From: Selenomonas sp. oral taxon 892 str. F0426
GTDB lineage: Bacteria > Bacillota > Negativicutes > Selenomonadales > Selenomonadaceae
Assembly: GCF_000468035.1 (NCBI RefSeq)
Contig: NZ_KI260546.1
Span: 1 to 64,000 of the forward strand
DNA: 64,000 bases
Reading direction: 5' to 3'
A model generated the notes under the pieces. The model was given only the letters and a program-made list of their open reading frames with translations, had not been told where the DNA came from and did no database searches. Below, piece after piece: positions 1-64,000 of the stretch. Every line of letters starts with the position of its first letter. The stretch's first letter is position 1. Position numbers and translations under genes: made by a program.

Positions 1-1
1 C

Positions 2-2011
2 GGCGAGAACAATGCCGCAGGCGGCGACCGCAGCCGCAGCGGACGTGGAGGCGCACGTCGCGACCGTGAGGAGCGCACAGATCTGCGTCAGGCAGAGCGC
101 AGTCGCGGCGGCGCACGCAAGGGGCGCAAGGGGCGCGCAGCAGCACCGGCTCCGGCGGCGAAGGCAGAGATCGCGCGCCCGAAGCACATCAAGCTGCCGG
201 AGACGATTGCGGTCAAGGATCTCGCGTCCAAGATGAGCTATACGGCATCGGATATCATCAAGAAGCTCATGCTCATGGGCGTTATGGCGAGCATCAATCA
301 GGAGATCGACTACGACACGGCAAGCCTCGTGGCGGCGGAGTTCGGCGTGACGACGGAGGAGCTGCCGCCGGATGTCGATCCGACGCTGATCCCCGAGATC
401 GAGGACGATCCGAAGACACTCAAGGATCGTCCGCCTGTCGTCACCGTCATGGGACACGTCGACCACGGCAAGACCTCGCTGCTCGACGCGATCCGCAACA
501 CCTCCGTCAGCACGCATGAGGCGGGCGGCATCACGCAGCACATTGGTGCATATCAGGTGGTATGTCAGGGCAAGAAGATCGTCTTCCTCGATACGCCGGG
601 ACATGAGGCATTTACGGCAATGCGTGCACGCGGTGCACAGATCACGGACGTAGCGATCCTCGTTGTCGCGGCGGACGACGGTGTCATGCCGCAGACCGTC
701 GAGGCGATCGATCATGCGAAGTCGGCAGGGGTGCCCATCATCATTGCGATCAACAAGATCGACAAGCCGGGCGCGAACCCCGACCGCGTCAAGCAGGAAC
801 TCATGGAGTACGGGCTTGTCTCCGAGGAATACGGCGGCGACACCATCATGGTGCCCGTCTCCGCGAAGCAGCGCATCGGCATCGACGATCTGCTCGAGAA
901 TATTCTGCTCGTTGCCGAGGTTGAGGAACTTAAGGCGAACCCGAATCGTGAGGCGCGCGGCGTCATCATCGAGGCGAAACTTGACAAGGGGCGCGGTTCG
1001 GTCGCAACCGTCCTCGTTCAGAGCGGCACACTGCGTATCGGCGACTCCATCGTCGTCGGCACGGCGTACGGCCACGTCCGCGCAATGATCAACGACCGCG
1101 GCGACAACGTGAAGAAGGCGGGTCCGTCCATGCCGGTTGAGATTCTCGGCCTGAACGATGTTCCGTCGGCGGGTGACATTCTCGCCGTCGTTGACGAGAA
1201 GCAGGCGCGCTCGATTGCGGAGGCACGTCTCGGCAATCAGCGCCGTGATCTCATCAAGTCGAAGAGCGTCTCGCTCGATGCGCTCTTCCAGCAGATTCAG
1301 CAGGGCGATATCAAGGATCTCAACATCGTCGTCAAAGCCGACGTGCAGGGATCCGTCGAGGCGCTCAACTCTACGCTCCTCGGACTCAACAAGAATGACG
1401 AGGTGCGCGTGAACATCGTGCACTCGGGCGTCGGTGCGGTCAGTGAGTCGGATATCATGCTCGCGACGGCATCGAAGGCGATCGTCATCGCGTTCAACGT
1501 CCGTCCGGATGCGAATGCGCGCCGTCTTGCCGACACGGAGAACGTGGACATCCGTACCTATCGCGTCATCTACGATGCGCTGAACGATGTCAAGGATGCG
1601 ATGAGTGGAATGCTCAAACCGAAGTACAAAGAGGTTATTCAAGGACGTGTCGAGATCCGTCAGGTCATGCGGTTCTCAAAGGCCCTTGTCGCGGGTTCGT
1701 ATGTCCTCGAGGGCAAGATCCACAACAACTCGAAGATCCGCATCCTGCGTGACAATGTTGAGCTCTTCGATGGGGAGCTTGACTCTCTGCGACGCTTCAA
1801 GGATGAGGTGAAGGAGGTCGCTGCTGGATACGAGTGCGGCATCTCCATCGTCGACTTCCGTGATTTTCAGGAGGGCGACATCATCGAGGCGTATACAATG
1901 GAGGAGATTGAGACCTCCATCGCCGAGGCAAACAAGGCTGCGGAGCAGAAGCGCGAGGCGCAGGCAGCAGCCGCTGCAGCAGCAGCTGCTGCGGAAGAAA
2001 ATGCAGAATAA
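2..2011 (+). CDS. infB: Translation initiation factor IF-2, 5' end outside the window
   Basis: IF-2 is the GTPase that brings formyl-Met-tRNA to the 30S subunit and promotes subunit joining. The reading frame is open from base 2, so the gene starts before the window; an internal ATG at 233 is not the true start. The visible N-terminal part is Arg/Gly/Ala rich, then the IF2_N segment ([15 protein letters not shown]) leads into the G domain with [20 protein letters not shown] and SAK motifs. Domains 2 to 4 follow and the protein ends in an unusual poly-alanine tail interrupted only by Glu. It heads the conserved infB-rbfA-nrnA-truB block. Identity is certain; only the 5' boundary is unknown. 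Confidence 0.97.
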
Positions 2012-2098
2012 GTATTTTTGAATATGGTGCAGTTCTTTGGTGCTTTTTTGCGCCGAGGGCTGTGCCAATTTCTATACAGAACTGAAAGGAGGCGTACC

Positions 2099-2473
2099 TT
2101 GGCAAAGGTTCGCGTTGAAAAACTACAGGAACTGATCAAACAGGAAGTCAGCGACATCATCTTCAACGAACTGAAGGATCCGCGTATTGGATTCGTAACG
2201 GTCACATCCGTTGCGTGTACGGAGGATCTGCGTGAGGCGAAGATCTACGTCAGTGTGATGGGCGATGAGAAGAAGGCACGCGACAGCCTGCATGGTCTGA
2301 GCAGTTCACTTGGCTTCGTGCGCCGTGAGATCGGCAAAAGGATTCGGCTCCGTTTTACGCCTGAGATCAGCTTTGCACTCGATACGTCACTGAACTACAG
2401 TGATCATATACAGAGGCTTCTCAATGAGCTGCACGAGGATAAGCCTATGATGGAAAAGGGGGATGAGGAATGA
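2099..2473 (+). CDS. rbfA: Ribosome-binding factor A
   Basis: RbfA binds the immature 30S subunit and helps mature the 5' end of 16S rRNA. I chose a TTG start at 2099 because it follows a strong AAAGGAGG site and gives the family N-terminus MAKVRVEKLQELIKQE; the longer open frame back to 2018 has no site and no similarity. The product is 124 aa, a normal length, with the KH-like core holding the DPRIGFVTVT segment and the LREAKIYVSV strand. It lies 87 bases after infB and overlaps nrnA by 4 bases (ATGA), so the pair is probably translationally coupled. Confidence 0.95.
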   Translation: MAKVRVEKLQELIKQEVSDIIFNELKDPRIGFVTVTSVACTEDLREAKIYVSVMGDEKKARDSLHGLSSSLGFVRREIGKRIRLRFTPEISFALDTSLNYSDHIQRLLNELHEDKPMMEKGDEE

Positions 2474-3417
2474 AGATCACAATGAAAGAGGCAGCACGCC
2501 TGTTGTGTGACGCGCAGACCATCATCCTCACCTCACATATTCGTCCCGATGGGGACTCGATCGGCTCTACGCTTGGACTGATGCACTATCTCAGATCGCT
2601 GGGAAAGGACGCACGCGTGCTGATCGATGATGAGCTGCCGCGCATCTTCAATATTCTGCCCGGGACCGAGACCATCGAACGCCCTGCAAAGGGGCAGCGC
2701 TATACGGCGGATTTGCTCGTTGTCTGTGATGTCGAGTTAAAGCGTACGGGGGCAGTTGTTCCGTCTGTCGATGCTCTGCACATCCTTAATATTGATCATC
2801 ATGTGACGAATGATGAGGAGGCGGAGTATCTCTATCTGAATCCGGAGTATGCTGCGACCTGTGAGATCATGCATGATCTCATCCTGGAAATGGGAGGCAC
2901 ATTTACACTGGATATCGCTACTTGCCTTTATACAGGGATGGCGACGGATACAGGGTTTTTCCGCTTTTCGAATACACGCCCGCACACAATGCGTGCGGCG
3001 GCAGATTTCCTGGAGATCGGCGTTAAGCAGAGCAAGATTGCGATTGCGATGGAAATGAAGTCGTACGACGAAATGATGGCTCAGGTCAAGGCTATCCGTA
3101 ATCTTGAGATGTTTTACGATGGCAAGGCAGCAGCCGTATTCATCGATGAGGAGAAGGCAAAGGAAGTCACAACAACGGAGGGGCTCCTCGATAAACTGCG
3201 TGTAATTGAGGGGACACAGGTTGTCTTCTTCATGAAGTGGCTTGAGAAGGATACCTACCGCGTCAGCATGCGATCGAAGGGCACGAACGTTTCGCGTATT
3301 GCGCAGGGCTTCGGCGGCGGCGGACATATCCGTGCGGCGGGGTGTACACTGCACGGCTCCTTTGAGGAGTCGAAGAAGCGGATTCTTGCTGCGATTGGGG
3401 AGGAGCTGAGCCGATAA
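2470..3417 (+). CDS. nrnA: DHH-family bifunctional oligoribonuclease / pAp phosphatase
   Basis: NrnA degrades nanoRNAs and dephosphorylates 3'-phosphoadenosine 5'-phosphate. The 315-aa protein has the DHH phosphoesterase signature: HIRPDGDSIGS near residue 25, a later CDVE, the NIDHHVTN motif near residue 105, and a C-terminal DHHA1 domain with FGGGGHIRAAG. All metal-binding Asp/His motifs appear intact. Its ATG overlaps the rbfA stop. The order rbfA-nrnA-truB is the common Firmicute arrangement, which supports the assignment over other DHH proteins. Confidence 0.93.
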   Translation: MKITMKEAARLLCDAQTIILTSHIRPDGDSIGSTLGLMHYLRSLGKDARVLIDDELPRIFNILPGTETIERPAKGQRYTADLLVVCDVELKRTGAVVPSVDALHILNIDHHVTNDEEAEYLYLNPEYAATCEIMHDLILEMGGTFTLDIATCLYTGMATDTGFFRFSNTRPHTMRAAADFLEIGVKQSKIAIAMEMKSYDEMMAQVKAIRNLEMFYDGKAAAVFIDEEKAKEVTTTEGLLDKLRVIEGTQVVFFMKWLEKDTYRVSMRSKGTNVSRIAQGFGGGGHIRAAGCTLHGSFEESKKRILAAIGEELSR

Positions 3418-3421
3418 GACC

Positions 3422-4297
3422 GTGGACGGATTTATCAATGTATTGAAACCAACGGGGCTTTCGTCGCACGATGTCGTCGATATCGTGCGGCGTATTTTTA
3501 AGCAGAAACGCGTCGGACACGTGGGGACACTTGACCCTGCAGCGGCAGGCATTCTGCCCGTTGCACTTGGACGTGCTGCGCGCCTCGTGGAGTATATGGA
3601 GGGGGCGGACAAATCCTACCGCGCGGAGATCGCGTTCGGCTATGCGACGGATACAGGGGATGTCTATGGCGAAGTTACGGAGAGCGTTCCGAAGCCCGTG
3701 CTTCCCTCGGAGGAGGAGCTGCGGGGCATACTCCTGCGCTTCGTTGGGGAGATCACGCAGAAACCGCCCGTCTACTCTGCAATCAAGGTCGGAGGACAGC
3801 GGGCTTATGATCTTGCGCGCCAGGGCGCAGAGGTGGAGATACCGGCGCGCAGAGTTATGATTCACCGGTTGGAACTCGTCCATGCGGATCCGGCACACGC
3901 CCGTATTCTCGTCGACGTGGACTGCGGCAAGGGAACATACATCCGCGCGCTCTGCACGGATATCGGTGCGGCACTTGGACTTCCAGCGACGATGCGGTTT
4001 CTCCTGCGCACGCGTGTCGGCGGATTCAGTCTTTCGGATTCGTATACCCTTGAGGAGCTGACAGAGGCGGGAGCGGCGGCACTATGTGCGCCTGATACGC
4101 CGCTCGATCTGCCGTGTTACGAACTCGACCCGCAGCGTGTGAAGGCGTTCTACAGCGGGCTCTCAACCTCGGAGCGGCGTATTGAACTCGTTGATGAATT
4201 TTACCGCGTGTATGCGGAGGGGATCTTTCTCGGCATCGGACGCTATGATGCGGCGGTACGGGAAATGTATCCCGCAAAGGCATTTTTGCCCACATGA
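3422..4297 (+). CDS. truB: tRNA pseudouridine-55 synthase
   Basis: TruB makes pseudouridine 55 in the T-loop of tRNAs. The 291-aa protein starts at a GTG four bases after nrnA. The N-terminal KPTGLSSHDVV and VGHVGTLDPAAAG motifs are clear; Asp38 in the second is the catalytic aspartate. The C-terminal 70 residues are a short PUA-like region. It is the last gene of the infB block and is followed directly by an intrinsic terminator. Confidence 0.95.
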   Translation: MDGFINVLKPTGLSSHDVVDIVRRIFKQKRVGHVGTLDPAAAGILPVALGRAARLVEYMEGADKSYRAEIAFGYATDTGDVYGEVTESVPKPVLPSEEELRGILLRFVGEITQKPPVYSAIKVGGQRAYDLARQGAEVEIPARRVMIHRLELVHADPAHARILVDVDCGKGTYIRALCTDIGAALGLPATMRFLLRTRVGGFSLSDSYTLEELTEAGAAALCAPDTPLDLPCYELDPQRVKAFYSGLSTSERRIELVDEFYRVYAEGIFLGIGRYDAAVREMYPAKAFLPT

Positions 4298-4301
4298 CAC
4301 C

Positions 4302-4333
4302 AAGCCTCCCCAGCTTCGGCGGGGGCTTTTTTG
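4302..4333 (+). terminator. Intrinsic terminator after truB
   Basis: A G+C-rich hairpin (arms AAGCCTCCCC and CGGGGGCTT, with a small bulge) is followed by a run of T residues. It ends the infB-rbfA-nrnA-truB block. Confidence 0.85.
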
Positions 4334-4344
4334 TTGCGCTCGTT

Positions 4345-4372
4345 TTGAGAATTTCCCTCTCTGTGCTATAAT
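4345..4372 (+). promoter_or_regulatory. Sigma-70 type promoter for the M16C peptidase gene
   Basis: TTGAGA at 4345-4350 and TATAAT at 4367-4372 are separated by 16 bases, and a TG one base upstream of the -10 makes it an extended -10. It lies 30 bases before the next start codon. Confidence 0.8.
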
Positions 4373-4401
4373 GGCAAGAATGAAAAAGGAGGATATTTCA
4401 C

Positions 4402-7323
4402 ATGAAGATAGATGATATTATTCACGGCTTTCGCCTGATCCGCTCGGAGGAGATCAAGGAGGCGGACGGGCGGGGACATACATTCGTTCACGAGAAGACG
4501 GGCGCACGGCTCTTCTTCCTCGAGACGGCGGATGACAACAAGGTCTTTTCGATCAGTTTTCGTACGCCGCCCGTTGATGATACGGGAGTGGCGCATATCG
4601 TGGAGCATTCCGTGCTCTGCGGCTCGCGCAAGTACCCGCTGAAGGAGCCGTTTGTCGAACTCGTGAAGGGCTCGCTCAACACGTTCCTCAATGCGATGAC
4701 GTTCCCCGACAAGACGATGTACCCTGTTGCGAGCCGCAACGATCGTGATTTTCAGAATCTCATGGACGTGTACCTCGATGCGGTATTCTACCCCTCGATG
4801 CGGACGAATCCGCAGGTTCTCATGCAGGAGGGGTGGCACTACGAGCTGGATGATGCAGATGCACCGCTTCGCTACAGCGGTGTTGTCTACAACGAGATGA
4901 AGGGCGCTCTCTCAGCGCCTGATGATCTGCTCGGCAGCCGTATTATGGCGGCGCTCTATCCAGACACAACGTATGGCTGCGAGTCAGGAGGCGACCCTGA
5001 TGCGATTCCTGGACTCACGCAGGGGATGTTCCTGGATTTTCACGCGCGGTACTATCATCCGTCGAACAGCTACATTTATCTTTATGGCAATCTCGATATT
5101 GAGAAAAAACTTGCCTACCTCGACAGCGCATACCTCTCGCATTTCGAGCGAATTCCCGTGCCGTCACGCATTGAGCGCCAGAAGGCGTTTGACGGACTTG
5201 TCAAGGCAGAGCATTTCTATCCAATCGGGACAGAGGAGCCTCTCGATGAGAACAGTTTCCTCTCACTCAACTGGGTGATCGGCGATACGTCTGACCAGAG
5301 ACGTGTCATGGCTCTCCAGATCCTCGACCATGCCCTCCTGCGCATGCAGGGCGCCCCTCTGCGTCAGGCACTTATCGACGCGGGGCTTGGTCGTGATGTG
5401 GATTCGAACTATGAGAGCGATGTCCTGCAGCCGTTTTTCAGCATTGTTGTAAGCAAATCAGAGACATCGCGCGCGAATGAATTCGTGCGAATTATCAAGG
5501 ATACGCTGACGAAACTCGCGAACGGCGGTCTTGACCATACACTAGTCCAGGCAGCGCTCAATACTCTTGAGTTCCGTCTGCGCGAATCGGATTTCGGTTC
5601 CTCGCCGAAGGGGCTGATCTACGGCATCCGCATGATGAAGACGTGGCTCTACGATGGAACGCCTGAGGACTATCTCCGCTATGAGGATGTGCTTGCCGAG
5701 CTCAAGAAGGGACTGGAAGACGGTTATTTCGAGCAGGTGATCCGCGAGGCATTCCTCGAGAATCCGCATGAGGCGCTCGTGACGCTTGCGCCGAGCCGTA
5801 CACTCGGACAGGAGCGCGAGGCGGTACAGGAGAAGATCCTTGCGGAGAAAAAGGCCGCGATGAGTGCCGAGGAGATTGCAGAGGTCTTGAACTCCTGTGC
5901 GGCACTCAAAGAGGCGCAGGAGGCACCGGATACGGAGGAAGCTCTTGCGTCTATTCCCATTCTCGCACGGTCGGACATCCGTGCAGAGGCAGAGCGTCTG
6001 CCTCTCGATCTGCGTGAGATTAAAGGGACACAGATTCTTTACTCCGACATCGAGACGAATGGCATCGTCTATCTGAATTTTTACTTCCCCATGGCTGCAG
6101 TCGCGCAGAAGGATCTGCCCTATGCCTATCTCCTCGCGGAGATGTTCGGTGCGGTCGATACCGCGCGGCACAGTTACGCAGAAATTTCCATGCTGCGGAA
6201 TCTCTATACGGGAGGTTTTGGCGCGGATATTGTTGCGTATACGCGCGCGGGTGAGCCGGACTCTCTTCTGCCGCGTTTCAAGCTGCGTGCGAAGGTACTG
6301 AAGGAGAACCTGCCGCGTCTCTTTGAACTCCTCGCAGAGATCATGACAGAGAGTGACTTCTCTGGGAGCAAGCGCGTGCGCGAGCTGATTGACGAGGAAA
6401 AGACAGGCATGGAGCTGTCTCTGCAGCGTGCGGCAAATCAGGTTGTCGCCTCACGTATTGCAGGGTATTTGACTCCGTCCGGACGCTATGCTGAGGTGGG
6501 AGGACTGCCCTTTCACGATTTCCTACGCGCCTTCAAGGATGACTTCACGGCACGCCATGCAGAGATGCAGACGGCATTTCGCCGCATCCTGCCCCAGATC
6601 TTCAATCGCAGTGATCTTATGGTCAGTGTTACGGCACCTGCAGCAGACTATGACGCGATTGCGGCGGAGATCGCAGCGTTTCAGCAGAAACTCACATCGG
6701 AGACATTCCCTGCTGCCCCCTATACGTGGGAAATTGCCCCGAAAAATGAGGGCCTGATGACACAGAGCCGTGTGCAGTATGTGGCAAAGGGGGCGAACTT
6801 TATCAAGCTCGGTTACAGCTACACAGGCGTGCTGCGCGTGCTCGAGACACTCCTGCGCTATGATTACTTCTGGACGCGTATCCGCGTACAGGGGGGGGCG
6901 TACGGGACGATGACACAGTTCAACCGCAACGGCTTTATGGTATTTTCCTCCTATCGCGATCCGAATCTTGCGGAGACGTTCGATGTTTTGAACGAAACGG
7001 CGGACTATGTGCGGACATTTGATGTGTCGGACCGCGAGATGGACAAGTTCATCATCGGTACGATGAGCGGTGTGGATGCGCCGCTGACCCCGCAGATGAA
7101 GGGGGATATTGCAGCGACATTCCACCTGCGCGGCATCACCTGGGAGGATCGCCAGCGTGCGCGTGAGGAGATCCTGACGGCACGTCAGGAGGATGTGCGT
7201 GCACTCGCACCGCTCGTGGAGGCAGCGATGCGTGAAAACGTGCGCTGCGTGCTCGGCGGCGAGGAGAAGATTCGTGCAAACAAGGCTCTTTTTGGGGAGA
7301 TTCGCCCCGCCCTGCGCACCTGA
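4402..7323 (+). CDS. M16C-family zinc metallopeptidase (presequence-protease type)
   Basis: A 973-aa insulinase-fold peptidase, the full length of the M16C (PreP/Cym1/HypA) subfamily. The inverted zinc motif HxxEH is H65-IV-E68-H69, followed by the family's LCGSRKYPLKEPFVELVKGS stretch and further N-terminal catalytic-domain sequence. The rest is the non-catalytic half that closes the peptidase chamber. No signal peptide is seen, so it should act on peptides in the cytoplasm. AAAGGAGG lies 11 bases before the ATG. It sits alone between a terminator and the dapA promoter. The substrate cannot be read from the sequence. Confidence 0.9.
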   Translation: MKIDDIIHGFRLIRSEEIKEADGRGHTFVHEKTGARLFFLETADDNKVFSISFRTPPVDDTGVAHIVEHSVLCGSRKYPLKEPFVELVKGSLNTFLNAMTFPDKTMYPVASRNDRDFQNLMDVYLDAVFYPSMRTNPQVLMQEGWHYELDDADAPLRYSGVVYNEMKGALSAPDDLLGSRIMAALYPDTTYGCESGGDPDAIPGLTQGMFLDFHARYYHPSNSYIYLYGNLDIEKKLAYLDSAYLSHFERIPVPSRIERQKAFDGLVKAEHFYPIGTEEPLDENSFLSLNWVIGDTSDQRRVMALQILDHALLRMQGAPLRQALIDAGLGRDVDSNYESDVLQPFFSIVVSKSETSRANEFVRIIKDTLTKLANGGLDHTLVQAALNTLEFRLRESDFGSSPKGLIYGIRMMKTWLYDGTPEDYLRYEDVLAELKKGLEDGYFEQVIREAFLENPHEALVTLAPSRTLGQEREAVQEKILAEKKAAMSAEEIAEVLNSCAALKEAQEAPDTEEALASIPILARSDIRAEAERLPLDLREIKGTQILYSDIETNGIVYLNFYFPMAAVAQKDLPYAYLLAEMFGAVDTARHSYAEISMLRNLYTGGFGADIVAYTRAGEPDSLLPRFKLRAKVLKENLPRLFELLAEIMTESDFSGSKRVRELIDEEKTGMELSLQRAANQVVASRIAGYLTPSGRYAEVGGLPFHDFLRAFKDDFTARHAEMQTAFRRILPQIFNRSDLMVSVTAPAADYDAIAAEIAAFQQKLTSETFPAAPYTWEIAPKNEGLMTQSRVQYVAKGANFIKLGYSYTGVLRVLETLLRYDYFWTRIRVQGGAYGTMTQFNRNGFMVFSSYRDPNLAETFDVLNETADYVRTFDVSDREMDKFIIGTMSGVDAPLTPQMKGDIAATFHLRGITWEDRQRAREEILTARQEDVRALAPLVEAAMRENVRCVLGGEEKIRANKALFGEIRPALRT

Positions 7324-7338
7324 TATGCGATAAAGTTT

Positions 7339-7367
7339 TTGACTTTTCGTGCCCTGCGTGGGATAAT
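7339..7367 (+). promoter_or_regulatory. Sigma-70 type promoter for dapA
   Basis: TTGACT at 7339-7344 and GATAAT at 7362-7367, spacing exactly 17, about 32 bases before the dapA start codon. Confidence 0.82.
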
Positions 7368-7399
7368 ATGAGCAGCTGAAATTGAAGGGAGAACTTGCC

Positions 7400-8287
7400 A
7401 TGAAAAAGACCATTTTCCGTGGTGCGGGCGTTGCCGTCATTACGCCGTTTACGGAGACAGGCGTGAACTATCCCGAGCTTGGACGTATCATTGAGGATCA
7501 GATTGCGGGCGGAACAGACGCCATTATTATCACGGGCACGACGGGAGAGTCCGCAACGATGACGGACGCGGAGCATCGTGAGGCGATCCGTTTTGCAGTG
7601 GAGCAGGTGAAGGGGCGCATCCCAGTCGTGGCTGGAACTGGATCGAATGAAACCTCCTATGCGATTGAACTGTCGAAGTATGCGGAGAAGGTTGGGGCGG
7701 ATGCGCTCCTCCTCGTGACGCCGTACTACAATAAATGTACGCAGAATGGTCTCGTCGCGCACTATACGAAGATCGCAGACAGTGTCAATCTCCCCGCGAT
7801 TCTCTATAATGTGCCTTCACGCACGGGTGTGAATATCAAGACGGAGACATATGCCGCCCTGGCAAAGCATCCGCGCATCGTTGCGGTGAAGGAGGCAAGC
7901 GGTGACCTCTCGGCGATCCTGCGTCTGCGCGCGGCGGTCGGCGATGAGCTTGCAGTCTATTCGGGCAACGATGACCAGATTGTGCCGATTCTCTCGCTTG
8001 GAGGTTTCGGTGTCATCTCCGTGCTCTCAAATGTTGCGCCAAAGACGACCCATGATATCTGTCAGCACTATTTTGATGGCAATGTTGCAGAGGCAATGCG
8101 TCTCCAGATTGCGTACACGGATCTCATCGATGCACTCTTCTGTGAGGTCAACCCAATCCCGGTCAAGACGGCCATGCGCCGCCTCGGCTATGAGACAGGT
8201 CCACTGCGCATGCCGCTCACGGAGATGGAGCCTGCCAATGCGGCGAAGCTGGATGCGGCTCTGCGTGCGCATAATCTGGTGAAATGA
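7400..8287 (+). CDS. dapA: 4-hydroxy-tetrahydrodipicolinate synthase
   Basis: DapA condenses pyruvate with aspartate semialdehyde, the first step committed to lysine and diaminopimelate. The 295-aa TIM-barrel protein has the GTTGESATM phosphate-loop motif, the catalytic Tyr in LYNVPSRTG and the Schiff-base lysine in VAVKEASGD. I chose the ATG at 7400 with GAAGGGAGAA upstream; the frame open from 7382 adds six unlikely residues. It has its own promoter and a terminator directly after it. Confidence 0.93.
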   Translation: MKKTIFRGAGVAVITPFTETGVNYPELGRIIEDQIAGGTDAIIITGTTGESATMTDAEHREAIRFAVEQVKGRIPVVAGTGSNETSYAIELSKYAEKVGADALLLVTPYYNKCTQNGLVAHYTKIADSVNLPAILYNVPSRTGVNIKTETYAALAKHPRIVAVKEASGDLSAILRLRAAVGDELAVYSGNDDQIVPILSLGGFGVISVLSNVAPKTTHDICQHYFDGNVAEAMRLQIAYTDLIDALFCEVNPIPVKTAMRRLGYETGPLRMPLTEMEPANAAKLDAALRAHNLVK

Positions 8288-8297
8288 TTCGATTGGG

Positions 8298-8340
8298 CGC
8301 TCTCCTCTTGTGCAGGATTGCCGTGGAGGAGGGCGTTTTT
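8298..8340 (+). terminator. Intrinsic terminator after dapA
   Basis: Arms CGCTCTCCTC (8298-8307) and GAGGAGGGCG (8326-8335) pair over 9 of 10 positions and are followed by TTTTT. The hairpin ends only 17 bases before the chosen start of the next gene, so readthrough may feed that gene. Confidence 0.8.
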
Positions 8341-8357
8341 ACTATGTGGGGACAGTT

Positions 8358-9284
8358 GTGAATGTGATCGAGGAGCGCCTTGCGGTGCAGGACGTGATTG
8401 TGCTCGACGGTGCGTTTGCGACAGAGCTTGAGGCGTGCGGATTTTCCGTGAACGATGCACTCTGGTCGGCGAAGGCGCTCTTTGAGCGTCCCGATCTTGT
8501 GCGTGAGGTTCACCTGGACTACCTGCGCGCAGGAGCGGATGTCGTGACGAGCGCGAGTTATCAGGCGACGGTGGAGGGCTTTATGAAGCGCGGCTTCTCT
8601 AAAGAGGAGGCTGCTGCACTCATACAGAAGTCCATTCAGTTGGCGCAGGAGGCGCGCGATCTGTATCTTGCAGAGCGCGAGGGAAACGGGCGGGTGCCGC
8701 TTGTGGCGGCATCGGTTGGACCATACGGAGCATATCTTGCCGACGGCTCTGAGTATCGCGGCGACTATGGTATCGACGAGGATGCACTTGTCGCGTTCCA
8801 TGCGGAGCGACTTGCACTGCTTGCAGAGGAAAAACCTGATCTGCTCGCCTGTGAGACGATACCCTCGTTAGTCGAGGCGCGTGCGATTGTGCGCGCGCTG
8901 CGCGAAAGAGAGATACGGATTCCCGCGTGGTTCTCGTTCTCCTGCCGCGATGCTGCGCACATCAGTGATGGCATGGAGATTGCGGTATGTGCGCGGTGGC
9001 TGGACACTGTGCCGGAGGCTGCAGCGATCGGGCTGAACTGTACGGCACCGCAGTACGTAGAATCGTTGATTGGCGAGATCCGAAGGGAAACGACAAAGCC
9101 CATCGTCGTTTATCCGAACTCCGGTGAGACGTATGATGCCTCAGATAAATCATGGCATGGTGCGGCAGAGGATTTCGGTACGATAGCCCGCCGCTGGCGC
9201 ACGGCAGGAGCGTGTCTCATCGGCGGCTGCTGCAGGACGACGCCGCGCGAGATCGCAGACATAGCTGCATGGGCAAAGAATTGA
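8358..9284 (+). CDS. mmuM: Homocysteine S-methyltransferase family protein
   Basis: This family transfers a methyl group, usually from S-methylmethionine, to homocysteine to make methionine. The 308-aa barrel has LDGAFATELE at the N-terminus and zinc-binding cysteines in GLNCTAP and in the C-terminal GGCCRTTP motif, so the active site looks complete. The start is uncertain: GTG at 8358 has TGGGGA five bases upstream and gives MNVIEERLAVQDVIVLDG; GTG at 8346 is an alternative. No cobalamin- or folate-binding domain follows, so this is not MetH. The exact methyl donor is inferred. Confidence 0.82.
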   Translation: MNVIEERLAVQDVIVLDGAFATELEACGFSVNDALWSAKALFERPDLVREVHLDYLRAGADVVTSASYQATVEGFMKRGFSKEEAAALIQKSIQLAQEARDLYLAEREGNGRVPLVAASVGPYGAYLADGSEYRGDYGIDEDALVAFHAERLALLAEEKPDLLACETIPSLVEARAIVRALREREIRIPAWFSFSCRDAAHISDGMEIAVCARWLDTVPEAAAIGLNCTAPQYVESLIGEIRRETTKPIVVYPNSGETYDASDKSWHGAAEDFGTIARRWRTAGACLIGGCCRTTPREIADIAAWAKN

Positions 9285-9305
9285 ACAAGGTGAGGTGACG
9301 GAGCG

Positions 9306-9917
9306 ATGGAGGAAGCATGCACGACGGTCGACCTCGCGCGTGCAGAGCGCGCCATGCGCGAATTTCTCACGGCGGTCGGAGTTGATCTCGCTGCACAGGG
9401 AATGGAGGAGACACCCGCACGCGTGGCACATCTCTATACGGAACTGTTCTCGGGGCTGCACGAGGACACGCGGGATCTCTGGACAGATGTACTGACGGAG
9501 GAGACGGACGGTCTCGTTGCTGTGCGTGCGATTTCGTTCCACTCCATCTGTGAGCATCATTTGCTCCCATTCTTTGGGACGGCGCATATTGTCTATCGTC
9601 CGCACGCAGGTCGCGTGGCGGGCTTTGGCGTCTTCACGCGTCTCGTCGAGCGCATGGCGCGGCGTCCGCAGCTGCAGGAGCGGCTGACAACGGATATTGC
9701 ACGCGAGATGGAGCAGGGACTCGGTGCGGAGGGGGTGCTCGTCGTTGTCGATGCACGTCAGCTCTGCATGACGATGCGCGGAGCGCGTGCACACGGTACG
9801 AGGACGACAACCTCGGCGTGTCGCGGCATCTTTCGCGATGACAAAACGATGGAACTGCAGGCATGGCAGATGTTAGGTGAGTGGAATGACGGCAGAGAGA
9901 ATATATCGCTTCCGTGA
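9306..9917 (+). CDS. folE: GTP cyclohydrolase I
   Basis: FolE converts GTP to dihydroneopterin triphosphate, the first step of folate synthesis. The 203-aa protein has the zinc ligands in ICEHHLLPF (Cys82, His84) and a second Cys in QLCMTMRG near residue 153, with the conserved GRVAGFG loop between them. It begins a tight folE-folP-folB-folK run of overlapping or nearly touching genes, which fixes its role. Confidence 0.94.
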   Translation: MEEACTTVDLARAERAMREFLTAVGVDLAAQGMEETPARVAHLYTELFSGLHEDTRDLWTDVLTEETDGLVAVRAISFHSICEHHLLPFFGTAHIVYRPHAGRVAGFGVFTRLVERMARRPQLQERLTTDIAREMEQGLGAEGVLVVVDARQLCMTMRGARAHGTRTTTSACRGIFRDDKTMELQAWQMLGEWNDGRENISLP

Positions 9918-10734
9918 CGGCAAGGAACTGACGATTGGCGGGCGTACGCTCGTCATGGGGATTCTGAACGTGACACCGGATTCGTTTTCGGACGGCGGCA
10001 GGTGGAATACGCGGGACGCGGCACTCCGTCACATGGAGGAGATGGTGCAGGACGGCGCCGACATCATTGACGTCGGTGCGGAGTCGAGCCGTCCCGGCTT
10101 CGTCCCAATGGGGGCGGCAGAGGAGACGGAGCGGCTGCTGCCGCTTCTTGAGGCGGTTTTGCAGGAATGCCCCGTACCCGTCTCCGTGGATACGTTCAAG
10201 GCGGAGACGGCGCGGGCTGCACTCGCTGCGGGGGCTGATATGCTGAACGATATCTGGGGGCTGCAGTATGCGGAGGAGTCGGGAGAGATGGCACGCGTCG
10301 CAGCCGAGGCAGATGCGCCCGTTGTTGTGATGCACAATCAGAATGGGACGGCGTACGATGGGGATATTGTCGGTGAAATGCGTGCGTTCTTTGAACGCTC
10401 ATTTGCACTGGCAGACGCGGCAGGACTGGCGCGGGACAAGATCATCCTTGACCCCGGGATCGGTTTCGGCAAAACGGCGGAGCAGAATATGCACGTTATG
10501 CGCCGTATGGATGAACTCATCTCGTATGACGGTACGGATTATCCCGTCCTCCTCGGAGCGAGCCGCAAGAGCTTCATCGGTGCGGCGCTCGGTCTGCCCG
10601 TCGAGGAGCGCATGGAGGCGACGGGGGCGGCGTGCGTCCTCGGCATTGTGCGCGGTGCCTCGATTGTCCGCGTGCATGATGTGAAGCCGATCGCACGTAT
10701 GTGTCGCATGACGGATGCAATTCTGGGGACGTAA
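9886..10734 (+). CDS. folP: Dihydropteroate synthase
   Basis: FolP joins p-aminobenzoate to hydroxymethyldihydropterin diphosphate and is the sulfonamide target. The 282-aa protein carries MGILNVTPDSFSDGG, the DVGAESSRPG loop and the GASRKSFIG motif, all typical. The ATG at 9886 follows AGGTGAG and lies inside the folE 3' end (32-base overlap), suggesting coupled translation. Confidence 0.94.
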   Translation: MTAERIYRFRDGKELTIGGRTLVMGILNVTPDSFSDGGRWNTRDAALRHMEEMVQDGADIIDVGAESSRPGFVPMGAAEETERLLPLLEAVLQECPVPVSVDTFKAETARAALAAGADMLNDIWGLQYAEESGEMARVAAEADAPVVVMHNQNGTAYDGDIVGEMRAFFERSFALADAAGLARDKIILDPGIGFGKTAEQNMHVMRRMDELISYDGTDYPVLLGASRKSFIGAALGLPVEERMEATGAACVLGIVRGASIVRVHDVKPIARMCRMTDAILGT

Positions 10735-10735
10735 T

Positions 10736-11113
10736 ATGGATCGTATTTTTCTGCGTGGAATGCGCTTTATGGCTTGTCACGGGGTTCTTCCGCACGAGCA
10801 GGAGATTCCGCAGCCGTTCGAGGTGGATGTGGAGCTTGGTCTTGATCTGCATGCGGCGGGAGAGAGCGATGATCTCAGTGATACGGTGAACTATGCCAAG
10901 GTTTACCGTGCGGTATCTTCCATTATGGATGGAGCGTCGAAGCAGCTGATTGAATCACTGGCGGAGGAGATTGCGGATGATCTCTTTTGGCAGTTTTCTC
11001 CGCTGCGCTGGGTGCGCGTCACCGTTCATAAGCCCACAGCGCCGATCAACGCGTTCTTTTCGGATGTTGGTGTGACAATCCTCCGCCGACGTAAGGATGT
11101 GCAATGGGAATAG
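10736..11113 (+). CDS. folB: Dihydroneopterin aldolase
   Basis: FolB cleaves dihydroneopterin to hydroxymethyldihydropterin and glycolaldehyde. The 125-aa protein starts FLRGMRFMACHGVLPHE, the family signature with the catalytic region, and ends with the HKPTAPINAFF segment. It begins one base after the folP stop and overlaps the next gene by 10 bases. Confidence 0.92.
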   Translation: MDRIFLRGMRFMACHGVLPHEQEIPQPFEVDVELGLDLHAAGESDDLSDTVNYAKVYRAVSSIMDGASKQLIESLAEEIADDLFWQFSPLRWVRVTVHKPTAPINAFFSDVGVTILRRRKDVQWE

Positions 11114-12069
11114 CGTACATCGGGCTTGGATCGAATCTCGGCAATCGTGGGGAAACGATGCGTGCGGCTCTGCGGCGGATGGCGGAGCACCCCCATCTGC
11201 GCGTGGAGCGGATGTCGCATTTTTACGAAACCCCGCCGTGGGGAAAGACAGATCAGCCCCTGTTTTTGAATGCGGCGGCGTGCATTTCATTTGACGGAAG
11301 TGCACACGAGCTGCTCGGGGTACTCCAACGCACTGAACACGAACTCGGGCGCGTGCGTCATGAACACTGGGGTGCGCGGACAATCGATCTCGATGTCCTC
11401 CATGTCGAGGGGGCAACGTGTGCGGATGCAGCGCTGAGGCTGCCGCATCCCTATCTCACGGAGCGCGCCTTTGTGCTCGTGCCGCTGGCGGAGATTGCGC
11501 CCAATCTGATGGTGCATGGACAGTCCGCTGCTGCATGGCTTGCCGCGGCCGATACGGAGGGCATTGTGCGTGCGCGTGAACTCTCTGAGCCGTACCCAGT
11601 TGAACTGATTGCCGCCTGTGATGAGGAGGGGGGCATTGGACGGGCGGGGCAGCTGCTCACGGATTGCCCCGAGGATATGGCTCATTTTCGTCGGACGACG
11701 ATGGGCGGCATCCTTGTCATGGGGCGGCGGACGATGGAGAGCCTGCCTGGACGGAGACCGCTCGCGGGGCGGGAGAATGTTGTGCTCTCACGGACGATGG
11801 AGCGGGCGGAGGGCTTTCATATCGTGCATGATCTTGCGGAACTGTGGTCGCTGCTCGGTACGATGACGCATTCCATGCCGCGGCCGATCTTTGCTGTCGG
11901 CGGCGTGGAATGCTATCGAACGCTCCTGCCGTACACGCGGCGGGCATACATCACGCGCCTGCCGGGGGCGTATGGAGCAGATGTATTCTTACCCCCGCTT
12001 GAAGGCTTTGCATTGACAAACAGTCGGGGCGGAGAGACCTGTATGTTTGAAATTTACGAGAGAGTTTAG
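11104..12069 (+). CDS. folK: Fusion of HPPK (FolK) and a dihydrofolate reductase domain
   Basis: Residues 1 to about 160 are 6-hydroxymethyl-7,8-dihydropterin pyrophosphokinase: [11 protein letters not shown] at the start, then the RTIDLDVL motif and [13 protein letters not shown]. Residues about 166 to 321 are a dihydrofolate reductase fold: [33 protein letters not shown] and a VGGVE phosphate loop. The acidic active-site residue of DHFR is kept (PED), but the usual Trp of the LPW segment is Thr. One chain could thus make the pterin diphosphate and later reduce dihydrofolate. No thyA or folC is next to it. The fusion reads through with no frameshift. Confidence 0.88.
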
Positions 12070-12070
12070 C

Positions 12071-12766
12071 ATGGCAAAGGAAATCTTTCACAACGATTGG
12101 CAGGAGCTGCTTGCAGACGAAATGGCGCAGCCGTACTATCGGGAGCTGCGCCAATTCCTCATTGAGGAGTATCGAACGAAGCGCATCTATCCCGATATGT
12201 TTGCGATCTTCAACGCACTGCACTATACGAGCTTTGCGGATACGAAGGTCGTCATCCTCGGGCAGGATCCGTACCACGGCGACGGTCAGGCGCATGGGCT
12301 TTCGTTCTCTGTGCAGGTCGGCATCGACCCGCCGCCGTCGCTGCTGAATATCTACAAGGAGCTGCAGGACGATCTCGGCATCGTACCGCCCGCGCATGGC
12401 TGTCTCATCCCGTGGGCGAAGCAAGGCGTGCTGCTCCTCAACACCGTGCTGACCGTGCGCGCCCATGCGGCAGCCTCCCATCAGGGCCATGGCTGGGAGC
12501 GGTTCACAGACCACATCATTCAGCTGCTCGGCGCGCGTGAGCGGCCGCTCGCCTTTATCCTCTGGGGCAGCCCCGCACGGAAGAAGCGCAGCCTCATCAC
12601 GAATCCGCGCCACCTCATCGTCGAGTCGCCGCACCCGAGTCCGCTCTCGGCGCATCGCGGCTTCTTCGGCAGCCGTCCCTTCTCGCGTGTCAACGACTTC
12701 CTCACGCAGACGGGGGAGACGCCAATCGAGTGGCGTCTGCCTCCGGCGAGCGAGATCGAGGCGTAG
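12071..12766 (+). CDS. ung: Uracil-DNA glycosylase, family 1
   Basis: Ung removes uracil from DNA. The 231-aa protein has the catalytic GQDPYHG loop near residue 66, the [10 protein letters not shown] uracil pocket, and the [13 protein letters not shown] leucine loop. The ATG at 12071 gives the normal N-terminus and begins one base after the folK-DHFR stop. Confidence 0.96.
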
Positions 12767-12796
12767 ATAAAGCTTTCCTATAGAAAGGAACACAAT

Positions 12797-13924
12797 ATGA
12801 AAATCAAGGTACTGCGCAGCATCTGCGCACTCGGACTGCTTGTCTGTTTCGGCGGCTGCGGCACGTCCGCTGTGACCTCGGCAGAGATGCCGCATGAGAT
12901 CGTACAGCAGAATGTCCCTGTGTACGGACAGAAGGAAATCTATCTCGCGGGCGGATGCTTCTGGGGAACGGAACTCTATGTAGATCTGATCCATGGTGTT
13001 GTCTCCGCAGAGAGTGGCTATGCGAATGGGACTACCGCAAACCCCTCCTATCGTGAGGTGTGCAGCGGCAGCGATCATGCAGAGACGGTTCACGTTGTCT
13101 ATGACCCGAAGATCGTTTCGCTTGATGAGATTCTCACGGCATTCTATGACTCCATCGACCCGACGACGAAGGATCGGCAGGGCAACGACATCGGACGTCA
13201 GTACCGCTCCGGAATCTATTATGTACCAAATACGGACGGCAGCGAGAGTGCGGATGCCGCCGTGGTCCGTGCCTCTCTCGATGCACTGCAGAAGCGCATC
13301 GGGAAAAAGGTCGTCATTGAGGTGGAACCGATTGTGAACTTCTACCGCGCGGAGGAGGATCATCAGGAGTATCTCGAGAAGAATCCGAACGGCTACTGCC
13401 ATATTTCACCCGCACTCATCGCTAAGATGCGCGAGAAGCGTGCGGCTGCAGAGCGTGTGGAGGTATCCAATTCGACGCGTACCTACGAAAAACCGTCGCA
13501 GGACGAACTCAAGGCACACCTGACGGATCTGCAATACGCTGTCACGCAGGAAAAGGCGACCGAGCGTCCTTTCTTTAATGAATACGATCATGAATTCCGC
13601 GAAGGGATCTACTGTGACATTACGACAGGGGAGCCGCTCTTCATCTCGACGGATAAGTTTGACTCCGGATGCGGCTGGCCGGCATTCTCCCGACCGATTG
13701 ACGATGCCCTGATTGCAGAGCACGAGGATCGCTCCTATGGCATGGTCCGCACAGAGGTAACAGCTGCATCCAGCGGCGCACATCTCGGACACGTCTTCGA
13801 TGATGGGCCTGCGGCATTGGGTGGCCTGCGCTACTGCATCAACAGCGCTTCCCTGCGCTTCATTCCGAAGGAGGACATGGAGCGGGAGGGATATGGGGAC
13901 TATCTCTATCTGTTGGAGCGGTAG
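12797..13924 (+). CDS. msrAB: Exported methionine sulfoxide reductase MsrA-MsrB fusion (putative lipoprotein)
   Basis: The protein repairs both S- and R-methionine sulfoxide. Residues 1-21 are a signal with a lipobox-like FGGC, so it is probably anchored outside the cytoplasm. MsrA spans about residues 45-205 with the catalytic GGCFWG (Cys54). MsrB spans about 235-370 with the catalytic Cys in [14 protein letters not shown]. The zinc-binding CxxC pairs of many MsrB proteins are not seen. It is followed by a 485-base gap with the riboswitch and stands as a single gene. Confidence 0.92.
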
Positions 13925-13957
13925 ATCATAAAAATTCTAACATAATAGAAATGATCT
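13923..13957 (+). repeat. A+T-rich inverted repeat at the end of msrAB
   Basis: AGATCAT pairs with ATGATCT, and inside these TTCTA pairs with TAGAA. There is no T-run after it, so it may protect the msrAB transcript end more than terminate. No gene is seen from here to 14409; the gap holds this repeat, a promoter and the riboswitch. Confidence 0.45.
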
Positions 13958-13978
13958 GAAAATATTCACTTAAATATA

Positions 13979-14007
13979 TTGACAAGCAGTTCATTCGATG
14001 TTATCTT
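13979..14007 (+). promoter_or_regulatory. Promoter for the riboswitch-led operon
   Basis: TTGACA at 13979-13984 and TATCTT at 14002-14007 with 17 bases between them. The predicted RNA start, near 14014, lies about 40 bases before the aptamer core. Confidence 0.72.
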
Positions 14008-14054
14008 TATCGGAGTCTTTGAAAAACTTTATAGCAATTGGATCAGGTACGAAT

Positions 14055-14228
14055 GTTTAATAGAAAATCCGGTAAATGGAATATTTCCAATGAAGCCGGA
14101 GCGGTCCCGCCACTGTGACAGTGAGCGAACCCGCTTGGAAATACAAATCGTATTTCCACGAATGCCACTGGGGGCATGCCCCTGGGAAGGCGCGGGCGAG
14201 CGACGAACTGGAGCCAGGAGAACTGCCT
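14055..14228 (+). ncRNA. Cobalamin riboswitch aptamer
   Basis: The conserved cobalamin riboswitch segments are present in order: ATCCGGTAAATGG, then CCAATGAAGCCGGAGCGGT, CCCGCCACTGTGA, a variable peripheral arm, and the 3' element GAGCCAGGAGAACTGCCT. The aptamer would bind adenosyl- or methylcobalamin-type corrinoids. Downstream bases 14235-14241 (CAATCGC) are exactly complementary to 14309-14315 (GCGATTG) inside the terminator hairpin, giving a simple antiterminator. It controls the TonB receptor at 14410 and whatever is co-transcribed after it. Confidence 0.93.
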
Positions 14229-14297
14229 GATTGACAATCGCCGTTTGACCTGCGAGTGATAGGGATGGGGATTTTGATCCTTTGATTGAACATGTAT

Positions 14298-14331
14298 AGC
14301 CCTTTTCTGCGATTGCAGGAAGGGGCTTTTT
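14298..14331 (+). terminator. Riboswitch expression-platform terminator
   Basis: Arms 14298-14310 and 14315-14327 form a 13-bp hairpin (two G-U pairs) followed by TTTT. Pairing of its loop-side bases with 14235-14241 would block it, so binding of a corrinoid most likely favours termination. Confidence 0.85.
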
Positions 14332-14409
14332 ACTTACCTTAATGCCTTAAAGTTTTCCAAAATATGAATGCGGCGTATGGCGTACGAAAAAGAAAGGTGA
14401 CAAAGGGTC

Positions 14410-16344
14410 ATGACGAGAGAGAAAAAGTGGACGTTGGCAGTGCTTGCGGCATTTGCCGGGGCAAGTGTTGTTGGGACGGCGTATGCCGCGGAGCAGGCAT
14501 CGATGGAGCGAATGGAGACGCATGCGCTCAGCGATACGGTTGTGACGGCACAGCGACGTGAGAAGCGCGATCTTGATACACCTGCAACAACAACGATCAT
14601 CACGGCAAAGGAGATCGAGAAGGCGGGCTACCGCAACGTCTTCGAGGCCATCGATCAGCAGATTGGCTCAACGAGCACCTCCTATGGCGAGGCAGGGCAG
14701 GACTTTGGCTTTGCAGCGGGACGTCTCACATTGCGCGGCTATGACCGCGGCACCCTTGTCATGGTAAACGGTGTGCCGATGAATCTCAAGAACTACCCGA
14801 GTACGGAAAATATTCCGGCGAACATGGTCGAGCGCATTGAGATTGTCAAGGGGGCAGCGTCAACGCTTTACGGTGCTGAGGCGATGGGCGGTGTTGTGAA
14901 CATCATTTTGAAAAAGCCGACCGCACAGGAATCGGAATTCAAACTCAGTCAAACGGTCGGAAACTATTTCAAGAAGAGTGAGGCAATCTATACGGGTGAT
15001 CGAATCATGGTCGATGTGAGCCGCGAGTGGTCGAAGGATTTGCCGCACTCCAATGGCTTTGGCATCAGCAAGATTTCGTGGGTGGATTGGTGGGTTGGCA
15101 AGGGAAAGAAAAGCCGCGTTGGTGTAGCGGCGCAGCTGACGGATGAACTGTCTCTCAATTATAACTATATGGAGGGAGATATTACACGCGGAGGACTTCG
15201 CTATAAGAAAAACGGCGCCGGCACAGCTCTTGTCCCTGAGGGAACGAAATATAACTACCGTTATAATGATCTCCGCCATACGGTCAGTCTCGTTTATCAA
15301 GGCAAGGAGAATGGCATCCACGCAGTCCTTGGCTACAACTACCGCAAGACCGATGGATATGACTATATTGCGAACAGTAAAAATAGCAGCAATGCGGTGA
15401 TGGACGGTCAAATCCTTGACGTGCAGAAAAACTGGAAGCTTGGGAAAGACTCCATGGTGCTGGGCTATTCCTATAAGCGCGAGGGAATTGATCTGACTGA
15501 AAAGAAACGTTCTGCGGTGCGGACGGGCAACTCCCTCTATGCCTCTTACAGCAAACAGTTCACGCCAAAGTTCAACGTTACGCTTGGCCTGCGCGGAGAA
15601 TTCATCAACGATCCTGAGGAGGATCAGCGTGTCTTTATGCCGCAGTTCCAGACGAACTATCAGTTTGATCGGAATACAGCTTGGTATATCAACGTCGGCA
15701 AGGCATTCCAGATGCCGACGGTAGACGATAGCTTCCGCTATAATAATTTTAATCCGACTGGTCTAAAGCCGGAGAACGGTTGGACATACGAAACGGGGGT
15801 CAAGATTCGTCGCGGTAATGATACGTGGAAGGCCGCCGTATATCACATGGATATGAAGAATAAAATCGGCTGGCGCTATGATAGGGCGACAGATACGCAT
15901 TATGCAGTCAATACGGGACAGTTCCGTAATACAGGGATTGAGTTAGAGTATGCAAAGCACTTCAATGATGCGTGGAGTCTGACGCTTGGGGGGGCTGTGT
16001 CCAATCCGGAAATACAGAATCCGACTGGAATAAATAAGGACTGGGTACAGGATGCCGGCCGCATCGAAGGGGTTGTCCGTCTCGACTATCAGATGGCAAA
16101 ATGGCAGGGCAATCTCAATCTCAAGTACCTTGGCGATCGTGAATACACTGCGCAACGGTACGGTGCTGCGCAAGATGTGCCCGATAAGATTCAGCTCAAT
16201 ATGAACGTGATCTACACAGCGGGCAAAGACGACGTGGTGTCGCTCGGGATCTACAACCTGCTGAACCGTGAAAATTACTCCAACCGTTACGGCAACCTCG
16301 ATCTAGGGCGCAACTTCCGCCTGACCTATACGCATGCGTTCTAA
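14410..16344 (+). CDS. TonB-dependent outer-membrane receptor, BtuB-like (receptor 1)
   Basis: A 644-aa receptor for a large substrate taken up with TonB energy. A Sec signal (cut after YAAEQA or nearby) precedes the TonB-box-like DTVVTAQR and the plug domain, with the RIEIVKGAASTLYGAEAMGGVVNI signature near residue 140. The rest is a beta-barrel ending in the aromatic C-terminus RLTYTHAF needed for outer-membrane insertion. As first gene behind a cobalamin riboswitch it is probably a corrinoid receptor. The substrate is inferred from the riboswitch, not from residues. Confidence 0.9.
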   Translation: MTREKKWTLAVLAAFAGASVVGTAYAAEQASMERMETHALSDTVVTAQRREKRDLDTPATTTIITAKEIEKAGYRNVFEAIDQQIGSTSTSYGEAGQDFGFAAGRLTLRGYDRGTLVMVNGVPMNLKNYPSTENIPANMVERIEIVKGAASTLYGAEAMGGVVNIILKKPTAQESEFKLSQTVGNYFKKSEAIYTGDRIMVDVSREWSKDLPHSNGFGISKISWVDWWVGKGKKSRVGVAAQLTDELSLNYNYMEGDITRGGLRYKKNGAGTALVPEGTKYNYRYNDLRHTVSLVYQGKENGIHAVLGYNYRKTDGYDYIANSKNSSNAVMDGQILDVQKNWKLGKDSMVLGYSYKREGIDLTEKKRSAVRTGNSLYASYSKQFTPKFNVTLGLRGEFINDPEEDQRVFMPQFQTNYQFDRNTAWYINVGKAFQMPTVDDSFRYNNFNPTGLKPENGWTYETGVKIRRGNDTWKAAVYHMDMKNKIGWRYDRATDTHYAVNTGQFRNTGIELEYAKHFNDAWSLTLGGAVSNPEIQNPTGINKDWVQDAGRIEGVVRLDYQMAKWQGNLNLKYLGDREYTAQRYGAAQDVPDKIQLNMNVIYTAGKDDVVSLGIYNLLNRENYSNRYGNLDLGRNFRLTYTHAF

Positions 16345-16404
16345 AGGAATCGCTAATAAAATAAAGTCCACTGGATTGGTACAGATTTTTCGTCCTGTCG
16401 AGGA

Positions 16405-16446
16405 GACAAACCGGACGCATAGCAAGAGCTATGTGGAGGATTTGTC
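16405..16446 (+). repeat. Intercistronic hairpin between receptor 1 and the first binding lipoprotein
   Basis: Arms 16405-16423 and 16428-16446 match at 14 of 19 positions, with six perfect pairs at the base (GACAAA/TTTGTC) and six at the tip (CATAGC/GCTATG), loop AAGA. No T-run follows. It could set relative expression by processing or partial termination. Confidence 0.5.
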
Positions 16447-16480
16447 GACAAAGAGAGGGCGGAAAAGATGTGCCAAGGCA

Positions 16481-17458
16481 GTGGTGCTGAATTTATCAGT
16501 GCTTCCTAAATTACAGCTCTGCGCGCTTCTCCTCCTCCTTGCAGCCGGTATTCTCTCCGGCTGCAAGGAGGAGCAGAATGCGGCAGAGCCATCTGTGTTT
16601 TATCGTGGAACGGATGGCATGGGGGTAGAGGTCGTCCTGCGGGAAAAGCCGCAGCGCGTCGTCTCGCTTGGCCTTGCGACGGATGAGATCCTGCTCGCCA
16701 TTGCACCGCCCGAGCAGATTGCTGCGCTCACTGCCTACGCGGATGATCCCGGACTCTCCTCGATGACGGAGGTGGCGAAGGCTGTCCCCGTGAAACTAAA
16801 GGACCGGAGCCCAGAGCGTGTGCTTGCACTGCATCCGGATCTCGTTTTTACCACGGACGGCGTGCCAAAAGAACTCGTGGAGAGTCTGCGCGACCTCGGG
16901 CTGACGGTCTATGCCTCACGAACCCCGAAGCGCATCGAGGGTATTTTTACCCGCATCGAGGAGATCGGTCGGCTGACTGGGCAGGAGGAGAATGCTGCGG
17001 CCCTTATTGCTGAAAAGCGTGCCCGTCTTGCCGATGTCGAGCGCCGCGTTGGGGACATCCCTGAGGCGGAGCGGCCGATCATTGTGGCTTTTGCGTTCAG
17101 CGGCGTATTCGGGCAGAAGGACGGCCTCTTTGACGATATGTGCCGGCATGCATCCCTGCGCAATGGGGCTGCGATCGTTGGCCTGACGGTCGATACGCCC
17201 GTCTCGATGGAGCAGATTGTTGCACTCGATCCGGATGTATTCCTCCTGCCGACATGGAGTGCGGAGGGGGAAAAGACGGAGGACTTTCGCCAAAAGCTCC
17301 GCAATGATCCTCTGTTCATGCATGTCAAGGCGGTGCGGGAGAATCATCTCTATGCCGTGCCCGATACCTACCGCTACAGCGCGGGGCAGAACGCGATTGA
17401 GTGCGTCTATGAACTCGCACGTGCGGTTTACCCCGAGCGCTTTGCAGATGTGAAGTAA
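16481..17458 (+). CDS. BtuF/FepB-type ABC substrate-binding lipoprotein (1)
   Basis: A periplasmic-side binding protein of the cobalamin/haem/siderophore family (class III, two lobes joined by a helix). The frame is open back to 16334, but a GTG at 16481 gives a proper lipoprotein signal ending LSGC near residue 28. The family pattern is clear: PQRVVSLGLATDEILLAI, LHPDLVFTT, then the second lobe with VALDPDVFLLP. It lacks the GGxGSSFDxACxYAG segment shared by the other three binding proteins here and may have another ligand. It follows receptor 1 and precedes the radical SAM gene by about 10 bases. Confidence 0.85.
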   Translation: MVLNLSVLPKLQLCALLLLLAAGILSGCKEEQNAAEPSVFYRGTDGMGVEVVLREKPQRVVSLGLATDEILLAIAPPEQIAALTAYADDPGLSSMTEVAKAVPVKLKDRSPERVLALHPDLVFTTDGVPKELVESLRDLGLTVYASRTPKRIEGIFTRIEEIGRLTGQEENAAALIAEKRARLADVERRVGDIPEAERPIIVAFAFSGVFGQKDGLFDDMCRHASLRNGAAIVGLTVDTPVSMEQIVALDPDVFLLPTWSAEGEKTEDFRQKLRNDPLFMHVKAVRENHLYAVPDTYRYSAGQNAIECVYELARAVYPERFADVK

Positions 17459-17469
17459 AGGAGACTGCG

Positions 17470-18498
17470 ATGCCGCTGCGGATGTTGGTGCTGAGTCTCA
17501 CGGGAGACTGCAATCTTGCGTGCCGCTACTGCTATGCATCCGGCCAAGACCGCAGAACAATGACGTGGGAGACGGCACGCCGTGCGATTGACCTCGCAGT
17601 GGAGGGCGGAGCCCCGTTCATCCTCCAGTTCTCGGGCGGTGAGCCGCTGCTGGCACTTCCTCTGTTGCGCCGGACTGCAGACTATATCCGCACCAATCGG
17701 ATACGGGCGCGCATGGACCTCCAGACGAATGGGACACTGATTACGGATGAGACGGCAGACTTCCTGCACGGTGCGGGCATCGGCATCGGCGTCAGTCTCG
17801 ACGGCAGGCCCTCTGTTCACGATATGCTCCGCTGTCATCCCGATGGACGCGGCACCTCGTCGGACGTGATCGCCGGGGTTCAGCGCCTCGCACAGCGCGG
17901 CATTGAGATCGGTCTAACCTGTGTTGTTACGGCGGAAAATGTTGGGGAACTCCCCGGCATCATAGAGATGGCATACTATCTCGGCAACGTGCGCCGCGTA
18001 GGGTTTGACCTCCTGCGCGGACAGGGACGCGGCGCGGCTGTTGCTCCTGCACGGCCGGAGGATATTGCACATGCGATGGCGCGTGTCTTTGACCTTTGCA
18101 GAAAACTTGAACGACTGACCGGGCAGCACATTGCTGTCGCACAGGCAGAGCAGGCTGCGTGCCTTGCGCATCGCACGGATGACGGATTCTCTCACTGTCA
18201 TGCGATGAACGGAACCGGGATTCATGTGGATGCCGCGGGGCGGATCTATGCCTGCTCTTCCTTTGTCGGCAATGCGCGCTTTCTGCTCGGCGACGTGGAG
18301 CATGGCATTGATGTCCGGCGGCAGGAAGAGACCGCGCATGAGATGCAGAATGCAATGGGCTTTTGCAGGATGTGTGTGGATTTTTCAGCTTGCGGCGGCG
18401 CATGCTATGCACGCTGGGCGGGGCAAGAACATTCTGCTGCGTCTGATGCCGAATGTGCGTTGAAGCGATCTGCGATGAAGATAGCAGTGGAGAAATGA
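17470..18498 (+). CDS. Radical SAM protein with a SPASM-like C-terminal cysteine cluster
   Basis: The 342-aa protein has the radical SAM [4Fe-4S] motif C14-NLA-C18-RY-C21 and the SAM-binding SGGEPLL. The C-terminal part (from residue about 245) has Cys in SHCHAM, IYACSSF, FCRMCVDFSACGGACY and DAEC, the spacing of SPASM or twitch domains that hold extra clusters. Such proteins modify peptides or mature enzyme active sites. No small precursor peptide is seen beside it. Its place inside a tetrapyrrole cluster suggests it acts on the tetrapyrrole or on a partner enzyme; this is inference. Confidence 0.85.
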   Translation: MPLRMLVLSLTGDCNLACRYCYASGQDRRTMTWETARRAIDLAVEGGAPFILQFSGGEPLLALPLLRRTADYIRTNRIRARMDLQTNGTLITDETADFLHGAGIGIGVSLDGRPSVHDMLRCHPDGRGTSSDVIAGVQRLAQRGIEIGLTCVVTAENVGELPGIIEMAYYLGNVRRVGFDLLRGQGRGAAVAPARPEDIAHAMARVFDLCRKLERLTGQHIAVAQAEQAACLAHRTDDGFSHCHAMNGTGIHVDAAGRIYACSSFVGNARFLLGDVEHGIDVRRQEETAHEMQNAMGFCRMCVDFSACGGACYARWAGQEHSAASDAECALKRSAMKIAVEK

Positions 18499-18512
18499 CA
18501 TCGGGGGCTTCT

Positions 18513-19514
18513 ATGGCTGGAGTAAAGTATATATCGCAGGTTGTGTTGGTTGTTCTTTTGCTCTGTTTGATACAGCTGACCGCCGCCTGCGGCACTGTCA
18601 ATAAGGATCGTACGGCAGAAGGCGGATACTCTGTTACGGATATTACGGGACGAACAATTCATTTTGATGCTCCTCCGCAGCGTATTGTTACATTGTCTTC
18701 GACGCTTGATCAAATCGTTCTCTCCGTCCTTCCGCCGGAGCGTATGGTGGCAATCAATGCGAGCATGAAGGAGCATATCAACTCCAATATGGTTGGGATT
18801 GCGGATCAGGTTGAAGAAACAATGCGCCGCCCAAGCGTGGAGTATATTGTCTCTCTGCACCCAGATATTGTCCTGATTGCAGACTGGCAGTATCTTGAGC
18901 TTGCCGATCCGCTGCGGGATGCGGGACTCAAGGTCGTCATTGGGCGAGGCCCTCACAATCTGGCGGAGGTGCGGGATCTCGTCCGTCTCACAACGGATGC
19001 GATTGGAGAGCATCGGCGCGGTGATATATTGCTGTGTAAGATGGATGAAAAACTGGCTGAGATCACGGAGAAGGTGCAGGCGATTCCTGAAAATGAGCGC
19101 AAGACGGTGGTTTTCCTCTCTCTCATGCCTTCATATGGGGGGATTGGGTCCAGTTTTGATGATGCCTGTCACTATGCGGGGGTTATCAATGGCGTTTCTG
19201 CCTATGGACTGCACAATGGGCAGGAGGTGACGAAAGAGGTCATTCTTGCCATCAATCCTGACATTCTGTTCCTGCCGGATTATCCATGGAAGGGAGAGGA
19301 ATGGCTGGCTGCCCATATTCGGAGCTACACAGAGGATCCGGCACTCCAGCCGCTCAAAGCGCTGCAAAACCAGCATCTCGTTACGCCGCGCTCGTCATTC
19401 CTCTACAACTGTTCGCAAGACTTTGTCTATGGGGTGCAGGAGATTGCCTACCGGGTTTATGGGGATGATTTTTATCTGTCGGATGATGCGCACATCTCGG
19501 CAGTTGATGAATAG
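18513..19514 (+). CDS. BtuF/FepB-type ABC substrate-binding lipoprotein (2)
   Basis: A 333-aa binding lipoprotein with a signal ending LTAAC. The start is taken at 18513 (GGGGG five bases upstream); an ATGA overlap with the radical SAM gene at 18495 is the alternative. Lobe 1 has PQRIVTLSSTLDQIVL and LHPDIVLI; lobe 2 has GGIGSSFDDACHYAGVING and INPDILFLP, ending with NCSQDFVYGVQEIAYRVYGDD. These segments recur nearly word for word in the protein at 33735, so the two are recent paralogues. No permease lies beside it; it probably feeds the pair at 34737-36613. Confidence 0.87.
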   Translation: MAGVKYISQVVLVVLLLCLIQLTAACGTVNKDRTAEGGYSVTDITGRTIHFDAPPQRIVTLSSTLDQIVLSVLPPERMVAINASMKEHINSNMVGIADQVEETMRRPSVEYIVSLHPDIVLIADWQYLELADPLRDAGLKVVIGRGPHNLAEVRDLVRLTTDAIGEHRRGDILLCKMDEKLAEITEKVQAIPENERKTVVFLSLMPSYGGIGSSFDDACHYAGVINGVSAYGLHNGQEVTKEVILAINPDILFLPDYPWKGEEWLAAHIRSYTEDPALQPLKALQNQHLVTPRSSFLYNCSQDFVYGVQEIAYRVYGDDFYLSDDAHISAVDE

Positions 19515-19552
19515 GTGTTGTTGTGTGTTTGTGTTTTAGGAGGAAAATTGGA

Positions 19553-21448
19553 ATGAGCGGATATCTTTCAAAGAGAATTATCATGAATATGACGGCGGCA
19601 CTTGCTTTTGGAATTGTGTCCACGGGGCTGGGTCATGCACTTGCTGCGGATGTGGATTCGTCTGCAAGTGAGCATATGCTGGACGAAACCGTCGTTACAG
19701 CAACGCGTACACCCAATAAGGAGCTGAAGACGGACGCTAATGTAACGGTGATTACGGGCAAGGACATCGAACGCCGTCACTATACGGATCTCAAACAGGC
19801 ACTGCGTGACGTGCCGGGTGTTACGGTCAACCAATATGCACAGGCGGGATACAACAACAGCGATGCAGTGTACATCAATGGATCTGATGATGTTGTCGTA
19901 CTTGTCGACGGCGTGCGCCAGAACTATGCGGGAGGGAAGGCAGGATCGATTGTTTCCGCGATGAAAGATCTCGGCGGCATCGACCGCATCGAGGTGCTCC
20001 ATGGATCGGCATCGACGCTCTACGGCTCAGATGCAAAGGGCGGTGTCATCAATATCATTACGAAAAAGACTAAAGGAATGAAGACCACGCTCGGTATCGG
20101 TTACGGCAGCTACAGTCGTCAGCAGTACAGTATCACGAATGCCGGAGGCGTAAATGGATGGGATTGGCGCATCAAATACCAGAAGGATAAGAGCGGTGAC
20201 TTCAAGGACGCACACGGCGATACAACGCCGTCGAAGCTCGATGCAAACTCAGTCGGCGTGCATCTTGGCAAGCAGCTGAGCAAGGCATCCTATCTCGCGT
20301 TTAATCTGCGTTCGTATAAGGACTCGGATCGCTATCAGGCACTCTATGAAAAGCGGATGGGGCAGGCACCGAAGGATGGGGAGTATGATCGTGTCGACGG
20401 GAATCTCATCTGGAATGTGCAGATTGATGATACAACAAAGAATCAGATGTCCATCGCACGCAGCAAATATGACTATATGGCTGGAGGATATGGACTTACC
20501 GTTTGGACAACCAAATTCAGCAATCAGCTTGACAAGAAACTGGGCGATCACCTGCTGACGGCGGGATTCGATTATACAAAGGATGAGACGGATGGAACAC
20601 AGCTGACAAATCGCGGGCTGTTCAACCGCTCCTTCTATTTGCAGGACCAGTGGAACATTCTGCCGGAACTAAAACTGACAGCGGGGATTCGTCATGACAA
20701 TAACTCATCGTTTGGAAGTCACAACAGTCCGAGTGTCAGCCTCGGCTATGACATTGATCCCGTGACGCACGCCTATGCGTCGTACAGTGCATACTTCCTG
20801 ACACCGAGCCCAAGTAATCTGTACAGCACCCGTTATGGAAATCCGAATCTCAAGCCTGAGTCCGGAAACACGAAGGAAGTCGGTATTGCACGTGATTTCG
20901 GAAGGGGACTTAGTCTTACGGCGAGTTACTTTAAGAGGCATTCCAAGGATCGCATTGGATATAACGGCGGAACCGGAAAGTATGCAAATGTCGGAGATGA
21001 GGACGCACATGGATGGTCGCTGCAGCTCGCAAAGCGTGTCGACTCGCATCTGCGGGCACGTCTCGGCTATACGCGGACCCATGTTGGTGCAACAGCGCAG
21101 CGTCAGTTTAACGTAGACGGTTATATGCCGAAGGATCAGTGGAACATTGGTGTCGATTATGTCAACCGTGCATTCGATGCCTCGCTGCTCGCACGCGGAA
21201 TCGTCGGTCGCCCGGGGCCGTCCGATGCGATTGGTAAATTCTTCCCAACCGATAACTACTGGGTGGTTGATCTGGCGATGAACTACAAGGTTGCTGAGGA
21301 GACGAAGGTCTATCTGAAGGTCAACAATATCTTCAACCAGTTCTATGCCGAGCACTCCAATGCCCGTATAAGCTGGTGGGGGGCTGCCGAACAGTGGTGG
21401 ACGGCCCCCGGACGCAACTTTATGATCGGTGTGGAGCAGAGCTTTTAA
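19553..21448 (+). CDS. TonB-dependent outer-membrane receptor (2)
   Basis: A 631-aa receptor. The ATG at 19553 follows TAGGAGGAAAATTGGA; the open frame from 19523 is not used. A signal peptide ending around HALAAD precedes the TonB-box-like ETVVTATRTPNKEL, the plug with RIEVLHGSASTLYGSDAKGGVINI, and a barrel ending in FMIGVEQSF. It is closely similar along its whole length to the receptor at 40532, a duplication within the island. The gene ends the first receptor/binding-protein run and the chelatase genes follow. Confidence 0.92.
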   Translation: MSGYLSKRIIMNMTAALAFGIVSTGLGHALAADVDSSASEHMLDETVVTATRTPNKELKTDANVTVITGKDIERRHYTDLKQALRDVPGVTVNQYAQAGYNNSDAVYINGSDDVVVLVDGVRQNYAGGKAGSIVSAMKDLGGIDRIEVLHGSASTLYGSDAKGGVINIITKKTKGMKTTLGIGYGSYSRQQYSITNAGGVNGWDWRIKYQKDKSGDFKDAHGDTTPSKLDANSVGVHLGKQLSKASYLAFNLRSYKDSDRYQALYEKRMGQAPKDGEYDRVDGNLIWNVQIDDTTKNQMSIARSKYDYMAGGYGLTVWTTKFSNQLDKKLGDHLLTAGFDYTKDETDGTQLTNRGLFNRSFYLQDQWNILPELKLTAGIRHDNNSSFGSHNSPSVSLGYDIDPVTHAYASYSAYFLTPSPSNLYSTRYGNPNLKPESGNTKEVGIARDFGRGLSLTASYFKRHSKDRIGYNGGTGKYANVGDEDAHGWSLQLAKRVDSHLRARLGYTRTHVGATAQRQFNVDGYMPKDQWNIGVDYVNRAFDASLLARGIVGRPGPSDAIGKFFPTDNYWVVDLAMNYKVAEETKVYLKVNNIFNQFYAEHSNARISWWGAAEQWWTAPGRNFMIGVEQSF

Positions 21449-21479
21449 CCGATATTTTGTGCGGAGGAAACAAGGGAGA

Positions 21480-21504
21480 GCTATGGCAATTTGACCGCCA
21501 TAGC
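21480..21504 (+). repeat. Hairpin between receptor 2 and the chelatase genes
   Basis: GCTATGGC (21480-21487) and GCCATAGC (21497-21504) form a perfect 8-bp stem with a 9-base loop, followed by GCTTTCCTTCC rather than a clean T-run. It may be a weak terminator or a processing site that lowers the expression of the enzymes relative to the transporter genes. Confidence 0.6.
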
Positions 21505-21533
21505 GCTTTCCTTCCTCATGAAAGGAAATATGA

Positions 21534-22565
21534 ATGAAGAAGAGGGTAACATACCCATTTACAGCTATTGTTGGACAGGAGGAGATGAAGAAGGCGCTCC
21601 TGCTCAGCGTTGTCATGCCGTCGCTTGGCGGTGTGCTGATCAAGGGCGAGAAAGGGACGGCGAAATCCACTGCTGTTCGTGCTGCTGCAGCACTCCTGCC
21701 GAATTTGCGGGCGGTGACCGGCTGTGCCTGTCACTGTGATCCGTCGCTGCCGGATCTCTACTGTGATGCCTGCCGTGCAAGGCGGGGATTCGGAGAAGAG
21801 CTCAGGGCAGAGGAAATTCCGATGCGTGTGGTGGAACTGCCCGTCAGTGCGACGGAGGACCGCGTGGTTGGAACACTCGACATGGAGGCAGCGATTCAGC
21901 ACGGGCGCAAGGAATTCGAGCCAGGCATTTTGGCGGCGGCGAACCGCAACATCCTCTATGTAGATGAGATCAATCTGCTCGAGGATCATATCGTCGACAT
22001 TCTGCTCGACTCTGCGGCAATGGGTGTCAACACTGTGGAGCGTGAGGGCATCTCCTATGCCCATCCGGCGCGCTTCGTTCTCGTTGGGACGATGAATCCG
22101 GAGGAGGGGGACATCCGCCCGCAGCTCCTCGATCGTTTTGCGCTCTCCGTGATCGTTGCAGGTGAATGTGAAGCCGAGACGCGCGTTGAGGTGATTCGCC
22201 GCAGGATTGCCTATGAGCGCGATCCCGATGCCTTTGCTGAGGCCTATGCAGGCGCCCAGCAGGAGCTGCGTGAACAGATCACTGCGGCGCGTGCGCGTGT
22301 CGCCCACGTGGCGGTGCCGGATGAAATCCTCGGCTATGCAGCTCAGATCTCGTTGGCGCTCGGCGTCGACGGACACCGTGCGGATATTACGCTGATCAAG
22401 GCAGGCATTGCTCATGCAGCGCTTGCAGGACGCATGGCGGTGACGGCAGAGGATCTGCAGCGCGTCAGCCGTCTCGTCCTCGCACACCGTATGCGCCGCC
22501 GTCCTTTCGAGGAAGGGGCGGTCGACTGGAGTGCGGTGGATGCGATCTTGGGAGAAAGTGCATAA
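21534..22565 (+). CDS. ChlI/BchI-type chelatase AAA+ subunit
   Basis: An AAA+ ATPase of the magnesium/cobalt chelatase small-subunit family, 343 aa. It has Walker [10 protein letters not shown] near residue 38, a cysteine finger ([20 protein letters not shown]) typical of the long ChlI-like proteins of non-photosynthetic microbes, Walker [13 protein letters not shown] and the sensor-like [19 protein letters not shown]. It would form a hexamer that, with the next gene's product, drives the CobN-like subunit. A site AAAGGA lies upstream of the ATG. No bch or chl pigment genes accompany it. Confidence 0.9.
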
Positions 22566-22587
22566 GTAGCTTTTCGGAGGAAAAAAC

Positions 22588-24498
22588 TTGGATACTCCGC
22601 GTTATCCGCTGACTGCCGTTGTCGGGCAGGAGCACGCACGGCGCGCACTTTCGATTGCGCTCATCAACCCGCGTGCGGGAGGCCTCCTGATCTCCGGCAC
22701 GCGGGGCACGGCAAAATCCGTTCTCGTTCGTGCGGCAGCACCGTTTACACCAGCTGGAAAAATTACGGAACTGCCGCTTGGAGCGTCGGAGGATATGATC
22801 TTCGGCACAATCGACGTGGAGACGGCCCTGCAAAAAGGCGAGCGGCGCCTGCGGCACGGCCTGCTGCATCGTGCACGCAATACCTTTCTCTATATGGACG
22901 AGGTCAACCTCCTGCGTGAGGATATTCTGTCTACGGTTTTGAAATGCGCAGGGGATGGTTCTTTTCGCCTCGAGCGGGACGGGCTGTCGTTCACCGAGGA
23001 GGTTTCCTACACGCCTGTCGGCACGATGGATCCCGCAGAGGGCACGCTTCGCCCTGCTCTGCTGGATTCTTTCGGCATGTTTGTGACGATGGAGGAGGAG
23101 GGGGACGCGGCGCAGCGAAGTGAGATCGCCGCACGTGTACTCGCATACGAGCGCGATCCGGCATCCTTTCATGCCTCCTATGCTGCGCAGGAGGAGGCAT
23201 TCGGAGCGATGATCAGCCGTGCCCGCGCATTGCTGCCGCGCGTAGAGGCCCCGTCTGCCATTCTCCATTTTGCGGCCGCCTGTGCTGCGCGTGCATGTTG
23301 TGTCGGCAACCATGCGGAGATTTATCTCATCGAGGCGGCGTGTGCGATTGCAGCGCTCGCAGGAAGATCGTTCGTCATGCCTGCGGATGTGGAGGAAGCC
23401 GCGGAGTTCGTGCTCGTGCATCGGATGAGCCGCCCGCAGGAGGAACAGCAGCCGCCGCCCGATGCTGGAAATACACCGGAGCAGGGCGGGAATGACTTGC
23501 CGAATGAGCCGCAGGAAGCACCTTCTCCGCAGGATGACGGAGGGGCGGAGAGTCCTCATGAAGTCTCGTCGGAGAACGAATCCCAGAATGCTCCTCAGGA
23601 CCGGGAGGACGATCCGTCCTCGCCGGAGGAGACGCATGCAGATGGAGACGATCGTGTCGCAGCACCGCTTGAGAACATCATGGCGCGACTCTCGCTCCTC
23701 TCCATGACGATGCGTGCGCAGGGAGGAAAGAGCGGAAAGCGCGACATTGTTCAGACGCATACGGCGGACGGACGCTGTCTGCGCACGGAACTGCCGCGTT
23801 CTGGTGCCCGGCTCGATCTCGCGCTCTCCGCGACGCTGCGTGCAGCAGCCCCGTATCAACGCACGCGTCAGGGAACGCAGACGGTTGTGATCCGTCCTGA
23901 GGATGTGCGTGTTTGGGTGCGTGCGAAACGCGCGGCAGCAAATATTCTTTTTCTTGTCGATGCGAGCGGTTCGATGGGAGCACGCGAGCGCATGAGGATG
24001 GTGAAGGGCGCGATCCTTGCCCTCCTGCAGGATGCATATCAAAAGCGCGACCGCGTGGGGCTGATTGCCTTTCGGCGGGATCGTGCGGAGACACTCCTCC
24101 CCATGACACGCAGCGTGGAACTGGCGGAAAAGCAGCTGCGCGATCTGCCGACGGGCGGACGGACGCCGCTTGCCGAAGGGCTCGCCTGTGCTCTGCAAAC
24201 GCTGCGAGAACTGGAGCGCAAAGGCTGTGAGAAAACCGTGCTTGTCCTGATCACGGATGGTCGGACGAATGCGGCGCGGGATGGAGATGACGGCGTACAG
24301 CGTGCCCTGTGCGCAGCGGAAGAGATCGCAGGAACGCAGGCACTCACGCTTGTTCTTGATACGGAGCGCGGTGTGCCGCGGGTTGGGGCTGCACCGGAGA
24401 TTGCCCGCCGCATGGAGGCGCGTTATTATACGTTGGAACAGCTCTCAGCTGAGGGGGTGCTCGAGATTGTCCGCGCATCCCGCAGCATGCAGATGTGA
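22588..24498 (+). CDS. ChlD/BchD-type chelatase subunit (AAA+ plus vWA)
   Basis: A 636-aa protein starting at TTG behind TCGGAGGAAAA. Residues 1-290 are an AAA+ domain (SGTRGTAKSVLV, FLYMDEVNLLRED) homologous to the previous gene. Residues about 290-360 are a Pro/Glu/Asp-rich linker. Residues about 440-630 are a von Willebrand A domain with the metal-ion site DASGSMG near residue 458 and a later TDGRTNAA. This is the D-subunit layout of class I chelatases. Its Walker A is kept, unlike many D subunits, so it may hydrolyse ATP itself. Confidence 0.9.
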   Translation: MDTPRYPLTAVVGQEHARRALSIALINPRAGGLLISGTRGTAKSVLVRAAAPFTPAGKITELPLGASEDMIFGTIDVETALQKGERRLRHGLLHRARNTFLYMDEVNLLREDILSTVLKCAGDGSFRLERDGLSFTEEVSYTPVGTMDPAEGTLRPALLDSFGMFVTMEEEGDAAQRSEIAARVLAYERDPASFHASYAAQEEAFGAMISRARALLPRVEAPSAILHFAAACAARACCVGNHAEIYLIEAACAIAALAGRSFVMPADVEEAAEFVLVHRMSRPQEEQQPPPDAGNTPEQGGNDLPNEPQEAPSPQDDGGAESPHEVSSENESQNAPQDREDDPSSPEETHADGDDRVAAPLENIMARLSLLSMTMRAQGGKSGKRDIVQTHTADGRCLRTELPRSGARLDLALSATLRAAAPYQRTRQGTQTVVIRPEDVRVWVRAKRAAANILFLVDASGSMGARERMRMVKGAILALLQDAYQKRDRVGLIAFRRDRAETLLPMTRSVELAEKQLRDLPTGGRTPLAEGLACALQTLRELERKGCEKTVLVLITDGRTNAARDGDDGVQRALCAAEEIAGTQALTLVLDTERGVPRVGAAPEIARRMEARYYTLEQLSAEGVLEIVRASRSMQM

Positions 24499-24522
24499 TT
24501 GCACAGGAGGTCATCAGACATC

Positions 24523-25623
24523 GTGGAACTGGCCAAGCTGACAACGGGGGACGTTGCTTACCGATATGACAAGAGCATTGCACTGTTCTTTTCCGGTGCA
24601 CGCAAGGTGCTCAGCACATCGCTTTACAACGGGGGATACCATGAGGACTTTACAGCGGTGTTCAACCGCGATATGACGCAGGGGGCAGGCATGCCCTGTG
24701 AGGAGTTCGCTTCAACCTATGTGGAGAGCATGCGCATCGTTGCGCAGAGGATCGGTCTGGATCCGGATCGTACGACGGGGATGGGGACAGCCGCACAGAT
24801 GGAGAACGTCTCCATACAGTCGCGCAGCTACAAGGAACTTACAGTGACTGCCATTGTAACGGGAGGTGTGGAGACCAACGGAGGACGTGTCGGCGATCCG
24901 GCATCGTATTACAAGACTGTTCCGAAGAAATGCGGAACGATCAACATCATCCTTGTGATCGACGCAGATCTGCCGCCGGGGATTCTCGCACGTGCACTCG
25001 TTACCTGCACCGAGGCAAAGACAGCGGCGCTGCAGGAGCTCATGGCAGACAGCCGGTACTCGTGTGGGCTTGCAACGGGCTCCGGCACAGATCAGACGAT
25101 CATTGTCGCCAATGCGGAGTCCACCCTGTACTTCGAGGGGGCAGGCAAGCATTCCAAACTCGGCGAGCTGATCGGACAGGCGGTGATCGCGGCGGTCAAG
25201 GAGACGCTCGCAAAGCAGTCGGGGCTCACTCCCGCACATCAGCATAATCTTCTGCGTCGTCTGCGTCGTTTCGGCATTACCGGAGACTCTCTCTGGCACG
25301 ACTATGAGGCACGAGGCGTGACGAGGCGTCTCATCAAACCTCAGTTTCTCCAGATGCTCCATGCAGTGGGGGAACATTCGGGGGGATTTGCCCTTGGTGT
25401 GGGCTATATCCACCTCTATGACGAATTCCTGTGGGGGTTGCTGACAGAGGAGGAAACATGCGCAGCAGGCGGGCGTCTCCTCACGGAGATGGCGCACTGT
25501 GCTGGTGTGCCTCTACCGGCAGTGCCTCAGGGGGGAGAGTCCTATATGGACGCGATGGCAACATTCCTTGTAGATTCTGTTTGTGTGAGGGCAGAGGAGC
25601 TGCCGGAAGGAGAGACGTTATGA
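24523..25623 (+). CDS. cbiZ: CbiZ-like adenosylcobinamide amidohydrolase
   Basis: CbiZ enzymes cut the amide bond of corrinoid side chains so an imported corrinoid can be rebuilt with another lower ligand. The 366-aa protein has the family's VLSTSLYNGGY start, VTGGVETNGGRVGDP, the TCTEAKTAALQEL helix, the ATGSGTDQTIIV motif and GKHSKLGELIG. About 120 further C-terminal residues are not assigned. The GTG at 24523 follows AGGAGG by 12 bases. Its stop overlaps the CobN-like start (ATGA), so the two are coupled. The match is by motif memory; the activity on this island's substrate is inferred. Confidence 0.78.
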   Translation: MELAKLTTGDVAYRYDKSIALFFSGARKVLSTSLYNGGYHEDFTAVFNRDMTQGAGMPCEEFASTYVESMRIVAQRIGLDPDRTTGMGTAAQMENVSIQSRSYKELTVTAIVTGGVETNGGRVGDPASYYKTVPKKCGTINIILVIDADLPPGILARALVTCTEAKTAALQELMADSRYSCGLATGSGTDQTIIVANAESTLYFEGAGKHSKLGELIGQAVIAAVKETLAKQSGLTPAHQHNLLRRLRRFGITGDSLWHDYEARGVTRRLIKPQFLQMLHAVGEHSGGFALGVGYIHLYDEFLWGLLTEEETCAAGGRLLTEMAHCAGVPLPAVPQGGESYMDAMATFLVDSVCVRAEELPEGETL

Positions 25624-28600
25624 AGATTGCGCTCTACACCAACATTCTGCGCGTTACTGTGCTCGCACGCCGATGCACCGCCTATATGGAGGAACCCGAG
25701 GTGTGCGTCTGCCCTGTCAGCGGCATGGACGATTGGAATGCGATGCGCGCAGAGGCAGATCTCCACATCTTCCTCTGGATGGGCACAGGACTCGACAATG
25801 ACTTCTTGAAAAAGGCGTCACGCAATTTGCAGAGGAATCGGACGCCGCACCTGATCGTCGTGGACAATGCCGATCATGATAAGGTGACATATGGGTTCTC
25901 GGAGGAGCAGATTCAGACGGCATGGGCATATTTTCGCTATGACGGCGAGGAGAATATGCGCAATCTTTTTTACTGGCTCGGCAGCGCGTTTGGCGGGCTT
26001 GCCTGCACAGCAGAGCCGCCGCGTCCGCTCGCGTGGAACGGCGTCTACCATCCGGACTGGGCGGGGGATCCCGAGGACATCGCGGGATATCTCGCCTCGC
26101 ATTATGAGGAAGGGCGTCCGACGGTCGGCATGATCTTCTACCGTTCGGAATGGATTACGGGGGACTTCACCTACCATACTGCGCTCGTTCGTGCAATCGA
26201 GGCGGAGGGGATGAACGCGGTCGCTGTGTTTTCCAATTCCTACCGTGACGAACGCGTAGAGTCGCCGACGTTGATGGATGCGATCCGCAAGTACTTCTGC
26301 AGGGATGGAGAGTCCTTTGTCGACGTGATCATCAGCACGATGAAGTTCTCTATCAAGGCAGGCGGCACGCGCATTGAGGATCTCTATGAACTCGGCGTGC
26401 CCATTCTCGAGGCGTATACGGTACTTGCAGAAAAGGAAGAGTGGGAGCGCTCTCCGGCGGGACTCGACCCTATGGAGGTCTCAATGAGCGTTGCCATGCC
26501 GGAGTTTGACGGCGTGATCCATGCTGTGCCGGTCGCAGCGAAGGTGCGCGACGAGTATGGTGAGATCAGCTATGCGGCACTCGATGAGCGTATGGAGCGG
26601 ATCGCGCGCAAGGCACGCAAGTGGGCGGCGCTGCGGCATAAGCCGAACGCGGAGAAGAAGATTGCCATTGTTTTCCACAACTATCCGCCGACGAATGCGA
26701 ACATCGGAAGCGCTGCGGGGCTTGATTCGCCGGAGAGCGTGCTTCGTCTGCTCGCGGCAATGCGTACGGCGGGCTATCTTATGGATGAGATTCCGGAGAG
26801 CAGCAAGGCGTTTATGAAGCTGCTGACGGATCACGCGACGAATGACCGCCGCTTTATGAGCGCGGCACAGGCAAAGTCTGCCGATGGACAGCTGACGGCA
26901 GAGCAGTATCGCGCATTTTTCACAGAGCTGCCGGAGCAGGTGCGATCGCAGCTGACAAAGGACTGGGGCGATGCACCCGGCGATGTGTTCAACTATGACG
27001 GGACCCTGCTCATCCCGGGCACGCTGAACGGGAATCTGTTCATCACGGTGCAGCCACCGCGCGGGTTTGGTGAGGATCCGGGGAAACTCCTGCATTCACC
27101 GGATGCTGCACCGACGCATCACTACATCGGGTACTATCACTGGCTGCGTGACATCTGGCAGGCGGATGCTGTGATCCACGTCGGAACGCACGGATCGCTC
27201 GAGTGGCTGCCGGGAAAGAGCACCGGACTGTCCAATACCTGCTATCCGGATGTGTCGCTGGGCGATCTGCCCGACATCTACCCCTACTGGATCACGATTG
27301 TTGGGGAGGGGATTCAGGCGAAGCGCCGCGGTGCGGCATGCCTCATCAGCCATCTCTCGCCGCCGATGCAGCTGGCAGGAGGATTCGAGGAACTCGAAGA
27401 GCTCGAGCAGGCTCTCGATGAGTACGTCCACTTCCGTGCGACGCAGCCGGACAATATTGAGGCTGCGCAGGATATCGTCCGTGAAAAGGCGGCCGCCTGC
27501 CATTTTGAGGATGAGATTGATGAGGGCGATGACTTTGACGATTATACGGCGCGCCTCCACAACTATGTGACAGACATCAAGAACATGCAGATTCGCACGG
27601 GCTTGCACATTCTCGGGCGTGCCCCCGAGGGTGAGGGACTGATCGACTTCCTGTGCGCACTTGTGCGCATGGAACATGGGGGGGAGAAATCCCTCGTTCG
27701 CCTGCTTGCCGCGCAGGCAGGCTATGACTATGAGGAACTCCTCACACACAGCGAGCGTATGACGGCAGATGGGATGACCTATGGCAGGAAACTGGACGCG
27801 GTCGAGGCAGAGATGCGCGCGCTCATCTCCTTCCTTGCAGCACATGACTATGCACCGGATGCCATCGAGCAGGCAATGGCACTTCCCAGGATTGCCGCTG
27901 CCTCTGCGGAGGTGCGTGCATCATTTTCCCATGCATTGCACGAGATTGTGGAGGATATGGTGCCGCGTCTGCGCCGTACAGAGGGGGAGATTACGGAGAC
28001 GCTGCGTGCGCTCACAGGCAGATACATCGAGCCAAGCCCTGCGGGAGCACCGACGACAAACGGCGTGGATGTGCTCCCAACGGGGCGGAATTTCTACGGT
28101 CTCGACCCGCGCTGTATGCCGACGCCTGCTGCATGGGAGTACGGAAAACAGCTCGGTGATGCCCTCATCGAGCAGTATATCAGCGATGAGGGGCGCTATC
28201 CGGAGGCAGTTGGGATTGTCTTCTGGGCGGGCTCGAATATGCGCAGCCACGGGCAGTGCATCGCAGAGCTCTTCTATCTCATGGGGGTGCGTCCCATATG
28301 GCTGCGTCCCTCGCAGCGTGTCTGCGGTCTCGAGGTCATCCCCATCGCGGAGCTGAAGCGGCCCCGTATCGATGTGACGGCACGCATCAGCGGACTGTTT
28401 CGCGATGCCGTTCCGAATGCGGTGCATTGGGTCGATGAGGCAGTGCGCATGGTGCGCGATCTCGATGAGAGCGACGAGGAGAACTATGTGCGCAAGCATG
28501 TTCTCGCAGATACCGCTTGGCTTGAGGAGCAGGGGGAGAAGCGAGAGAGTGCATGGGAACGCGCCTCCGTACGCATCTTTGGCGACCCACCGGGTGCGTA

Positions 28601-29303
28601 TGGTGCGGGCATCGGTGACCTGCTCGAATCGAAGGCATGGGAGACGCTTGACGATCTGGCGGCGGTCTATACGCGGTTCTCGGGAACCGCATATGGCGGT
28701 GACGGATACGCGCGCGGCTATGACCCCGAGGTGTTTCAGCGCCGCATGGCGGGGCTTGATGTCACAGTCAAGAACGAGGACACACGCGAGACGCATATGT
28801 TCAGCTCGGATGACTACAACGCCTATCACGGCGGCATGATTGCGACTGTACGGGCACTGACGGGCAAGGCTCCGCGTTCCTACACGGGCGACTCGAGTGA
28901 CCGGCAGCGCATTGTCCTGCGCAGCGTCGCAGAGGAGGCAGCACGCCTCTTCCGCGGAGAGGCGATGAATCCAAAGTTCATCGAGGGCATGAAGGAGCAT
29001 GGCTACAAAGGGGCGTCCGATCTCGCGAACTATCTTGCGCACAGCTATCAATGGGATGCGACAAGCGGCGTGATGAAGGATTGGATGTACGAGGGCTACG
29101 CGCGGAAATATGTGCTGGATGCGGGCATGCAGGAGTGGATGCAGGATGTCAACCCGTGGGCACTTCACCGCATGGCGGAGACTCTGCTCGAGGCACAGCA
29201 GCGCGGCCTGTGGAACGCATCCGAGGAAATCCTTGCAGAGGTGCGCAGTCTCTATCTTTCCATTGAGGGTGATCTTGAGGAGCGTTCGGAGGGGACCGTA
29301 TGA
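25620..29303 (+). CDS. CobN/BchH-type chelatase large subunit
   Basis: A 1227-aa protein of the CobN/magnesium-chelatase H family, the subunit that binds the tetrapyrrole and metal. The ATG at 25620 has GAAGGAGAG upstream. Family landmarks include HVGTHGSLEWLPGKSTGLS near residue 520, a TGLHILGRAPEGEG segment, GVDVLPTGRNFYGLDPR and WAGSNMRSHG. With the ChlI- and ChlD-like genes just upstream it makes a complete three-subunit set. Classic CobN serves oxygen-dependent B12 synthesis, of which nothing else is present. Similar proteins (HmuS) in anaerobic haem-uptake loci are thought to remove metal, so the direction of the reaction is open. Confidence 0.9.
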   Translation: MKIALYTNILRVTVLARRCTAYMEEPEVCVCPVSGMDDWNAMRAEADLHIFLWMGTGLDNDFLKKASRNLQRNRTPHLIVVDNADHDKVTYGFSEEQIQTAWAYFRYDGEENMRNLFYWLGSAFGGLACTAEPPRPLAWNGVYHPDWAGDPEDIAGYLASHYEEGRPTVGMIFYRSEWITGDFTYHTALVRAIEAEGMNAVAVFSNSYRDERVESPTLMDAIRKYFCRDGESFVDVIISTMKFSIKAGGTRIEDLYELGVPILEAYTVLAEKEEWERSPAGLDPMEVSMSVAMPEFDGVIHAVPVAAKVRDEYGEISYAALDERMERIARKARKWAALRHKPNAEKKIAIVFHNYPPTNANIGSAAGLDSPESVLRLLAAMRTAGYLMDEIPESSKAFMKLLTDHATNDRRFMSAAQAKSADGQLTAEQYRAFFTELPEQVRSQLTKDWGDAPGDVFNYDGTLLIPGTLNGNLFITVQPPRGFGEDPGKLLHSPDAAPTHHYIGYYHWLRDIWQADAVIHVGTHGSLEWLPGKSTGLSNTCYPDVSLGDLPDIYPYWITIVGEGIQAKRRGAACLISHLSPPMQLAGGFEELEELEQALDEYVHFRATQPDNIEAAQDIVREKAAACHFEDEIDEGDDFDDYTARLHNYVTDIKNMQIRTGLHILGRAPEGEGLIDFLCALVRMEHGGEKSLVRLLAAQAGYDYEELLTHSERMTADGMTYGRKLDAVEAEMRALISFLAAHDYAPDAIEQAMALPRIAAASAEVRASFSHALHEIVEDMVPRLRRTEGEITETLRALTGRYIEPSPAGAPTTNGVDVLPTGRNFYGLDPRCMPTPAAWEYGKQLGDALIEQYISDEGRYPEAVGIVFWAGSNMRSHGQCIAELFYLMGVRPIWLRPSQRVCGLEVIPIAELKRPRIDVTARISGLFRDAVPNAVHWVDEAVRMVRDLDESDEENYVRKHVLADTAWLEEQGEKRESAWERASVRIFGDPPGAYGAGIGDLLESKAWETLDDLAAVYTRFSGTAYGGDGYARGYDPEVFQRRMAGLDVTVKNEDTRETHMFSSDDYNAYHGGMIATVRALTGKAPRSYTGDSSDRQRIVLRSVAEEAARLFRGEAMNPKFIEGMKEHGYKGASDLANYLAHSYQWDATSGVMKDWMYEGYARKYVLDAGMQEWMQDVNPWALHRMAETLLEAQQRGLWNASEEILAEVRSLYLSIEGDLEERSEGTV

Positions 29304-30286
29304 GCTGCAAAAAACAATTCATTGCCTTTTTCGTAGCGGCTCTCACCGTATGTTTTCTCACGGGCTGCATCGACCTTTCCAAAGAGCCGACAGGCGGCTA
29401 TCAGGTCACGGATGTGGAGGGGACGGTCGTTACATTCAAGCACAAACCTCAGCGCATTCTGACTGTCAGTGCCGGTACGGATGAGCTGATGCTCGGACTT
29501 GTGGAGCCGGAGCGCATGGCGGCGATCAATGAATCTCTCGCCGATCGGGAACATACGAATATCCCGTGGGTGTGTGACCGGATTCCAACGGTCATCCCCC
29601 GCAGCCCGTCGGTCGAGCAAATTGCGGCGCTGCATCCGGATCTCGTCGTTGTGACGCCGTGGATGCCGCGTGAGAACATCGATGCCATCCGCGAGCTGAA
29701 TGTGCCCGTTCTTGTCTGCAAATCTGCTGCGACCATGGAGGATATTCATGATAATATCCGACTCTATGCGGCGGCTGTCGGTGAAGTGGAGCGTGGGGAG
29801 AAACTCATCGGCATGATGGAGGAAAAACTCGCGGAGATTCGCAGCAAGATAGCAGCGGTTCCAGAGGAGAAGAAGCATAAGAGCATTGCTCTCATCTCCA
29901 TCATGGTGAACTACGGCGGTGCGGGATGCACCTTTGACGAACTTTGCCGCTATACGGATTCGATCAACGCCAAGGCGGCGGCAGGCAATCGCATGGGGCA
30001 GGAGATGACGAAGGAGCAGCTCGTTGCAGCGAACCCAGACTACCTCTTTTTCCCAAGCTATGAAGATGGTGCGACCAACGAGGAGAACTACGGACGTCAG
30101 TATCTGGAGGACCCCTCGCTTGCGCAGATGACTGCCGTGCGGGAGCGACAAATCGGTCATCCGTGGGCGCGCTACGTTTACAATCTCTCGCAGGACATTG
30201 TGTATGGTATTCAGGAGACGGCGTGGATTCTCTATGGTGACGAGTTCAAACAGTCGCGGCATGAGTTTCTTACGGCCGTGGAATAA
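29300..30286 (+). CDS. BtuF/FepB-type ABC substrate-binding lipoprotein (3)
   Basis: A 328-aa binding lipoprotein with signal and lipobox LTGC near residue 23. Lobe 1 shows PQRILTVSAGTDELMLGLVEPERMAAIN and LHPDLVVVTPW; lobe 2 shows GGAGCTFDELCRYTDSIN and NPDYLFFP. It is translationally coupled (ATGA) to the CobN-like gene and precedes the NifH-like gene by 9 bases, so a transport component is built into the enzyme operon. It is more distant from proteins 2 and 4 than they are from each other. Confidence 0.87.
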   Translation: MSCKKQFIAFFVAALTVCFLTGCIDLSKEPTGGYQVTDVEGTVVTFKHKPQRILTVSAGTDELMLGLVEPERMAAINESLADREHTNIPWVCDRIPTVIPRSPSVEQIAALHPDLVVVTPWMPRENIDAIRELNVPVLVCKSAATMEDIHDNIRLYAAAVGEVERGEKLIGMMEEKLAEIRSKIAAVPEEKKHKSIALISIMVNYGGAGCTFDELCRYTDSINAKAAAGNRMGQEMTKEQLVAANPDYLFFPSYEDGATNEENYGRQYLEDPSLAQMTAVRERQIGHPWARYVYNLSQDIVYGIQETAWILYGDEFKQSRHEFLTAVE

Positions 30287-30295
30287 GGTGATCCT

Positions 30296-31108
30296 ATGAA
30301 AAAAATTGCCTTCTACGGAAAGGGCGGCATCGGAAAGTCCACGACAGCCGCAAATGTATCTGCCGCGTTCTCTCGCATGGGACGGCGCGTCTGCCAGATC
30401 GGCTGTGATCCGAAGAATGACTCGACGCGCCTTCTGCTCGGCCGTATTGCGCCCTCCACGATCCTCGATCTGGAGCGGGAGAAAAAGGGAGCTGCGCTGA
30501 CGCTCGCAGACCTCGTGCATGAAGGGTTCAGCGGCATTCGCTGTATTGAGGCCGGCGGGCCGGATCCCGGCGTTGGCTGTGCAGGACGCGGAATTATCGT
30601 TGCGCTCGAGCGCCTCAAGGCACTGCATGCGTTTGATGACCTCGATGTCGTTCTCTACGATGTCCTCGGCGATGTGGTCTGCGGCGGCTTTGCCGTGCCC
30701 ATCCGTGAGGGCTATGCCTCGGAGATATACATTGTTTCCTCGGGCGAGCTCATGTCACTCTATGCGGCAAACAATATCGCGAAGGGGGTGCGCCGTTTCG
30801 CCGAGCGCGGTGCGGTGAAGCTCGGCGGCATCATCGGCAACGGCAGGGATGTCCTGCGCGAGCGAGAGCTGCTCGAGGCGTTTGCTGCACGTATCGGCAC
30901 ACAGCTCATCACCTACATCCCGCGGTCGCGCGCTGTGCACGAGGCGGAGATTCATCGGCAGACGCTCATCGCCTATGCGCCTAATTCGGAGCAGGCGCAG
31001 CACTATACGGCACTCGCGCAGGCGATCGATACGAATGAAATGCTGACCGTTCCGACACCGATGGAGTTCGAGGAGCTCGAGGATCTGGTGGAGCGCTATG
31101 GGGATTGA
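30296..31108 (+). CDS. NifH/BchL/CfbC-like reductase iron protein
   Basis: A 270-aa dimeric ATPase that would pass electrons to the NifDK-like pair after it. The P-loop is Y7GKGGIGKST with the NifH signature lysine, the CDPKNDST loop follows, and the two cluster cysteines are present: Cys95 in GCAGRG and Cys129 in DVVCGGF. The Arg after Cys95 (the ADP-ribosylation site in NifH) is kept. It is shorter than nitrogenase NifH (about 290) at the C-terminus. No nifB, nifE or nifN is present in the window, so a role in reducing a tetrapyrrole ring, as for BchL and CfbC, is more likely than nitrogen fixation. Confidence 0.9.
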
Positions 31109-32402
31109 GGTCAAGCGCGTCGGCGTCCGTCGGACGAACTGCAGCTGCAGCATGCCGGGCGTCTGGCGTGCGCTGTCCTTTGTGCGCGGCGCACTTGTTG
31201 TCTTTCACAGCCCGCGTCCGTGTGCGCATATTGCGCACGGCATGGATGTGAGCAGCTTTCACCGGCTGACGGCAGCGGGGACCTCCGTACATCTCTCTCC
31301 TGTGCCGCTCCTGACAAGTGGCCTTGGAGAGAACGAGGCGATTTTCGGCGGCGAGGACCGACTGCGGGAGTGCATTCGTTTTGGCGCAGAGAAGTATCAC
31401 CCGCAGGCCGTATTCATCGCAAACTCCTGCGTCAGCGGCGTGATCGGTGATGATACGAAGGCGATCGCGGAGGAGATGGAGGAGGAGCTGGGGATTCCTG
31501 TCATGGCGGTGTCGGCGCATGGTTTCCTCGATGGAGAGTACTATGCGGGCTACCTCGATGCTGCACGTGCGCTCGTAGACCGCTTCATGCATCCCGCAGA
31601 ACGGAAGCCGGGAACCGTTGCCCTCCTCGGTGACTGCGGGGGCATGCACGGAGAATATGTGAAGGAGCTGCGGCGGCTGCTCGCCCTGCTCGATCTCAAG
31701 GTGACGGCGCAGTTCCCGTCGTATCTGGCGCTTGATGAGATGCAGGCGGTGCCGGAGGCGGAGCTCATCATTCTCCTCGGACGTCGGATGGACGATGAGA
31801 AGCAGGCACAGCTTGCAGCACTCGCGGAGCATATGCATGAGCGCTTTGACACGCCGTATCTCGCCGATGTTTATGCCGTCGGCGCGGAGGAGACAAAGAC
31901 CTGGCTGCGCCGTGTCGGCGCACTCTGTCACCGAGAGGAGGCGGCAGAGCATGCCATCGCATCGGAGGAGGCGTCCTTTTCCGCAGTTGTCGAGAAGGCG
32001 CGTGCTGATCTCGCGGGGCGAAGATGCGGGCTTGCGATTGGCCGCGACCTTACATGGTTTCAGCCGGAAATCATCCTGCGCCTGCTGAACAAGGCCGGCG
32101 TTGCGCTGTCCGGAATCGTGCTGTTGGACTGTTTTATGCCTGCGCGGCGTGAAGTGATGGAGGAGGCACTGCGGTGTCTGACCGATGTCCCTATCTATTA
32201 CGAGGGGGATGCAGCAGCGGATGAGATGCTGCATGCGGCAGACTTCGTTCTCACGACCCATGAGCTCGTTGATGCGAAGCTGCGCCAGCTTTTCCTCGCA
32301 TTGCTGCCGTCGGTCGGATGGTCGATGGAACGTCGGCTGCTGGACGATATGCGGCAGATACTGCACCGGCATGAGAGCAGAGGAGGGTTGATCTATGGCT
32401 GA
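31098..32402 (+). CDS. NifD/BchN-like component 1 alpha-type subunit
   Basis: A 434-aa member of the oxidoreductase/nitrogenase component 1 family. Cys15/Cys17, Cys42 ([10 protein letters not shown]) and Cys111 ([11 protein letters not shown]) sit where the alpha subunit ligates the P-cluster, and the [12 protein letters not shown] segment is the family's VFGG motif. The length fits BchN- or CfbD-type proteins, not NifD (about 480-500). I cannot place the FeMo-cofactor Cys and His. It overlaps the NifH-like gene by 11 bases and the next by 8, so the three are one translational unit. Confidence 0.87.
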
Positions 32403-33672
32403 GCAGGAGAAATCCTTCGACGATGTTTGTATGTGCACGGATACCTGTGCACTTGCAGGTGCATCTGCCTTTTTTGCGGGGCTGCGGGATGCTGTCATTG
32501 TCGTCAACGGACCTCTCTGGTGCTATTTCTTTGCGATGCGGCATATTGAGCACAGCCAAAGCACGATCTCACACCGTATGATCTGCACGCAGCTGGATAA
32601 TGACGCCATTGTATTCGGCGCGGAGGAATATCTGCACGAGGCTCTTGCCCCGTATGTGGAGCAGCCGCCTCCGCTGCTCGCGATCATCAGCAGCTGTGCA
32701 GCGGGCCTCATCGGCGACGACATTGAGGCGATTGCGCGCGGGGCAGGGCTCTCCTGCCCGATCGCCGTGCTGGACAGCAGCGGTCTCGCAGGGAGTTTTG
32801 CCGATGGCTGGGATAAGGCTGCATGCGCCGTGCTTTCAGCATTTCTGCCTGAACGGCACGCGGGACAGGCGAATGCGGTCAATCTCATCGGCGTGACGAG
32901 TGCCTACTACAACGGGGAGAACGATGCGCACGAACTGATGCGGCTCCTTGCGCTGGCGGGATACCGTGTCAATGCTGCTCTGGGCTGCGATATGTCTGCG
33001 GCGGATCTGAGCGGTCTGACGCAGGCAGCGCTGAATATTGTTGTGCATGACGAACTCGGGGGCGGTGTTGCACGCCTGCTTGCGGAGACCTGCGGCATGC
33101 CCTGCATTGCACCTCTGCCTCCCTACGGCCGCGCGGGAACGCGGAAGTGGCTCGCAGAGATCGGACGTGTGCTGCCCGCTCCCCGTGCCGATGCTGCGGA
33201 AGAGGAGATCACGCGCGTTACGCGCGAGGACTTCCTGCGCATCAACGAGTGCAAAAGCCTCTGGGGAGAACTCCGCTATGAGACGGCACTCATTCGTGCG
33301 CCCCGCTCCACGGCTTGGGGGATCGCGCAGGCGCTGCGTACGGAGTGGGCAGATGTCTGTCATCTCGCCGTTGCGGCGGACGCTGAGGGCGTGCCGACAG
33401 CAACTCCGATTGCGGATGAGCTCCTAAGCGAGACAGATGCACTCCGGATACAGGAGCTGCTCTCCACGATGGAAAACGGACTTCTGCTTGCGAGCAGCAA
33501 TGAGTCGGCGCATATCAATCCGAAGCGAGCTCAGTATTTTGGCGTCGCCTATCCTATGCAGGATGCACTTCATCTGACTGATTGTCCCTTTATGGGATTG
33601 CGCGGCGCCCGTCATATAGAGGAGCAGTTATGGAACGGCAATATCCAACGACGAAAAATTTTAATCTTGTAG
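32395..33672 (+). CDS. NifK/BchB-like component 1 beta-type subunit
   Basis: A 425-aa second component 1 subunit. Cys12, Cys14 and Cys18 near the N-terminus, Cys43 (GPLWCYF), Cys64 and Cys101 (SSCAAGLIGDD) offer the ligands of a bridging Fe-S cluster, and DAIVFGAEEYL is the family's VFG motif. It would form a heterotetramer with the preceding subunit. BchB-type C-terminal extensions are absent. The gene ends the enzyme operon; an extended -10 element follows within 40 bases. Confidence 0.86.
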   Translation: MAEQEKSFDDVCMCTDTCALAGASAFFAGLRDAVIVVNGPLWCYFFAMRHIEHSQSTISHRMICTQLDNDAIVFGAEEYLHEALAPYVEQPPPLLAIISSCAAGLIGDDIEAIARGAGLSCPIAVLDSSGLAGSFADGWDKAACAVLSAFLPERHAGQANAVNLIGVTSAYYNGENDAHELMRLLALAGYRVNAALGCDMSAADLSGLTQAALNIVVHDELGGGVARLLAETCGMPCIAPLPPYGRAGTRKWLAEIGRVLPAPRADAAEEEITRVTREDFLRINECKSLWGELRYETALIRAPRSTAWGIAQALRTEWADVCHLAVAADAEGVPTATPIADELLSETDALRIQELLSTMENGLLLASSNESAHINPKRAQYFGVAYPMQDALHLTDCPFMGLRGARHIEEQLWNGNIQRRKILIL

Positions 33673-33695
33673 CATGAATCTCAGTTAATGTTTTA

Positions 33696-33704
33696 TGGTA
33701 TAAT
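33696..33704 (+). promoter_or_regulatory. Extended -10 promoter for the second transport operon
   Basis: TGGTATAAT fits the TGnTATAAT extended -10 exactly; no good -35 is seen. It lies 31 bases before the GTG at 33735 and could give riboswitch-independent expression of the genes that follow. Confidence 0.6.
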
Positions 33705-33734
33705 TCGGCCATAATCAATGGAAAGGAGAAGGCT

Positions 33735-34718
33735 GTGCATCAGAAAAATATCATGATCTTTTTCCTCTGCGTGCTGAGCATTCTGCTTACCGCATGTGGT
33801 GTACCAAGTGGCACAGCGGAGAAGACGGCAGCCTATACGGTGACGGATATTGAGGGGACAGCGATCGATTTTCCCGCACCGCCGAAGCGTATCCTCACAC
33901 TCTCAATGAGTACGGATGAGACAATGCTCGGCCTCGTGGAGCCGGAGCGCATGGCTGCGGTCAATGGTCTGCTCGATGATCCCGTCAGTTCCAACATCAC
34001 AGGGCTTGTCAAGGAGATCCCGCGGCGCATCGGCAATCCAACGATTGAGGAGATCATGGCTCTGCAGCCGGATCTTGTCGTCGTGCCGGATTGGGGAGAT
34101 CTCACTATGGTGCCCTCTCTGCGCGAGGCGGGACTCAAGGTCATCGTCTGCAAGGGAGCGCGAAACCTCACGGAGATTCGTGAGACAGTTGCACTTCTCG
34201 CTGAGGCAGCGGGGGAACCGGAGCGTGGGCAGAAACTGCTCTCCATGATGGATGAAAAGCTGACAGAGATCCGGGAAAAGGTGAATAAGATCCCGCAGAT
34301 AGAGCGCAAGCGTGTTGTCCTCATCTCGCTCATGGGGGGGTATGGCGGGCTTGGCAGCAGCTTCGATGAAGCATGTCGCTATGCGGGCGTCATCAACGGA
34401 CGTGCCGAGCTTGGCATTCGTGATTTTCAAGTGATGACGAAGGAGCAGCTCGTTCAGATCGATCCTGATATACTCTTCCTGCCGACGTATAACGACCAAG
34501 GTAATTATGATGTTGCCAAATTTCGCAGAGACTATCTGGAGGATCCGTCCCTGCAGACCATGAAGGCAATTCGAAACAAGGCGTTTGCAGAGCCGTTCGA
34601 GGGCTATATCTATAACTGCTCACAGGATTTTGTCTTTGGTGTGCAGGAGATTGCGTACCGCGTATATGGGGATGCGTTCAAGCAGGGAGAGTCCGAGCAT
34701 CTTTCAGCCGTTCCTTGA
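33735..34718 (+). CDS. BtuF/FepB-type ABC substrate-binding lipoprotein (4)
   Basis: A 327-aa binding lipoprotein starting at GTG after GGAAAGGAGAAG; signal with lipobox LTAC near residue 21. It shares with protein 2 the segments SFDEACRYAGVING, IDPDILFLP and NCSQDFVFGVQEIAYRVYGD. It is the only one of the four placed directly before the ATPase and permease genes, so it is the likeliest primary partner of that transporter. Confidence 0.88.
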   Translation: MHQKNIMIFFLCVLSILLTACGVPSGTAEKTAAYTVTDIEGTAIDFPAPPKRILTLSMSTDETMLGLVEPERMAAVNGLLDDPVSSNITGLVKEIPRRIGNPTIEEIMALQPDLVVVPDWGDLTMVPSLREAGLKVIVCKGARNLTEIRETVALLAEAAGEPERGQKLLSMMDEKLTEIREKVNKIPQIERKRVVLISLMGGYGGLGSSFDEACRYAGVINGRAELGIRDFQVMTKEQLVQIDPDILFLPTYNDQGNYDVAKFRRDYLEDPSLQTMKAIRNKAFAEPFEGYIYNCSQDFVFGVQEIAYRVYGDAFKQGESEHLSAVP

Positions 34719-34736
34719 CAGTGTGGGGGGATTTAT

Positions 34737-35585
34737 TTGAGTGAAATGATTCGTGCTGAGACCATCTATGCTGGATACAATGGGCAGGTCATCTTGGAGA
34801 ATGTGTCATTTACCGTGGGAACGGGGGAGATCGTCGGGCTGATCGGGCCGAATGGCGCAGGAAAGAGCACGCTTCTCAAAACACTGAGAGGCATTCTTCC
34901 CCTGCTTTCAGGATCTGCCGCGCTGATGGGTGTGGACATTGAGACGCTTCCTGCCAAGGATTTTGCGCGTCGTGTGGCGTATCTGCAGCAGCACGTGGAG
35001 ATGACCTTTGCTTATACGGCACGCGATGTCGTTCTCTCTGGGCGCTACCCCTATCTCTCGTGGTGGAGTCAGGAAAAGGCGGAGGATCTTGCAATCGCCG
35101 AAGCGTGCATGGCGTATACGGGCGTGTCGGAGCTCGCAGATAAGCCCCTTCACGCCATGTCGGGCGGACAGCGTCAGCGTGTGCTGCTCGCGAAGGTACT
35201 TGCTCAGCAGACGCCCGTCCTCTTTCTCGATGAGCCTGCGACGGGGTTGGATCTCATCTATCAGGAGGAGATCTTTCGCTTTTGCCGTGAACTCGCTGCG
35301 GCGGGCAAGACGGTTCTGCTCGTGGCGCATGAGCTGAGTCTTGCCGCACGCTTCTGCTCGCGGTTGTTGTTAATCGCACACGGGTCGCTCCTCGCTGACG
35401 GAGCTCCGCAGGCTGTCTTGACGGATGAACTCCTGACGAAAGCATACGGAGCGCCTGTGCGTGTTGTCGAGAACCCGCTGACCCGTCATGCGGAGATCTA
35501 TACGGAGGCGTCTGATGGGAGAGAGAACGCGCATCTTCTCAGCGTTATTCTGGAGAGATCAGAGAGAGGGGAGACAGTTGTATGA
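34737..35585 (+). CDS. BtuD/FecE-type ABC transporter ATPase
   Basis: A 282-aa ATPase for import of cobalamin-, haem- or siderophore-type compounds. Walker A is GPNGAGKST, the signature is MSGGQRQRV and Walker B is PVLFLDEPATGLD. The TTG at 34737 follows GTGGGGGG; an ATG at 34746 is the alternative. Its stop overlaps the permease start (ATGA). The last 25 residues extend past the usual fold. Confidence 0.93.
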   Translation: MSEMIRAETIYAGYNGQVILENVSFTVGTGEIVGLIGPNGAGKSTLLKTLRGILPLLSGSAALMGVDIETLPAKDFARRVAYLQQHVEMTFAYTARDVVLSGRYPYLSWWSQEKAEDLAIAEACMAYTGVSELADKPLHAMSGGQRQRVLLAKVLAQQTPVLFLDEPATGLDLIYQEEIFRFCRELAAAGKTVLLVAHELSLAARFCSRLLLIAHGSLLADGAPQAVLTDELLTKAYGAPVRVVENPLTRHAEIYTEASDGRENAHLLSVILERSERGETVV

Positions 35586-36613
35586 GTTTTGGACGATCAC
35601 AGATCTTTCTGTGTGCTCTTGTCGGTGCACTCCTCTTTGCGATTCTCCTGTCTATGAGTTCTGGGCAGTATGACATTCCGATGGAGGCTGTTGCTGCCTC
35701 CTTTGCGCACGCGGCGGGACTTCCGATCCTCACGGATGTCGTCGTGACACCGGAGCAGGAGGCAGTGCTGTGGCACATCCGTCTCCCGCGTACTCTCGTT
35801 GGCATGATGGTCGGAGCAGGCCTCGGCGTTTCGGGCGCTGTTCTTCAGGGCATCTTTAGCAATCCGCTTGCCGACCCCGGCATCATTGGCGTATCGAGCG
35901 GTGCCTCTGTCGGTGCTGTGCTTGCCATTGGCATCGGCGTGACGGCGGGGAGCGTGCTCACACTGCCTGCCTTTGCCTTTGTCGGCTCCATGCTGGCAGT
36001 GGGTCTCACCGTATCGTTATCGATGCGGCATGGGCGGATTCCAGTCATGACGCTCCTGCTCTCGGGGGTTGTCGTTGGGATGTTTCTCGCCGCGTGTACG
36101 GCGGCGATCCTCACCGTGATGAACGAGCAGAAGATGCAGCAATATCTCTTTTGGACGATCGGGGGACTTGACTATCGTCGTTGGGATCACGTCCTGCTCG
36201 GCATCGGGCCGATCGCTGTCGGTGCATCCATCATGGTGCTCCTTGCACGTCATCTGAATCTGCTCGCCTTTGGTGAGGTGGAGGCCCGTGCAGCGGGGAT
36301 GCCCGTGACGGCATTCCGTCTTCTTTTCCTCGTGCTTGCTTCACTCACGACGGCGGCAGGTGTCTGTATCAGCGGCAACATCGGTTTTGTGGGGCTGGTC
36401 GTGCCGCATATGGTACGACTCCTCATTGGCCCCGATCATCGACGTCTGCTGCCAGCGAGTCTCCTTGCGGGTGCGGTATTCCTTGTCCTATGTGATTCTG
36501 TGGGGCGTATCCTGCTCCACGGCATGGAGATTCGTGTCGGCATCATGACAGCATTCATCGGTACACCGTATTTCCTGTATCTCCTGCGCAGACACATGAA
36601 GACAGGAGGATGA
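35582..36613 (+). CDS. BtuC/FecCD-type ABC transporter permease
   Basis: A 343-aa permease with about ten membrane helices. The RLPRTLVGMMVGAGLGVSGAVLQG and NPLADPGIIGVSSGAS segments are diagnostic of the FecCD family, and VCISGNIGFVGLVVPHMVR is the coupling region for the ATPase. It is the only such permease in the island, set against four binding lipoproteins. Confidence 0.94.
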   Translation: MSFGRSQIFLCALVGALLFAILLSMSSGQYDIPMEAVAASFAHAAGLPILTDVVVTPEQEAVLWHIRLPRTLVGMMVGAGLGVSGAVLQGIFSNPLADPGIIGVSSGASVGAVLAIGIGVTAGSVLTLPAFAFVGSMLAVGLTVSLSMRHGRIPVMTLLLSGVVVGMFLAACTAAILTVMNEQKMQQYLFWTIGGLDYRRWDHVLLGIGPIAVGASIMVLLARHLNLLAFGEVEARAAGMPVTAFRLLFLVLASLTTAAGVCISGNIGFVGLVVPHMVRLLIGPDHRRLLPASLLAGAVFLVLCDSVGRILLHGMEIRVGIMTAFIGTPYFLYLLRRHMKTGG

Positions 36614-36614
36614 T

Positions 36615-37340
36615 ATGGAGAGTGAAATGATTGAGAACTACGGAGAACGTAAGGCTTTTGGGCTTTCTCTCCTGGTGCATTTCATCCTCTTTCTGATCGC
36701 ATCAGCGTTGGGCCTCTTCTCGATCGCGGAGCAGAGCGGGCAGAGGCCACCAATTGATGTTGTGCTTTACGATTCGGGCGGAGAAGCAGGCGGTGCAGCG
36801 GGAGATGCCGCACCTGCGCCTGCTCCTGTGGTCGCTATAGATGACATCGTCGTGGAGGATAAGACACTGCCGCAGCCTGAGGAAAAGCCGCAGCAGCCGC
36901 AGCGTAAGGTGCAGCATGCTGCACGCGCAGCTCCTGCAGGAGCAGAAACAGGAAGCGGACAAGCGGCGAGCGGGGGCGGAGGCAATGCATCTGTCGGAAC
37001 CGGAATCGGAACAGGAACAGGCACGGGAGACGGCAGCGGCGGAACGGGAAGCGGAACGCTGCCCGCTCCGCCAAAGGAGCGTATTGCGGCAAGTCTGCGC
37101 TCCGAGTCTGCGCCCGAGTATCCGCAGGAACTCATCGATGACGATGTCGAGGGGGTTGTGACGATCAAGATCCTTGTCGCAGCAGACGGCTCTGTCGAGT
37201 CCGTCAGTGTCGAGTCCTCATCGGGGTATCGCGCGATGGACAGAGCTGCGGTCGCTGCAGGCTGGCGATTTCAGTTTAATCCAGGAGACAATGGCCGGCG
37301 GGGCGTTTGGACAAAGACGTTCCGCTTTCAGTTGAATTGA
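36615..37340 (+). CDS. tonB: TonB energy-transducing protein
   Basis: A 241-aa protein with one N-terminal membrane helix (residues about 14-38), a periplasmic spacer and a C-terminal TonB domain (residues about 155-241: SAPEYPQELIDDDVEGVV, then GYRAMDRAAVAAGWRFQF). It would carry proton-motive energy to the island's receptors. The spacer is short in Pro/Lys and instead has a GTGTGTGDGSGGTGSG-like glycine stretch. exbB and exbD are not in the window. The ATG follows AGGAGG by 4 bases, next to the permease stop. Confidence 0.9.
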   Translation: MESEMIENYGERKAFGLSLLVHFILFLIASALGLFSIAEQSGQRPPIDVVLYDSGGEAGGAAGDAAPAPAPVVAIDDIVVEDKTLPQPEEKPQQPQRKVQHAARAAPAGAETGSGQAASGGGGNASVGTGIGTGTGTGDGSGGTGSGTLPAPPKERIAASLRSESAPEYPQELIDDDVEGVVTIKILVAADGSVESVSVESSSGYRAMDRAAVAAGWRFQFNPGDNGRRGVWTKTFRFQLN

Positions 37341-37369
37341 TTTTATTTTTATGGAGGATGACAACGAAG

Positions 37370-39382
37370 ATGTGGCATAAGAAATTCCTTGCAGCGGCAG
37401 TTGCACTTTCGGCAATGACGGGTCAGGTTTATGCGTCGGAGACGTCGCATACGGGGACAGAGGTCGATGAACTGATGCCGACCTACTCTCTGGGTGAGGT
37501 CGTTGTGACGGCGACGCGCACGCAGAAGCGAGATGTGGATGTCCCTGCCGCGACGACTGTTATTACGGCGGAGGATATCAAGGACAGCGGCGCATCGACT
37601 GCGTCGGATGTTCTGTCGATGGCAAACGGGTTTGCATATAAGGCGTTCGGTCCCAACGGTGCGGCCATGGGAACAATGAGCAATGATCTCAACGTGCGCG
37701 GATTCAAAGGCGGGACACTTGTCCTCATGAATGGAAATCCAATCTCGTGGCGCGGTAAATACAATCTTGAGGCAATTCCTGCGAGCAGTATTGAACGCGT
37801 CGAGATTGTCAAGGGCAGTGGGGCGGTCCTCTACGGCAGTGATGCTGTTAGCGGTGTGGTCAATATTATCACAAAAAAGACAACGACGAATGAAGCTCGC
37901 GTGGGCTTTGGCAAGTACGGACAGCGTAAGTACGGCGTGACCATTGGAGATGAGCGGTTTGGCTTCTACTACGGTTATGACCAGTGGAAGACGCGCGAGG
38001 GTGCCAGCTATAGTGATGAGAATAAAACAAATCGCTTCCGTGGTGAAACGCGCACCGATATTCATGACATAGAGAAACGAAATGCAGGATTTACGTACAA
38101 GATCAATCCACGCCTCAATTTTCTATTGAACTACTATAAATCCGACGTAACGTATCAGCGCACCGTTACGGATGTGAGAAGGTCGTCGATCGGCGTGCGT
38201 GTAGGCGACCCGTTCAACAAGAGAAAATATGAGATCAAACGCTATACGAGTCAGCTCAACTACCGCGACAGGGATTGGAAGGGCAGCATTTACTTCAATA
38301 CGGGGACAACGGAGGCAATTGGGCCCGTCCATATTGTCACAAGAGACCCCGCTCCACGAACACCTATTACAGATGCTGATTACTGGTACAATACGCGCGA
38401 GAAGAATCGTACGTTCGGTATGGATTTGCAGAGGACATGGAGGCTCGACCGTGCGACAGCGACAGTCGGGTTTAATCTTGAACATGAAACATATCATACA
38501 CTGCCCGCGCACAATACTAAAAAAGGGAACAGCTATAACCGCAATAACTGGGGCCTGTTCGGCCAGTGGGAGCAGCGTTTCGACGGAAAGAATACGGGCA
38601 TCTTCGGCCTGCGCGAGACCTGGACAACTGGAGCGACGAAGAAACAGAATTACAGCAACCTCAGTGCGTCGGCGCAGTGGCTGCATAAGCTCGATCGCGA
38701 CAGCAGCCTCTATGTGAACATCAGTCAGTCGTTCGTCATGCCGACCTTCGCGCAGATGTATAAGGACAACAGCATGCAGCTTCCCTCGCCGGACCTGAAG
38801 CCGCAGAAGGGTATCAACTATGAAATCGGCTGGAAAAAGATGAGCGGCGGTCATTCGTGGAAAGCTGCGCTCTTCCATATGGATGTCAAGGACAACATCA
38901 CGGCAAACCTGAACCGATCGAGAACTTCTTATCAGTACACGAATGAGGATTTTCGCAATACAGGACTTGAAATCTCGGATGATATCAAGGGGAAAAATGG
39001 CTTCTCGTATCAGTGGGGGCTGACGTGGCAGAACCCGCAGACCAAGAGCAACAGTACGGCGAAAAAAGCGCTCGGCTGGGAAAGCACCTTTGGCAAGATA
39101 CAGCTCACAGGAGGGGTTACCTACAAAAAAGACAAGTGGGCATCTTCACTTTCCGCATCCTATCTCGCTGCCCGTACACAATCGCCCTCGAATGCACCTG
39201 CCTACCGATCGAAGCCGTATCTCCTCACTTCGTGGAGCACGAGCTATGCACCGGACGAAAACAGTGCGATCAGTCTCCGCATCGAAAACGTGCTGGATCG
39301 GCATGATGTGATTACGCACACAGGATCGGACTACTACGTCGCCCCCATCAACTATCTCCTCAGCTACAGCTATAGATTCTAA
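37370..39382 (+). CDS. TonB-dependent outer-membrane receptor (3)
   Basis: A 670-aa receptor. The ATG at 37370 gives the signal MWHKKFLAAAVALSAMTGQVYA, with GGAGG 12 bases upstream. VVVTATRTQKRDVD is the TonB-box region; the plug has RVEIVKGSGAVLYGSDAVSGVVNI; the barrel ends LLSYSYRF. It is unlike receptors 2 and 4 in its extracellular loops, which suggests another ligand. It follows the tonB gene directly. Confidence 0.91.
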   Translation: MWHKKFLAAAVALSAMTGQVYASETSHTGTEVDELMPTYSLGEVVVTATRTQKRDVDVPAATTVITAEDIKDSGASTASDVLSMANGFAYKAFGPNGAAMGTMSNDLNVRGFKGGTLVLMNGNPISWRGKYNLEAIPASSIERVEIVKGSGAVLYGSDAVSGVVNIITKKTTTNEARVGFGKYGQRKYGVTIGDERFGFYYGYDQWKTREGASYSDENKTNRFRGETRTDIHDIEKRNAGFTYKINPRLNFLLNYYKSDVTYQRTVTDVRRSSIGVRVGDPFNKRKYEIKRYTSQLNYRDRDWKGSIYFNTGTTEAIGPVHIVTRDPAPRTPITDADYWYNTREKNRTFGMDLQRTWRLDRATATVGFNLEHETYHTLPAHNTKKGNSYNRNNWGLFGQWEQRFDGKNTGIFGLRETWTTGATKKQNYSNLSASAQWLHKLDRDSSLYVNISQSFVMPTFAQMYKDNSMQLPSPDLKPQKGINYEIGWKKMSGGHSWKAALFHMDVKDNITANLNRSRTSYQYTNEDFRNTGLEISDDIKGKNGFSYQWGLTWQNPQTKSNSTAKKALGWESTFGKIQLTGGVTYKKDKWASSLSASYLAARTQSPSNAPAYRSKPYLLTSWSTSYAPDENSAISLRIENVLDRHDVITHTGSDYYVAPINYLLSYSYRF

Positions 39383-39427
39383 TACGACCCGCCTGACCTT
39401 TCTTTACAAGCTATGAGAACAGTGTTA

Positions 39428-39449
39428 CAATATCTTTACAATGATATTG
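39428..39449 (+). repeat. Perfect inverted repeat overlapping a promoter
   Basis: CAATATC and GATATTG are 7-base arms with an 8-base spacer; the right arm touches the extended -10 at 39448. It looks like an operator for the gene at 39481. I could not match it to a Fur or PerR consensus. Confidence 0.5.
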
Positions 39450-39456
39450 ATATAAT
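39448..39456 (+). promoter_or_regulatory. Extended -10 promoter before the TIM-barrel gene
   Basis: TGATATAAT fits TGnTATAAT exactly; the best -35 (TTACAA) is 20 bases away. The start codon is 25 bases downstream. Confidence 0.55.
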
Positions 39457-39480
39457 CTTTCTTGTAGAAACAGGGTCTAT

Positions 39481-40449
39481 ATGCTGGAACTAACGAATCT
39501 GTCCAATGCGGACTGCGATATGGAGAAGATCCTCCAAAACGATGCAGGGATTATTCCTGCCGTTCTTCGTGCGCACGGATTGGATGGCATTGAGTTCATG
39601 CTATGTGCACCGTGGAATCAGGAAATGTACCCCTCTGAATACATCAGAGGGGTACATCTGTTGTTTTGGCCGACGTGGGTGGATTTTTGGCGCGGCGATC
39701 GCGCAGCGCTCATGGAGGAGTTCGGCAGCGAGGAGAACATTCGCGCATACTACGGAGCATCTGACACCAGCGAGTGGGTGGAGCGATGGAAAGAGAACCT
39801 GCGGCAGGCAGCGCTCTGTCAGCCGGAGTATCTTGTCTTTCACGTCGCTCACAATCGCACCTCAGAGATGTATCAGCGCAAATTTTCGGCAACAGATGAG
39901 GATGTTATACGAGCGACCATTGAACTGGTAAATCAGATCACCGATGAGATACCGTCGGGGTGTAAACTTCTCTTTGAGAATCTCTGGTGGCCGGGGCTGA
40001 CCTTTCGAAAGCCACAGCTTGCCGAAATGCTGTTGGATCAGGTCAACTATGCCGATGCGGGCTTTATGCTCGACACTGGGCATCTGATGAACACGAATTT
40101 TGACCTGCAGAACGAGAACGAAGGTGCGGACTATGTGGTGCAGACCTACCGCGATCTCGGCGAATTGGGAAAATGCATCTATGGAGTACATCTGCATCAG
40201 TCTATTTCTGGCAGCTATACGAAGGAGATGATGCGGCGGTATGCAGGGGAGCATCGTCCGCTTGATTGGAGCGAGGCGATGGCGTATGTTTTGCAGGTCG
40301 ATCTGCATCAGCCGTTTCAAACAGAGGCTGCACGGAAAATTATTGATGCGATACAGCCGGATTATCTTGTGCACGAGTTCACACAGCGATCACGCTGTGA
40401 CTTAGAACAAAAACTGCGTACACAACGCTTTGCGTTGGGGCTTTTGTAA
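39481..40449 (+). CDS. Sugar phosphate isomerase/epimerase-like TIM-barrel protein
   Basis: A 322-aa protein resembling the xylose isomerase-like / AP endonuclease 2 barrel family: a Glu in LLFENLWWPG, an Asp-His pair in GFMLDTGHLMNTNFD and a His in IYGVHLHQS lie at the usual metal-site strand ends. No signal peptide is present, so it is cytoplasmic. It sits between two receptor genes and has its own promoter with a palindrome. I do not recognise a specific function. Members of this family act on sugars or polyols, so it may process part of the imported ligand. Confidence 0.72.
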   Translation: MLELTNLSNADCDMEKILQNDAGIIPAVLRAHGLDGIEFMLCAPWNQEMYPSEYIRGVHLLFWPTWVDFWRGDRAALMEEFGSEENIRAYYGASDTSEWVERWKENLRQAALCQPEYLVFHVAHNRTSEMYQRKFSATDEDVIRATIELVNQITDEIPSGCKLLFENLWWPGLTFRKPQLAEMLLDQVNYADAGFMLDTGHLMNTNFDLQNENEGADYVVQTYRDLGELGKCIYGVHLHQSISGSYTKEMMRRYAGEHRPLDWSEAMAYVLQVDLHQPFQTEAARKIIDAIQPDYLVHEFTQRSRCDLEQKLRTQRFALGLL

Positions 40450-40531
40450 AATGCTTTTGCCTGTTGGAGTCCATGCCGACAGTTCATAAGATGGGATTCC
40501 CTTACGAGTAAAAAATTAGGAGGAGTTCAGG

Positions 40532-42451
40532 ATGAAGAAGAGTATTCGTATTGCTGTGACAGCGGCGCTTGCCTTTGGTGCACTGTCTGTGGGAGGGCAA
40601 GCGTATGCTGCAAATGACAATAACTCTACGGATGATCATTCACTGGGAGAGACCGTCGTCACGGCGACGCGAACGCCCAACAAAGAACTGAAGGCGAATG
40701 CAAATATTACGGTGATTACCGGAAAGGATATTGAGCGCCGTCACTATACCGATCTGATGCAGGCTCTGCGCGATGTGCCGGGCGTCACGGTCAACCAGTA
40801 TGCTCCGGCGGGCTACAACAACAGCACCAAATTCTATATCAATGGGTCAGAGGATGTGGTCCTCCTGATCGATGGTGTCCGCCAGAACTATGCGGGTGGC
40901 TTTGCCGCATCTTTGACGTCTGCGTTGAAGGATCTCAGTGGCATCGACCGCATCGAGGTACTGCATGGCTCAGCGTCGACACTCTACGGCTCGGATGCAA
41001 AGGGCGGCGTCATCAATATCATCACGAAGAAGGCGCAGGGAGTGAAGACGACACTCGGCGTCGGCTACGGCAGCTATGGACGCCAGCTCTATAGCGCAGC
41101 AAACGAGGGCAATGCGAACGGCTGGGATTGGCGTGTTAAGTACCAGAAGGATAAGAGCAGTGACTTCAAGGATGCGCATGGGAATAAGACACCGTCTGAA
41201 CTTGATGCGGACTCGGTCAATCTTCATCTCGGCAAGGAATTGAGCAAGGCGTCCTATCTTGCCCTTAACTTCCGTTCCTACAAGGATTCAGACCGCTATC
41301 AGGCACTCCATGAAAAGCAGCAGGGACTTCCAGTTAATCTTGGGAACTATGATCATTTTGATACCAGCCTGATTTGGAATGTGCAGATCGACGACTCGAC
41401 AAAGAATCAGATGAGTGTCTCCCGCAGTAAGTATAATTATGATCTTACCACTTACAGCTTGGATTGGCTGACGCTCTTGCCCGTGAAATCTTTTTATGAG
41501 TTTGATGTTCAGACATGGAGATTTAGCGACCAGTTTGACAAGCAGCTTGGTGATCATCTGCTGACAGCGGGCTTTGAGTTTACGAAGGATGATACGACGA
41601 TCAAGAACGGCGGTGCTGTAAGTATCGGTGATCGCACTCTTTTGAACCGCTCCTTCTACCTTCAGGATCAGTGGAGTATCATTCCTACACTAAAACTTAC
41701 GGCAGGCATTCGTCATGACAGCAACTCTGCATTCGGCAGCCACAACAGTCCGAGCGTCAGCCTTGGCTATGACATCGACCCGTTGACACATGCTTATGTT
41801 TCTTATAGTGAATATTTTATCACGCCGACACCGAACCAGCTTTATGCGCCGACGTATGGAAATGCAAATCTCAAACCTGAATCCGGCAATACGAAGGAAA
41901 TCGGCATTGCACATGACTTTGGCAGAGGTCTCAGTCTCACGGCAAGTTACTTTAAACGGCATTCGAAGAACCGTATCGGCTACCATCCTATGACATATCA
42001 GAATATTAACGTCGGGGATGAAGATGCACATGGATGGTCGCTCCAATTTGCGAAACGCGTTGATTCCCATTGGCGTGCGCGTGTTGGATATACGCAGACA
42101 CATGTTGGCAAGACGGAACAAAGAGGTGAGAACGTCGACGGTTATCTGCCCAAGGATCAGTGGAATATCGGTGTGGATTACCGCAACCGAGATTTCGATT
42201 CCTCGCTCCTTGCGCGTGGCATGATTGGACGTCCGGGTCCCGTGAGCGGTGCATTCCCAAGCAATAACTATTGGGTCGTCGATCTTTCCATGAACTATAA
42301 GGTTGCGGATGCGACGAAGGTATATCTCAAGGCAAACAACATATTCAACCAGTTCTATGCCGAACACTCGAATGTGAAATGGGGCGCTCCTGGACAGTGG
42401 TGGACAGCACCCGGCCGCAACTTCATGGTCGGCGTTGAGCAGAGCTTCTAA
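40532..42451 (+). CDS. TonB-dependent outer-membrane receptor (4), paralogue of receptor 2
   Basis: A 639-aa receptor with a TAGGAGGAG site before its ATG, a signal ending GQAYAA, the TonB-box region ETVVTATRTPNKEL, the plug signature RIEVLHGSASTLYGSDAKGGVINI and the terminal FMVGVEQSF. These and long barrel stretches (HNSPSVSLGYDIDP, ASYFKRHSK) are shared with receptor 2; differences concentrate in the loops around residues 260-330. It is the last island gene, followed by a strong terminator. Confidence 0.92.
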   Translation: MKKSIRIAVTAALAFGALSVGGQAYAANDNNSTDDHSLGETVVTATRTPNKELKANANITVITGKDIERRHYTDLMQALRDVPGVTVNQYAPAGYNNSTKFYINGSEDVVLLIDGVRQNYAGGFAASLTSALKDLSGIDRIEVLHGSASTLYGSDAKGGVINIITKKAQGVKTTLGVGYGSYGRQLYSAANEGNANGWDWRVKYQKDKSSDFKDAHGNKTPSELDADSVNLHLGKELSKASYLALNFRSYKDSDRYQALHEKQQGLPVNLGNYDHFDTSLIWNVQIDDSTKNQMSVSRSKYNYDLTTYSLDWLTLLPVKSFYEFDVQTWRFSDQFDKQLGDHLLTAGFEFTKDDTTIKNGGAVSIGDRTLLNRSFYLQDQWSIIPTLKLTAGIRHDSNSAFGSHNSPSVSLGYDIDPLTHAYVSYSEYFITPTPNQLYAPTYGNANLKPESGNTKEIGIAHDFGRGLSLTASYFKRHSKNRIGYHPMTYQNINVGDEDAHGWSLQFAKRVDSHWRARVGYTQTHVGKTEQRGENVDGYLPKDQWNIGVDYRNRDFDSSLLARGMIGRPGPVSGAFPSNNYWVVDLSMNYKVADATKVYLKANNIFNQFYAEHSNVKWGAPGQWWTAPGRNFMVGVEQSF

Positions 42452-42476
42452 TTATTTATAGAAACTTACAGAATAA

Positions 42477-42513
42477 GGACAGCTGCACGTAATTTTATGC
42501 AGCTGTCCTTTCT
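42477..42513 (+). terminator. Intrinsic terminator closing the island
   Basis: GGACAGCTGCA (42477-42487) and TGCAGCTGTCC (42498-42508) form a perfect 11-bp stem followed by TTTCT. Confidence 0.9.
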
Positions 42514-42551
42514 AATTCAATATAAAAATGCAAGGAATTCTCAAGTCACGC

Positions 42552-42579
42552 TTGCATATGTGTCCTGATATGGTACAAT
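42552..42579 (+). promoter_or_regulatory. Promoter for the chemoreceptor gene
   Basis: TTGCAT at 42552-42557 and an extended -10 TGGTACAAT (hexamer 42574-42579), spacing 16. Confidence 0.68.
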
Positions 42580-42618
42580 AAACCTAATATCGGGAGCAAA
42601 TTTTTTGGAGGGAATGCT

Positions 42619-43722
42619 ATGCTTGAAAAGAATATGGACGGGGCAGCAGGAGCACAGGATGTGTCCAGTACGATTCAGGAGATCGTTGCGGGGCATGAGA
42701 AGAATGAGCTCTTTGCGAAACTGCGCGGCAGCGAGCCGTATGCAGCCGAGCTGAATGCGCTGATCGACTGCGTGAACGAGGAGCTTGAGTACCAGCGCTT
42801 CCGTCTGCGCACGGTCAACGAGGCGATTAAATCTGGTATGTGGTATATGAAGATCAATCCAGATTTCAGCATCGCCTATGCGATCTGGTCGGATGAGTTC
42901 CGCCGTATGATCGGTTTCCGCGGAGAGTCGGATTTCCCGAATACACTTGAGTCGTGGAGTTCGCGTCTGCATCCGGACGATGTGGAGGAGACGTTCTCTT
43001 CCTTTAACACCTGTATCAAGGATCTCAGCGGGCGTACGCAGTACAATGCAGACTATCGCCTCAAGATTCACGACGGCAGCTATCGCTGGTATCATGCCTC
43101 TGGTAATGTCGTGCGCGATAAGAATGGACATCCTGAGGAGATCATCGGTGTCTTTGTCGACATCAATGAGGAGAAGAGTAAGCAGGAGGAAATCGAGCAG
43201 AATACGCAGCGCAAGGAGAAATTCTACAATGAACTAAGTACGATGCTCAGCAGTCTGTATGAGTCCATCGACGCAATCACCGCGAGCGTGAGCCAGACAA
43301 TGGAGCGCACGATGGAGATCTCGAACGTACAGGAGGAGATCACGAACGCCGCAGAGGATACACGCGGCCAGACGGAGAATACGCTCAAAATGTCCGAGCT
43401 CGTTATGACGATCTCGAAACAGACGAACCTTCTCTCACTGAATGCCTCCATCGAGGCTGCCCGTGCCGGTGAGGCGGGACGTGGATTCTCTGTCGTGGCA
43501 GAGGAGGTCGGAAAACTCGCTGAGAGCAGCCGCGATGCTGCGAGCAAGATCCTTGAGGCGCTTGGCTCGATGGAGAAGGCCGCGAGCCACATTACCGACC
43601 GTATCAGGTCGATCAACGATCTAATTGAGAATCAGGCGGCGAACATGAAGGAAATCAGCGCCTCTGTCGAGGAGGCAAAGGCGATGTCGGACAGCATTGA
43701 GGCACTGTCCAAGAAGCTGTAA
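42619..43722 (+). CDS. Soluble PAS-domain methyl-accepting chemotaxis protein
   Basis: A 367-aa chemoreceptor-like protein without membrane segments. Residues about 65-190 are a PAS fold ([32 protein letters not shown], then a PAC-type [14 protein letters not shown] and a [10 protein letters not shown] end). Residues about 200-367 are a coiled-coil signalling domain with the tip [28 protein letters not shown], which contacts CheA and CheW. It would sense a cytoplasmic signal such as redox or energy state. The signalling part is short on the C-terminal side. It has its own promoter and terminator. Confidence 0.88.
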
Positions 43723-43757
43723 TGGCTGCCGTTGAATTGAGTATTTGATTTGGTAAA

Positions 43758-43800
43758 ATGACCTTCTATGTGATTTTTGCACATAGAAGGTCATTTGTTT
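43758..43800 (+). terminator. Intrinsic terminator after the chemoreceptor
   Basis: ATGACCTTCTATGTG (43758-43772) and CACATAGAAGGTCAT (43780-43794) form a perfect 15-bp stem followed by TTGTTT. Confidence 0.9.
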
Positions 43801-43881
43801 CATTGTGATGTTTAGGTGATAAGGCTTTTCCTATTGGATTTGTAATCCTACACTCCGCATTCGGTTAAGAGCCTGAATTTA

Positions 43882-43910
43882 TTGACAGCGCTCTGTGATT
43901 GAAATATAAT
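43882..43910 (+). promoter_or_regulatory. Consensus sigma-70 promoter for the amino-acid ABC genes
   Basis: TTGACA at 43882-43887 and TATAAT at 43905-43910 with 17 bases between them, the strongest promoter match in the window. Confidence 0.88.
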
Positions 43911-43971
43911 ATGAAGGACGGCTTTTTATGCAAGAATATTATGGATTTCTACGGGGAGAATGGTTGGGCTT

Positions 43972-44631
43972 ATGACTTTTGATATGAATCTCGTCGTCAA
44001 CTCATTCCCGCTGCTGCTTATTGGTGCGGGGGTTACGATACAGATTACGGTCCTCTCGACGGCGATCGGCTTTGTGATCGGTCTGATCGTAGGGGTGGCG
44101 CGCATCTCGAATCTGCGCGTGCTGCGTATGCTCGCGGAGGTCTATGTGGAGTTCTTCCGCGGGACGCCGCTGCTTGTCCAGATCTTTCTCTTTTACTTTG
44201 CATTGCCCGTCATCACGGGGCAGCGTATCGATCCGTTCATTGCGGCGATCTCGGCGTGCGGCATCAACTCGGGTGCGTACGTGGCAGAGATCTTCCGCGC
44301 GGGCATTCAGTCGGTCGATGACGGTCAGATGGAGGCGGGACGCTCACTCGGCATGACATGGCTACAGACCATGCGCTACATCATCGTGCCGCAGGCGTTC
44401 AAGCGCGTCATCCCTCCGCTCGGCAACGAGTTCATCGCGATGCTCAAGGACTCGTCTCTCGTCTCGGTTATCGGCTTCGAGGAGCTGACGCGCCGCGGGC
44501 AGCTCATCATTGCAAAGACCTATGGCTCGTTTGAAATCTGGATGAGCGTCGCTGTCATCTATCTCGTGATGACGCTGACGATCTCGCGCTTTGTTGCATA
44601 TCTGGAACGGAGGTATCGCGTCCATGATTGA
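43972..44631 (+). CDS. Polar amino-acid ABC transporter permease
   Basis: A 219-aa permease of the HisM/GlnP type with about five helices. The EAA-loop region [33 protein letters not shown] is typical, and [12 protein letters not shown] is the family's N-terminal signature. The start is uncertain: ATG at 43972 is chosen, with ATG at 43960 four codons upstream having GGGGAG too close. The ATPase gene overlaps its end. No binding protein lies here; the one at 53053 is a likely partner. Confidence 0.9.
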
Positions 44632-45343
44632 GATTAAGGGACTGCGCAAGTCCTTCGGCGCGGATGAGGTGCTGAAGGGCATCGATCTCTCCATTGATGA
44701 AAAAGAGGTCGTCGTTATCATCGGCCCTTCCGGTTCGGGCAAGAGCACGCTGCTGCGCTGCATGAACCACCTCGAGGAGCCGACTGCGGGCGAGGTCGTC
44801 GTTGACGGCATTACGCTTTCGAGTGAGGCAAATATAAACAAGGTGCGCGAAGAGGTCGGCATGGTGTTCCAGCGCTTCAACCTCTTTCCACATATGACGG
44901 TGCTTGAGAACATCATGCTTGCACCGATGAAGGTAAAGCACACCGCACGGGATGAGGCGGAGAAAACAGCACGCGAACTGCTTGCGCGCGTGGGGCTTGC
45001 GGAAAAGGCAGATGCCTATCCGGACAATCTCTCGGGCGGACAGCAGCAGCGTGTCGCGATTGCGCGTGCGCTTGCCATGCGCCCGAAGGTCATGCTCTTC
45101 GATGAGCCGACCTCGGCGCTTGACCCTGAGATGGTCGGTGAGGTGCTTGATGTCATGCGTGCGCTCGCGAACGAGGGCATGACGATGGTCATTGTGACAC
45201 ATGAGATGGGCTTTGCCCGCGAGGTGGGCGACCGCCTGCTCTTCGTGGACGAGGGGCGCATCATCGAGTCCGGCGCACCGCGCGAGGTGTTTGAGCATCC
45301 GAAGGAGGAGCGCACGCGCAGCTTCCTGTCAAAGGTGCTCTGA
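44624..45343 (+). CDS. Polar amino-acid ABC transporter ATPase
   Basis: A 239-aa ATPase of the GlnQ/HisP group: Walker [10 protein letters not shown], the [19 protein letters not shown]-loop segment, the [15 protein letters not shown] signature and Walker [17 protein letters not shown]. The ATG at 44624 follows GGAGGTATCGCGTCC and lies inside the permease gene's last codons. Confidence 0.94.
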
Positions 45344-45344
45344 G

Positions 45345-46232
45345 ATGCACCTGCGCGGGAGTCTCTTGCTGCTGACGGCATCACTGCTGTGGGGGACGAC
45401 CTTTGTTGCTCAGATTCTCGGCATGGAGGGGCTCGGTCCCTATACCTATGCGGCAGCGCGCTTTGCACTTGGTACGCTCTTTATGTGGGCGCTCTGGTAT
45501 GCCTATCGCGGCAAGCGTATGACACAGAAGCGTGCAGGGACGTTCCGCTCGGGCTTTCGGGCGGGTATTCCCGTTGGACTTGCGATGTTTGTGGGGGTAA
45601 CCCTGCAGCAGGTCGCGCTGCTCTATACGACGGCGGGAAAGACGGCGTTTATCACGACACTCTACATTGTGCTTGTGCCGCTTGCCGCCGTTCTGCTCGG
45701 TCAGCGCGTACGTGCGGCACAGTGGGGCGGCGCGGTTCTTGCTTTTACAGGAGTCTACTTCCTTTCCGCGCACGGAGAGACCGAGTTAAATACGGGAGAT
45801 ATACTCGTATTCATTTCCTCCTTTTTCTGGATGGCACAAATCTTGCTCATTGACCGCTATGCAAGTACGGTCGATGTCATCGAACTCTGTCTGATGCAGA
45901 TGCTGGTCTGTACGTTTGGGAATACGATGCTTGCCGCCGCTTATGAGCCGTTTGCATGGAGCGCCGTCGCGGGCGCAGCATTCCCCATTCTCTACGGGGG
46001 GATTCTCTCCTGCGGTGTCGCCTACACCTGTCAGATTCTCGGGCAGGCGTATGTGGAGCCAACGCAGGCATCCATTCTCCTCTCGCTTGAGGCGGTATTT
46101 GCCGCTGTGTCGGGGTGGATCGTTCTCGGGGAGACGATGAGCGGCATTCAGCTGTTCGGCTGTGCTCTCCTCCTCGGCGGTGCACTCATTGCGCAGATGC
46201 GCGGTACAGGGAAACAGCAGGAATTTGATTGA
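45345..46232 (+). CDS. EamA/DMT-family membrane transporter
   Basis: A 295-aa protein with about ten predicted helices in two EamA repeats (LLTASLLWGTTFVAQ at the start of the first; GGILSCGVAYTCQILGQ and PTQASILLSLEAVFAAVSG in the second). Members export amino acids or other metabolites. The ATG is one base after the ABC ATPase stop, so it may belong to that operon. Substrate unknown. Confidence 0.87.
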   Translation: MHLRGSLLLLTASLLWGTTFVAQILGMEGLGPYTYAAARFALGTLFMWALWYAYRGKRMTQKRAGTFRSGFRAGIPVGLAMFVGVTLQQVALLYTTAGKTAFITTLYIVLVPLAAVLLGQRVRAAQWGGAVLAFTGVYFLSAHGETELNTGDILVFISSFFWMAQILLIDRYASTVDVIELCLMQMLVCTFGNTMLAAAYEPFAWSAVAGAAFPILYGGILSCGVAYTCQILGQAYVEPTQASILLSLEAVFAAVSGWIVLGETMSGIQLFGCALLLGGALIAQMRGTGKQQEFD

Positions 46233-46258
46233 ATCGATACTTCGATAGGAGTATGTAT

Positions 46259-47239
46259 ATGCCGGCAGCTGAAATTATCAAACCGAAAATCACAATCAAG
46301 GTGGTCGGCGTGGGCGGCGGCGGCAACAATATCGTGCGCTGTGTGCGAGAGAAATATGACCTCGACATCACGCTCATCGGCATCAACTCTGATCTGCGCC
46401 AGCTGAATACGCTGCACAAGCAGGGAATCGCGGTGCTGCCCATCGGCGAGAACTTGACAAATGGGCGCGGTACGGGCGGTCGTGTCGAGATTGGAGAACA
46501 GGCTGCACGTGAGGGAGAGAAGGCGATTCGCGCCATACTGGAGGGGGCAGATCTCGTCATCATTGCAGCAACGATGGGGGGCGGACTCGGTACGGGAGCC
46601 GCACCTGTCGTGGCGGAAATTGTAGAGGACATGGGGATTCTCTCGATTGGCGTCGTGACCACACCGTTCCACTTCGAGATGGCGCGCAAAATGCAGACGG
46701 CACAGACGGGCATTGCACGCATGCAGGGACATACAGATGCCTTTATCACGATCCGTAACGACAACTTGCTCAAGATCGCGCCGGATCGCAATATGTCCTT
46801 TGTCGACGCCTTTGCCCTCGCGGATGAGGTGCTGCGGCAGACGGTCGGCTGTGTGGCAGAGCTCATTCTCACGACGGGGGTCATCAATGTCGATTTCTCC
46901 GACGTGACGACGATTTTCCGCCAGAGCCCGTCGAGTGACGCACTGCTCGCCATCGGGGTGGAGGAGAGCCCCCAGAAGGCTGTTCGCAAGGCGATTGAAA
47001 GCCCTCTCATTGATCGGGGGATTGAGGGGGCGCGCGGCGTCGTACTCAATCTCACGGGAGATCCCAAGATGAGCATGCGCGATGTGGATGAGGCCGTGCA
47101 CTATATCCATCGAAGCGCACATCCTGAGGTCAATGTCATTGTTGGACTCGTTGTGCAGCCGGAGATGTCGGGGAAGGTGCAGGCGACGCTCATCGCGACG
47201 GATTTTGATGACGCCTATGCTGCGGCAAGCGACGGCTGA
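46259..47239 (+). CDS. Divergent FtsZ-like tubulin-family GTPase
   Basis: A 326-aa FtsZ homologue. It has GVGGGGNNIVR, the tubulin signature as GGGLGTGAAP (usual FtsZ GGGTGTGAAP), VVTTPFHFE, the NDNLL loop, and a T7 loop NVDFSDV with the catalytic aspartate. The GRGTGG loop differs from the GLGAGANP of cell-division FtsZ, and the C-terminal tail that binds FtsA, ZipA or SepF is absent; the protein stops soon after the core. No dcw genes are near, so this is probably a second, non-division FtsZ. The ATG at 46259 follows TAGGAG by 7 bases. Confidence 0.85.
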   Translation: MPAAEIIKPKITIKVVGVGGGGNNIVRCVREKYDLDITLIGINSDLRQLNTLHKQGIAVLPIGENLTNGRGTGGRVEIGEQAAREGEKAIRAILEGADLVIIAATMGGGLGTGAAPVVAEIVEDMGILSIGVVTTPFHFEMARKMQTAQTGIARMQGHTDAFITIRNDNLLKIAPDRNMSFVDAFALADEVLRQTVGCVAELILTTGVINVDFSDVTTIFRQSPSSDALLAIGVEESPQKAVRKAIESPLIDRGIEGARGVVLNLTGDPKMSMRDVDEAVHYIHRSAHPEVNVIVGLVVQPEMSGKVQATLIATDFDDAYAAASDG

Positions 47240-47271
47240 CTGCAGTACAATATGTGAAAGGGGGAACGCTG

Positions 47272-48060
47272 ATGACAGAACTCCTGCATGAGATGCATGC
47301 GTGGATGAATGACTATATGCGTTCCTTCCGGACGGACGAGCCTGACGTGATGTTGGGGATACAGCTCAAAGAGATTCATACGGGCTATGTTACGACGAAT
47401 GCGCGTGCACTTGCAAAGCATCTGGGATGCAATGCACACGATACGGGACTTGCTGAGATTATCGGGCTCTTTCACGATGTGGGGCGTTTTCGACAGTATG
47501 CCATATATCAGACGTTCAACGATGCCTCCTCGGAGGATCATGCCGATCTCGGACTGAAGGTGCTCGCGGAGGAAGTAGACTTTCTGGAGCGGCTCACCCC
47601 TGCGGATGCGGACCTTGTACGTTTTGCCATCAAGTACCACAACAAGAAGGAAATCGCGCCGACGGATGATGAGCGAAAGCTGTTTTTTGCAAAGCTGATC
47701 CGCGACGCGGACAAGCTCGACATCTATCGCGTACTGCTGCCGTTTCTTACGCCCGAGGGGGCGGAGACGGCGCCGAACTTCGTACCATCGGACGCGGCGC
47801 AGGAGGTCAGTCCCGACTTCGTGGTAGACTTCGCGGCGGGACGACAGGCCGACTACTATCGTCTGCGTACGCACGGCGACCGCAAGATTGTGCGCCTCAT
47901 GTGGATCTATGACATCAATTTTATGTGGACACTGCGCCGCATTGTCGAACGCGGTTATGTGGACGCCTTTATTGAGAGCCTTCCAGCGCAGGAGGGGATT
48001 GCCGAGGGAGTCGCACGTCTGCGCGCCTACATCGAGCGGCTCTGCGCACAGAACGATTGA
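47272..48060 (+). CDS. HD-domain phosphohydrolase
   Basis: A 262-aa metal-dependent hydrolase of the HD superfamily: His in EIHTGYV, the HD pair in GLFHDVGRFRQY near residue 67, His in SEDHADLG, and a later KLIRDADKLDIYR with the final Asp. No other domain is joined to it. It starts behind GAAAGGGGGA. The substrate cannot be told; phosphate esters or nucleotides are usual for the fold. Confidence 0.82.
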   Translation: MTELLHEMHAWMNDYMRSFRTDEPDVMLGIQLKEIHTGYVTTNARALAKHLGCNAHDTGLAEIIGLFHDVGRFRQYAIYQTFNDASSEDHADLGLKVLAEEVDFLERLTPADADLVRFAIKYHNKKEIAPTDDERKLFFAKLIRDADKLDIYRVLLPFLTPEGAETAPNFVPSDAAQEVSPDFVVDFAAGRQADYYRLRTHGDRKIVRLMWIYDINFMWTLRRIVERGYVDAFIESLPAQEGIAEGVARLRAYIERLCAQND

Positions 48061-48087
48061 TTGGAATTATACGGATAGAGGGATACC

Positions 48088-49749
<1,662 letters not shown>

Positions 49750-49807
49750 GTTCTCCGCCGCGTGTGGTATCATGTCGTCCGATGCGGGCGGCATAAGGAG
49801 GTTTGCT

Positions 49808-50104
49808 GTGGCAAAGATACCGAAGAACCGATCTGACAAAGATATGATGCAGGGCTTTGAGGAGGAGGAAACCCTCGCCGAGGTTCTGCTGAAAAAGGAG
49901 CGGCAGGAGGAGGAACGTGCGCGTATACAGGCGGCACAGGAGCCTCCCGCCGACCTTGCCCGTGCTGGACTTTCGTCCGCGCAGGCAGATGAACTCGGCC
50001 GAGCGCTGATGGAGCTGAAACTGACACTTGCCCAGGAAGACGTGCAGCACTATAAGCTCAAGATCCAGCGTAAGGGTCGGCAGGTGATTATCACGGCGAC
50101 GTGA
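49808..50104 (+). CDS. Small hypothetical protein, charged
   Basis: A 98-aa protein starting at GTG seven bases after AAGGAGG. Residues 20-50 are Glu/Lys-rich and probably helical (EEEETLAEVLLKKERQEEE); the C-terminal third alternates charged and hydrophobic residues (YKLKIQRKGRQVII), as in beta strands. No signal peptide, membrane segment or cysteine. I do not recognise it. It lies between glnS and the transporter at 50135 and may be cotranscribed with either. Confidence 0.6.
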   Translation: MAKIPKNRSDKDMMQGFEEEETLAEVLLKKERQEEERARIQAAQEPPADLARAGLSSAQADELGRALMELKLTLAQEDVQHYKLKIQRKGRQVIITAT

Positions 50105-50134
50105 TTGATCTCGTAACGAGAAGAAGGATGTGTA

Positions 50135-51421
50135 ATGATGGAAAATGCAACGATTGCGGCGATTGTCATCTTTGTCGTCGCATATGCGCTCATCATCTCT
50201 GAAAAGGTGCACCGTACGATCGTTGGATTGTTCGGCGCAATGCTCATGATACTCTTTGGCATCATTGATCAAGAGACGGCCGTTCACCACATTGACTTCA
50301 ACACCCTGGGACTGCTCATGGGGATGATGATCATTGTGAATATCACGAGCGAGACGGGGCTCTTTAACTACCTCGCGATCTGGGCAGCGCAGAAGGTAAA
50401 GGCGCGTCCGGTTGCGCTCCTTGTCGTGCTCTCGACCATTACGATGGTTTGCTCGGCGCTGCTGGACAATGTTACGACGGTGCTTTTGACCGTGCCTATT
50501 ACGTTCAGCATTACCTCGCAGCTCAAGGTAGACGTTATGCCGTATCTCATCGCGCAGATCCTGTCATCGAACATCGGCGGCACGGCAACCCTCATCGGCG
50601 ATCCGCCGAATATCATGATCGGCAGCGCGGTTGGGCTTGACTTCATGGCGTTTATCGATAATCTCACACTTGTCTCTATTATTATCTTTATCTTGGTACA
50701 ATTCATCCTTATTGCACTTTATCGCAAAGACCTGCATACACAGCCGGAGCTGCAGGAAAAAATCATGCGCTTGCCTGCAGATGCGCAGATCACGGACCAT
50801 GCTCTGCTGAAGAAATGTCTTGCAGTTATCTTCCTCACGATTACGCTGTTCGTTCTGCACGGCAATCTCGGTTTGGAGTCCGCAACCGTTGCACTTTCTG
50901 GTGCAGGACTGCTCCTGCTGCTCACGGCAACGGAGGACGAGGAAAAGATTGTCAAGATACTCTCCAAGATTGAGTGGCCGGCCATTTTCTTCTTCGGCGG
51001 CCTCTTTATCCTCGTCGGTGCACTCGTTGAGACGGGCGTTATCCGTATGCTTGCGGCTGAGGCAATCCAGGCGACGGGCGGTGATGTCGAGGCAACGGCA
51101 ATCCTAATCCTCTGGATGAGCGCATTTGCATCCGCCTTCATCGACAACATTCCGTTTGTTGCAACGCTGATCCCCCTCATTCAAGACATGGGCCAAATGG
51201 GCCTCAGCAACCTCGATCCGCTCTGGTGGTCCCTGGCGCTCGGCGCATGCCTAGGCGGAAACGGAACGCTGATCGGTGCGAGCGCAAACGTTGTCGTTGC
51301 ATCCATGTCGGCGCAGCGTGGACGTCCCATTTCCTTCATCGGGTTCATGAAAATTGCGCTGCCCATCATGACGTTTACCATCGCTATTGCAAACATTTAC
51401 GTCTATATCCGCTATCTCTGA
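50135..51421 (+). CDS. ArsB/NhaD-superfamily ion transporter
   Basis: A 428-aa membrane protein with about eleven helices in two repeats. SALLDNVTTVLLTVPITF and NIGGTATLIGDPPNIMIG in the first half, and AFIDNIPFVATLIPL and GGNGTLIGASANVV in the second, are the paired helix-hairpin motifs of the ArsB/NhaD/YbiR group. It may exchange sodium and protons or carry an anion. No ars genes or regulator accompany it, so arsenite efflux is not supported. Confidence 0.85.
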   Translation: MMENATIAAIVIFVVAYALIISEKVHRTIVGLFGAMLMILFGIIDQETAVHHIDFNTLGLLMGMMIIVNITSETGLFNYLAIWAAQKVKARPVALLVVLSTITMVCSALLDNVTTVLLTVPITFSITSQLKVDVMPYLIAQILSSNIGGTATLIGDPPNIMIGSAVGLDFMAFIDNLTLVSIIIFILVQFILIALYRKDLHTQPELQEKIMRLPADAQITDHALLKKCLAVIFLTITLFVLHGNLGLESATVALSGAGLLLLLTATEDEEKIVKILSKIEWPAIFFFGGLFILVGALVETGVIRMLAAEAIQATGGDVEATAILILWMSAFASAFIDNIPFVATLIPLIQDMGQMGLSNLDPLWWSLALGACLGGNGTLIGASANVVVASMSAQRGRPISFIGFMKIALPIMTFTIAIANIYVYIRYL

Positions 51422-51435
51422 GTATTTCTGACATC

Positions 51436-51474
51436 AAAATCCCCGGCATCTGTGGCTGCCGGGGATTTATCTTT
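51436..51474 (+). terminator. Intrinsic terminator after the ion transporter
   Basis: AAATCCCCGGCA (51437-51448) pairs perfectly with TGCCGGGGATTT (51457-51468), followed by a short T-rich stretch. Confidence 0.83.
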
Positions 51475-51514
51475 ACGCGGAATGTGCTGTTCTAGAAAAG
51501 AGAGGAGGGCGCAT

Positions 51515-52441
51515 ATGATCCTCAATACAGGAATGCGTACAGACATCCCTGCGTTCTATGCACCGTGGTTCGTGAACCGCTTGCGCGCAGGCGAAGTGTG
51601 TGTGCGCAACCCTTACGATGCACAGCACGTCACGCGTTACCTCCTTGATCCGCGCGTTGTCGATCTCATCGCCTTCTGCACGAAGAATCCCGCGCCCATG
51701 CTCCCGCATATGGGCCTCCTCGCGCCGTACGGACAGTTCTGGTACGTCACCATCACGCCCTACGGCGGGGATATTGAGCCAAACGTACCGCCGTGGGAGG
51801 AAGTTGTGCAGAGTTTTCGTCAGCTCTCGAAAATCATCGGCGTGCATGCGATCGGCTGGCGTTATGATCCCATTATCATCGACGAACGGCATACAGTCGA
51901 TTGGCATCGGCAGCAATTCGCCGTGATGGCAGAGATGCTTGCAGGGGCGACGGAGATGGTTGTCATCAGTTTTCTTATGCGGTACGCCAAGACGCGGCGG
52001 AATTTCCCGGAGGGGCGCGATGTCACACGGACCGAACGGCTTGAACTTGGCGCATATATCATTGATACGGCGAAAAACTGCGGCATGATTGTCTACCCCT
52101 GCGGCGGAGGAGATGAACTCGCCGCCTTCGGAGCGGATACGGGCGGCTGCATGACCCCGCACATCTATGAGCGTGCGCTTGGGCGACGCATTCGCTTTCC
52201 GAAATACCAGCGGCAGCGAAAGGAATGTGACTGCTATCTCGGCGCAGACATCGGCACGTATGACAGCTGCCCGCACCTCTGCCGCTACTGCTATGCGAAT
52301 ACGCACGTTGCCCGTGTTGTGAAAAATCGTCGCCGTCACGATCCTGCCTCGCCTTTTCTCATCGGGTACGCAGAGGCGGGTGATCGCGTGCATAATGCGG
52401 TGCAGGAAAGCTGGCTGGATGTGCAGGAGAGGTTGTTTTGA
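51515..52441 (+). CDS. DUF1848 family protein
   Basis: A 308-aa protein starting after GAGAGGAGGGCGCAT. Family landmarks are ILNTGMRTDIPAFYAPWF, the CTKNPAPMLP segment near residue 55, GWRYDPIII and a Cys-rich C-terminal part, CDCYLGADIGTYDSCPHLCRYCYAN, with a C-x3-C-x2-C spacing. The function of the family is not established; the cysteines suggest an Fe-S cluster, and the barrel-like body recalls radical SAM or spore-photoproduct-type enzymes. This is inference. It has its own terminator-separated unit. Confidence 0.8.
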   Translation: MILNTGMRTDIPAFYAPWFVNRLRAGEVCVRNPYDAQHVTRYLLDPRVVDLIAFCTKNPAPMLPHMGLLAPYGQFWYVTITPYGGDIEPNVPPWEEVVQSFRQLSKIIGVHAIGWRYDPIIIDERHTVDWHRQQFAVMAEMLAGATEMVVISFLMRYAKTRRNFPEGRDVTRTERLELGAYIIDTAKNCGMIVYPCGGGDELAAFGADTGGCMTPHIYERALGRRIRFPKYQRQRKECDCYLGADIGTYDSCPHLCRYCYANTHVARVVKNRRRHDPASPFLIGYAEAGDRVHNAVQESWLDVQERLF

Positions 52442-52469
52442 TCAATATCATAAGGCATAGAAAAAATGC

Positions 52470-52498
52470 TTGCACTTTATGAAAAACATCTGTATAAT
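52470..52498 (+). promoter_or_regulatory. Promoter of the zinc-ribbon gene
   Basis: TTGCAC at 52470-52475 and TATAAT at 52493-52498, spacing 17. Confidence 0.85.
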
Positions 52499-52504
52499 AC
52501 AGAG

Positions 52505-52663
52505 CGTTGAAATCCGTTCCTCAAGACCTGATAGTCGTTCAATGAACGAGTGAAGCTTTGCTTATGCAATCAATGCTTGCCCGTACCATAATCTCAGTGA
52601 ACGCTTTCCCAGTTCGGCGAATGGAGAGACTAACTAATATTTTTCAAGGGAGATTGTGGAAGA
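52505..52663 (+). other. Long structured 5' leader of the zinc-ribbon gene
   Basis: About 160 untranslated bases lie between the promoter and the gene. They contain CGTTCAATGAACG, AAGCTTTGCTT and CCAGTTCGGCGAATGG hairpins, and AGCGTT (52503-52508) can pair with AACGCT (52600-52605) to close the first half. No known riboswitch family is recognised. Confidence 0.5.
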
Positions 52664-52960
52664 ATGGCATTTGAAGACAAGACACTCGTGTGCAAGGAAT
52701 GTGGCGGCAACTTCGTATTCACTGCTGGTGAGCAGGAGTTCTACGCGGAGAAGGGCTTTGAGAACGAGCCGGCACGCTGCCGTGACTGCCGCGACAAGCG
52801 TCGCCGTGGTCGTGACGAGCAGAGCAGCGGCGAGCGTCAGATGTTCCATGTGGTCTGTGCCGAGTGCGGCAAGGACACGGAGGTCCCGTTCGAGCCGAAG
52901 ACGGATCGTCCGGTTTACTGCCGTGACTGCTTCAGCTCGAAGCGCGCAGCACGTTTCTAA
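52664..52960 (+). CDS. Small zinc-ribbon protein
   Basis: A 98-aa protein with two zinc-ribbon modules: CKEC near residue 10 with CRDC near 38, then CAEC near 66 with CRDC near 90. The stretch between the modules is Arg/Asp-rich (DKRRRGRDEQSSG), as in nucleic-acid-binding proteins. This fits the probable zinc-binding proteins of unknown function seen in many Firmicutes, but no exact role is known to me. Its strong promoter and long leader suggest high or conditional expression. Confidence 0.82.
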   Translation: MAFEDKTLVCKECGGNFVFTAGEQEFYAEKGFENEPARCRDCRDKRRRGRDEQSSGERQMFHVVCAECGKDTEVPFEPKTDRPVYCRDCFSSKRAARF

Positions 52961-52991
52961 GGATTTTTGAGGAGGCTCTGCCTCCTTCTAT

Positions 52992-53038
52992 GGAGGGATT
53001 GCAGCATTCAGTGCGGCGTCCCTCCTTTGATTTTATTT
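52992..53038 (+). terminator. Intrinsic terminator after the zinc-ribbon gene
   Basis: GGAGGGA (52992-52998) pairs with TCCCTCC (53019-53025) around a 20-base loop with some pairing of its own, followed by TTTGATTTTATTT. A second small hairpin (GAGGAGGC/GCCTCCTTC) lies just before it. Confidence 0.7.
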
Positions 53039-53052
53039 GAGGAGGTTTCCCC

Positions 53053-53823
53053 ATGAAACTGAAGAAATTGGCACTCGTTCTGACCGGTGCTCTCGTGAGC
53101 CTCGCTCTCGTCGGCTGCGGCGGCGGCGATCAGGCAAAGCAGGAAGCTAAGGTGCTGCGCGTCGGCTCTGCGATCGACTTTGCACCCTTTGAGTTCCAAG
53201 ACGAGGGACAGAAGGACTATCAGGGCTTCGACATGGATCTCATCCGTGCCATCGCGAAGGAGATGGGCAGTGAGGCAGAGATTCAGAACATCGGCTTTGA
53301 CGGGCTCATTCCCGCACTGCAGGCAAAGAACATCGACGTCATCATCAGCGGAATGACGATCAATGATGAGCGCAAGCAGAAGGTGGGCTTCTCCGATCCG
53401 TACTATCAGTCGGGACTTACGATGATTGTGCGCAGCGATGAGGAGGCGATCAAATCCTTCAAGGATCTCAAGGGGCATAAGGTCGCTGTCCAGATCGGTA
53501 CGACCAGTGCAAACATGGTCAAGGAGATGGAAGGCGTCACGGTCACGGAGCTCAACACTCCTGCTGACTGCTTTATGGAGCTGAAGGCACGCGGCGTAGA
53601 TGCTGTCGTCAATGACCGTCCTGTCAACGACTACTACATTAAGCAGTCGCAGGCAGTCGGCGTGAAGTCCCTCGAGGACAAGCTCTCTGCAGAGGACTAC
53701 GGCATTGCGATGGCGAAGGACAATGCAGACCTTCAGAAGAAGGTCAATGAGGCGCTCAAGAAGCTGCATGAGAACGGCGAATACGACAAGATCTATCAGA
53801 AGTGGTTTGGTACAGGCAAGTAA
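53053..53823 (+). CDS. Polar amino-acid ABC transporter substrate-binding lipoprotein
   Basis: A 256-aa class II binding protein of the ArtJ/GlnH type. Signal with lipobox LVGC near residue 21; lobe motifs VGSAIDFAPFEF and GFDMDLIRAIAKEMG at the start, DVIISGMTINDERKQKVGFSDPYY in the middle and GEYDKIYQKWFG at the end. No transport genes lie beside it. The permease and ATPase at 43972-45343, which lack a binding protein, are the likely partners. It follows GAGGAGG and ends at a strong terminator. Confidence 0.93.
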   Translation: MKLKKLALVLTGALVSLALVGCGGGDQAKQEAKVLRVGSAIDFAPFEFQDEGQKDYQGFDMDLIRAIAKEMGSEAEIQNIGFDGLIPALQAKNIDVIISGMTINDERKQKVGFSDPYYQSGLTMIVRSDEEAIKSFKDLKGHKVAVQIGTTSANMVKEMEGVTVTELNTPADCFMELKARGVDAVVNDRPVNDYYIKQSQAVGVKSLEDKLSAEDYGIAMAKDNADLQKKVNEALKKLHENGEYDKIYQKWFGTGK

Positions 53824-53840
53824 AGGCTGGATAACATAAG

Positions 53841-53881
53841 GAGCACCGCAGATGGAAGCGTTCCGTCTGCGGTGCTCTTTT
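53841..53881 (+). terminator. Strong intrinsic terminator after the binding-protein gene
   Basis: GAGCACCGCAGA (53841-53852) pairs with TCTGCGGTGCTC (53866-53877); an inner GGAA/TTCC extends it. TTTTCTTTT follows. The opposed DUF4143 gene ends just beyond. Confidence 0.92.
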
Positions 53882-53884
53882 CTT

Positions 53885-55177
53885 TTATAGAAGCTCGATT
53901 GTCTTTCTTGCGAGATATAGAGGAATATTGGTGATTGTGCCATCCTTTTGATAGCTGCGCTTTGAAAAGCGCAGGGCATATTTTGGATTGTGGTCGGCAA
54001 TGTACCGCTTGAATGAGGGGGCAGATTTACGCTCGCCGGCCTTTACCTCTACGGGGATGATATCGCTGCCGGCTTGTAGTACGAAATCTATCTCACTGTT
54101 CTTCGTACTGTAATAGCGCGGCTCGCATGCAAACCGTGTACGAAGCTGCTGCAATATGTAGTTTTCGGTCAATGGACCTTTGAACTGATAGTCGCTTTTT
54201 AGGAGAATCGCACTGTTATCGATCCCTGCCATATACTTTAGCAGTCCTGTGTCAAAGACAAAGAGTTTGAACTGATCGAGCTTGTCAAATGCGGCGAGAG
54301 GGTGCTCCGCCTTGGAAACATTGTAGACGCGGTTGAGCATGCCCGCAGACACCAGCCATTCGATTGCCTCCTCGAATTCGCGTGCCCGGCCCCCGCTGCG
54401 AACAGCCCCGTACATGAATTTCTCATTTGACTTGGCAAGCTGTGCAACAATGCTGCGGAATACGAGGAGAATGCGGCCACTGTTGACGTTTCCGTTGTGT
54501 TTGGAAAAGTCGTTTTCATAGATTGTGATGAGTTCCCTCTGGATCTCGGATATTCTGGCGGGATCTTTATATCTTTCCCAAGAGGCGACACATTCCGGCA
54601 TTCCGCCGATGATGAGATAATTGTTGTAGGCATCAAGCAAACGCTGATGAAAAATATCCTCGATGTGCTGATCTTTCTGTATGCTTTCATAGTATGAATA
54701 AAGCGTTGGGTTTATTGCTGCGAGGAATTCATCGAAGGTCAGCGGCTGGATGTCGAGTAGATTGACCATGCCGACGGGGTAGGATTTGGGTGCGGCAAGG
54801 AGTGTTCCAAGCAGACTCCCCGCAGCAATGACGTGGTAGTCATTCGCCTTTTCCTTGAAGTATTTGAGCGCGTTCAACGCAGCGGGACATTCCTGAATTT
54901 CATCGAAGATGAGAAGCGTCGTATGCGGCTCGATTCTCTCACCTGCGACGATGGAGAGCAATTCCACGATGCGGTGGGGATTTTTGTTCGTTTCAAAGAT
55001 GGAGGTCAGTGCATCATCTTCATCAAAATTGAAATAGACAGAGTTGCTGTAGTGGGATTTCCCAAATTCCTTCATCAGCCATGTTTTGCCAACTTGACGT
55101 GCTCCTCTCAGAACGAGAGGCTTGCGATCTTTGCGAACTTTCCACTGCAGCAATGTATGGATTGCATTGCGGTTCAC
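53885..55177 (-). CDS. AAA ATPase with DUF4143 domain
   Basis: A 430-aa protein of the archaeal-type AAA_14/DUF4143 family. Walker A is GARQVGKTW near residue 27, Walker B is LLIFDEIQECPAAL near residue 90, and AAGSLLGTLL is a sensor segment. The C-terminal half (from about 230) is DUF4143 with VEVKAGERKSAPSFKRYI, a nuclease-like Asp-Glu-Lys core. The function is unknown. It is lower in G+C than its neighbours, begins at GTG, and has a repeat-bearing upstream region; it looks like an accessory, acquired gene. Confidence 0.87.
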   Translation of the reverse strand: MNRNAIHTLLQWKVRKDRKPLVLRGARQVGKTWLMKEFGKSHYSNSVYFNFDEDDALTSIFETNKNPHRIVELLSIVAGERIEPHTTLLIFDEIQECPAALNALKYFKEKANDYHVIAAGSLLGTLLAAPKSYPVGMVNLLDIQPLTFDEFLAAINPTLYSYYESIQKDQHIEDIFHQRLLDAYNNYLIIGGMPECVASWERYKDPARISEIQRELITIYENDFSKHNGNVNSGRILLVFRSIVAQLAKSNEKFMYGAVRSGGRAREFEEAIEWLVSAGMLNRVYNVSKAEHPLAAFDKLDQFKLFVFDTGLLKYMAGIDNSAILLKSDYQFKGPLTENYILQQLRTRFACEPRYYSTKNSEIDFVLQAGSDIIPVEVKAGERKSAPSFKRYIADHNPKYALRFSKRSYQKDGTITNIPLYLARKTIELL

Positions 55178-55214
55178 AGGATCACCGTCCTTTCCTGAAC
55201 ATTGGGATAGTACA

Positions 55215-55291
55215 ACACGTTTTTCTGACTATTATAACTGGATTTTACACATTTTTCTAGATAAATTTAGACCCAAATACACGTTTTTCTG
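55215..55291 (-). repeat. Three 13-bp direct repeats at exact 32-bp spacing
   Basis: ACACRTTTTTCTR occurs at 55215-55227, 55247-55259 and 55279-55291. The 32-bp period equals about three helical turns, so all copies face the same side. The region is the A+T-rich upstream sequence of the DUF4143 gene. Confidence 0.75.
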
Positions 55292-55330
55292 CGATACAGA
55301 TCAATGAAAATGCTTGCTAGGCGCTCGCTT

Positions 55331-56200
55331 TCATGGACTCATTAAAATGCGTGCCATATCCTCCGGCAGAGGGCTTGTGATCGTCAGGTTTTCACGCGTG
55401 CGCGGATGTGTGAGTGTAAGGTGCGCAGAGTGGAGGGCGTGACGTGCTATCAGTTCTGTGCTGCCGCCGTAGAGGTCGTCACCAAGCAGGGGATGACCGA
55501 GGTGGGCGAGATGGACACGGATCTGGTGGGTGCGCCCCGTCTCAAGCTGCAGGCTCAGGAGTGTATGACCGCCGTTTGTCCACTCCGTTTTGTAATGGGT
55601 ACGTGCGGGCTTTCCATCGGGTATAACACGGCGCAGGATGATGCTTGGCAGTGCGCGCGCAATGGGGGCATCAATCGTACTGGAGCTTGGCGTCAGCGTT
55701 CCATCAACCAGTGCCAAATACTCACGTTCGAGCGTGTCCTGCTTTGCGATCTGATACTGGACCTCGGGATGCTTTGCGATGAGCAGCAATCCTGTTGTAT
55801 TGCGGTCAAGGCGATGGCAGGGATGGAAGCCGAGTTCTGTGCCGCGTGCCTCGTAGAGGCCAAGCACTGCGTTAGCAACGGTTCCATGTGCCTCCCTTGT
55901 TGTTGGATGGACAAGCTGCCCTGCGGGTTTGTCGATGATCAGGAGATCATCGTCCTCGTAGGCAATCTTCAGCGGAAGCTGCTCAGGAATCACGGAGGAT
56001 ACGATGGGCAGATCATAGGAGACCGTATCTCCTGCGCGCAGGACGGTACGTGCTGCAATCATGGGGACCCCGTTCACGGCGAATGTTCCGCTGTGTTTAA
56101 TCCGCTTCCACAAGCTCGAGGAAATCCCGCACGAACGCATGAGATACGCCTTTGCTGGACAGGTCTCGCCGTCTGCCAGCGTGATGATGTGTTTCGTCAT
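55331..56200 (-). CDS. RluA-family 23S rRNA/tRNA pseudouridine synthase
   Basis: A 289-aa pseudouridine synthase. The catalytic motif is HRLDRNTTGLLL, preceded by DDDLLIIDKPAGQLVHPT and followed by LETGRTHQIRVHLAHLGHPLLGD. The N-terminal 80 residues include an S4-like segment (SGTFAVNGV). The start at 56200 was chosen because it overlaps the uraA stop (ATGA) and gives the normal length; the frame open to 56554 is antisense-like sequence inside uraA. The RNA target cannot be fixed. Confidence 0.9.
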   Translation of the reverse strand: MTKHIITLADGETCPAKAYLMRSCGISSSLWKRIKHSGTFAVNGVPMIAARTVLRAGDTVSYDLPIVSSVIPEQLPLKIAYEDDDLLIIDKPAGQLVHPTTREAHGTVANAVLGLYEARGTELGFHPCHRLDRNTTGLLLIAKHPEVQYQIAKQDTLEREYLALVDGTLTPSSSTIDAPIARALPSIILRRVIPDGKPARTHYKTEWTNGGHTLLSLQLETGRTHQIRVHLAHLGHPLLGDDLYGGSTELIARHALHSAHLTLTHPRTRENLTITSPLPEDMARILMSP

Positions 56201-57456
56201 TCGCTCTTCTTTTGTTCCTGTCCGCGCAGGGCGAGGATGATGCGAAAGGAGATCGAGAGGACAATGGCGATGACGGTCGCAAGTGCCATGCCGCGCAGTG
56301 TCACCGTGCCGATGGTAAGGCTCGCGGTTGACACGCCGACGCCCATGACGATGGATGTGAGGAGGAGGTTCATCGGGTTGTTGTAGTCCACCTTTGCCTC
56401 GACGAGGATGCGGATGCCGGAGGCGGCGATGACGCCGAAGAGCAGCATGGAGACGCCGCCCATGACGGGCGTTGGGATGCTCTGGATGAGTGCGGCGAGC
56501 TTGCCGAGGCAGGAGAGCAGGATCGCAAAGATGGCGGCACCGCCAATGACCCATGTGGAGTAGACCTTTGTGATGGCGAGCACGCCAATGTTCTCTCCGT
56601 ATGTCGTGTTCGGCGTCGAGCCGAAGAAGCCGGAGATGATTGTCGAGACGCCGTTGCCGAGGAGAGAGCGGTCGAGCCCCGGGTCCTTTGCGAGGTTGCG
56701 CCCGACGATATTGCCCGTCACAATGAGATGCCCGATGTGCTCCACGATGACGACGATGGAAGCGGGCAGAATGATGAGGATTGCGCGCAGGTCAAACTCT
56801 GGTGTGTAGATGGTAGGAATTGCGAACAATGGAGCACTCTCAACGTGCGAGAGATCGACAATGCCGACGGTGAACGCAATGACATAGCCTGCAACAACGC
56901 CGATGAGAATCGGGATGATGGAGAGGAAGCCGCGAAATGCCATCGAGGCAAAAATTGTGATGGCAAGCGTCGCAATCGAAACAAAAATGACGGTTGTGTC
57001 GGTGTTTTCGCCCGTCAGTCCCGCCATATTTGCCGCTGTTGGCATCAGCTCAAGACCGATGACGGCGACAATCGCACCCATCGAGGCAGGCGGAAAGATG
57101 ACATCAATCCAGCTCGTTCCAATTGTATGTACGATGAAGCTGACAATACAGAAGACCATACCAACGATGATAAATCCGCCGAGCGCCGACTCATAGCTGT
57201 ACTGAGAGAGGACAAGAAAAACGGGGGAGAGGAAGGCAAAACTCGATCCGAGATACGCGGGAATCTTCCCCTTGCAGAGAATGAGATAGAACAGGGTGCC
57301 GATTCCATTGAAAAGCAGCACTGTCGCTGGGTTGACGTGAAAGAGGATGGGGACGAGCACCGTTGAGCCAAACATGGCAAAGAGATGCTGCAGGGAGAGA
57401 GGGATGGTCGTCAGGAGCGGCGGTCGCTCCGTGGTATCAATCGTTTTTTGGGACAT
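56197..57456 (-). CDS. uraA: UraA-type uracil/xanthine permease (NCS2)
   Basis: A 419-aa proton symporter of the NCS2 family with about fourteen helices. Landmarks are LSLQHLFAMFGSTVLVPIL, the ESALGGFIIVG region with its Glu, VVIVEHIGHLIVTGNIVGR with the substrate-binding Glu, and the FFGSTPNTTYGENIGVLAIT motif. The last two mark a uracil-type transporter. The gene is first in a two-gene unit with the pseudouridine synthase, an apt pairing for uracil handling. Confidence 0.92.
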   Translation of the reverse strand: MSQKTIDTTERPPLLTTIPLSLQHLFAMFGSTVLVPILFHVNPATVLLFNGIGTLFYLILCKGKIPAYLGSSFAFLSPVFLVLSQYSYESALGGFIIVGMVFCIVSFIVHTIGTSWIDVIFPPASMGAIVAVIGLELMPTAANMAGLTGENTDTTVIFVSIATLAITIFASMAFRGFLSIIPILIGVVAGYVIAFTVGIVDLSHVESAPLFAIPTIYTPEFDLRAILIILPASIVVIVEHIGHLIVTGNIVGRNLAKDPGLDRSLLGNGVSTIISGFFGSTPNTTYGENIGVLAITKVYSTWVIGGAAIFAILLSCLGKLAALIQSIPTPVMGGVSMLLFGVIAASGIRILVEAKVDYNNPMNLLLTSIVMGVGVSTASLTIGTVTLRGMALATVIAIVLSISFRIILALRGQEQKKSE

Positions 57457-57497
57457 GCTGAGTCACTCCGTTTCAGAATCATAGAATATGTGCGTCC

Positions 57498-57511
57498 CTA
57501 TGATATCATAG
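57498..57511 (-). repeat. Perfect 14-bp palindrome at the uraA promoter
   Basis: CTATGATATCATAG is fully self-complementary and covers the -10 hexamer of the minus-strand promoter, so it is a candidate repressor site. Confidence 0.6.
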
Positions 57512-57528
57512 TCAGCGACAGGGAACAA
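57500..57528 (-). promoter_or_regulatory. Minus-strand promoter for uraA
   Basis: On the minus strand, TTGTTC (57528-57523) and TATCAT (57505-57500) are 17 bases apart, about 44 bases before the uraA start. Confidence 0.6.
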
Positions 57529-57554
57529 TGACGATTTATATGTATCTTTTGCAC

Positions 57555-57583
57555 TTGCAGTTTTTTGTGCATTTTAGTAAGAT
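57555..57583 (+). promoter_or_regulatory. Promoter for manA
   Basis: TTGCAG at 57555-57560 and TAAGAT at 57578-57583, spacing 17. It diverges from the uraA promoter. Confidence 0.6.
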
Positions 57584-57616
57584 GGTCCCATACATATATG
57601 ATTCAGGGAGAGATTG

Positions 57617-58582
57617 ATGAAATATCCAATGAAGCTCCGAGCACCGCTCAAGGATTACCTCTGGGGCGGGACGCGTCTGAGGGACGAATACGGTAAAGAA
57701 ACACAGCTGACAAAGGTCGCTGAGAGCTGGGAACTCGCCTGTCATAAGGATGGCATGAGCGTGATTGCAAACGGTGCAGCAGCGGGGCGGACCCTCGCGG
57801 ATTGGCTTGCCGCAGAAGGGCAGGATGCGCTCGGCAGGAATGCAGAGAAGTTTCCCTATTTTCCCCTGCTCATCAAGCTGATAGACGCACATGACGACCT
57901 CTCCGTGCAGGTACACCCAGCAGATGACTATGCGCTGCCCGTTGAGGGGGAGTACGGAAAGACAGAGCTCTGGTATATCGTGGATGCTGCACCGGGAGCG
58001 GAGTTGATCTATGGATTTGCCCATGAAATTTCAAAGGAGGAGTTTCAGCACCACATCGAGGATGATACACTGCTTGATGTCGTGCGTCATGTATCTGTAC
58101 AGAAGGGCGATGTGTTCTTTATCCCCGCAGGAACCCTCCACGCGATTGGCAAGGGGATTCTCATCTGTGAGATTCAGCAGAACTCAAATACGACATATCG
58201 CGTCTACGATTATGGGCGCCTTGGTGCCGATGGTAAGCCGCGTGCGCTGAATGTAGAGAAGGCGCTCGATGTGACTTGTCTTGCGCCCTCGCGGGAGCAG
58301 GAGCAGCCTGTACCGATGGCTGATATCTTCGCGGGAGCGAAGGGACGCCTTCTCGCTTCGTGCGATTACTTCACCGTTTATCATGTGAACGCAGCGGGTG
58401 TATGTACGCTAGAGGCGGGCGCAGATTCGTTTCACTGTCTGACCGTGCTTGACGGCGCGCTGACACTTCAAACGTACAGTGACAAGGTGTGTATGCTGAA
58501 GGGAGAGAGTGTATTCCTGCCCGCGGGACTTGGACGCTATAAACTGCATGGCAATGGGGAATTGATCCTTAGCAAAATCTAA
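57617..58582 (+). CDS. manA: Mannose-6-phosphate isomerase, class I short form
   Basis: ManA interconverts mannose 6-phosphate and fructose 6-phosphate and supplies GDP-mannose or mannose use. The 321-aa cupin protein matches the Bacillus-type short class: KDYLWGGTRLRDEYGK, zinc-site regions SVQVHPADDYA and GKTELWYIV, then FFIPAGTLHAIGKGILICEIQQNSN with a catalytic Arg in the following YRVYDYGR. The ATG at 57617 follows GGGAG by six bases. No sugar-specific PTS is next to it. Confidence 0.94.
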   Translation: MKYPMKLRAPLKDYLWGGTRLRDEYGKETQLTKVAESWELACHKDGMSVIANGAAAGRTLADWLAAEGQDALGRNAEKFPYFPLLIKLIDAHDDLSVQVHPADDYALPVEGEYGKTELWYIVDAAPGAELIYGFAHEISKEEFQHHIEDDTLLDVVRHVSVQKGDVFFIPAGTLHAIGKGILICEIQQNSNTTYRVYDYGRLGADGKPRALNVEKALDVTCLAPSREQEQPVPMADIFAGAKGRLLASCDYFTVYHVNAAGVCTLEAGADSFHCLTVLDGALTLQTYSDKVCMLKGESVFLPAGLGRYKLHGNGELILSKI

Positions 58583-58663
58583 ATAATCGTGATAAGGGCA
58601 GGGCTTGACGGCTTTGTTATAATGAAACCATTAGGAGAACTTTTTAGGAAACCCAAAGGGAAG

Positions 58664-59590
58664 GTGAGCCTCATCGAATTTCATGCATTGACAAAGGAAG
58701 ATAAGCCTTTGCTCGACCGATATTTTCGTGCGAATTACTACGAGAATTCGCATTTTAATTTTACGAATCTCTACATGTGGCGCGAGCCGTTCCATGTTCA
58801 CGTTGCGGAGGAGGACGATGTCCTCTACGTGGTGAGTGAGTGGAAAGCCCGCGTCTCGGCGCTGCAGCCGTTTTGTGATCCTGCACTCTATCCGGCGGCG
58901 ACGAAGAAACTGCTCGCGTACTTTGAGGAGATCGAGCAGCCTTTCCTCATTTACGATATGGAGCGTGGTTATGCCGATTTCCTCCGCAGCTGTGACTGCG
59001 CGAACTTCGAAGTCGTTGCCGATCGCGACAATTTCGACTATGTGTACCTCTCGGAAAAGCTGATCACCCTTGCGGGGCGAAAGCTGCACTCGAAGAAAAA
59101 CCATCTGAATGCATTCCGCAAGGAGCATCCCGATGCGCAGTTCGTGCCAATCACGGATGAAATCGTAACGCTGTGCAAGCTCGAACTGAACAGTTGGTAC
59201 AAGCAGCACAAGCAGGAGGATGGCACGGTTGACCCGTTCATCGGCTACGAACGCACGGCGATCCTTGAGGTGCTGAACAACTTCGAGGACTTTGGACTCA
59301 AGGGCGGTGCGATTCTTCTGGACGGTCGCGTGATTGCCTTTACGTTCGGTGAACAGCTGAATACGGATACGGCAGTCATCCATGTCGAGAAAGCGGATCC
59401 AGAGCTGCGCGGTGCGTATCCCGCGATCAATCAGGGCTTTGTGGAGCATGCATGGAGTCACCTCACCTATATTAACCGCGAGGAGGATATGGGGATCGAG
59501 GGACTGCGCAAGGCGAAGGAGTCGTACAAGCCCGAGAAGCTGATTGAGAAGTTTAATGCGACCTTGGTCGGATTTGCAAACTGCTCGTGA
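58664..59590 (+). CDS. DUF2156 (LPG-synthase C-terminal type) protein
   Basis: A 308-aa protein of the DUF2156 family, the GNAT-like fold that makes up the catalytic end of lysyl-phosphatidylglycerol synthases, here without the membrane part. Landmarks: FRANYYENSHFNFTNLYMWR, KLHSKKNHLNAFRKEHP, GGAILLDGRVIAFTFGEQL, INREEDMGIEGLRKAKESYKPEKLIEKF. The frame is open from 58589, but an extended -10 (58615-58623) covers the ATG at 58622, so I prefer the GTG at 58664, which gives MSLIEFHALTKED. Its acyl or aminoacyl substrate is unknown. Confidence 0.83.
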   Translation: MSLIEFHALTKEDKPLLDRYFRANYYENSHFNFTNLYMWREPFHVHVAEEDDVLYVVSEWKARVSALQPFCDPALYPAATKKLLAYFEEIEQPFLIYDMERGYADFLRSCDCANFEVVADRDNFDYVYLSEKLITLAGRKLHSKKNHLNAFRKEHPDAQFVPITDEIVTLCKLELNSWYKQHKQEDGTVDPFIGYERTAILEVLNNFEDFGLKGGAILLDGRVIAFTFGEQLNTDTAVIHVEKADPELRGAYPAINQGFVEHAWSHLTYINREEDMGIEGLRKAKESYKPEKLIEKFNATLVGFANCS

Positions 59591-59629
59591 ATATGGTAAG
59601 ATAGCACAACGCTAGGATAACGTAGGTTC

Positions 59630-59668
59630 GTCCTTCGCCCCACATAAGCGGCGAGGGACTTTCTTGTT
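59630..59668 (+). terminator. Intrinsic terminator before leuA
   Basis: GTCCTTCGCC (59630-59639) pairs with GGCGAGGGAC (59650-59659) with one mismatch, followed by TTTCTTGTTTT. Confidence 0.82.
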
Positions 59669-59704
59669 TTAGTAAGATGTTTTGATAATGCGGGGGGAAC
59701 GATC

Positions 59705-61372
59705 ATGAATCACACGAAATACACGAAGGGATACTATATGCCGCCCGAGATCCGTCTGGACTGGCTGCGCAAGGACGCACCCGACAAGGCGCCGATCTGG
59801 TGCTCGGTCGATCTGCGCGACGGTAATCAGGCACTCATCATCCCGATGAGTTTGGACGAGAAGCTGGCGTTCTTTGATCTTCTCGTACGTGTGGGGTTCA
59901 AGGAAATCGAGGTCGGCTTCCCTGCCGCGTCGGAGACGGAGTACGAGTTCCTGCGCCGCCTCGTGGAGGACAATCTCATCCCCGATGATGTGACCGTACA
60001 GGTGCTGACGCAGGCACGTGAACACATTATCCGCAAGACATTCGACGCGCTGCGCGGCGTGAAGAACGCGATTGTGCACGTCTACAACCCCACATCTGCG
60101 GCACAGCGCGAGCAGGTCTTTGCGCGCTCAAAGGAGGAGATCCTTCAGATTGCCGTGGACGGCGCAAAACTCCTCAAGAAGCTGACGGAGGAGGCGGGGG
60201 CGAACTATCGCTTCGAGTATTCGCCTGAGAGTTTTACGGGCACGGAGCCGGAGTATGCGCTCGAGGTCTGCAATGCCGTTCTCGATGTGTGGCAGCCCAC
60301 GCCCGATCGCAAGGCGATCATCAATCTTCCCTCGACGGTTCAAATGTCGATGTCACACGTCTACGGGATGCAGATTGCCTACGTCAATGAGCGGCTGAAA
60401 TACCGTGACAGCGTCATCCTCTCCCTCCACCCGCACAACGACCGCGGCTGCGGTGTAGCGGATGCGGAGATGGGGCTGCTCGGGGGTGCAGACCGTGTAG
60501 AGGGCACACTCTTCGGCAACGGGGAGCGCACGGGCAACGTCGACATCATCACAGTTGCGATGAATATGTTTGCGCTTGGCGTCGACCCGAACCTCGACTT
60601 CTCCGATCTCCCGCACCTCGTCGAGGTCTACGAGCAGGTGACGCGCATGCAGGTCAACCCGCGTCAGCCGTACTCGGGTTCGCTTGTCTTTGCCGCGTTC
60701 TCCGGCTCGCATCAGGACGCCATCGCCAAGGGCATGAAGCACTGGGATGAGAACAAGCCCAAGCACTGGGCACTGCCATACCTCTACATCGACCCAAAGG
60801 ATGTCGGGCGCACGTACGACGGCGATGTCATCCGCATCAACAGTCAGTCGGGCAGGGGCGGCGTTGGTTACATCATGGAGCAGCAGTACGGTGTCATCAT
60901 GCCGAAGAAGATGCGCGAGGATTTCAGCTATCGGGTGAAGTCCGTCTCCGACAATGGACACAAAGAACTCCTGCCGGATGAGATCTACAAGGTGTTTACA
61001 GATACCTATGTCAATGTCATTTTCCCCTTTGAGCTGTCCGACTTTCTGCTGAAAAAACAGCCGGACGGTACGCGTGTGGGCGAGGTTCACCTCAAGGTCG
61101 ACGGTGAGGATCGTACTTATGAGGCGCGCGGCAACGGCCGCCTCGATGCGATCTCGAATGCGCTGCAGGCGAACCTCGGTCTCCACTATACGAATCTGAC
61201 GTACAGCGAGCACGCTCTCGAGATCGGTCAGACCTCGCGCGCCATTTCCTACATCAGCATCACAGGTGAGGATGGCAATGTCTACTGGGGCGCGGGACTG
61301 GATACGGATATCATCACTTCGTCCATCCTCGCTCTGTTCAGTGCGATCAATCGGATGAAGGCGGGACACTGA
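59705..61372 (+). CDS. leuA: 2-isopropylmalate synthase, long type
   Basis: LeuA joins acetyl-CoA and 2-oxoisovalerate, the first step to leucine. The 555-aa protein belongs to the LeuA2 type that begins KYTKGYYMPPEIRLDWLRKDAPDKAP. WCSVDLRDGNQALI holds the metal-binding Asp, and SLHPHNDRGCGVADAEMGLLGGADRVEGTLFGNGERTGN the His pair and active-site residues. The C-terminal regulatory domain (from about 430) is present, so leucine feedback is likely. The remaining leu genes are not in the window; no T-box leader is seen. Confidence 0.95.
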   Translation: MNHTKYTKGYYMPPEIRLDWLRKDAPDKAPIWCSVDLRDGNQALIIPMSLDEKLAFFDLLVRVGFKEIEVGFPAASETEYEFLRRLVEDNLIPDDVTVQVLTQAREHIIRKTFDALRGVKNAIVHVYNPTSAAQREQVFARSKEEILQIAVDGAKLLKKLTEEAGANYRFEYSPESFTGTEPEYALEVCNAVLDVWQPTPDRKAIINLPSTVQMSMSHVYGMQIAYVNERLKYRDSVILSLHPHNDRGCGVADAEMGLLGGADRVEGTLFGNGERTGNVDIITVAMNMFALGVDPNLDFSDLPHLVEVYEQVTRMQVNPRQPYSGSLVFAAFSGSHQDAIAKGMKHWDENKPKHWALPYLYIDPKDVGRTYDGDVIRINSQSGRGGVGYIMEQQYGVIMPKKMREDFSYRVKSVSDNGHKELLPDEIYKVFTDTYVNVIFPFELSDFLLKKQPDGTRVGEVHLKVDGEDRTYEARGNGRLDAISNALQANLGLHYTNLTYSEHALEIGQTSRAISYISITGEDGNVYWGAGLDTDIITSSILALFSAINRMKAGH

Positions 61373-61374
61373 GC

Positions 61375-63204
61375 GTGACAGACCTTGTTGCTGAAAAGCT
61401 GAAGCTGCTGCCGGATTCGCCGGGTGTCTATCTCATGAAGGACGCGCGCGGGAAGATCATCTATGTGGGCAAGGCAATCGTTCTCAAAAATCGCGTGCGG
61501 CAGTATTTTCAGAGCAGCCGAAACCAGACGCCGAAGGTGCGTGCGATGGTCTCCCATGTCGTAGATTTTGAGACCATCATGACTGCCAACGAGGTAGAAT
61601 CGCTCATTCTCGAGGCGAACCTCATCAAAAAACATCGGCCGCGCTACAATATTCGGCTCAAAGATGACAAGAGTTACCCCTATGTGAAGGTGACGGTGCA
61701 GGAGGAATATCCGCGCGTCTTCATCACGCGGCGTGTGCTGCGCGATGGAGCGCGCTACTTCGGCCCCTATACGAATGTGACGGCGCTGCGGGACAGCTTG
61801 AAGCTCCTGAAGCGCCTTTTTCCTCTGCGTACGTGTCGGACAATGCCCGATCGCCCCTGTCTCGAGTATCATATCAAGCGCTGCCTCGCGCCCTGTGTGG
61901 GGAAGGTGACGGAGGAGGACTACCGCGCAATGATCCGCGCCGTTCTGCTCTTTCTTGAGGGGCGGACGGATGATGTGGAGCGTGAGTTGGAACACCGTAT
62001 GCAGCTTGCGGCAGAGGCGTATCATTTCGAGACAGCGGCGCGCCTGCGCGATCAGCTCGCTGCAGTGCGCAAAGCGGCAGAACGGCAGAATATCGTGACG
62101 GGTGCAGGGGATCAGGATGCGATCGGTATGGCACGGTCGGCGGCGGGGGTCTGCGTGCAGATCTTCTTCATTCGCGGCGGCAAGATGATCGGGCGCGAGC
62201 ATTTCCTCCTGCGCGGGAGCGAGGAGGAGAGCGATGCGGACATTCTGCGCGCGTTCCTCGAACAGTATTACAATCAGGCGACCTTTGTTCCTCGCGAAGT
62301 TCTGTTGCCGCACGTGATCGACACGGCGGGGCAGGAGATCATCGAGCGCTGGCTTGCAGAACGCAAGGGCGGGGGGAAGGTCGCGCTCCTCACACCGCAG
62401 CGCGGGACGAAGCGCGATATCGTCGTGATGGCGACGGGGAACGCGGAGAAATTTCTCACGGACGAGGAGACACGTCGCAGCCTTGCGGATGAGCAGACGA
62501 TCGGTGCGGTCGAGGAACTGGGGCGGTATCTCGGGCTTAAGAAGCCGCCGTATCGCATGGAGTGCTTCGACATATCACACAATCAGGGGCAGGAGACGGT
62601 CGCCTCGATGGTCGTATTTGAAGGCGGCCAGCCGAAGAAGTCGGACTACCGCCGCTTCAAGATCAAGAGTGCGGAGGGAAAACCCGATGACTTTCTCTCC
62701 ATGCGCGAAGTGACGACGCGGCGCTACGTCGGGCTCCCCGAGGAAGAACTGCCTGACCTCATCATTATTGACGGCGGCAAGGGACAGCTTTCCTCGGCCC
62801 TTGAAATCATTCGGAATGAGGCGGGGCACAGAAATGTTCCCGTCGTCGGACTTGCCAAGCAGTTCGAACTCGTCTTTACGGAGGGCAGCTCCGAGCCGGT
62901 CGAACTGCCGCGCCGCAGTCAATCTCTCTATCTCATCCAGCGCATCCGCGATGAGGCACACCGCTTTGCCATTACCTTTCATCGTAAACTGCGAGGAAAA
63001 CGCAACCTTGTCTCTGTACTCGATCACATTGTGGGGGTCGGTCCGAAACGACGCCAGAGCCTCTGGTCACACTTCGGGACACTTGACAAGATCAAGGCTG
63101 CTTCGATCGATGAACTTGCTGCTGTTCCGGGAATGAACCGCCCATCAGCAGAGGCGGTCTATTATTTCTTCGAAGCACAGCGAGAACTAAAGGGAAAACA
63201 ATAG
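61375..63204 (+). CDS. uvrC: Excinuclease ABC subunit C
   Basis: UvrC cuts damaged DNA on both sides of the lesion in nucleotide excision repair. The 609-aa protein starts at GTG two bases after leuA. Its parts in order are the GIY-YIG nuclease (PGVYLMKDARGKIIYVGKA), a Cys-rich cluster site (CRTMPDRPCLEYHIKRCLAPC), a UVR motif near residue 205, the RNase H-like second nuclease (CFDISHNQGQETVASMVVF, IIDGGKGQLSSAL) and C-terminal helix-hairpin-helix motifs. Confidence 0.97.
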   Translation: MTDLVAEKLKLLPDSPGVYLMKDARGKIIYVGKAIVLKNRVRQYFQSSRNQTPKVRAMVSHVVDFETIMTANEVESLILEANLIKKHRPRYNIRLKDDKSYPYVKVTVQEEYPRVFITRRVLRDGARYFGPYTNVTALRDSLKLLKRLFPLRTCRTMPDRPCLEYHIKRCLAPCVGKVTEEDYRAMIRAVLLFLEGRTDDVERELEHRMQLAAEAYHFETAARLRDQLAAVRKAAERQNIVTGAGDQDAIGMARSAAGVCVQIFFIRGGKMIGREHFLLRGSEEESDADILRAFLEQYYNQATFVPREVLLPHVIDTAGQEIIERWLAERKGGGKVALLTPQRGTKRDIVVMATGNAEKFLTDEETRRSLADEQTIGAVEELGRYLGLKKPPYRMECFDISHNQGQETVASMVVFEGGQPKKSDYRRFKIKSAEGKPDDFLSMREVTTRRYVGLPEEELPDLIIIDGGKGQLSSALEIIRNEAGHRNVPVVGLAKQFELVFTEGSSEPVELPRRSQSLYLIQRIRDEAHRFAITFHRKLRGKRNLVSVLDHIVGVGPKRRQSLWSHFGTLDKIKAASIDELAAVPGMNRPSAEAVYYFFEAQRELKGKQ

Positions 63205-63280
63205 TCTTGGTTTTGCCCCTCTTTTGCATATTTCCTATCCTTGCGACTCATCAAGATAGGATCCTCCCCCAAAAATGACG

Positions 63281-63303
63281 AACTGTATGATTGCTATGCA
63301 GTT
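63281..63303 (+). repeat. Inverted repeat over the -35 of the iron-type binding-protein promoter
   Basis: AACTGTAT and ATGCAGTT are imperfect inverted arms (7 of 8) with spacer GATTGCT, which includes the start of the -35 hexamer. Confidence 0.55.
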
Positions 63304-63319
63304 CTGATTATTGTAGAAT
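63291..63319 (+). promoter_or_regulatory. Promoter for the iron-type binding-protein gene
   Basis: TTGCTA at 63291-63296 and TAGAAT at 63314-63319, spacing 17. Confidence 0.72.
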
Positions 63320-63324
63320 TATCA
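63305..63324 (+). repeat. Fur-box-like inverted repeat over the -10
   Basis: TGATTATT and AATTATCA are inverted arms (7 of 8) with spacer GTAG; the outer TGAT/ATCA and A+T-rich core recall a Fur box. It covers the -10 hexamer, where a repressor would block the polymerase. Confidence 0.55.
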
Positions 63325-63369
63325 AAAAGATTTGAAATTGATGACATCTCGTTGAGGAGGTGTCGCACG

Positions 63370-64000
63370 ATGATCATCTTTCAGCGTATGCAGATATGGG
63401 GTGCGGCGTTCCTTCTTACAGTAGGTCTCGCACTCTCAGGCTGTGGGACAACACAGACGGTGCAGACAAACGAAAATATCGTTGTCGTTTACAACTGTAA
63501 CACGGATGACTGGACGGCTCCTCTTGCCAAAGAGTTCCAAGAGCAGACCGGTATCCAGGTGCAGCTGGTCAGCGGCAGTTCGGGAGAACTCATGACACGT
63601 GTCCGCACGGAGCAGGAGAGCCCACATGGCGATATTATCTGGGGCGGCACAGCAGATGCCTATGTCTTGCTGGAGTCCTATCTGGAGCCCTATGTCTCTC
63701 CTGAAAAGCCTGCGATTTTGCCGGAGTTTGTACGCGCAAACAATGCGTTTTACAATATGGTTATGGATCCTTATGTGATCGCCTACAACACCGATTTGGT
63801 GGGGGAGGCGGACGCACCGAAAGGCTGGCGGGATCTCTTTGATCCCCAGTTTCGCGGGCGCATTGTGATCGCAGATCCAACGAAATCGACATCCTCCTAT
63901 GCTGTACTCATAACGATGATGGATGTTCTTGGCGGTGATTCTGCCGTCATTGGTCAGCTGGCAGATCAGCTTGATGGACGCATTGTTGGCACCTCAGCGG
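63370..64000 (+). CDS. Iron(III)-type ABC substrate-binding lipoprotein, 3' end outside the window
   Basis: The gene runs off the window end; 210 codons are visible. An ATG at 63370 follows GAGGAGGTGTCGC. The signal ends in a lipobox LSGC near residue 25. The mature part starts VVVYNCNTDDWTAPLAKEFQEQTGIQVQLVSGSSGELMTRVRTEQESPHGDIIWGG-type sequence of the AfuA/FutA/PotD-like class, with NTDLVGEADAPKGWRDLFDPQFRGRIVIADP further on. Family members bind iron, but also polyamines, phosphonates or thiamine, so iron is likely and not certain. The operators upstream favour iron control. Permease and ATPase genes should follow beyond the window. Confidence 0.82.
   Translation, partial: MIIFQRMQIWGAAFLLTVGLALSGCGTTQTVQTNENIVVVYNCNTDDWTAPLAKEFQEQTGIQVQLVSGSSGELMTRVRTEQESPHGDIIWGGTADAYVLLESYLEPYVSPEKPAILPEFVRANNAFYNMVMDPYVIAYNTDLVGEADAPKGWRDLFDPQFRGRIVIADPTKSTSSYAVLITMMDVLGGDSAVIGQLADQLDGRIVGTSA

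Follow-up and report, generated by a model that had tools for sequence, protein, structure and literature searches.

A nitrogenase-like protein trio in a cobalamin-riboswitch operon of Selenomonas, a probable reductase of corrinoids or related tetrapyrroles

What might a set of nitrogenase-like proteins do in a bacterium that does not appear to fix nitrogen? The question is posed by three genes of Selenomonas sp. oral taxon 892 str. F0426, located in a window of 64,000 nucleotides, the whole stretch of DNA that was analysed. All features described here lie on the forward strand. The first gene encodes H (30296..31108), a NifH-like Fe protein and P-loop ATPase (Pfam Fer4_NifH, E 1.5e-110); the second (31098..32402) and third (32395..33672) encode the NifD-like subunit D and the NifK-like subunit K (Oxidored_nitro, E 1.5e-57 and 1.5e-53, respectively). 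The reading frames overlap by 11 nucleotides (H/D) and 8 nucleotides (D/K). A first-pass annotation, prepared from the DNA letters, had described an intact trio forming one translational unit, and the three open reading frames, their strong Pfam matches and the overlaps agree with that description. It also likened the component 1 subunits to BchN and CfbD in length. With 434 residues in D and 425 in K the comparison holds for BchN (426 residues in the reference sequence used); the CfbD references have 368–381 residues.

The HDK family is almost restricted to Negativicutes, and it occurs in lineages (Selenomonas, Phascolarctobacterium, Dialister, Succiniclasticum) that inhabit the rumen and, in humans, the mouth and gut. 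A second, paralogous D/K pair is encoded on another contig of the Selenomonas genome; no relatives were found in the viral contigs searched. Genes of this family are labelled nif by automatic annotation. The ‘nifD’ that a metagenome study described, with no nifK beside it, for Selenomonas and Phascolarctobacterium faecium (PMC8597730) probably belongs to the HDK family.

The residues that ligate metal clusters in nitrogenase are in part conserved. The cluster cysteines of NifH, which serve the shared [4Fe-4S] cluster, align with Cys95 and Cys129 of H, the pair picked out in the first-pass annotation, and both are present in 27/27 H-type sequences compared. In D, Cys17, Cys42 and Cys111 occupy the alignment columns of NifD Cys62, Cys88 and Cys154 in all 16 family members, and in K, Cys18, Cys43 and Cys101 occupy those of NifK Cys70, Cys95 and Cys153 (17/17, 17/17 and 16/17 members). 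Larger alignments give 44/44 at each position in D and 39/39, 39/39 and 37/39 in K. The three regularly placed cysteines noted earlier in each subunit are therefore the six P-cluster positions and their conservation, as judged from the alignments, is not due to chance. The set is that of nitrogenase rather than of DPOR, which uses three cysteines from its N subunit and an aspartate from B; where K has Cys/Cys/Cys, BchB has Pro/Asp/Cys.

The ligands of FeMo-co, on the other hand, are lost. The column of the cofactor ligand Cys275 holds glycine in 15/16 and serine in 1/16 D sequences, and that of His442 is a gap in 16/16. The cysteine that binds an [8Fe-9S-C] cofactor is found in MarD and in all the Nfl D-subunits compared, where the D family has glycine. 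In K, His218 falls in the FeMo-co cysteine column and was considered as a cobalt ligand; the idea was dropped as histidine occurs in only 25/39 sequences.

Is the trio nonetheless part of a nitrogen-fixing system? The first-pass annotation saw no nifB, nifE or nifN nearby and thought nitrogen fixation unlikely. The absence extends to the entire genome. NifB scores 24.7 bits at best, where the cut-off is 343.65, and the sole Oxidored_nitro proteins above cut-off are the D/K pair of the trio and the paralogous D/K pair, so that NifE and NifN are absent. The NCBIfam scores of D and K themselves lie far under the nifD, nifK and nifE cut-offs. With neither NifB/NifEN nor the two FeMo-co ligands, nitrogen fixation is rejected. 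HDK resembles Mo-nitrogenase NifHDK in having two components, an Fe protein with two cluster cysteines and six P-cluster cysteines in D/K, but differs from it in the missing ligands and maturation proteins, in forming a separate clade and in being encoded in a B12-regulated operon. Given that the P-cluster cysteines are kept whilst the cofactor ligands and NifB/NifEN are missing, HDK is, on the evidence of its sequence, a nitrogenase-type electron relay that is predicted to carry no cluster in the active-site cavity.

Phylogenetic analysis places D and K in separate clades, each with 100% support, outside the Nif clades (100/100) and the Mar/Nfl clade (100/100 in the tree of D). A position within true nitrogenase, or in a clade with a known non-tetrapyrrole substrate such as that of methylthio-alkane reductase, had been named as evidence against a tetrapyrrole substrate, and it was not seen. 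The two subunits are also distinct from one BchNB and four CfbD, the references of these types sampled in the tree. A clade with BchN or BchB was not recovered, though neither is rejected (p-AU 0.35 and 0.45, values that involve single long-branch references), and a sister relation of D to Mar/Nfl is not rejected (p-AU 0.49); across the Nif, Mar/Nfl, BchN and BchB alternatives the AU test (p 0.35–0.49) does not separate the sister relations of D/K. Scores against the CfbD family (methan_mark_13) are 42.4 and 40.0 bits with a cut-off of 268.4. The AF2 model of D (pLDDT 86.9) is nearest in fold to MarD/NifD, and MarD is the closest in sequence (156 bits) and in fold; the model of K (pLDDT 89.7) is nearest to BchB of DPOR.

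The genetic setting is informative with respect to the substrate. HDK belongs to a 25-kb co-directional run that begins at a cobalamin riboswitch (RF00174, 14028..14244; cmscan 91.8 bits against a gathering threshold of 31.5, E 1.9e-21, model positions 1–189 of 189), the single Rfam match in the 64-kb window. The run is uninterrupted over 18 genes up to position 39382 and has a largest gap of 85 nucleotides, a spacing from which we infer that the transcript continues from the riboswitch to HDK. In seven other loci a cobalamin riboswitch lies directly before H, at distances of 117 (Phascolarctobacterium faecium, L054), 126 (Anaerospora, L055), 161 (Sporomusa ovata, L063), 127 (L076), 189 (L094), 193 (L066) and 243 nucleotides (L059). 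In Pelosinus (L081) it lies 185 nucleotides before CbiK in the order riboswitch-CbiK-D-K-CbiZ-CobA. Cobalamin riboswitches were detected in 13/29 related loci scanned and in none of the Succiniclasticum-type loci among them; one function across the whole family may for this reason be doubtful.

Much of the operon is concerned with transport. TonB-dependent outer-membrane receptors are encoded at 14410..16344 (NCBIfam TonB-siderophore 149 and TonB-B12 108 bits, both below cut-off), 19523..21448 (best match the vitamin B12 receptor family, TIGR01779 TonB-B12, 226 bits, below cut-off) and 37307..39382 (assigned by reading the sequence, the real start probably later). Periplasmic binding proteins are found at 16334..17458 (BtuF/siderophore-type, NCBIfam ABC substrate-binding families), 18453..19514 (overlapping the preceding gene, so the real start may be later), 29300..30286 (PF01497, E 7.3e-20) and 33735..34718 (PF01497, E 7.9e-16). 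They are accompanied by an ABC transporter ATPase of heme/corrinoid type (34737..35585; NCBIfam heme ABC 239 and corrinoid ABC 236 bits, below the cut-offs), a BtuC-type permease (35582..36613; NCBIfam BtuC 271 bits, below cut-off) and a TonB-like energy transducer (36615..37340), recognised by eye from a Pro-rich linker and a C-terminal TonB-like segment. Beyond the run lie a xylose-isomerase-like TIM-barrel protein (39481..40449; PF01261, E 2.9e-10), present in 19/63 related loci, and a fourth TonB-dependent receptor (40532..42451), likewise assigned by eye, the homologue of which in S. noxia (L035) lies 211 nucleotides after a cobalamin riboswitch.

The operon also carries all parts of a cobaltochelatase. 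The CobN-type class I large subunit (25620..29303) scores 952.6 bits with TIGR02257, above the equivalog cut-off of 822; its longest open reading frame starts at 25431 and the ATG at 25620 overlaps the stop codon of CbiZ. The ChlI-like AAA+ subunit (21534..22565) and the ChlD-like AAA+/VWA subunit (22588..24498) match TIGR02442, a putative cobaltochelatase family, with 490 and 573 bits, and BchI-ChlI and BchD-ChlD with 417 and 407 bits, respectively. Such a CobN-ChlI-ChlD set is puzzling in strict anaerobes, which here encode the anaerobic corrin pathway as well (CbiD in 263/300 Negativicutes). A CbiZ-type adenosylcobinamide amidohydrolase (24499..25623; PF01955, E 3.6e-60) and a SPASM-type radical SAM enzyme (17470..18498; PF04055, E 5.1e-18) complete the group. 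The latter is repeatedly found near CobN, and 22 homologues share its set of C-terminal cysteines.

Within about 10 kb, the neighbours at 63 related loci are CobN (34), BtuC (32), ChlD (28), ChlI (25), radical SAM (22) and CbiZ (21); CbiK, CobA and an amidase are less frequent. CobN is encoded in 71/81 K-positive genomes (odds ratio 38.6). By genus the counts are 27 with K and CobN, 3 with K only, 13 with CobN only and 54 with neither (p 3.6e-11). The ten K-positive genomes without CobN indicate that the chelatase is not obligatory. CbiZ was rejected as an obligatory partner, since it occurs in 5/14 genomes of the genus compared with 14/14 for K and CobN.

We consider it fairly likely that the three proteins form an ATP-driven, two-component reductase belonging to the B12 regulon, with a corrinoid or a tetrapyrrole of the corrinoid pathway as substrate. 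An operon under a B12 sensor, a relay that is kept and a cofactor that is missing together suggest that a B12-type molecule is probably reduced, and the neighbourhood and regulation, from which substrate and product are deduced, lend weight to the tetrapyrrole, possibly corrinoid, substrate put forward at the outset: the riboswitch stands at the operon head and before H in seven loci, and CobN-ChlID, CbiZ, CbiK, CobA and BtuCD-type proteins recur. The exact reaction is a candidate only, corrinoid binding and ATP-dependent reduction both being putative. Reduced H would dock onto D2K2, ATP hydrolysis would deliver single electrons into the P-cluster-like relay, and these would flow straight on to a macrocycle seated in the cavity where nitrogenase has FeMo-co, in the manner of protochlorophyllide in DPOR. 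More speculatively, by lowering the valency of the cobalt or by reducing the ring, HDK might ready an imported corrinoid for metal exchange or removal by CobN-ChlID under B12 limitation. A further speculative proposal is that HDK, CobN-ChlI-ChlD and the radical SAM enzyme constitute an anaerobic system for corrinoid metal exchange or cobalt harvesting, or the builder of an F430-like reduced cobalt-tetrapyrrole. We know of no enzyme that removes or replaces the cobalt of a corrinoid by way of nitrogenase-type reduction and no nitrogenase relative that reduces a B12-type molecule. Counting against a corrinoid reductase, every cobamide step known to us proceeds without a nitrogenase-like enzyme, Negativicutes already make corrins anaerobically, MarD, the nearest relative of D, does not act on a tetrapyrrole, and the characterised tetrapyrrole reducers of the superfamily have a [4Fe-4S] cluster at the D/K interface in place of six cysteines. 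No paper in the open-licence literature searched connects a nitrogenase-like enzyme with a cobalamin riboswitch or with the HDK cluster.

Known nitrogenase-like enzymes are of two sorts. Nitrogenase and Mar have a cavity filled by a metal cofactor, and DPOR, COR and CfbCD combine a simple [4Fe-4S] relay with a tetrapyrrole substrate. HDK could follow the latter and reduce a carbon–carbon double bond in the ring of a corrinoid or corrinoid precursor with no exchange of metal, a reading that we hold to be possible but doubtful. To our knowledge every characterised member of the superfamily lacking FeMo-co ligands reduces a tetrapyrrole ring, and HDK shares this lack with DPOR and with CfbCD of F430 biosynthesis. 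The fold of K is nearest to BchB, the HDK genes have a class I chelatase gene for a neighbour, just as bchNB lies beside bchH, and a photosynthesis cluster of Sulfitobacter, ordered bchN-bchB-(CobN/BchH)-bchL, pairs reductase and class I chelatase in this way too; the CfbCD context likewise includes tetrapyrrole genes and a chelatase. However, HDK has six P-cluster cysteines where DPOR has its own ligand set, and we know of no cobamide that needs a further reduced ring. HDK differs from DPOR also in its long separate branches and in having no chlorophyll-pathway context, and from the archaeal CfbD, a single homomeric subunit without the first cysteine, in having two different subunits. Should the metal rather than the ring be reduced, HDK would convert Co(II)/Co(III) to Co(I) corrinoid for adenosylation by CobA, comparable to the ATP-driven Ni(I) activation of F430. 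The Pelosinus gene order is in keeping with this and ATP-driven MCR activation, which uses nitrogenase-like clusters, is a precedent (PMC12176620). Yet CobA is near HDK in only 5/63 loci and the link to CobN is left unexplained. Moreover, known adenosyltransferases obtain Co(I) from ordinary flavin or thiol reductants, and we judge cobalt reduction unlikely.

Two further readings can be given little credence. The TonB receptors and the ABC ATPase are also like those of heme systems, and HmuS, a heme de-chelatase of Bacteroidota, is a relative of CobN that needs no ATP (PMC12583661), so HDK and the CobN-like protein might serve to harvest iron anaerobically from heme or iron-porphyrin. The chelatase of the window is far nearer to CobN (784 bits against PDB entries; ChlH 548) than to HmuS (388), ChlI and ChlD accompany it, CbiZ, CbiK and CobA are corrinoid enzymes and control is by a cobalamin riboswitch. 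Heme de-chelation is thus disfavoured, above all by the riboswitch and the nature of the chelatase, and very improbable. The relationship of D to MarD, and more broadly to the Group IV systems MarHDK and Nfl/Nfa/Isr with their retained P-cluster cysteines, would fit a reductase of sulfur compounds of MarHDK/IsrHDK type, whose presence in a B12 operon has some other cause. That is scarcely credible, as the cofactor cysteine of MarD and the Nfl D-subunits compared is glycine in the D family, no NifB-type partner is encoded, D falls outside the Mar/Nfl clade and no recurrent sulfur-metabolism genes were found near HDK loci.

The combination in one family of the six-cysteine P-cluster set with a predicted empty cofactor site bears on the evolution of the superfamily. 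As a reductase of the B12 regulon, HDK would be the first member of the nitrogenase superfamily tied to vitamin B12, and the puzzling presence of CobN-ChlID chelatases in strict anaerobes would gain a possible explanation.

The NifH-, NifD- and NifK-like genes noticed in the first-pass annotation form an intact trio: H (30296-31108, 270 aa; Fer4_NifH, E 1.5e-110), D (31098-32402, 434 aa; Oxidored_nitro, E 1.5e-57) and K (32395-33672, 425 aa; Oxidored_nitro, E 1.5e-53) are open reading frames that overlap by 11 nt (H/D) and 8 nt (D/K). H scores 392.8 bits against an NCBIfam nifH cut-off of 394.35, and D and K lie far under all characterised component 1 cut-offs. The K sequence is 89-91% identical to those of Selenomonas noxia and S. 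flueggei, beside which the organism is placed by its relatives. The 2.31 Mb genome carries this one H-D-K operon and an extra D-K pair on another contig, C32 (L005:1786-4390), with no adjacent H. In the K of this second pair the third P-cluster cysteine is serine in all six Selenomonas/Centipeda copies seen; the pair is possibly a diverged or regulatory copy using the shared H.

Alignment with NifDKEN, Mar, Nfl, BchNB and CfbD matches D residues Cys17, Cys42 and Cys111 to NifD 62, 88 and 154, and K residues Cys18, Cys43 and Cys101 to NifK 70, 95 and 153, bearing out the three Fe-S ligands first proposed for each component 1 subunit. All are kept in practically every member of the HDK family. 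The family K differs from DPOR, in which BchB supplies an aspartate and has one cysteine fewer. The FeMo-co cysteine column, occupied by cysteine in all NifD, NifE, MarD and Nfl D-subunits compared, holds glycine in 15 and serine in one of 16 family D sequences; BchN and CfbD are likewise non-cysteine here. The His442 region is absent from family D in the alignment, and the reported lack of nifB holds across the genome (best match 24.7 bits vs 343.65). Since the six cysteines are kept, the FeMo-co cysteine and His442 region gone and NifB missing, a P-cluster-like relay is predicted and a FeMo-co-type cluster is not.

In a 68-row tree, the 16 family D and 17 family K sequences each form a clade (both 100/100), with stem lengths of 1.5 (D) and 1.6 (K) changes per site. 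D groups, on the D side of the tree, with Nif D/E and Mar/Nfl, methylthio-alkane reductase and kin (95/85), yet falls outside both the nitrogenase and Mar/Nfl clades, placement within which would have contradicted the earlier proposal. The sister of D could be Mar/Nfl, NifDE or BchN, and that of K BchB, none of these being rejected by AU tests. H is monophyletic (SH-aLRT 98), beside NifH and kin. The AlphaFold2 models are good (pLDDT 89.7 for K, 86.9 for D); the closest fold to the K model is BchB of DPOR, and for the D model MarD and NifD come closest, at moderate TM-scores (0.6-0.65). On the features tested, HDK does not qualify as Nif, Mar, Cfb or, by its cysteine set, DPOR, and it is predicted to work like a nitrogenase-superfamily reductase.

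The family occurs in 81 of 300 Negativicutes genomes (E <= 1e-30), was not found in 398 genomes from other classes of the phylum, and is nearly restricted to Negativicutes. Titles in the named genome collection are almost exclusively from this class (Selenomonas, Centipeda, Mitsuokella, Schwartzia, Megamonas, Phascolarctobacterium, Sporomusa, Pelosinus, Anaerospora, Dialister, Pectinatus and Succiniclasticum), the exceptions being one Pelotomaculum contig and one MAG titled Acholeplasmataceae. Archaeal matches (~25% identity) belong to Nif- or Nfl-type proteins. Two rumen Clostridia/Ruminococcus MAG loci (L104, L112) encode Mar/Nfl-type D and K with a NifH-like H, and the Pelosinus propionicus genome has 27 nitrogenase component 1-like matches. 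Earlier literature bears on the family, though without describing it, in 'nifD' reads unaccompanied by nifK from Phascolarctobacterium faecium and Selenomonas (PMC8597730) and in general surveys of Group IV (PMC11423573, PMC12552129).

The sole Rfam match in the 64 kb window is a cobalamin riboswitch (14028-14244, 91.8 bits), 166 nt upstream of the first in a series of genes that all point the same way and lie no more than 85 nt apart. The order is TonB receptor, binding protein, radical SAM enzyme, binding protein, B12-type TonB receptor, ChlI, ChlD, CbiZ, CobN, binding protein, H, D, K, binding protein, ATPase, BtuC-type permease, TonB-like protein and TonB receptor. At least one such riboswitch is present in 13 of 29 related loci scanned; in other genera it lies immediately upstream of H in seven loci (117-243 nt), and in Pelosinus upstream of CbiK-D-K. 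A further family member in P. propionicus, K', has its own (154 nt upstream), and Anaerospora hongkongensis has five within 21 kb around its HDK locus. No report of B12 regulation of a nitrogenase-like enzyme was found in the open-licence literature, a body that excludes most subscription journals.

Recurrent neighbours, counted around 63 loci, are CobN (34), BtuC-type (32), ABC ATPase (28), ChlD (28), ChlI (25), radical SAM (22), CbiZ (21) and TIM-barrel (19) proteins, counts that are lower bounds because many loci lie on short contigs. Some loci also have CbiK, CobA, a nitrilase-type amidase or a MerR regulator. The co-occurrence of K and CobN is strong: among the 300 genomes 71 have both, 10 K only, 34 CobN only and 185 neither, and per genus the values are 27, 3, 13 and 54 (p 3.6e-11), both counts ignoring deeper kinship. 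The link to CbiZ is weaker (OR 7.6), and nine of 14 genomes of the genus, all 14 with K and CobN, lack it. With 784 bits for characterised CobN and 388 bits for the heme de-chelatase HmuS, the window CobN is nearer to the former. CbiD, which marks the anaerobic corrin pathway, is found in 263 of 300 genomes, including the source genome, and the operon is therefore no substitute for de novo synthesis.

The radical SAM enzyme (17470-18498), which recurs beside CobN, is SPASM-type with CxxxCxYC and a C-terminal cysteine set; none of its best 25 NCBIfam matches listed is above cut-off. The TIM-barrel protein (39481-40449) is xylose-isomerase-like. Nine Phascolarctobacterium-type loci (e.g. L060:5707-6027, L054:18110, L077:5141) encode, near MerR regulator and chelatase genes, a small His-rich protein of ~107 aa with two repeats (HPKYELP..PHAK.RYESAMKHVEAAKAAGKSSEEIH), perhaps a metal-binding partner.

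As read from sequence, HDK presents a nitrogenase-type relay and lacks ligands for an active-site cluster, within a B12-sensor-headed operon rich in corrinoid-type genes. A corrinoid or corrinoid-pathway tetrapyrrole, the substrate class first suggested, would bind in the empty cavity, and the macrocycle would be directly reduced, by analogy with protochlorophyllide in DPOR. More speculatively, since no partner of HDK is as constant as the chelatase, imported corrinoids may be reduced to make them ready for CobN-ChlID to exchange the metal or remove cobalt. HDK might alternatively reduce a ring C=C bond, or form Co(I) for adenosylation. Function may have diverged in the Succiniclasticum-type loci and the second Selenomonas D-K copy, which have neither riboswitch nor chelatase context.
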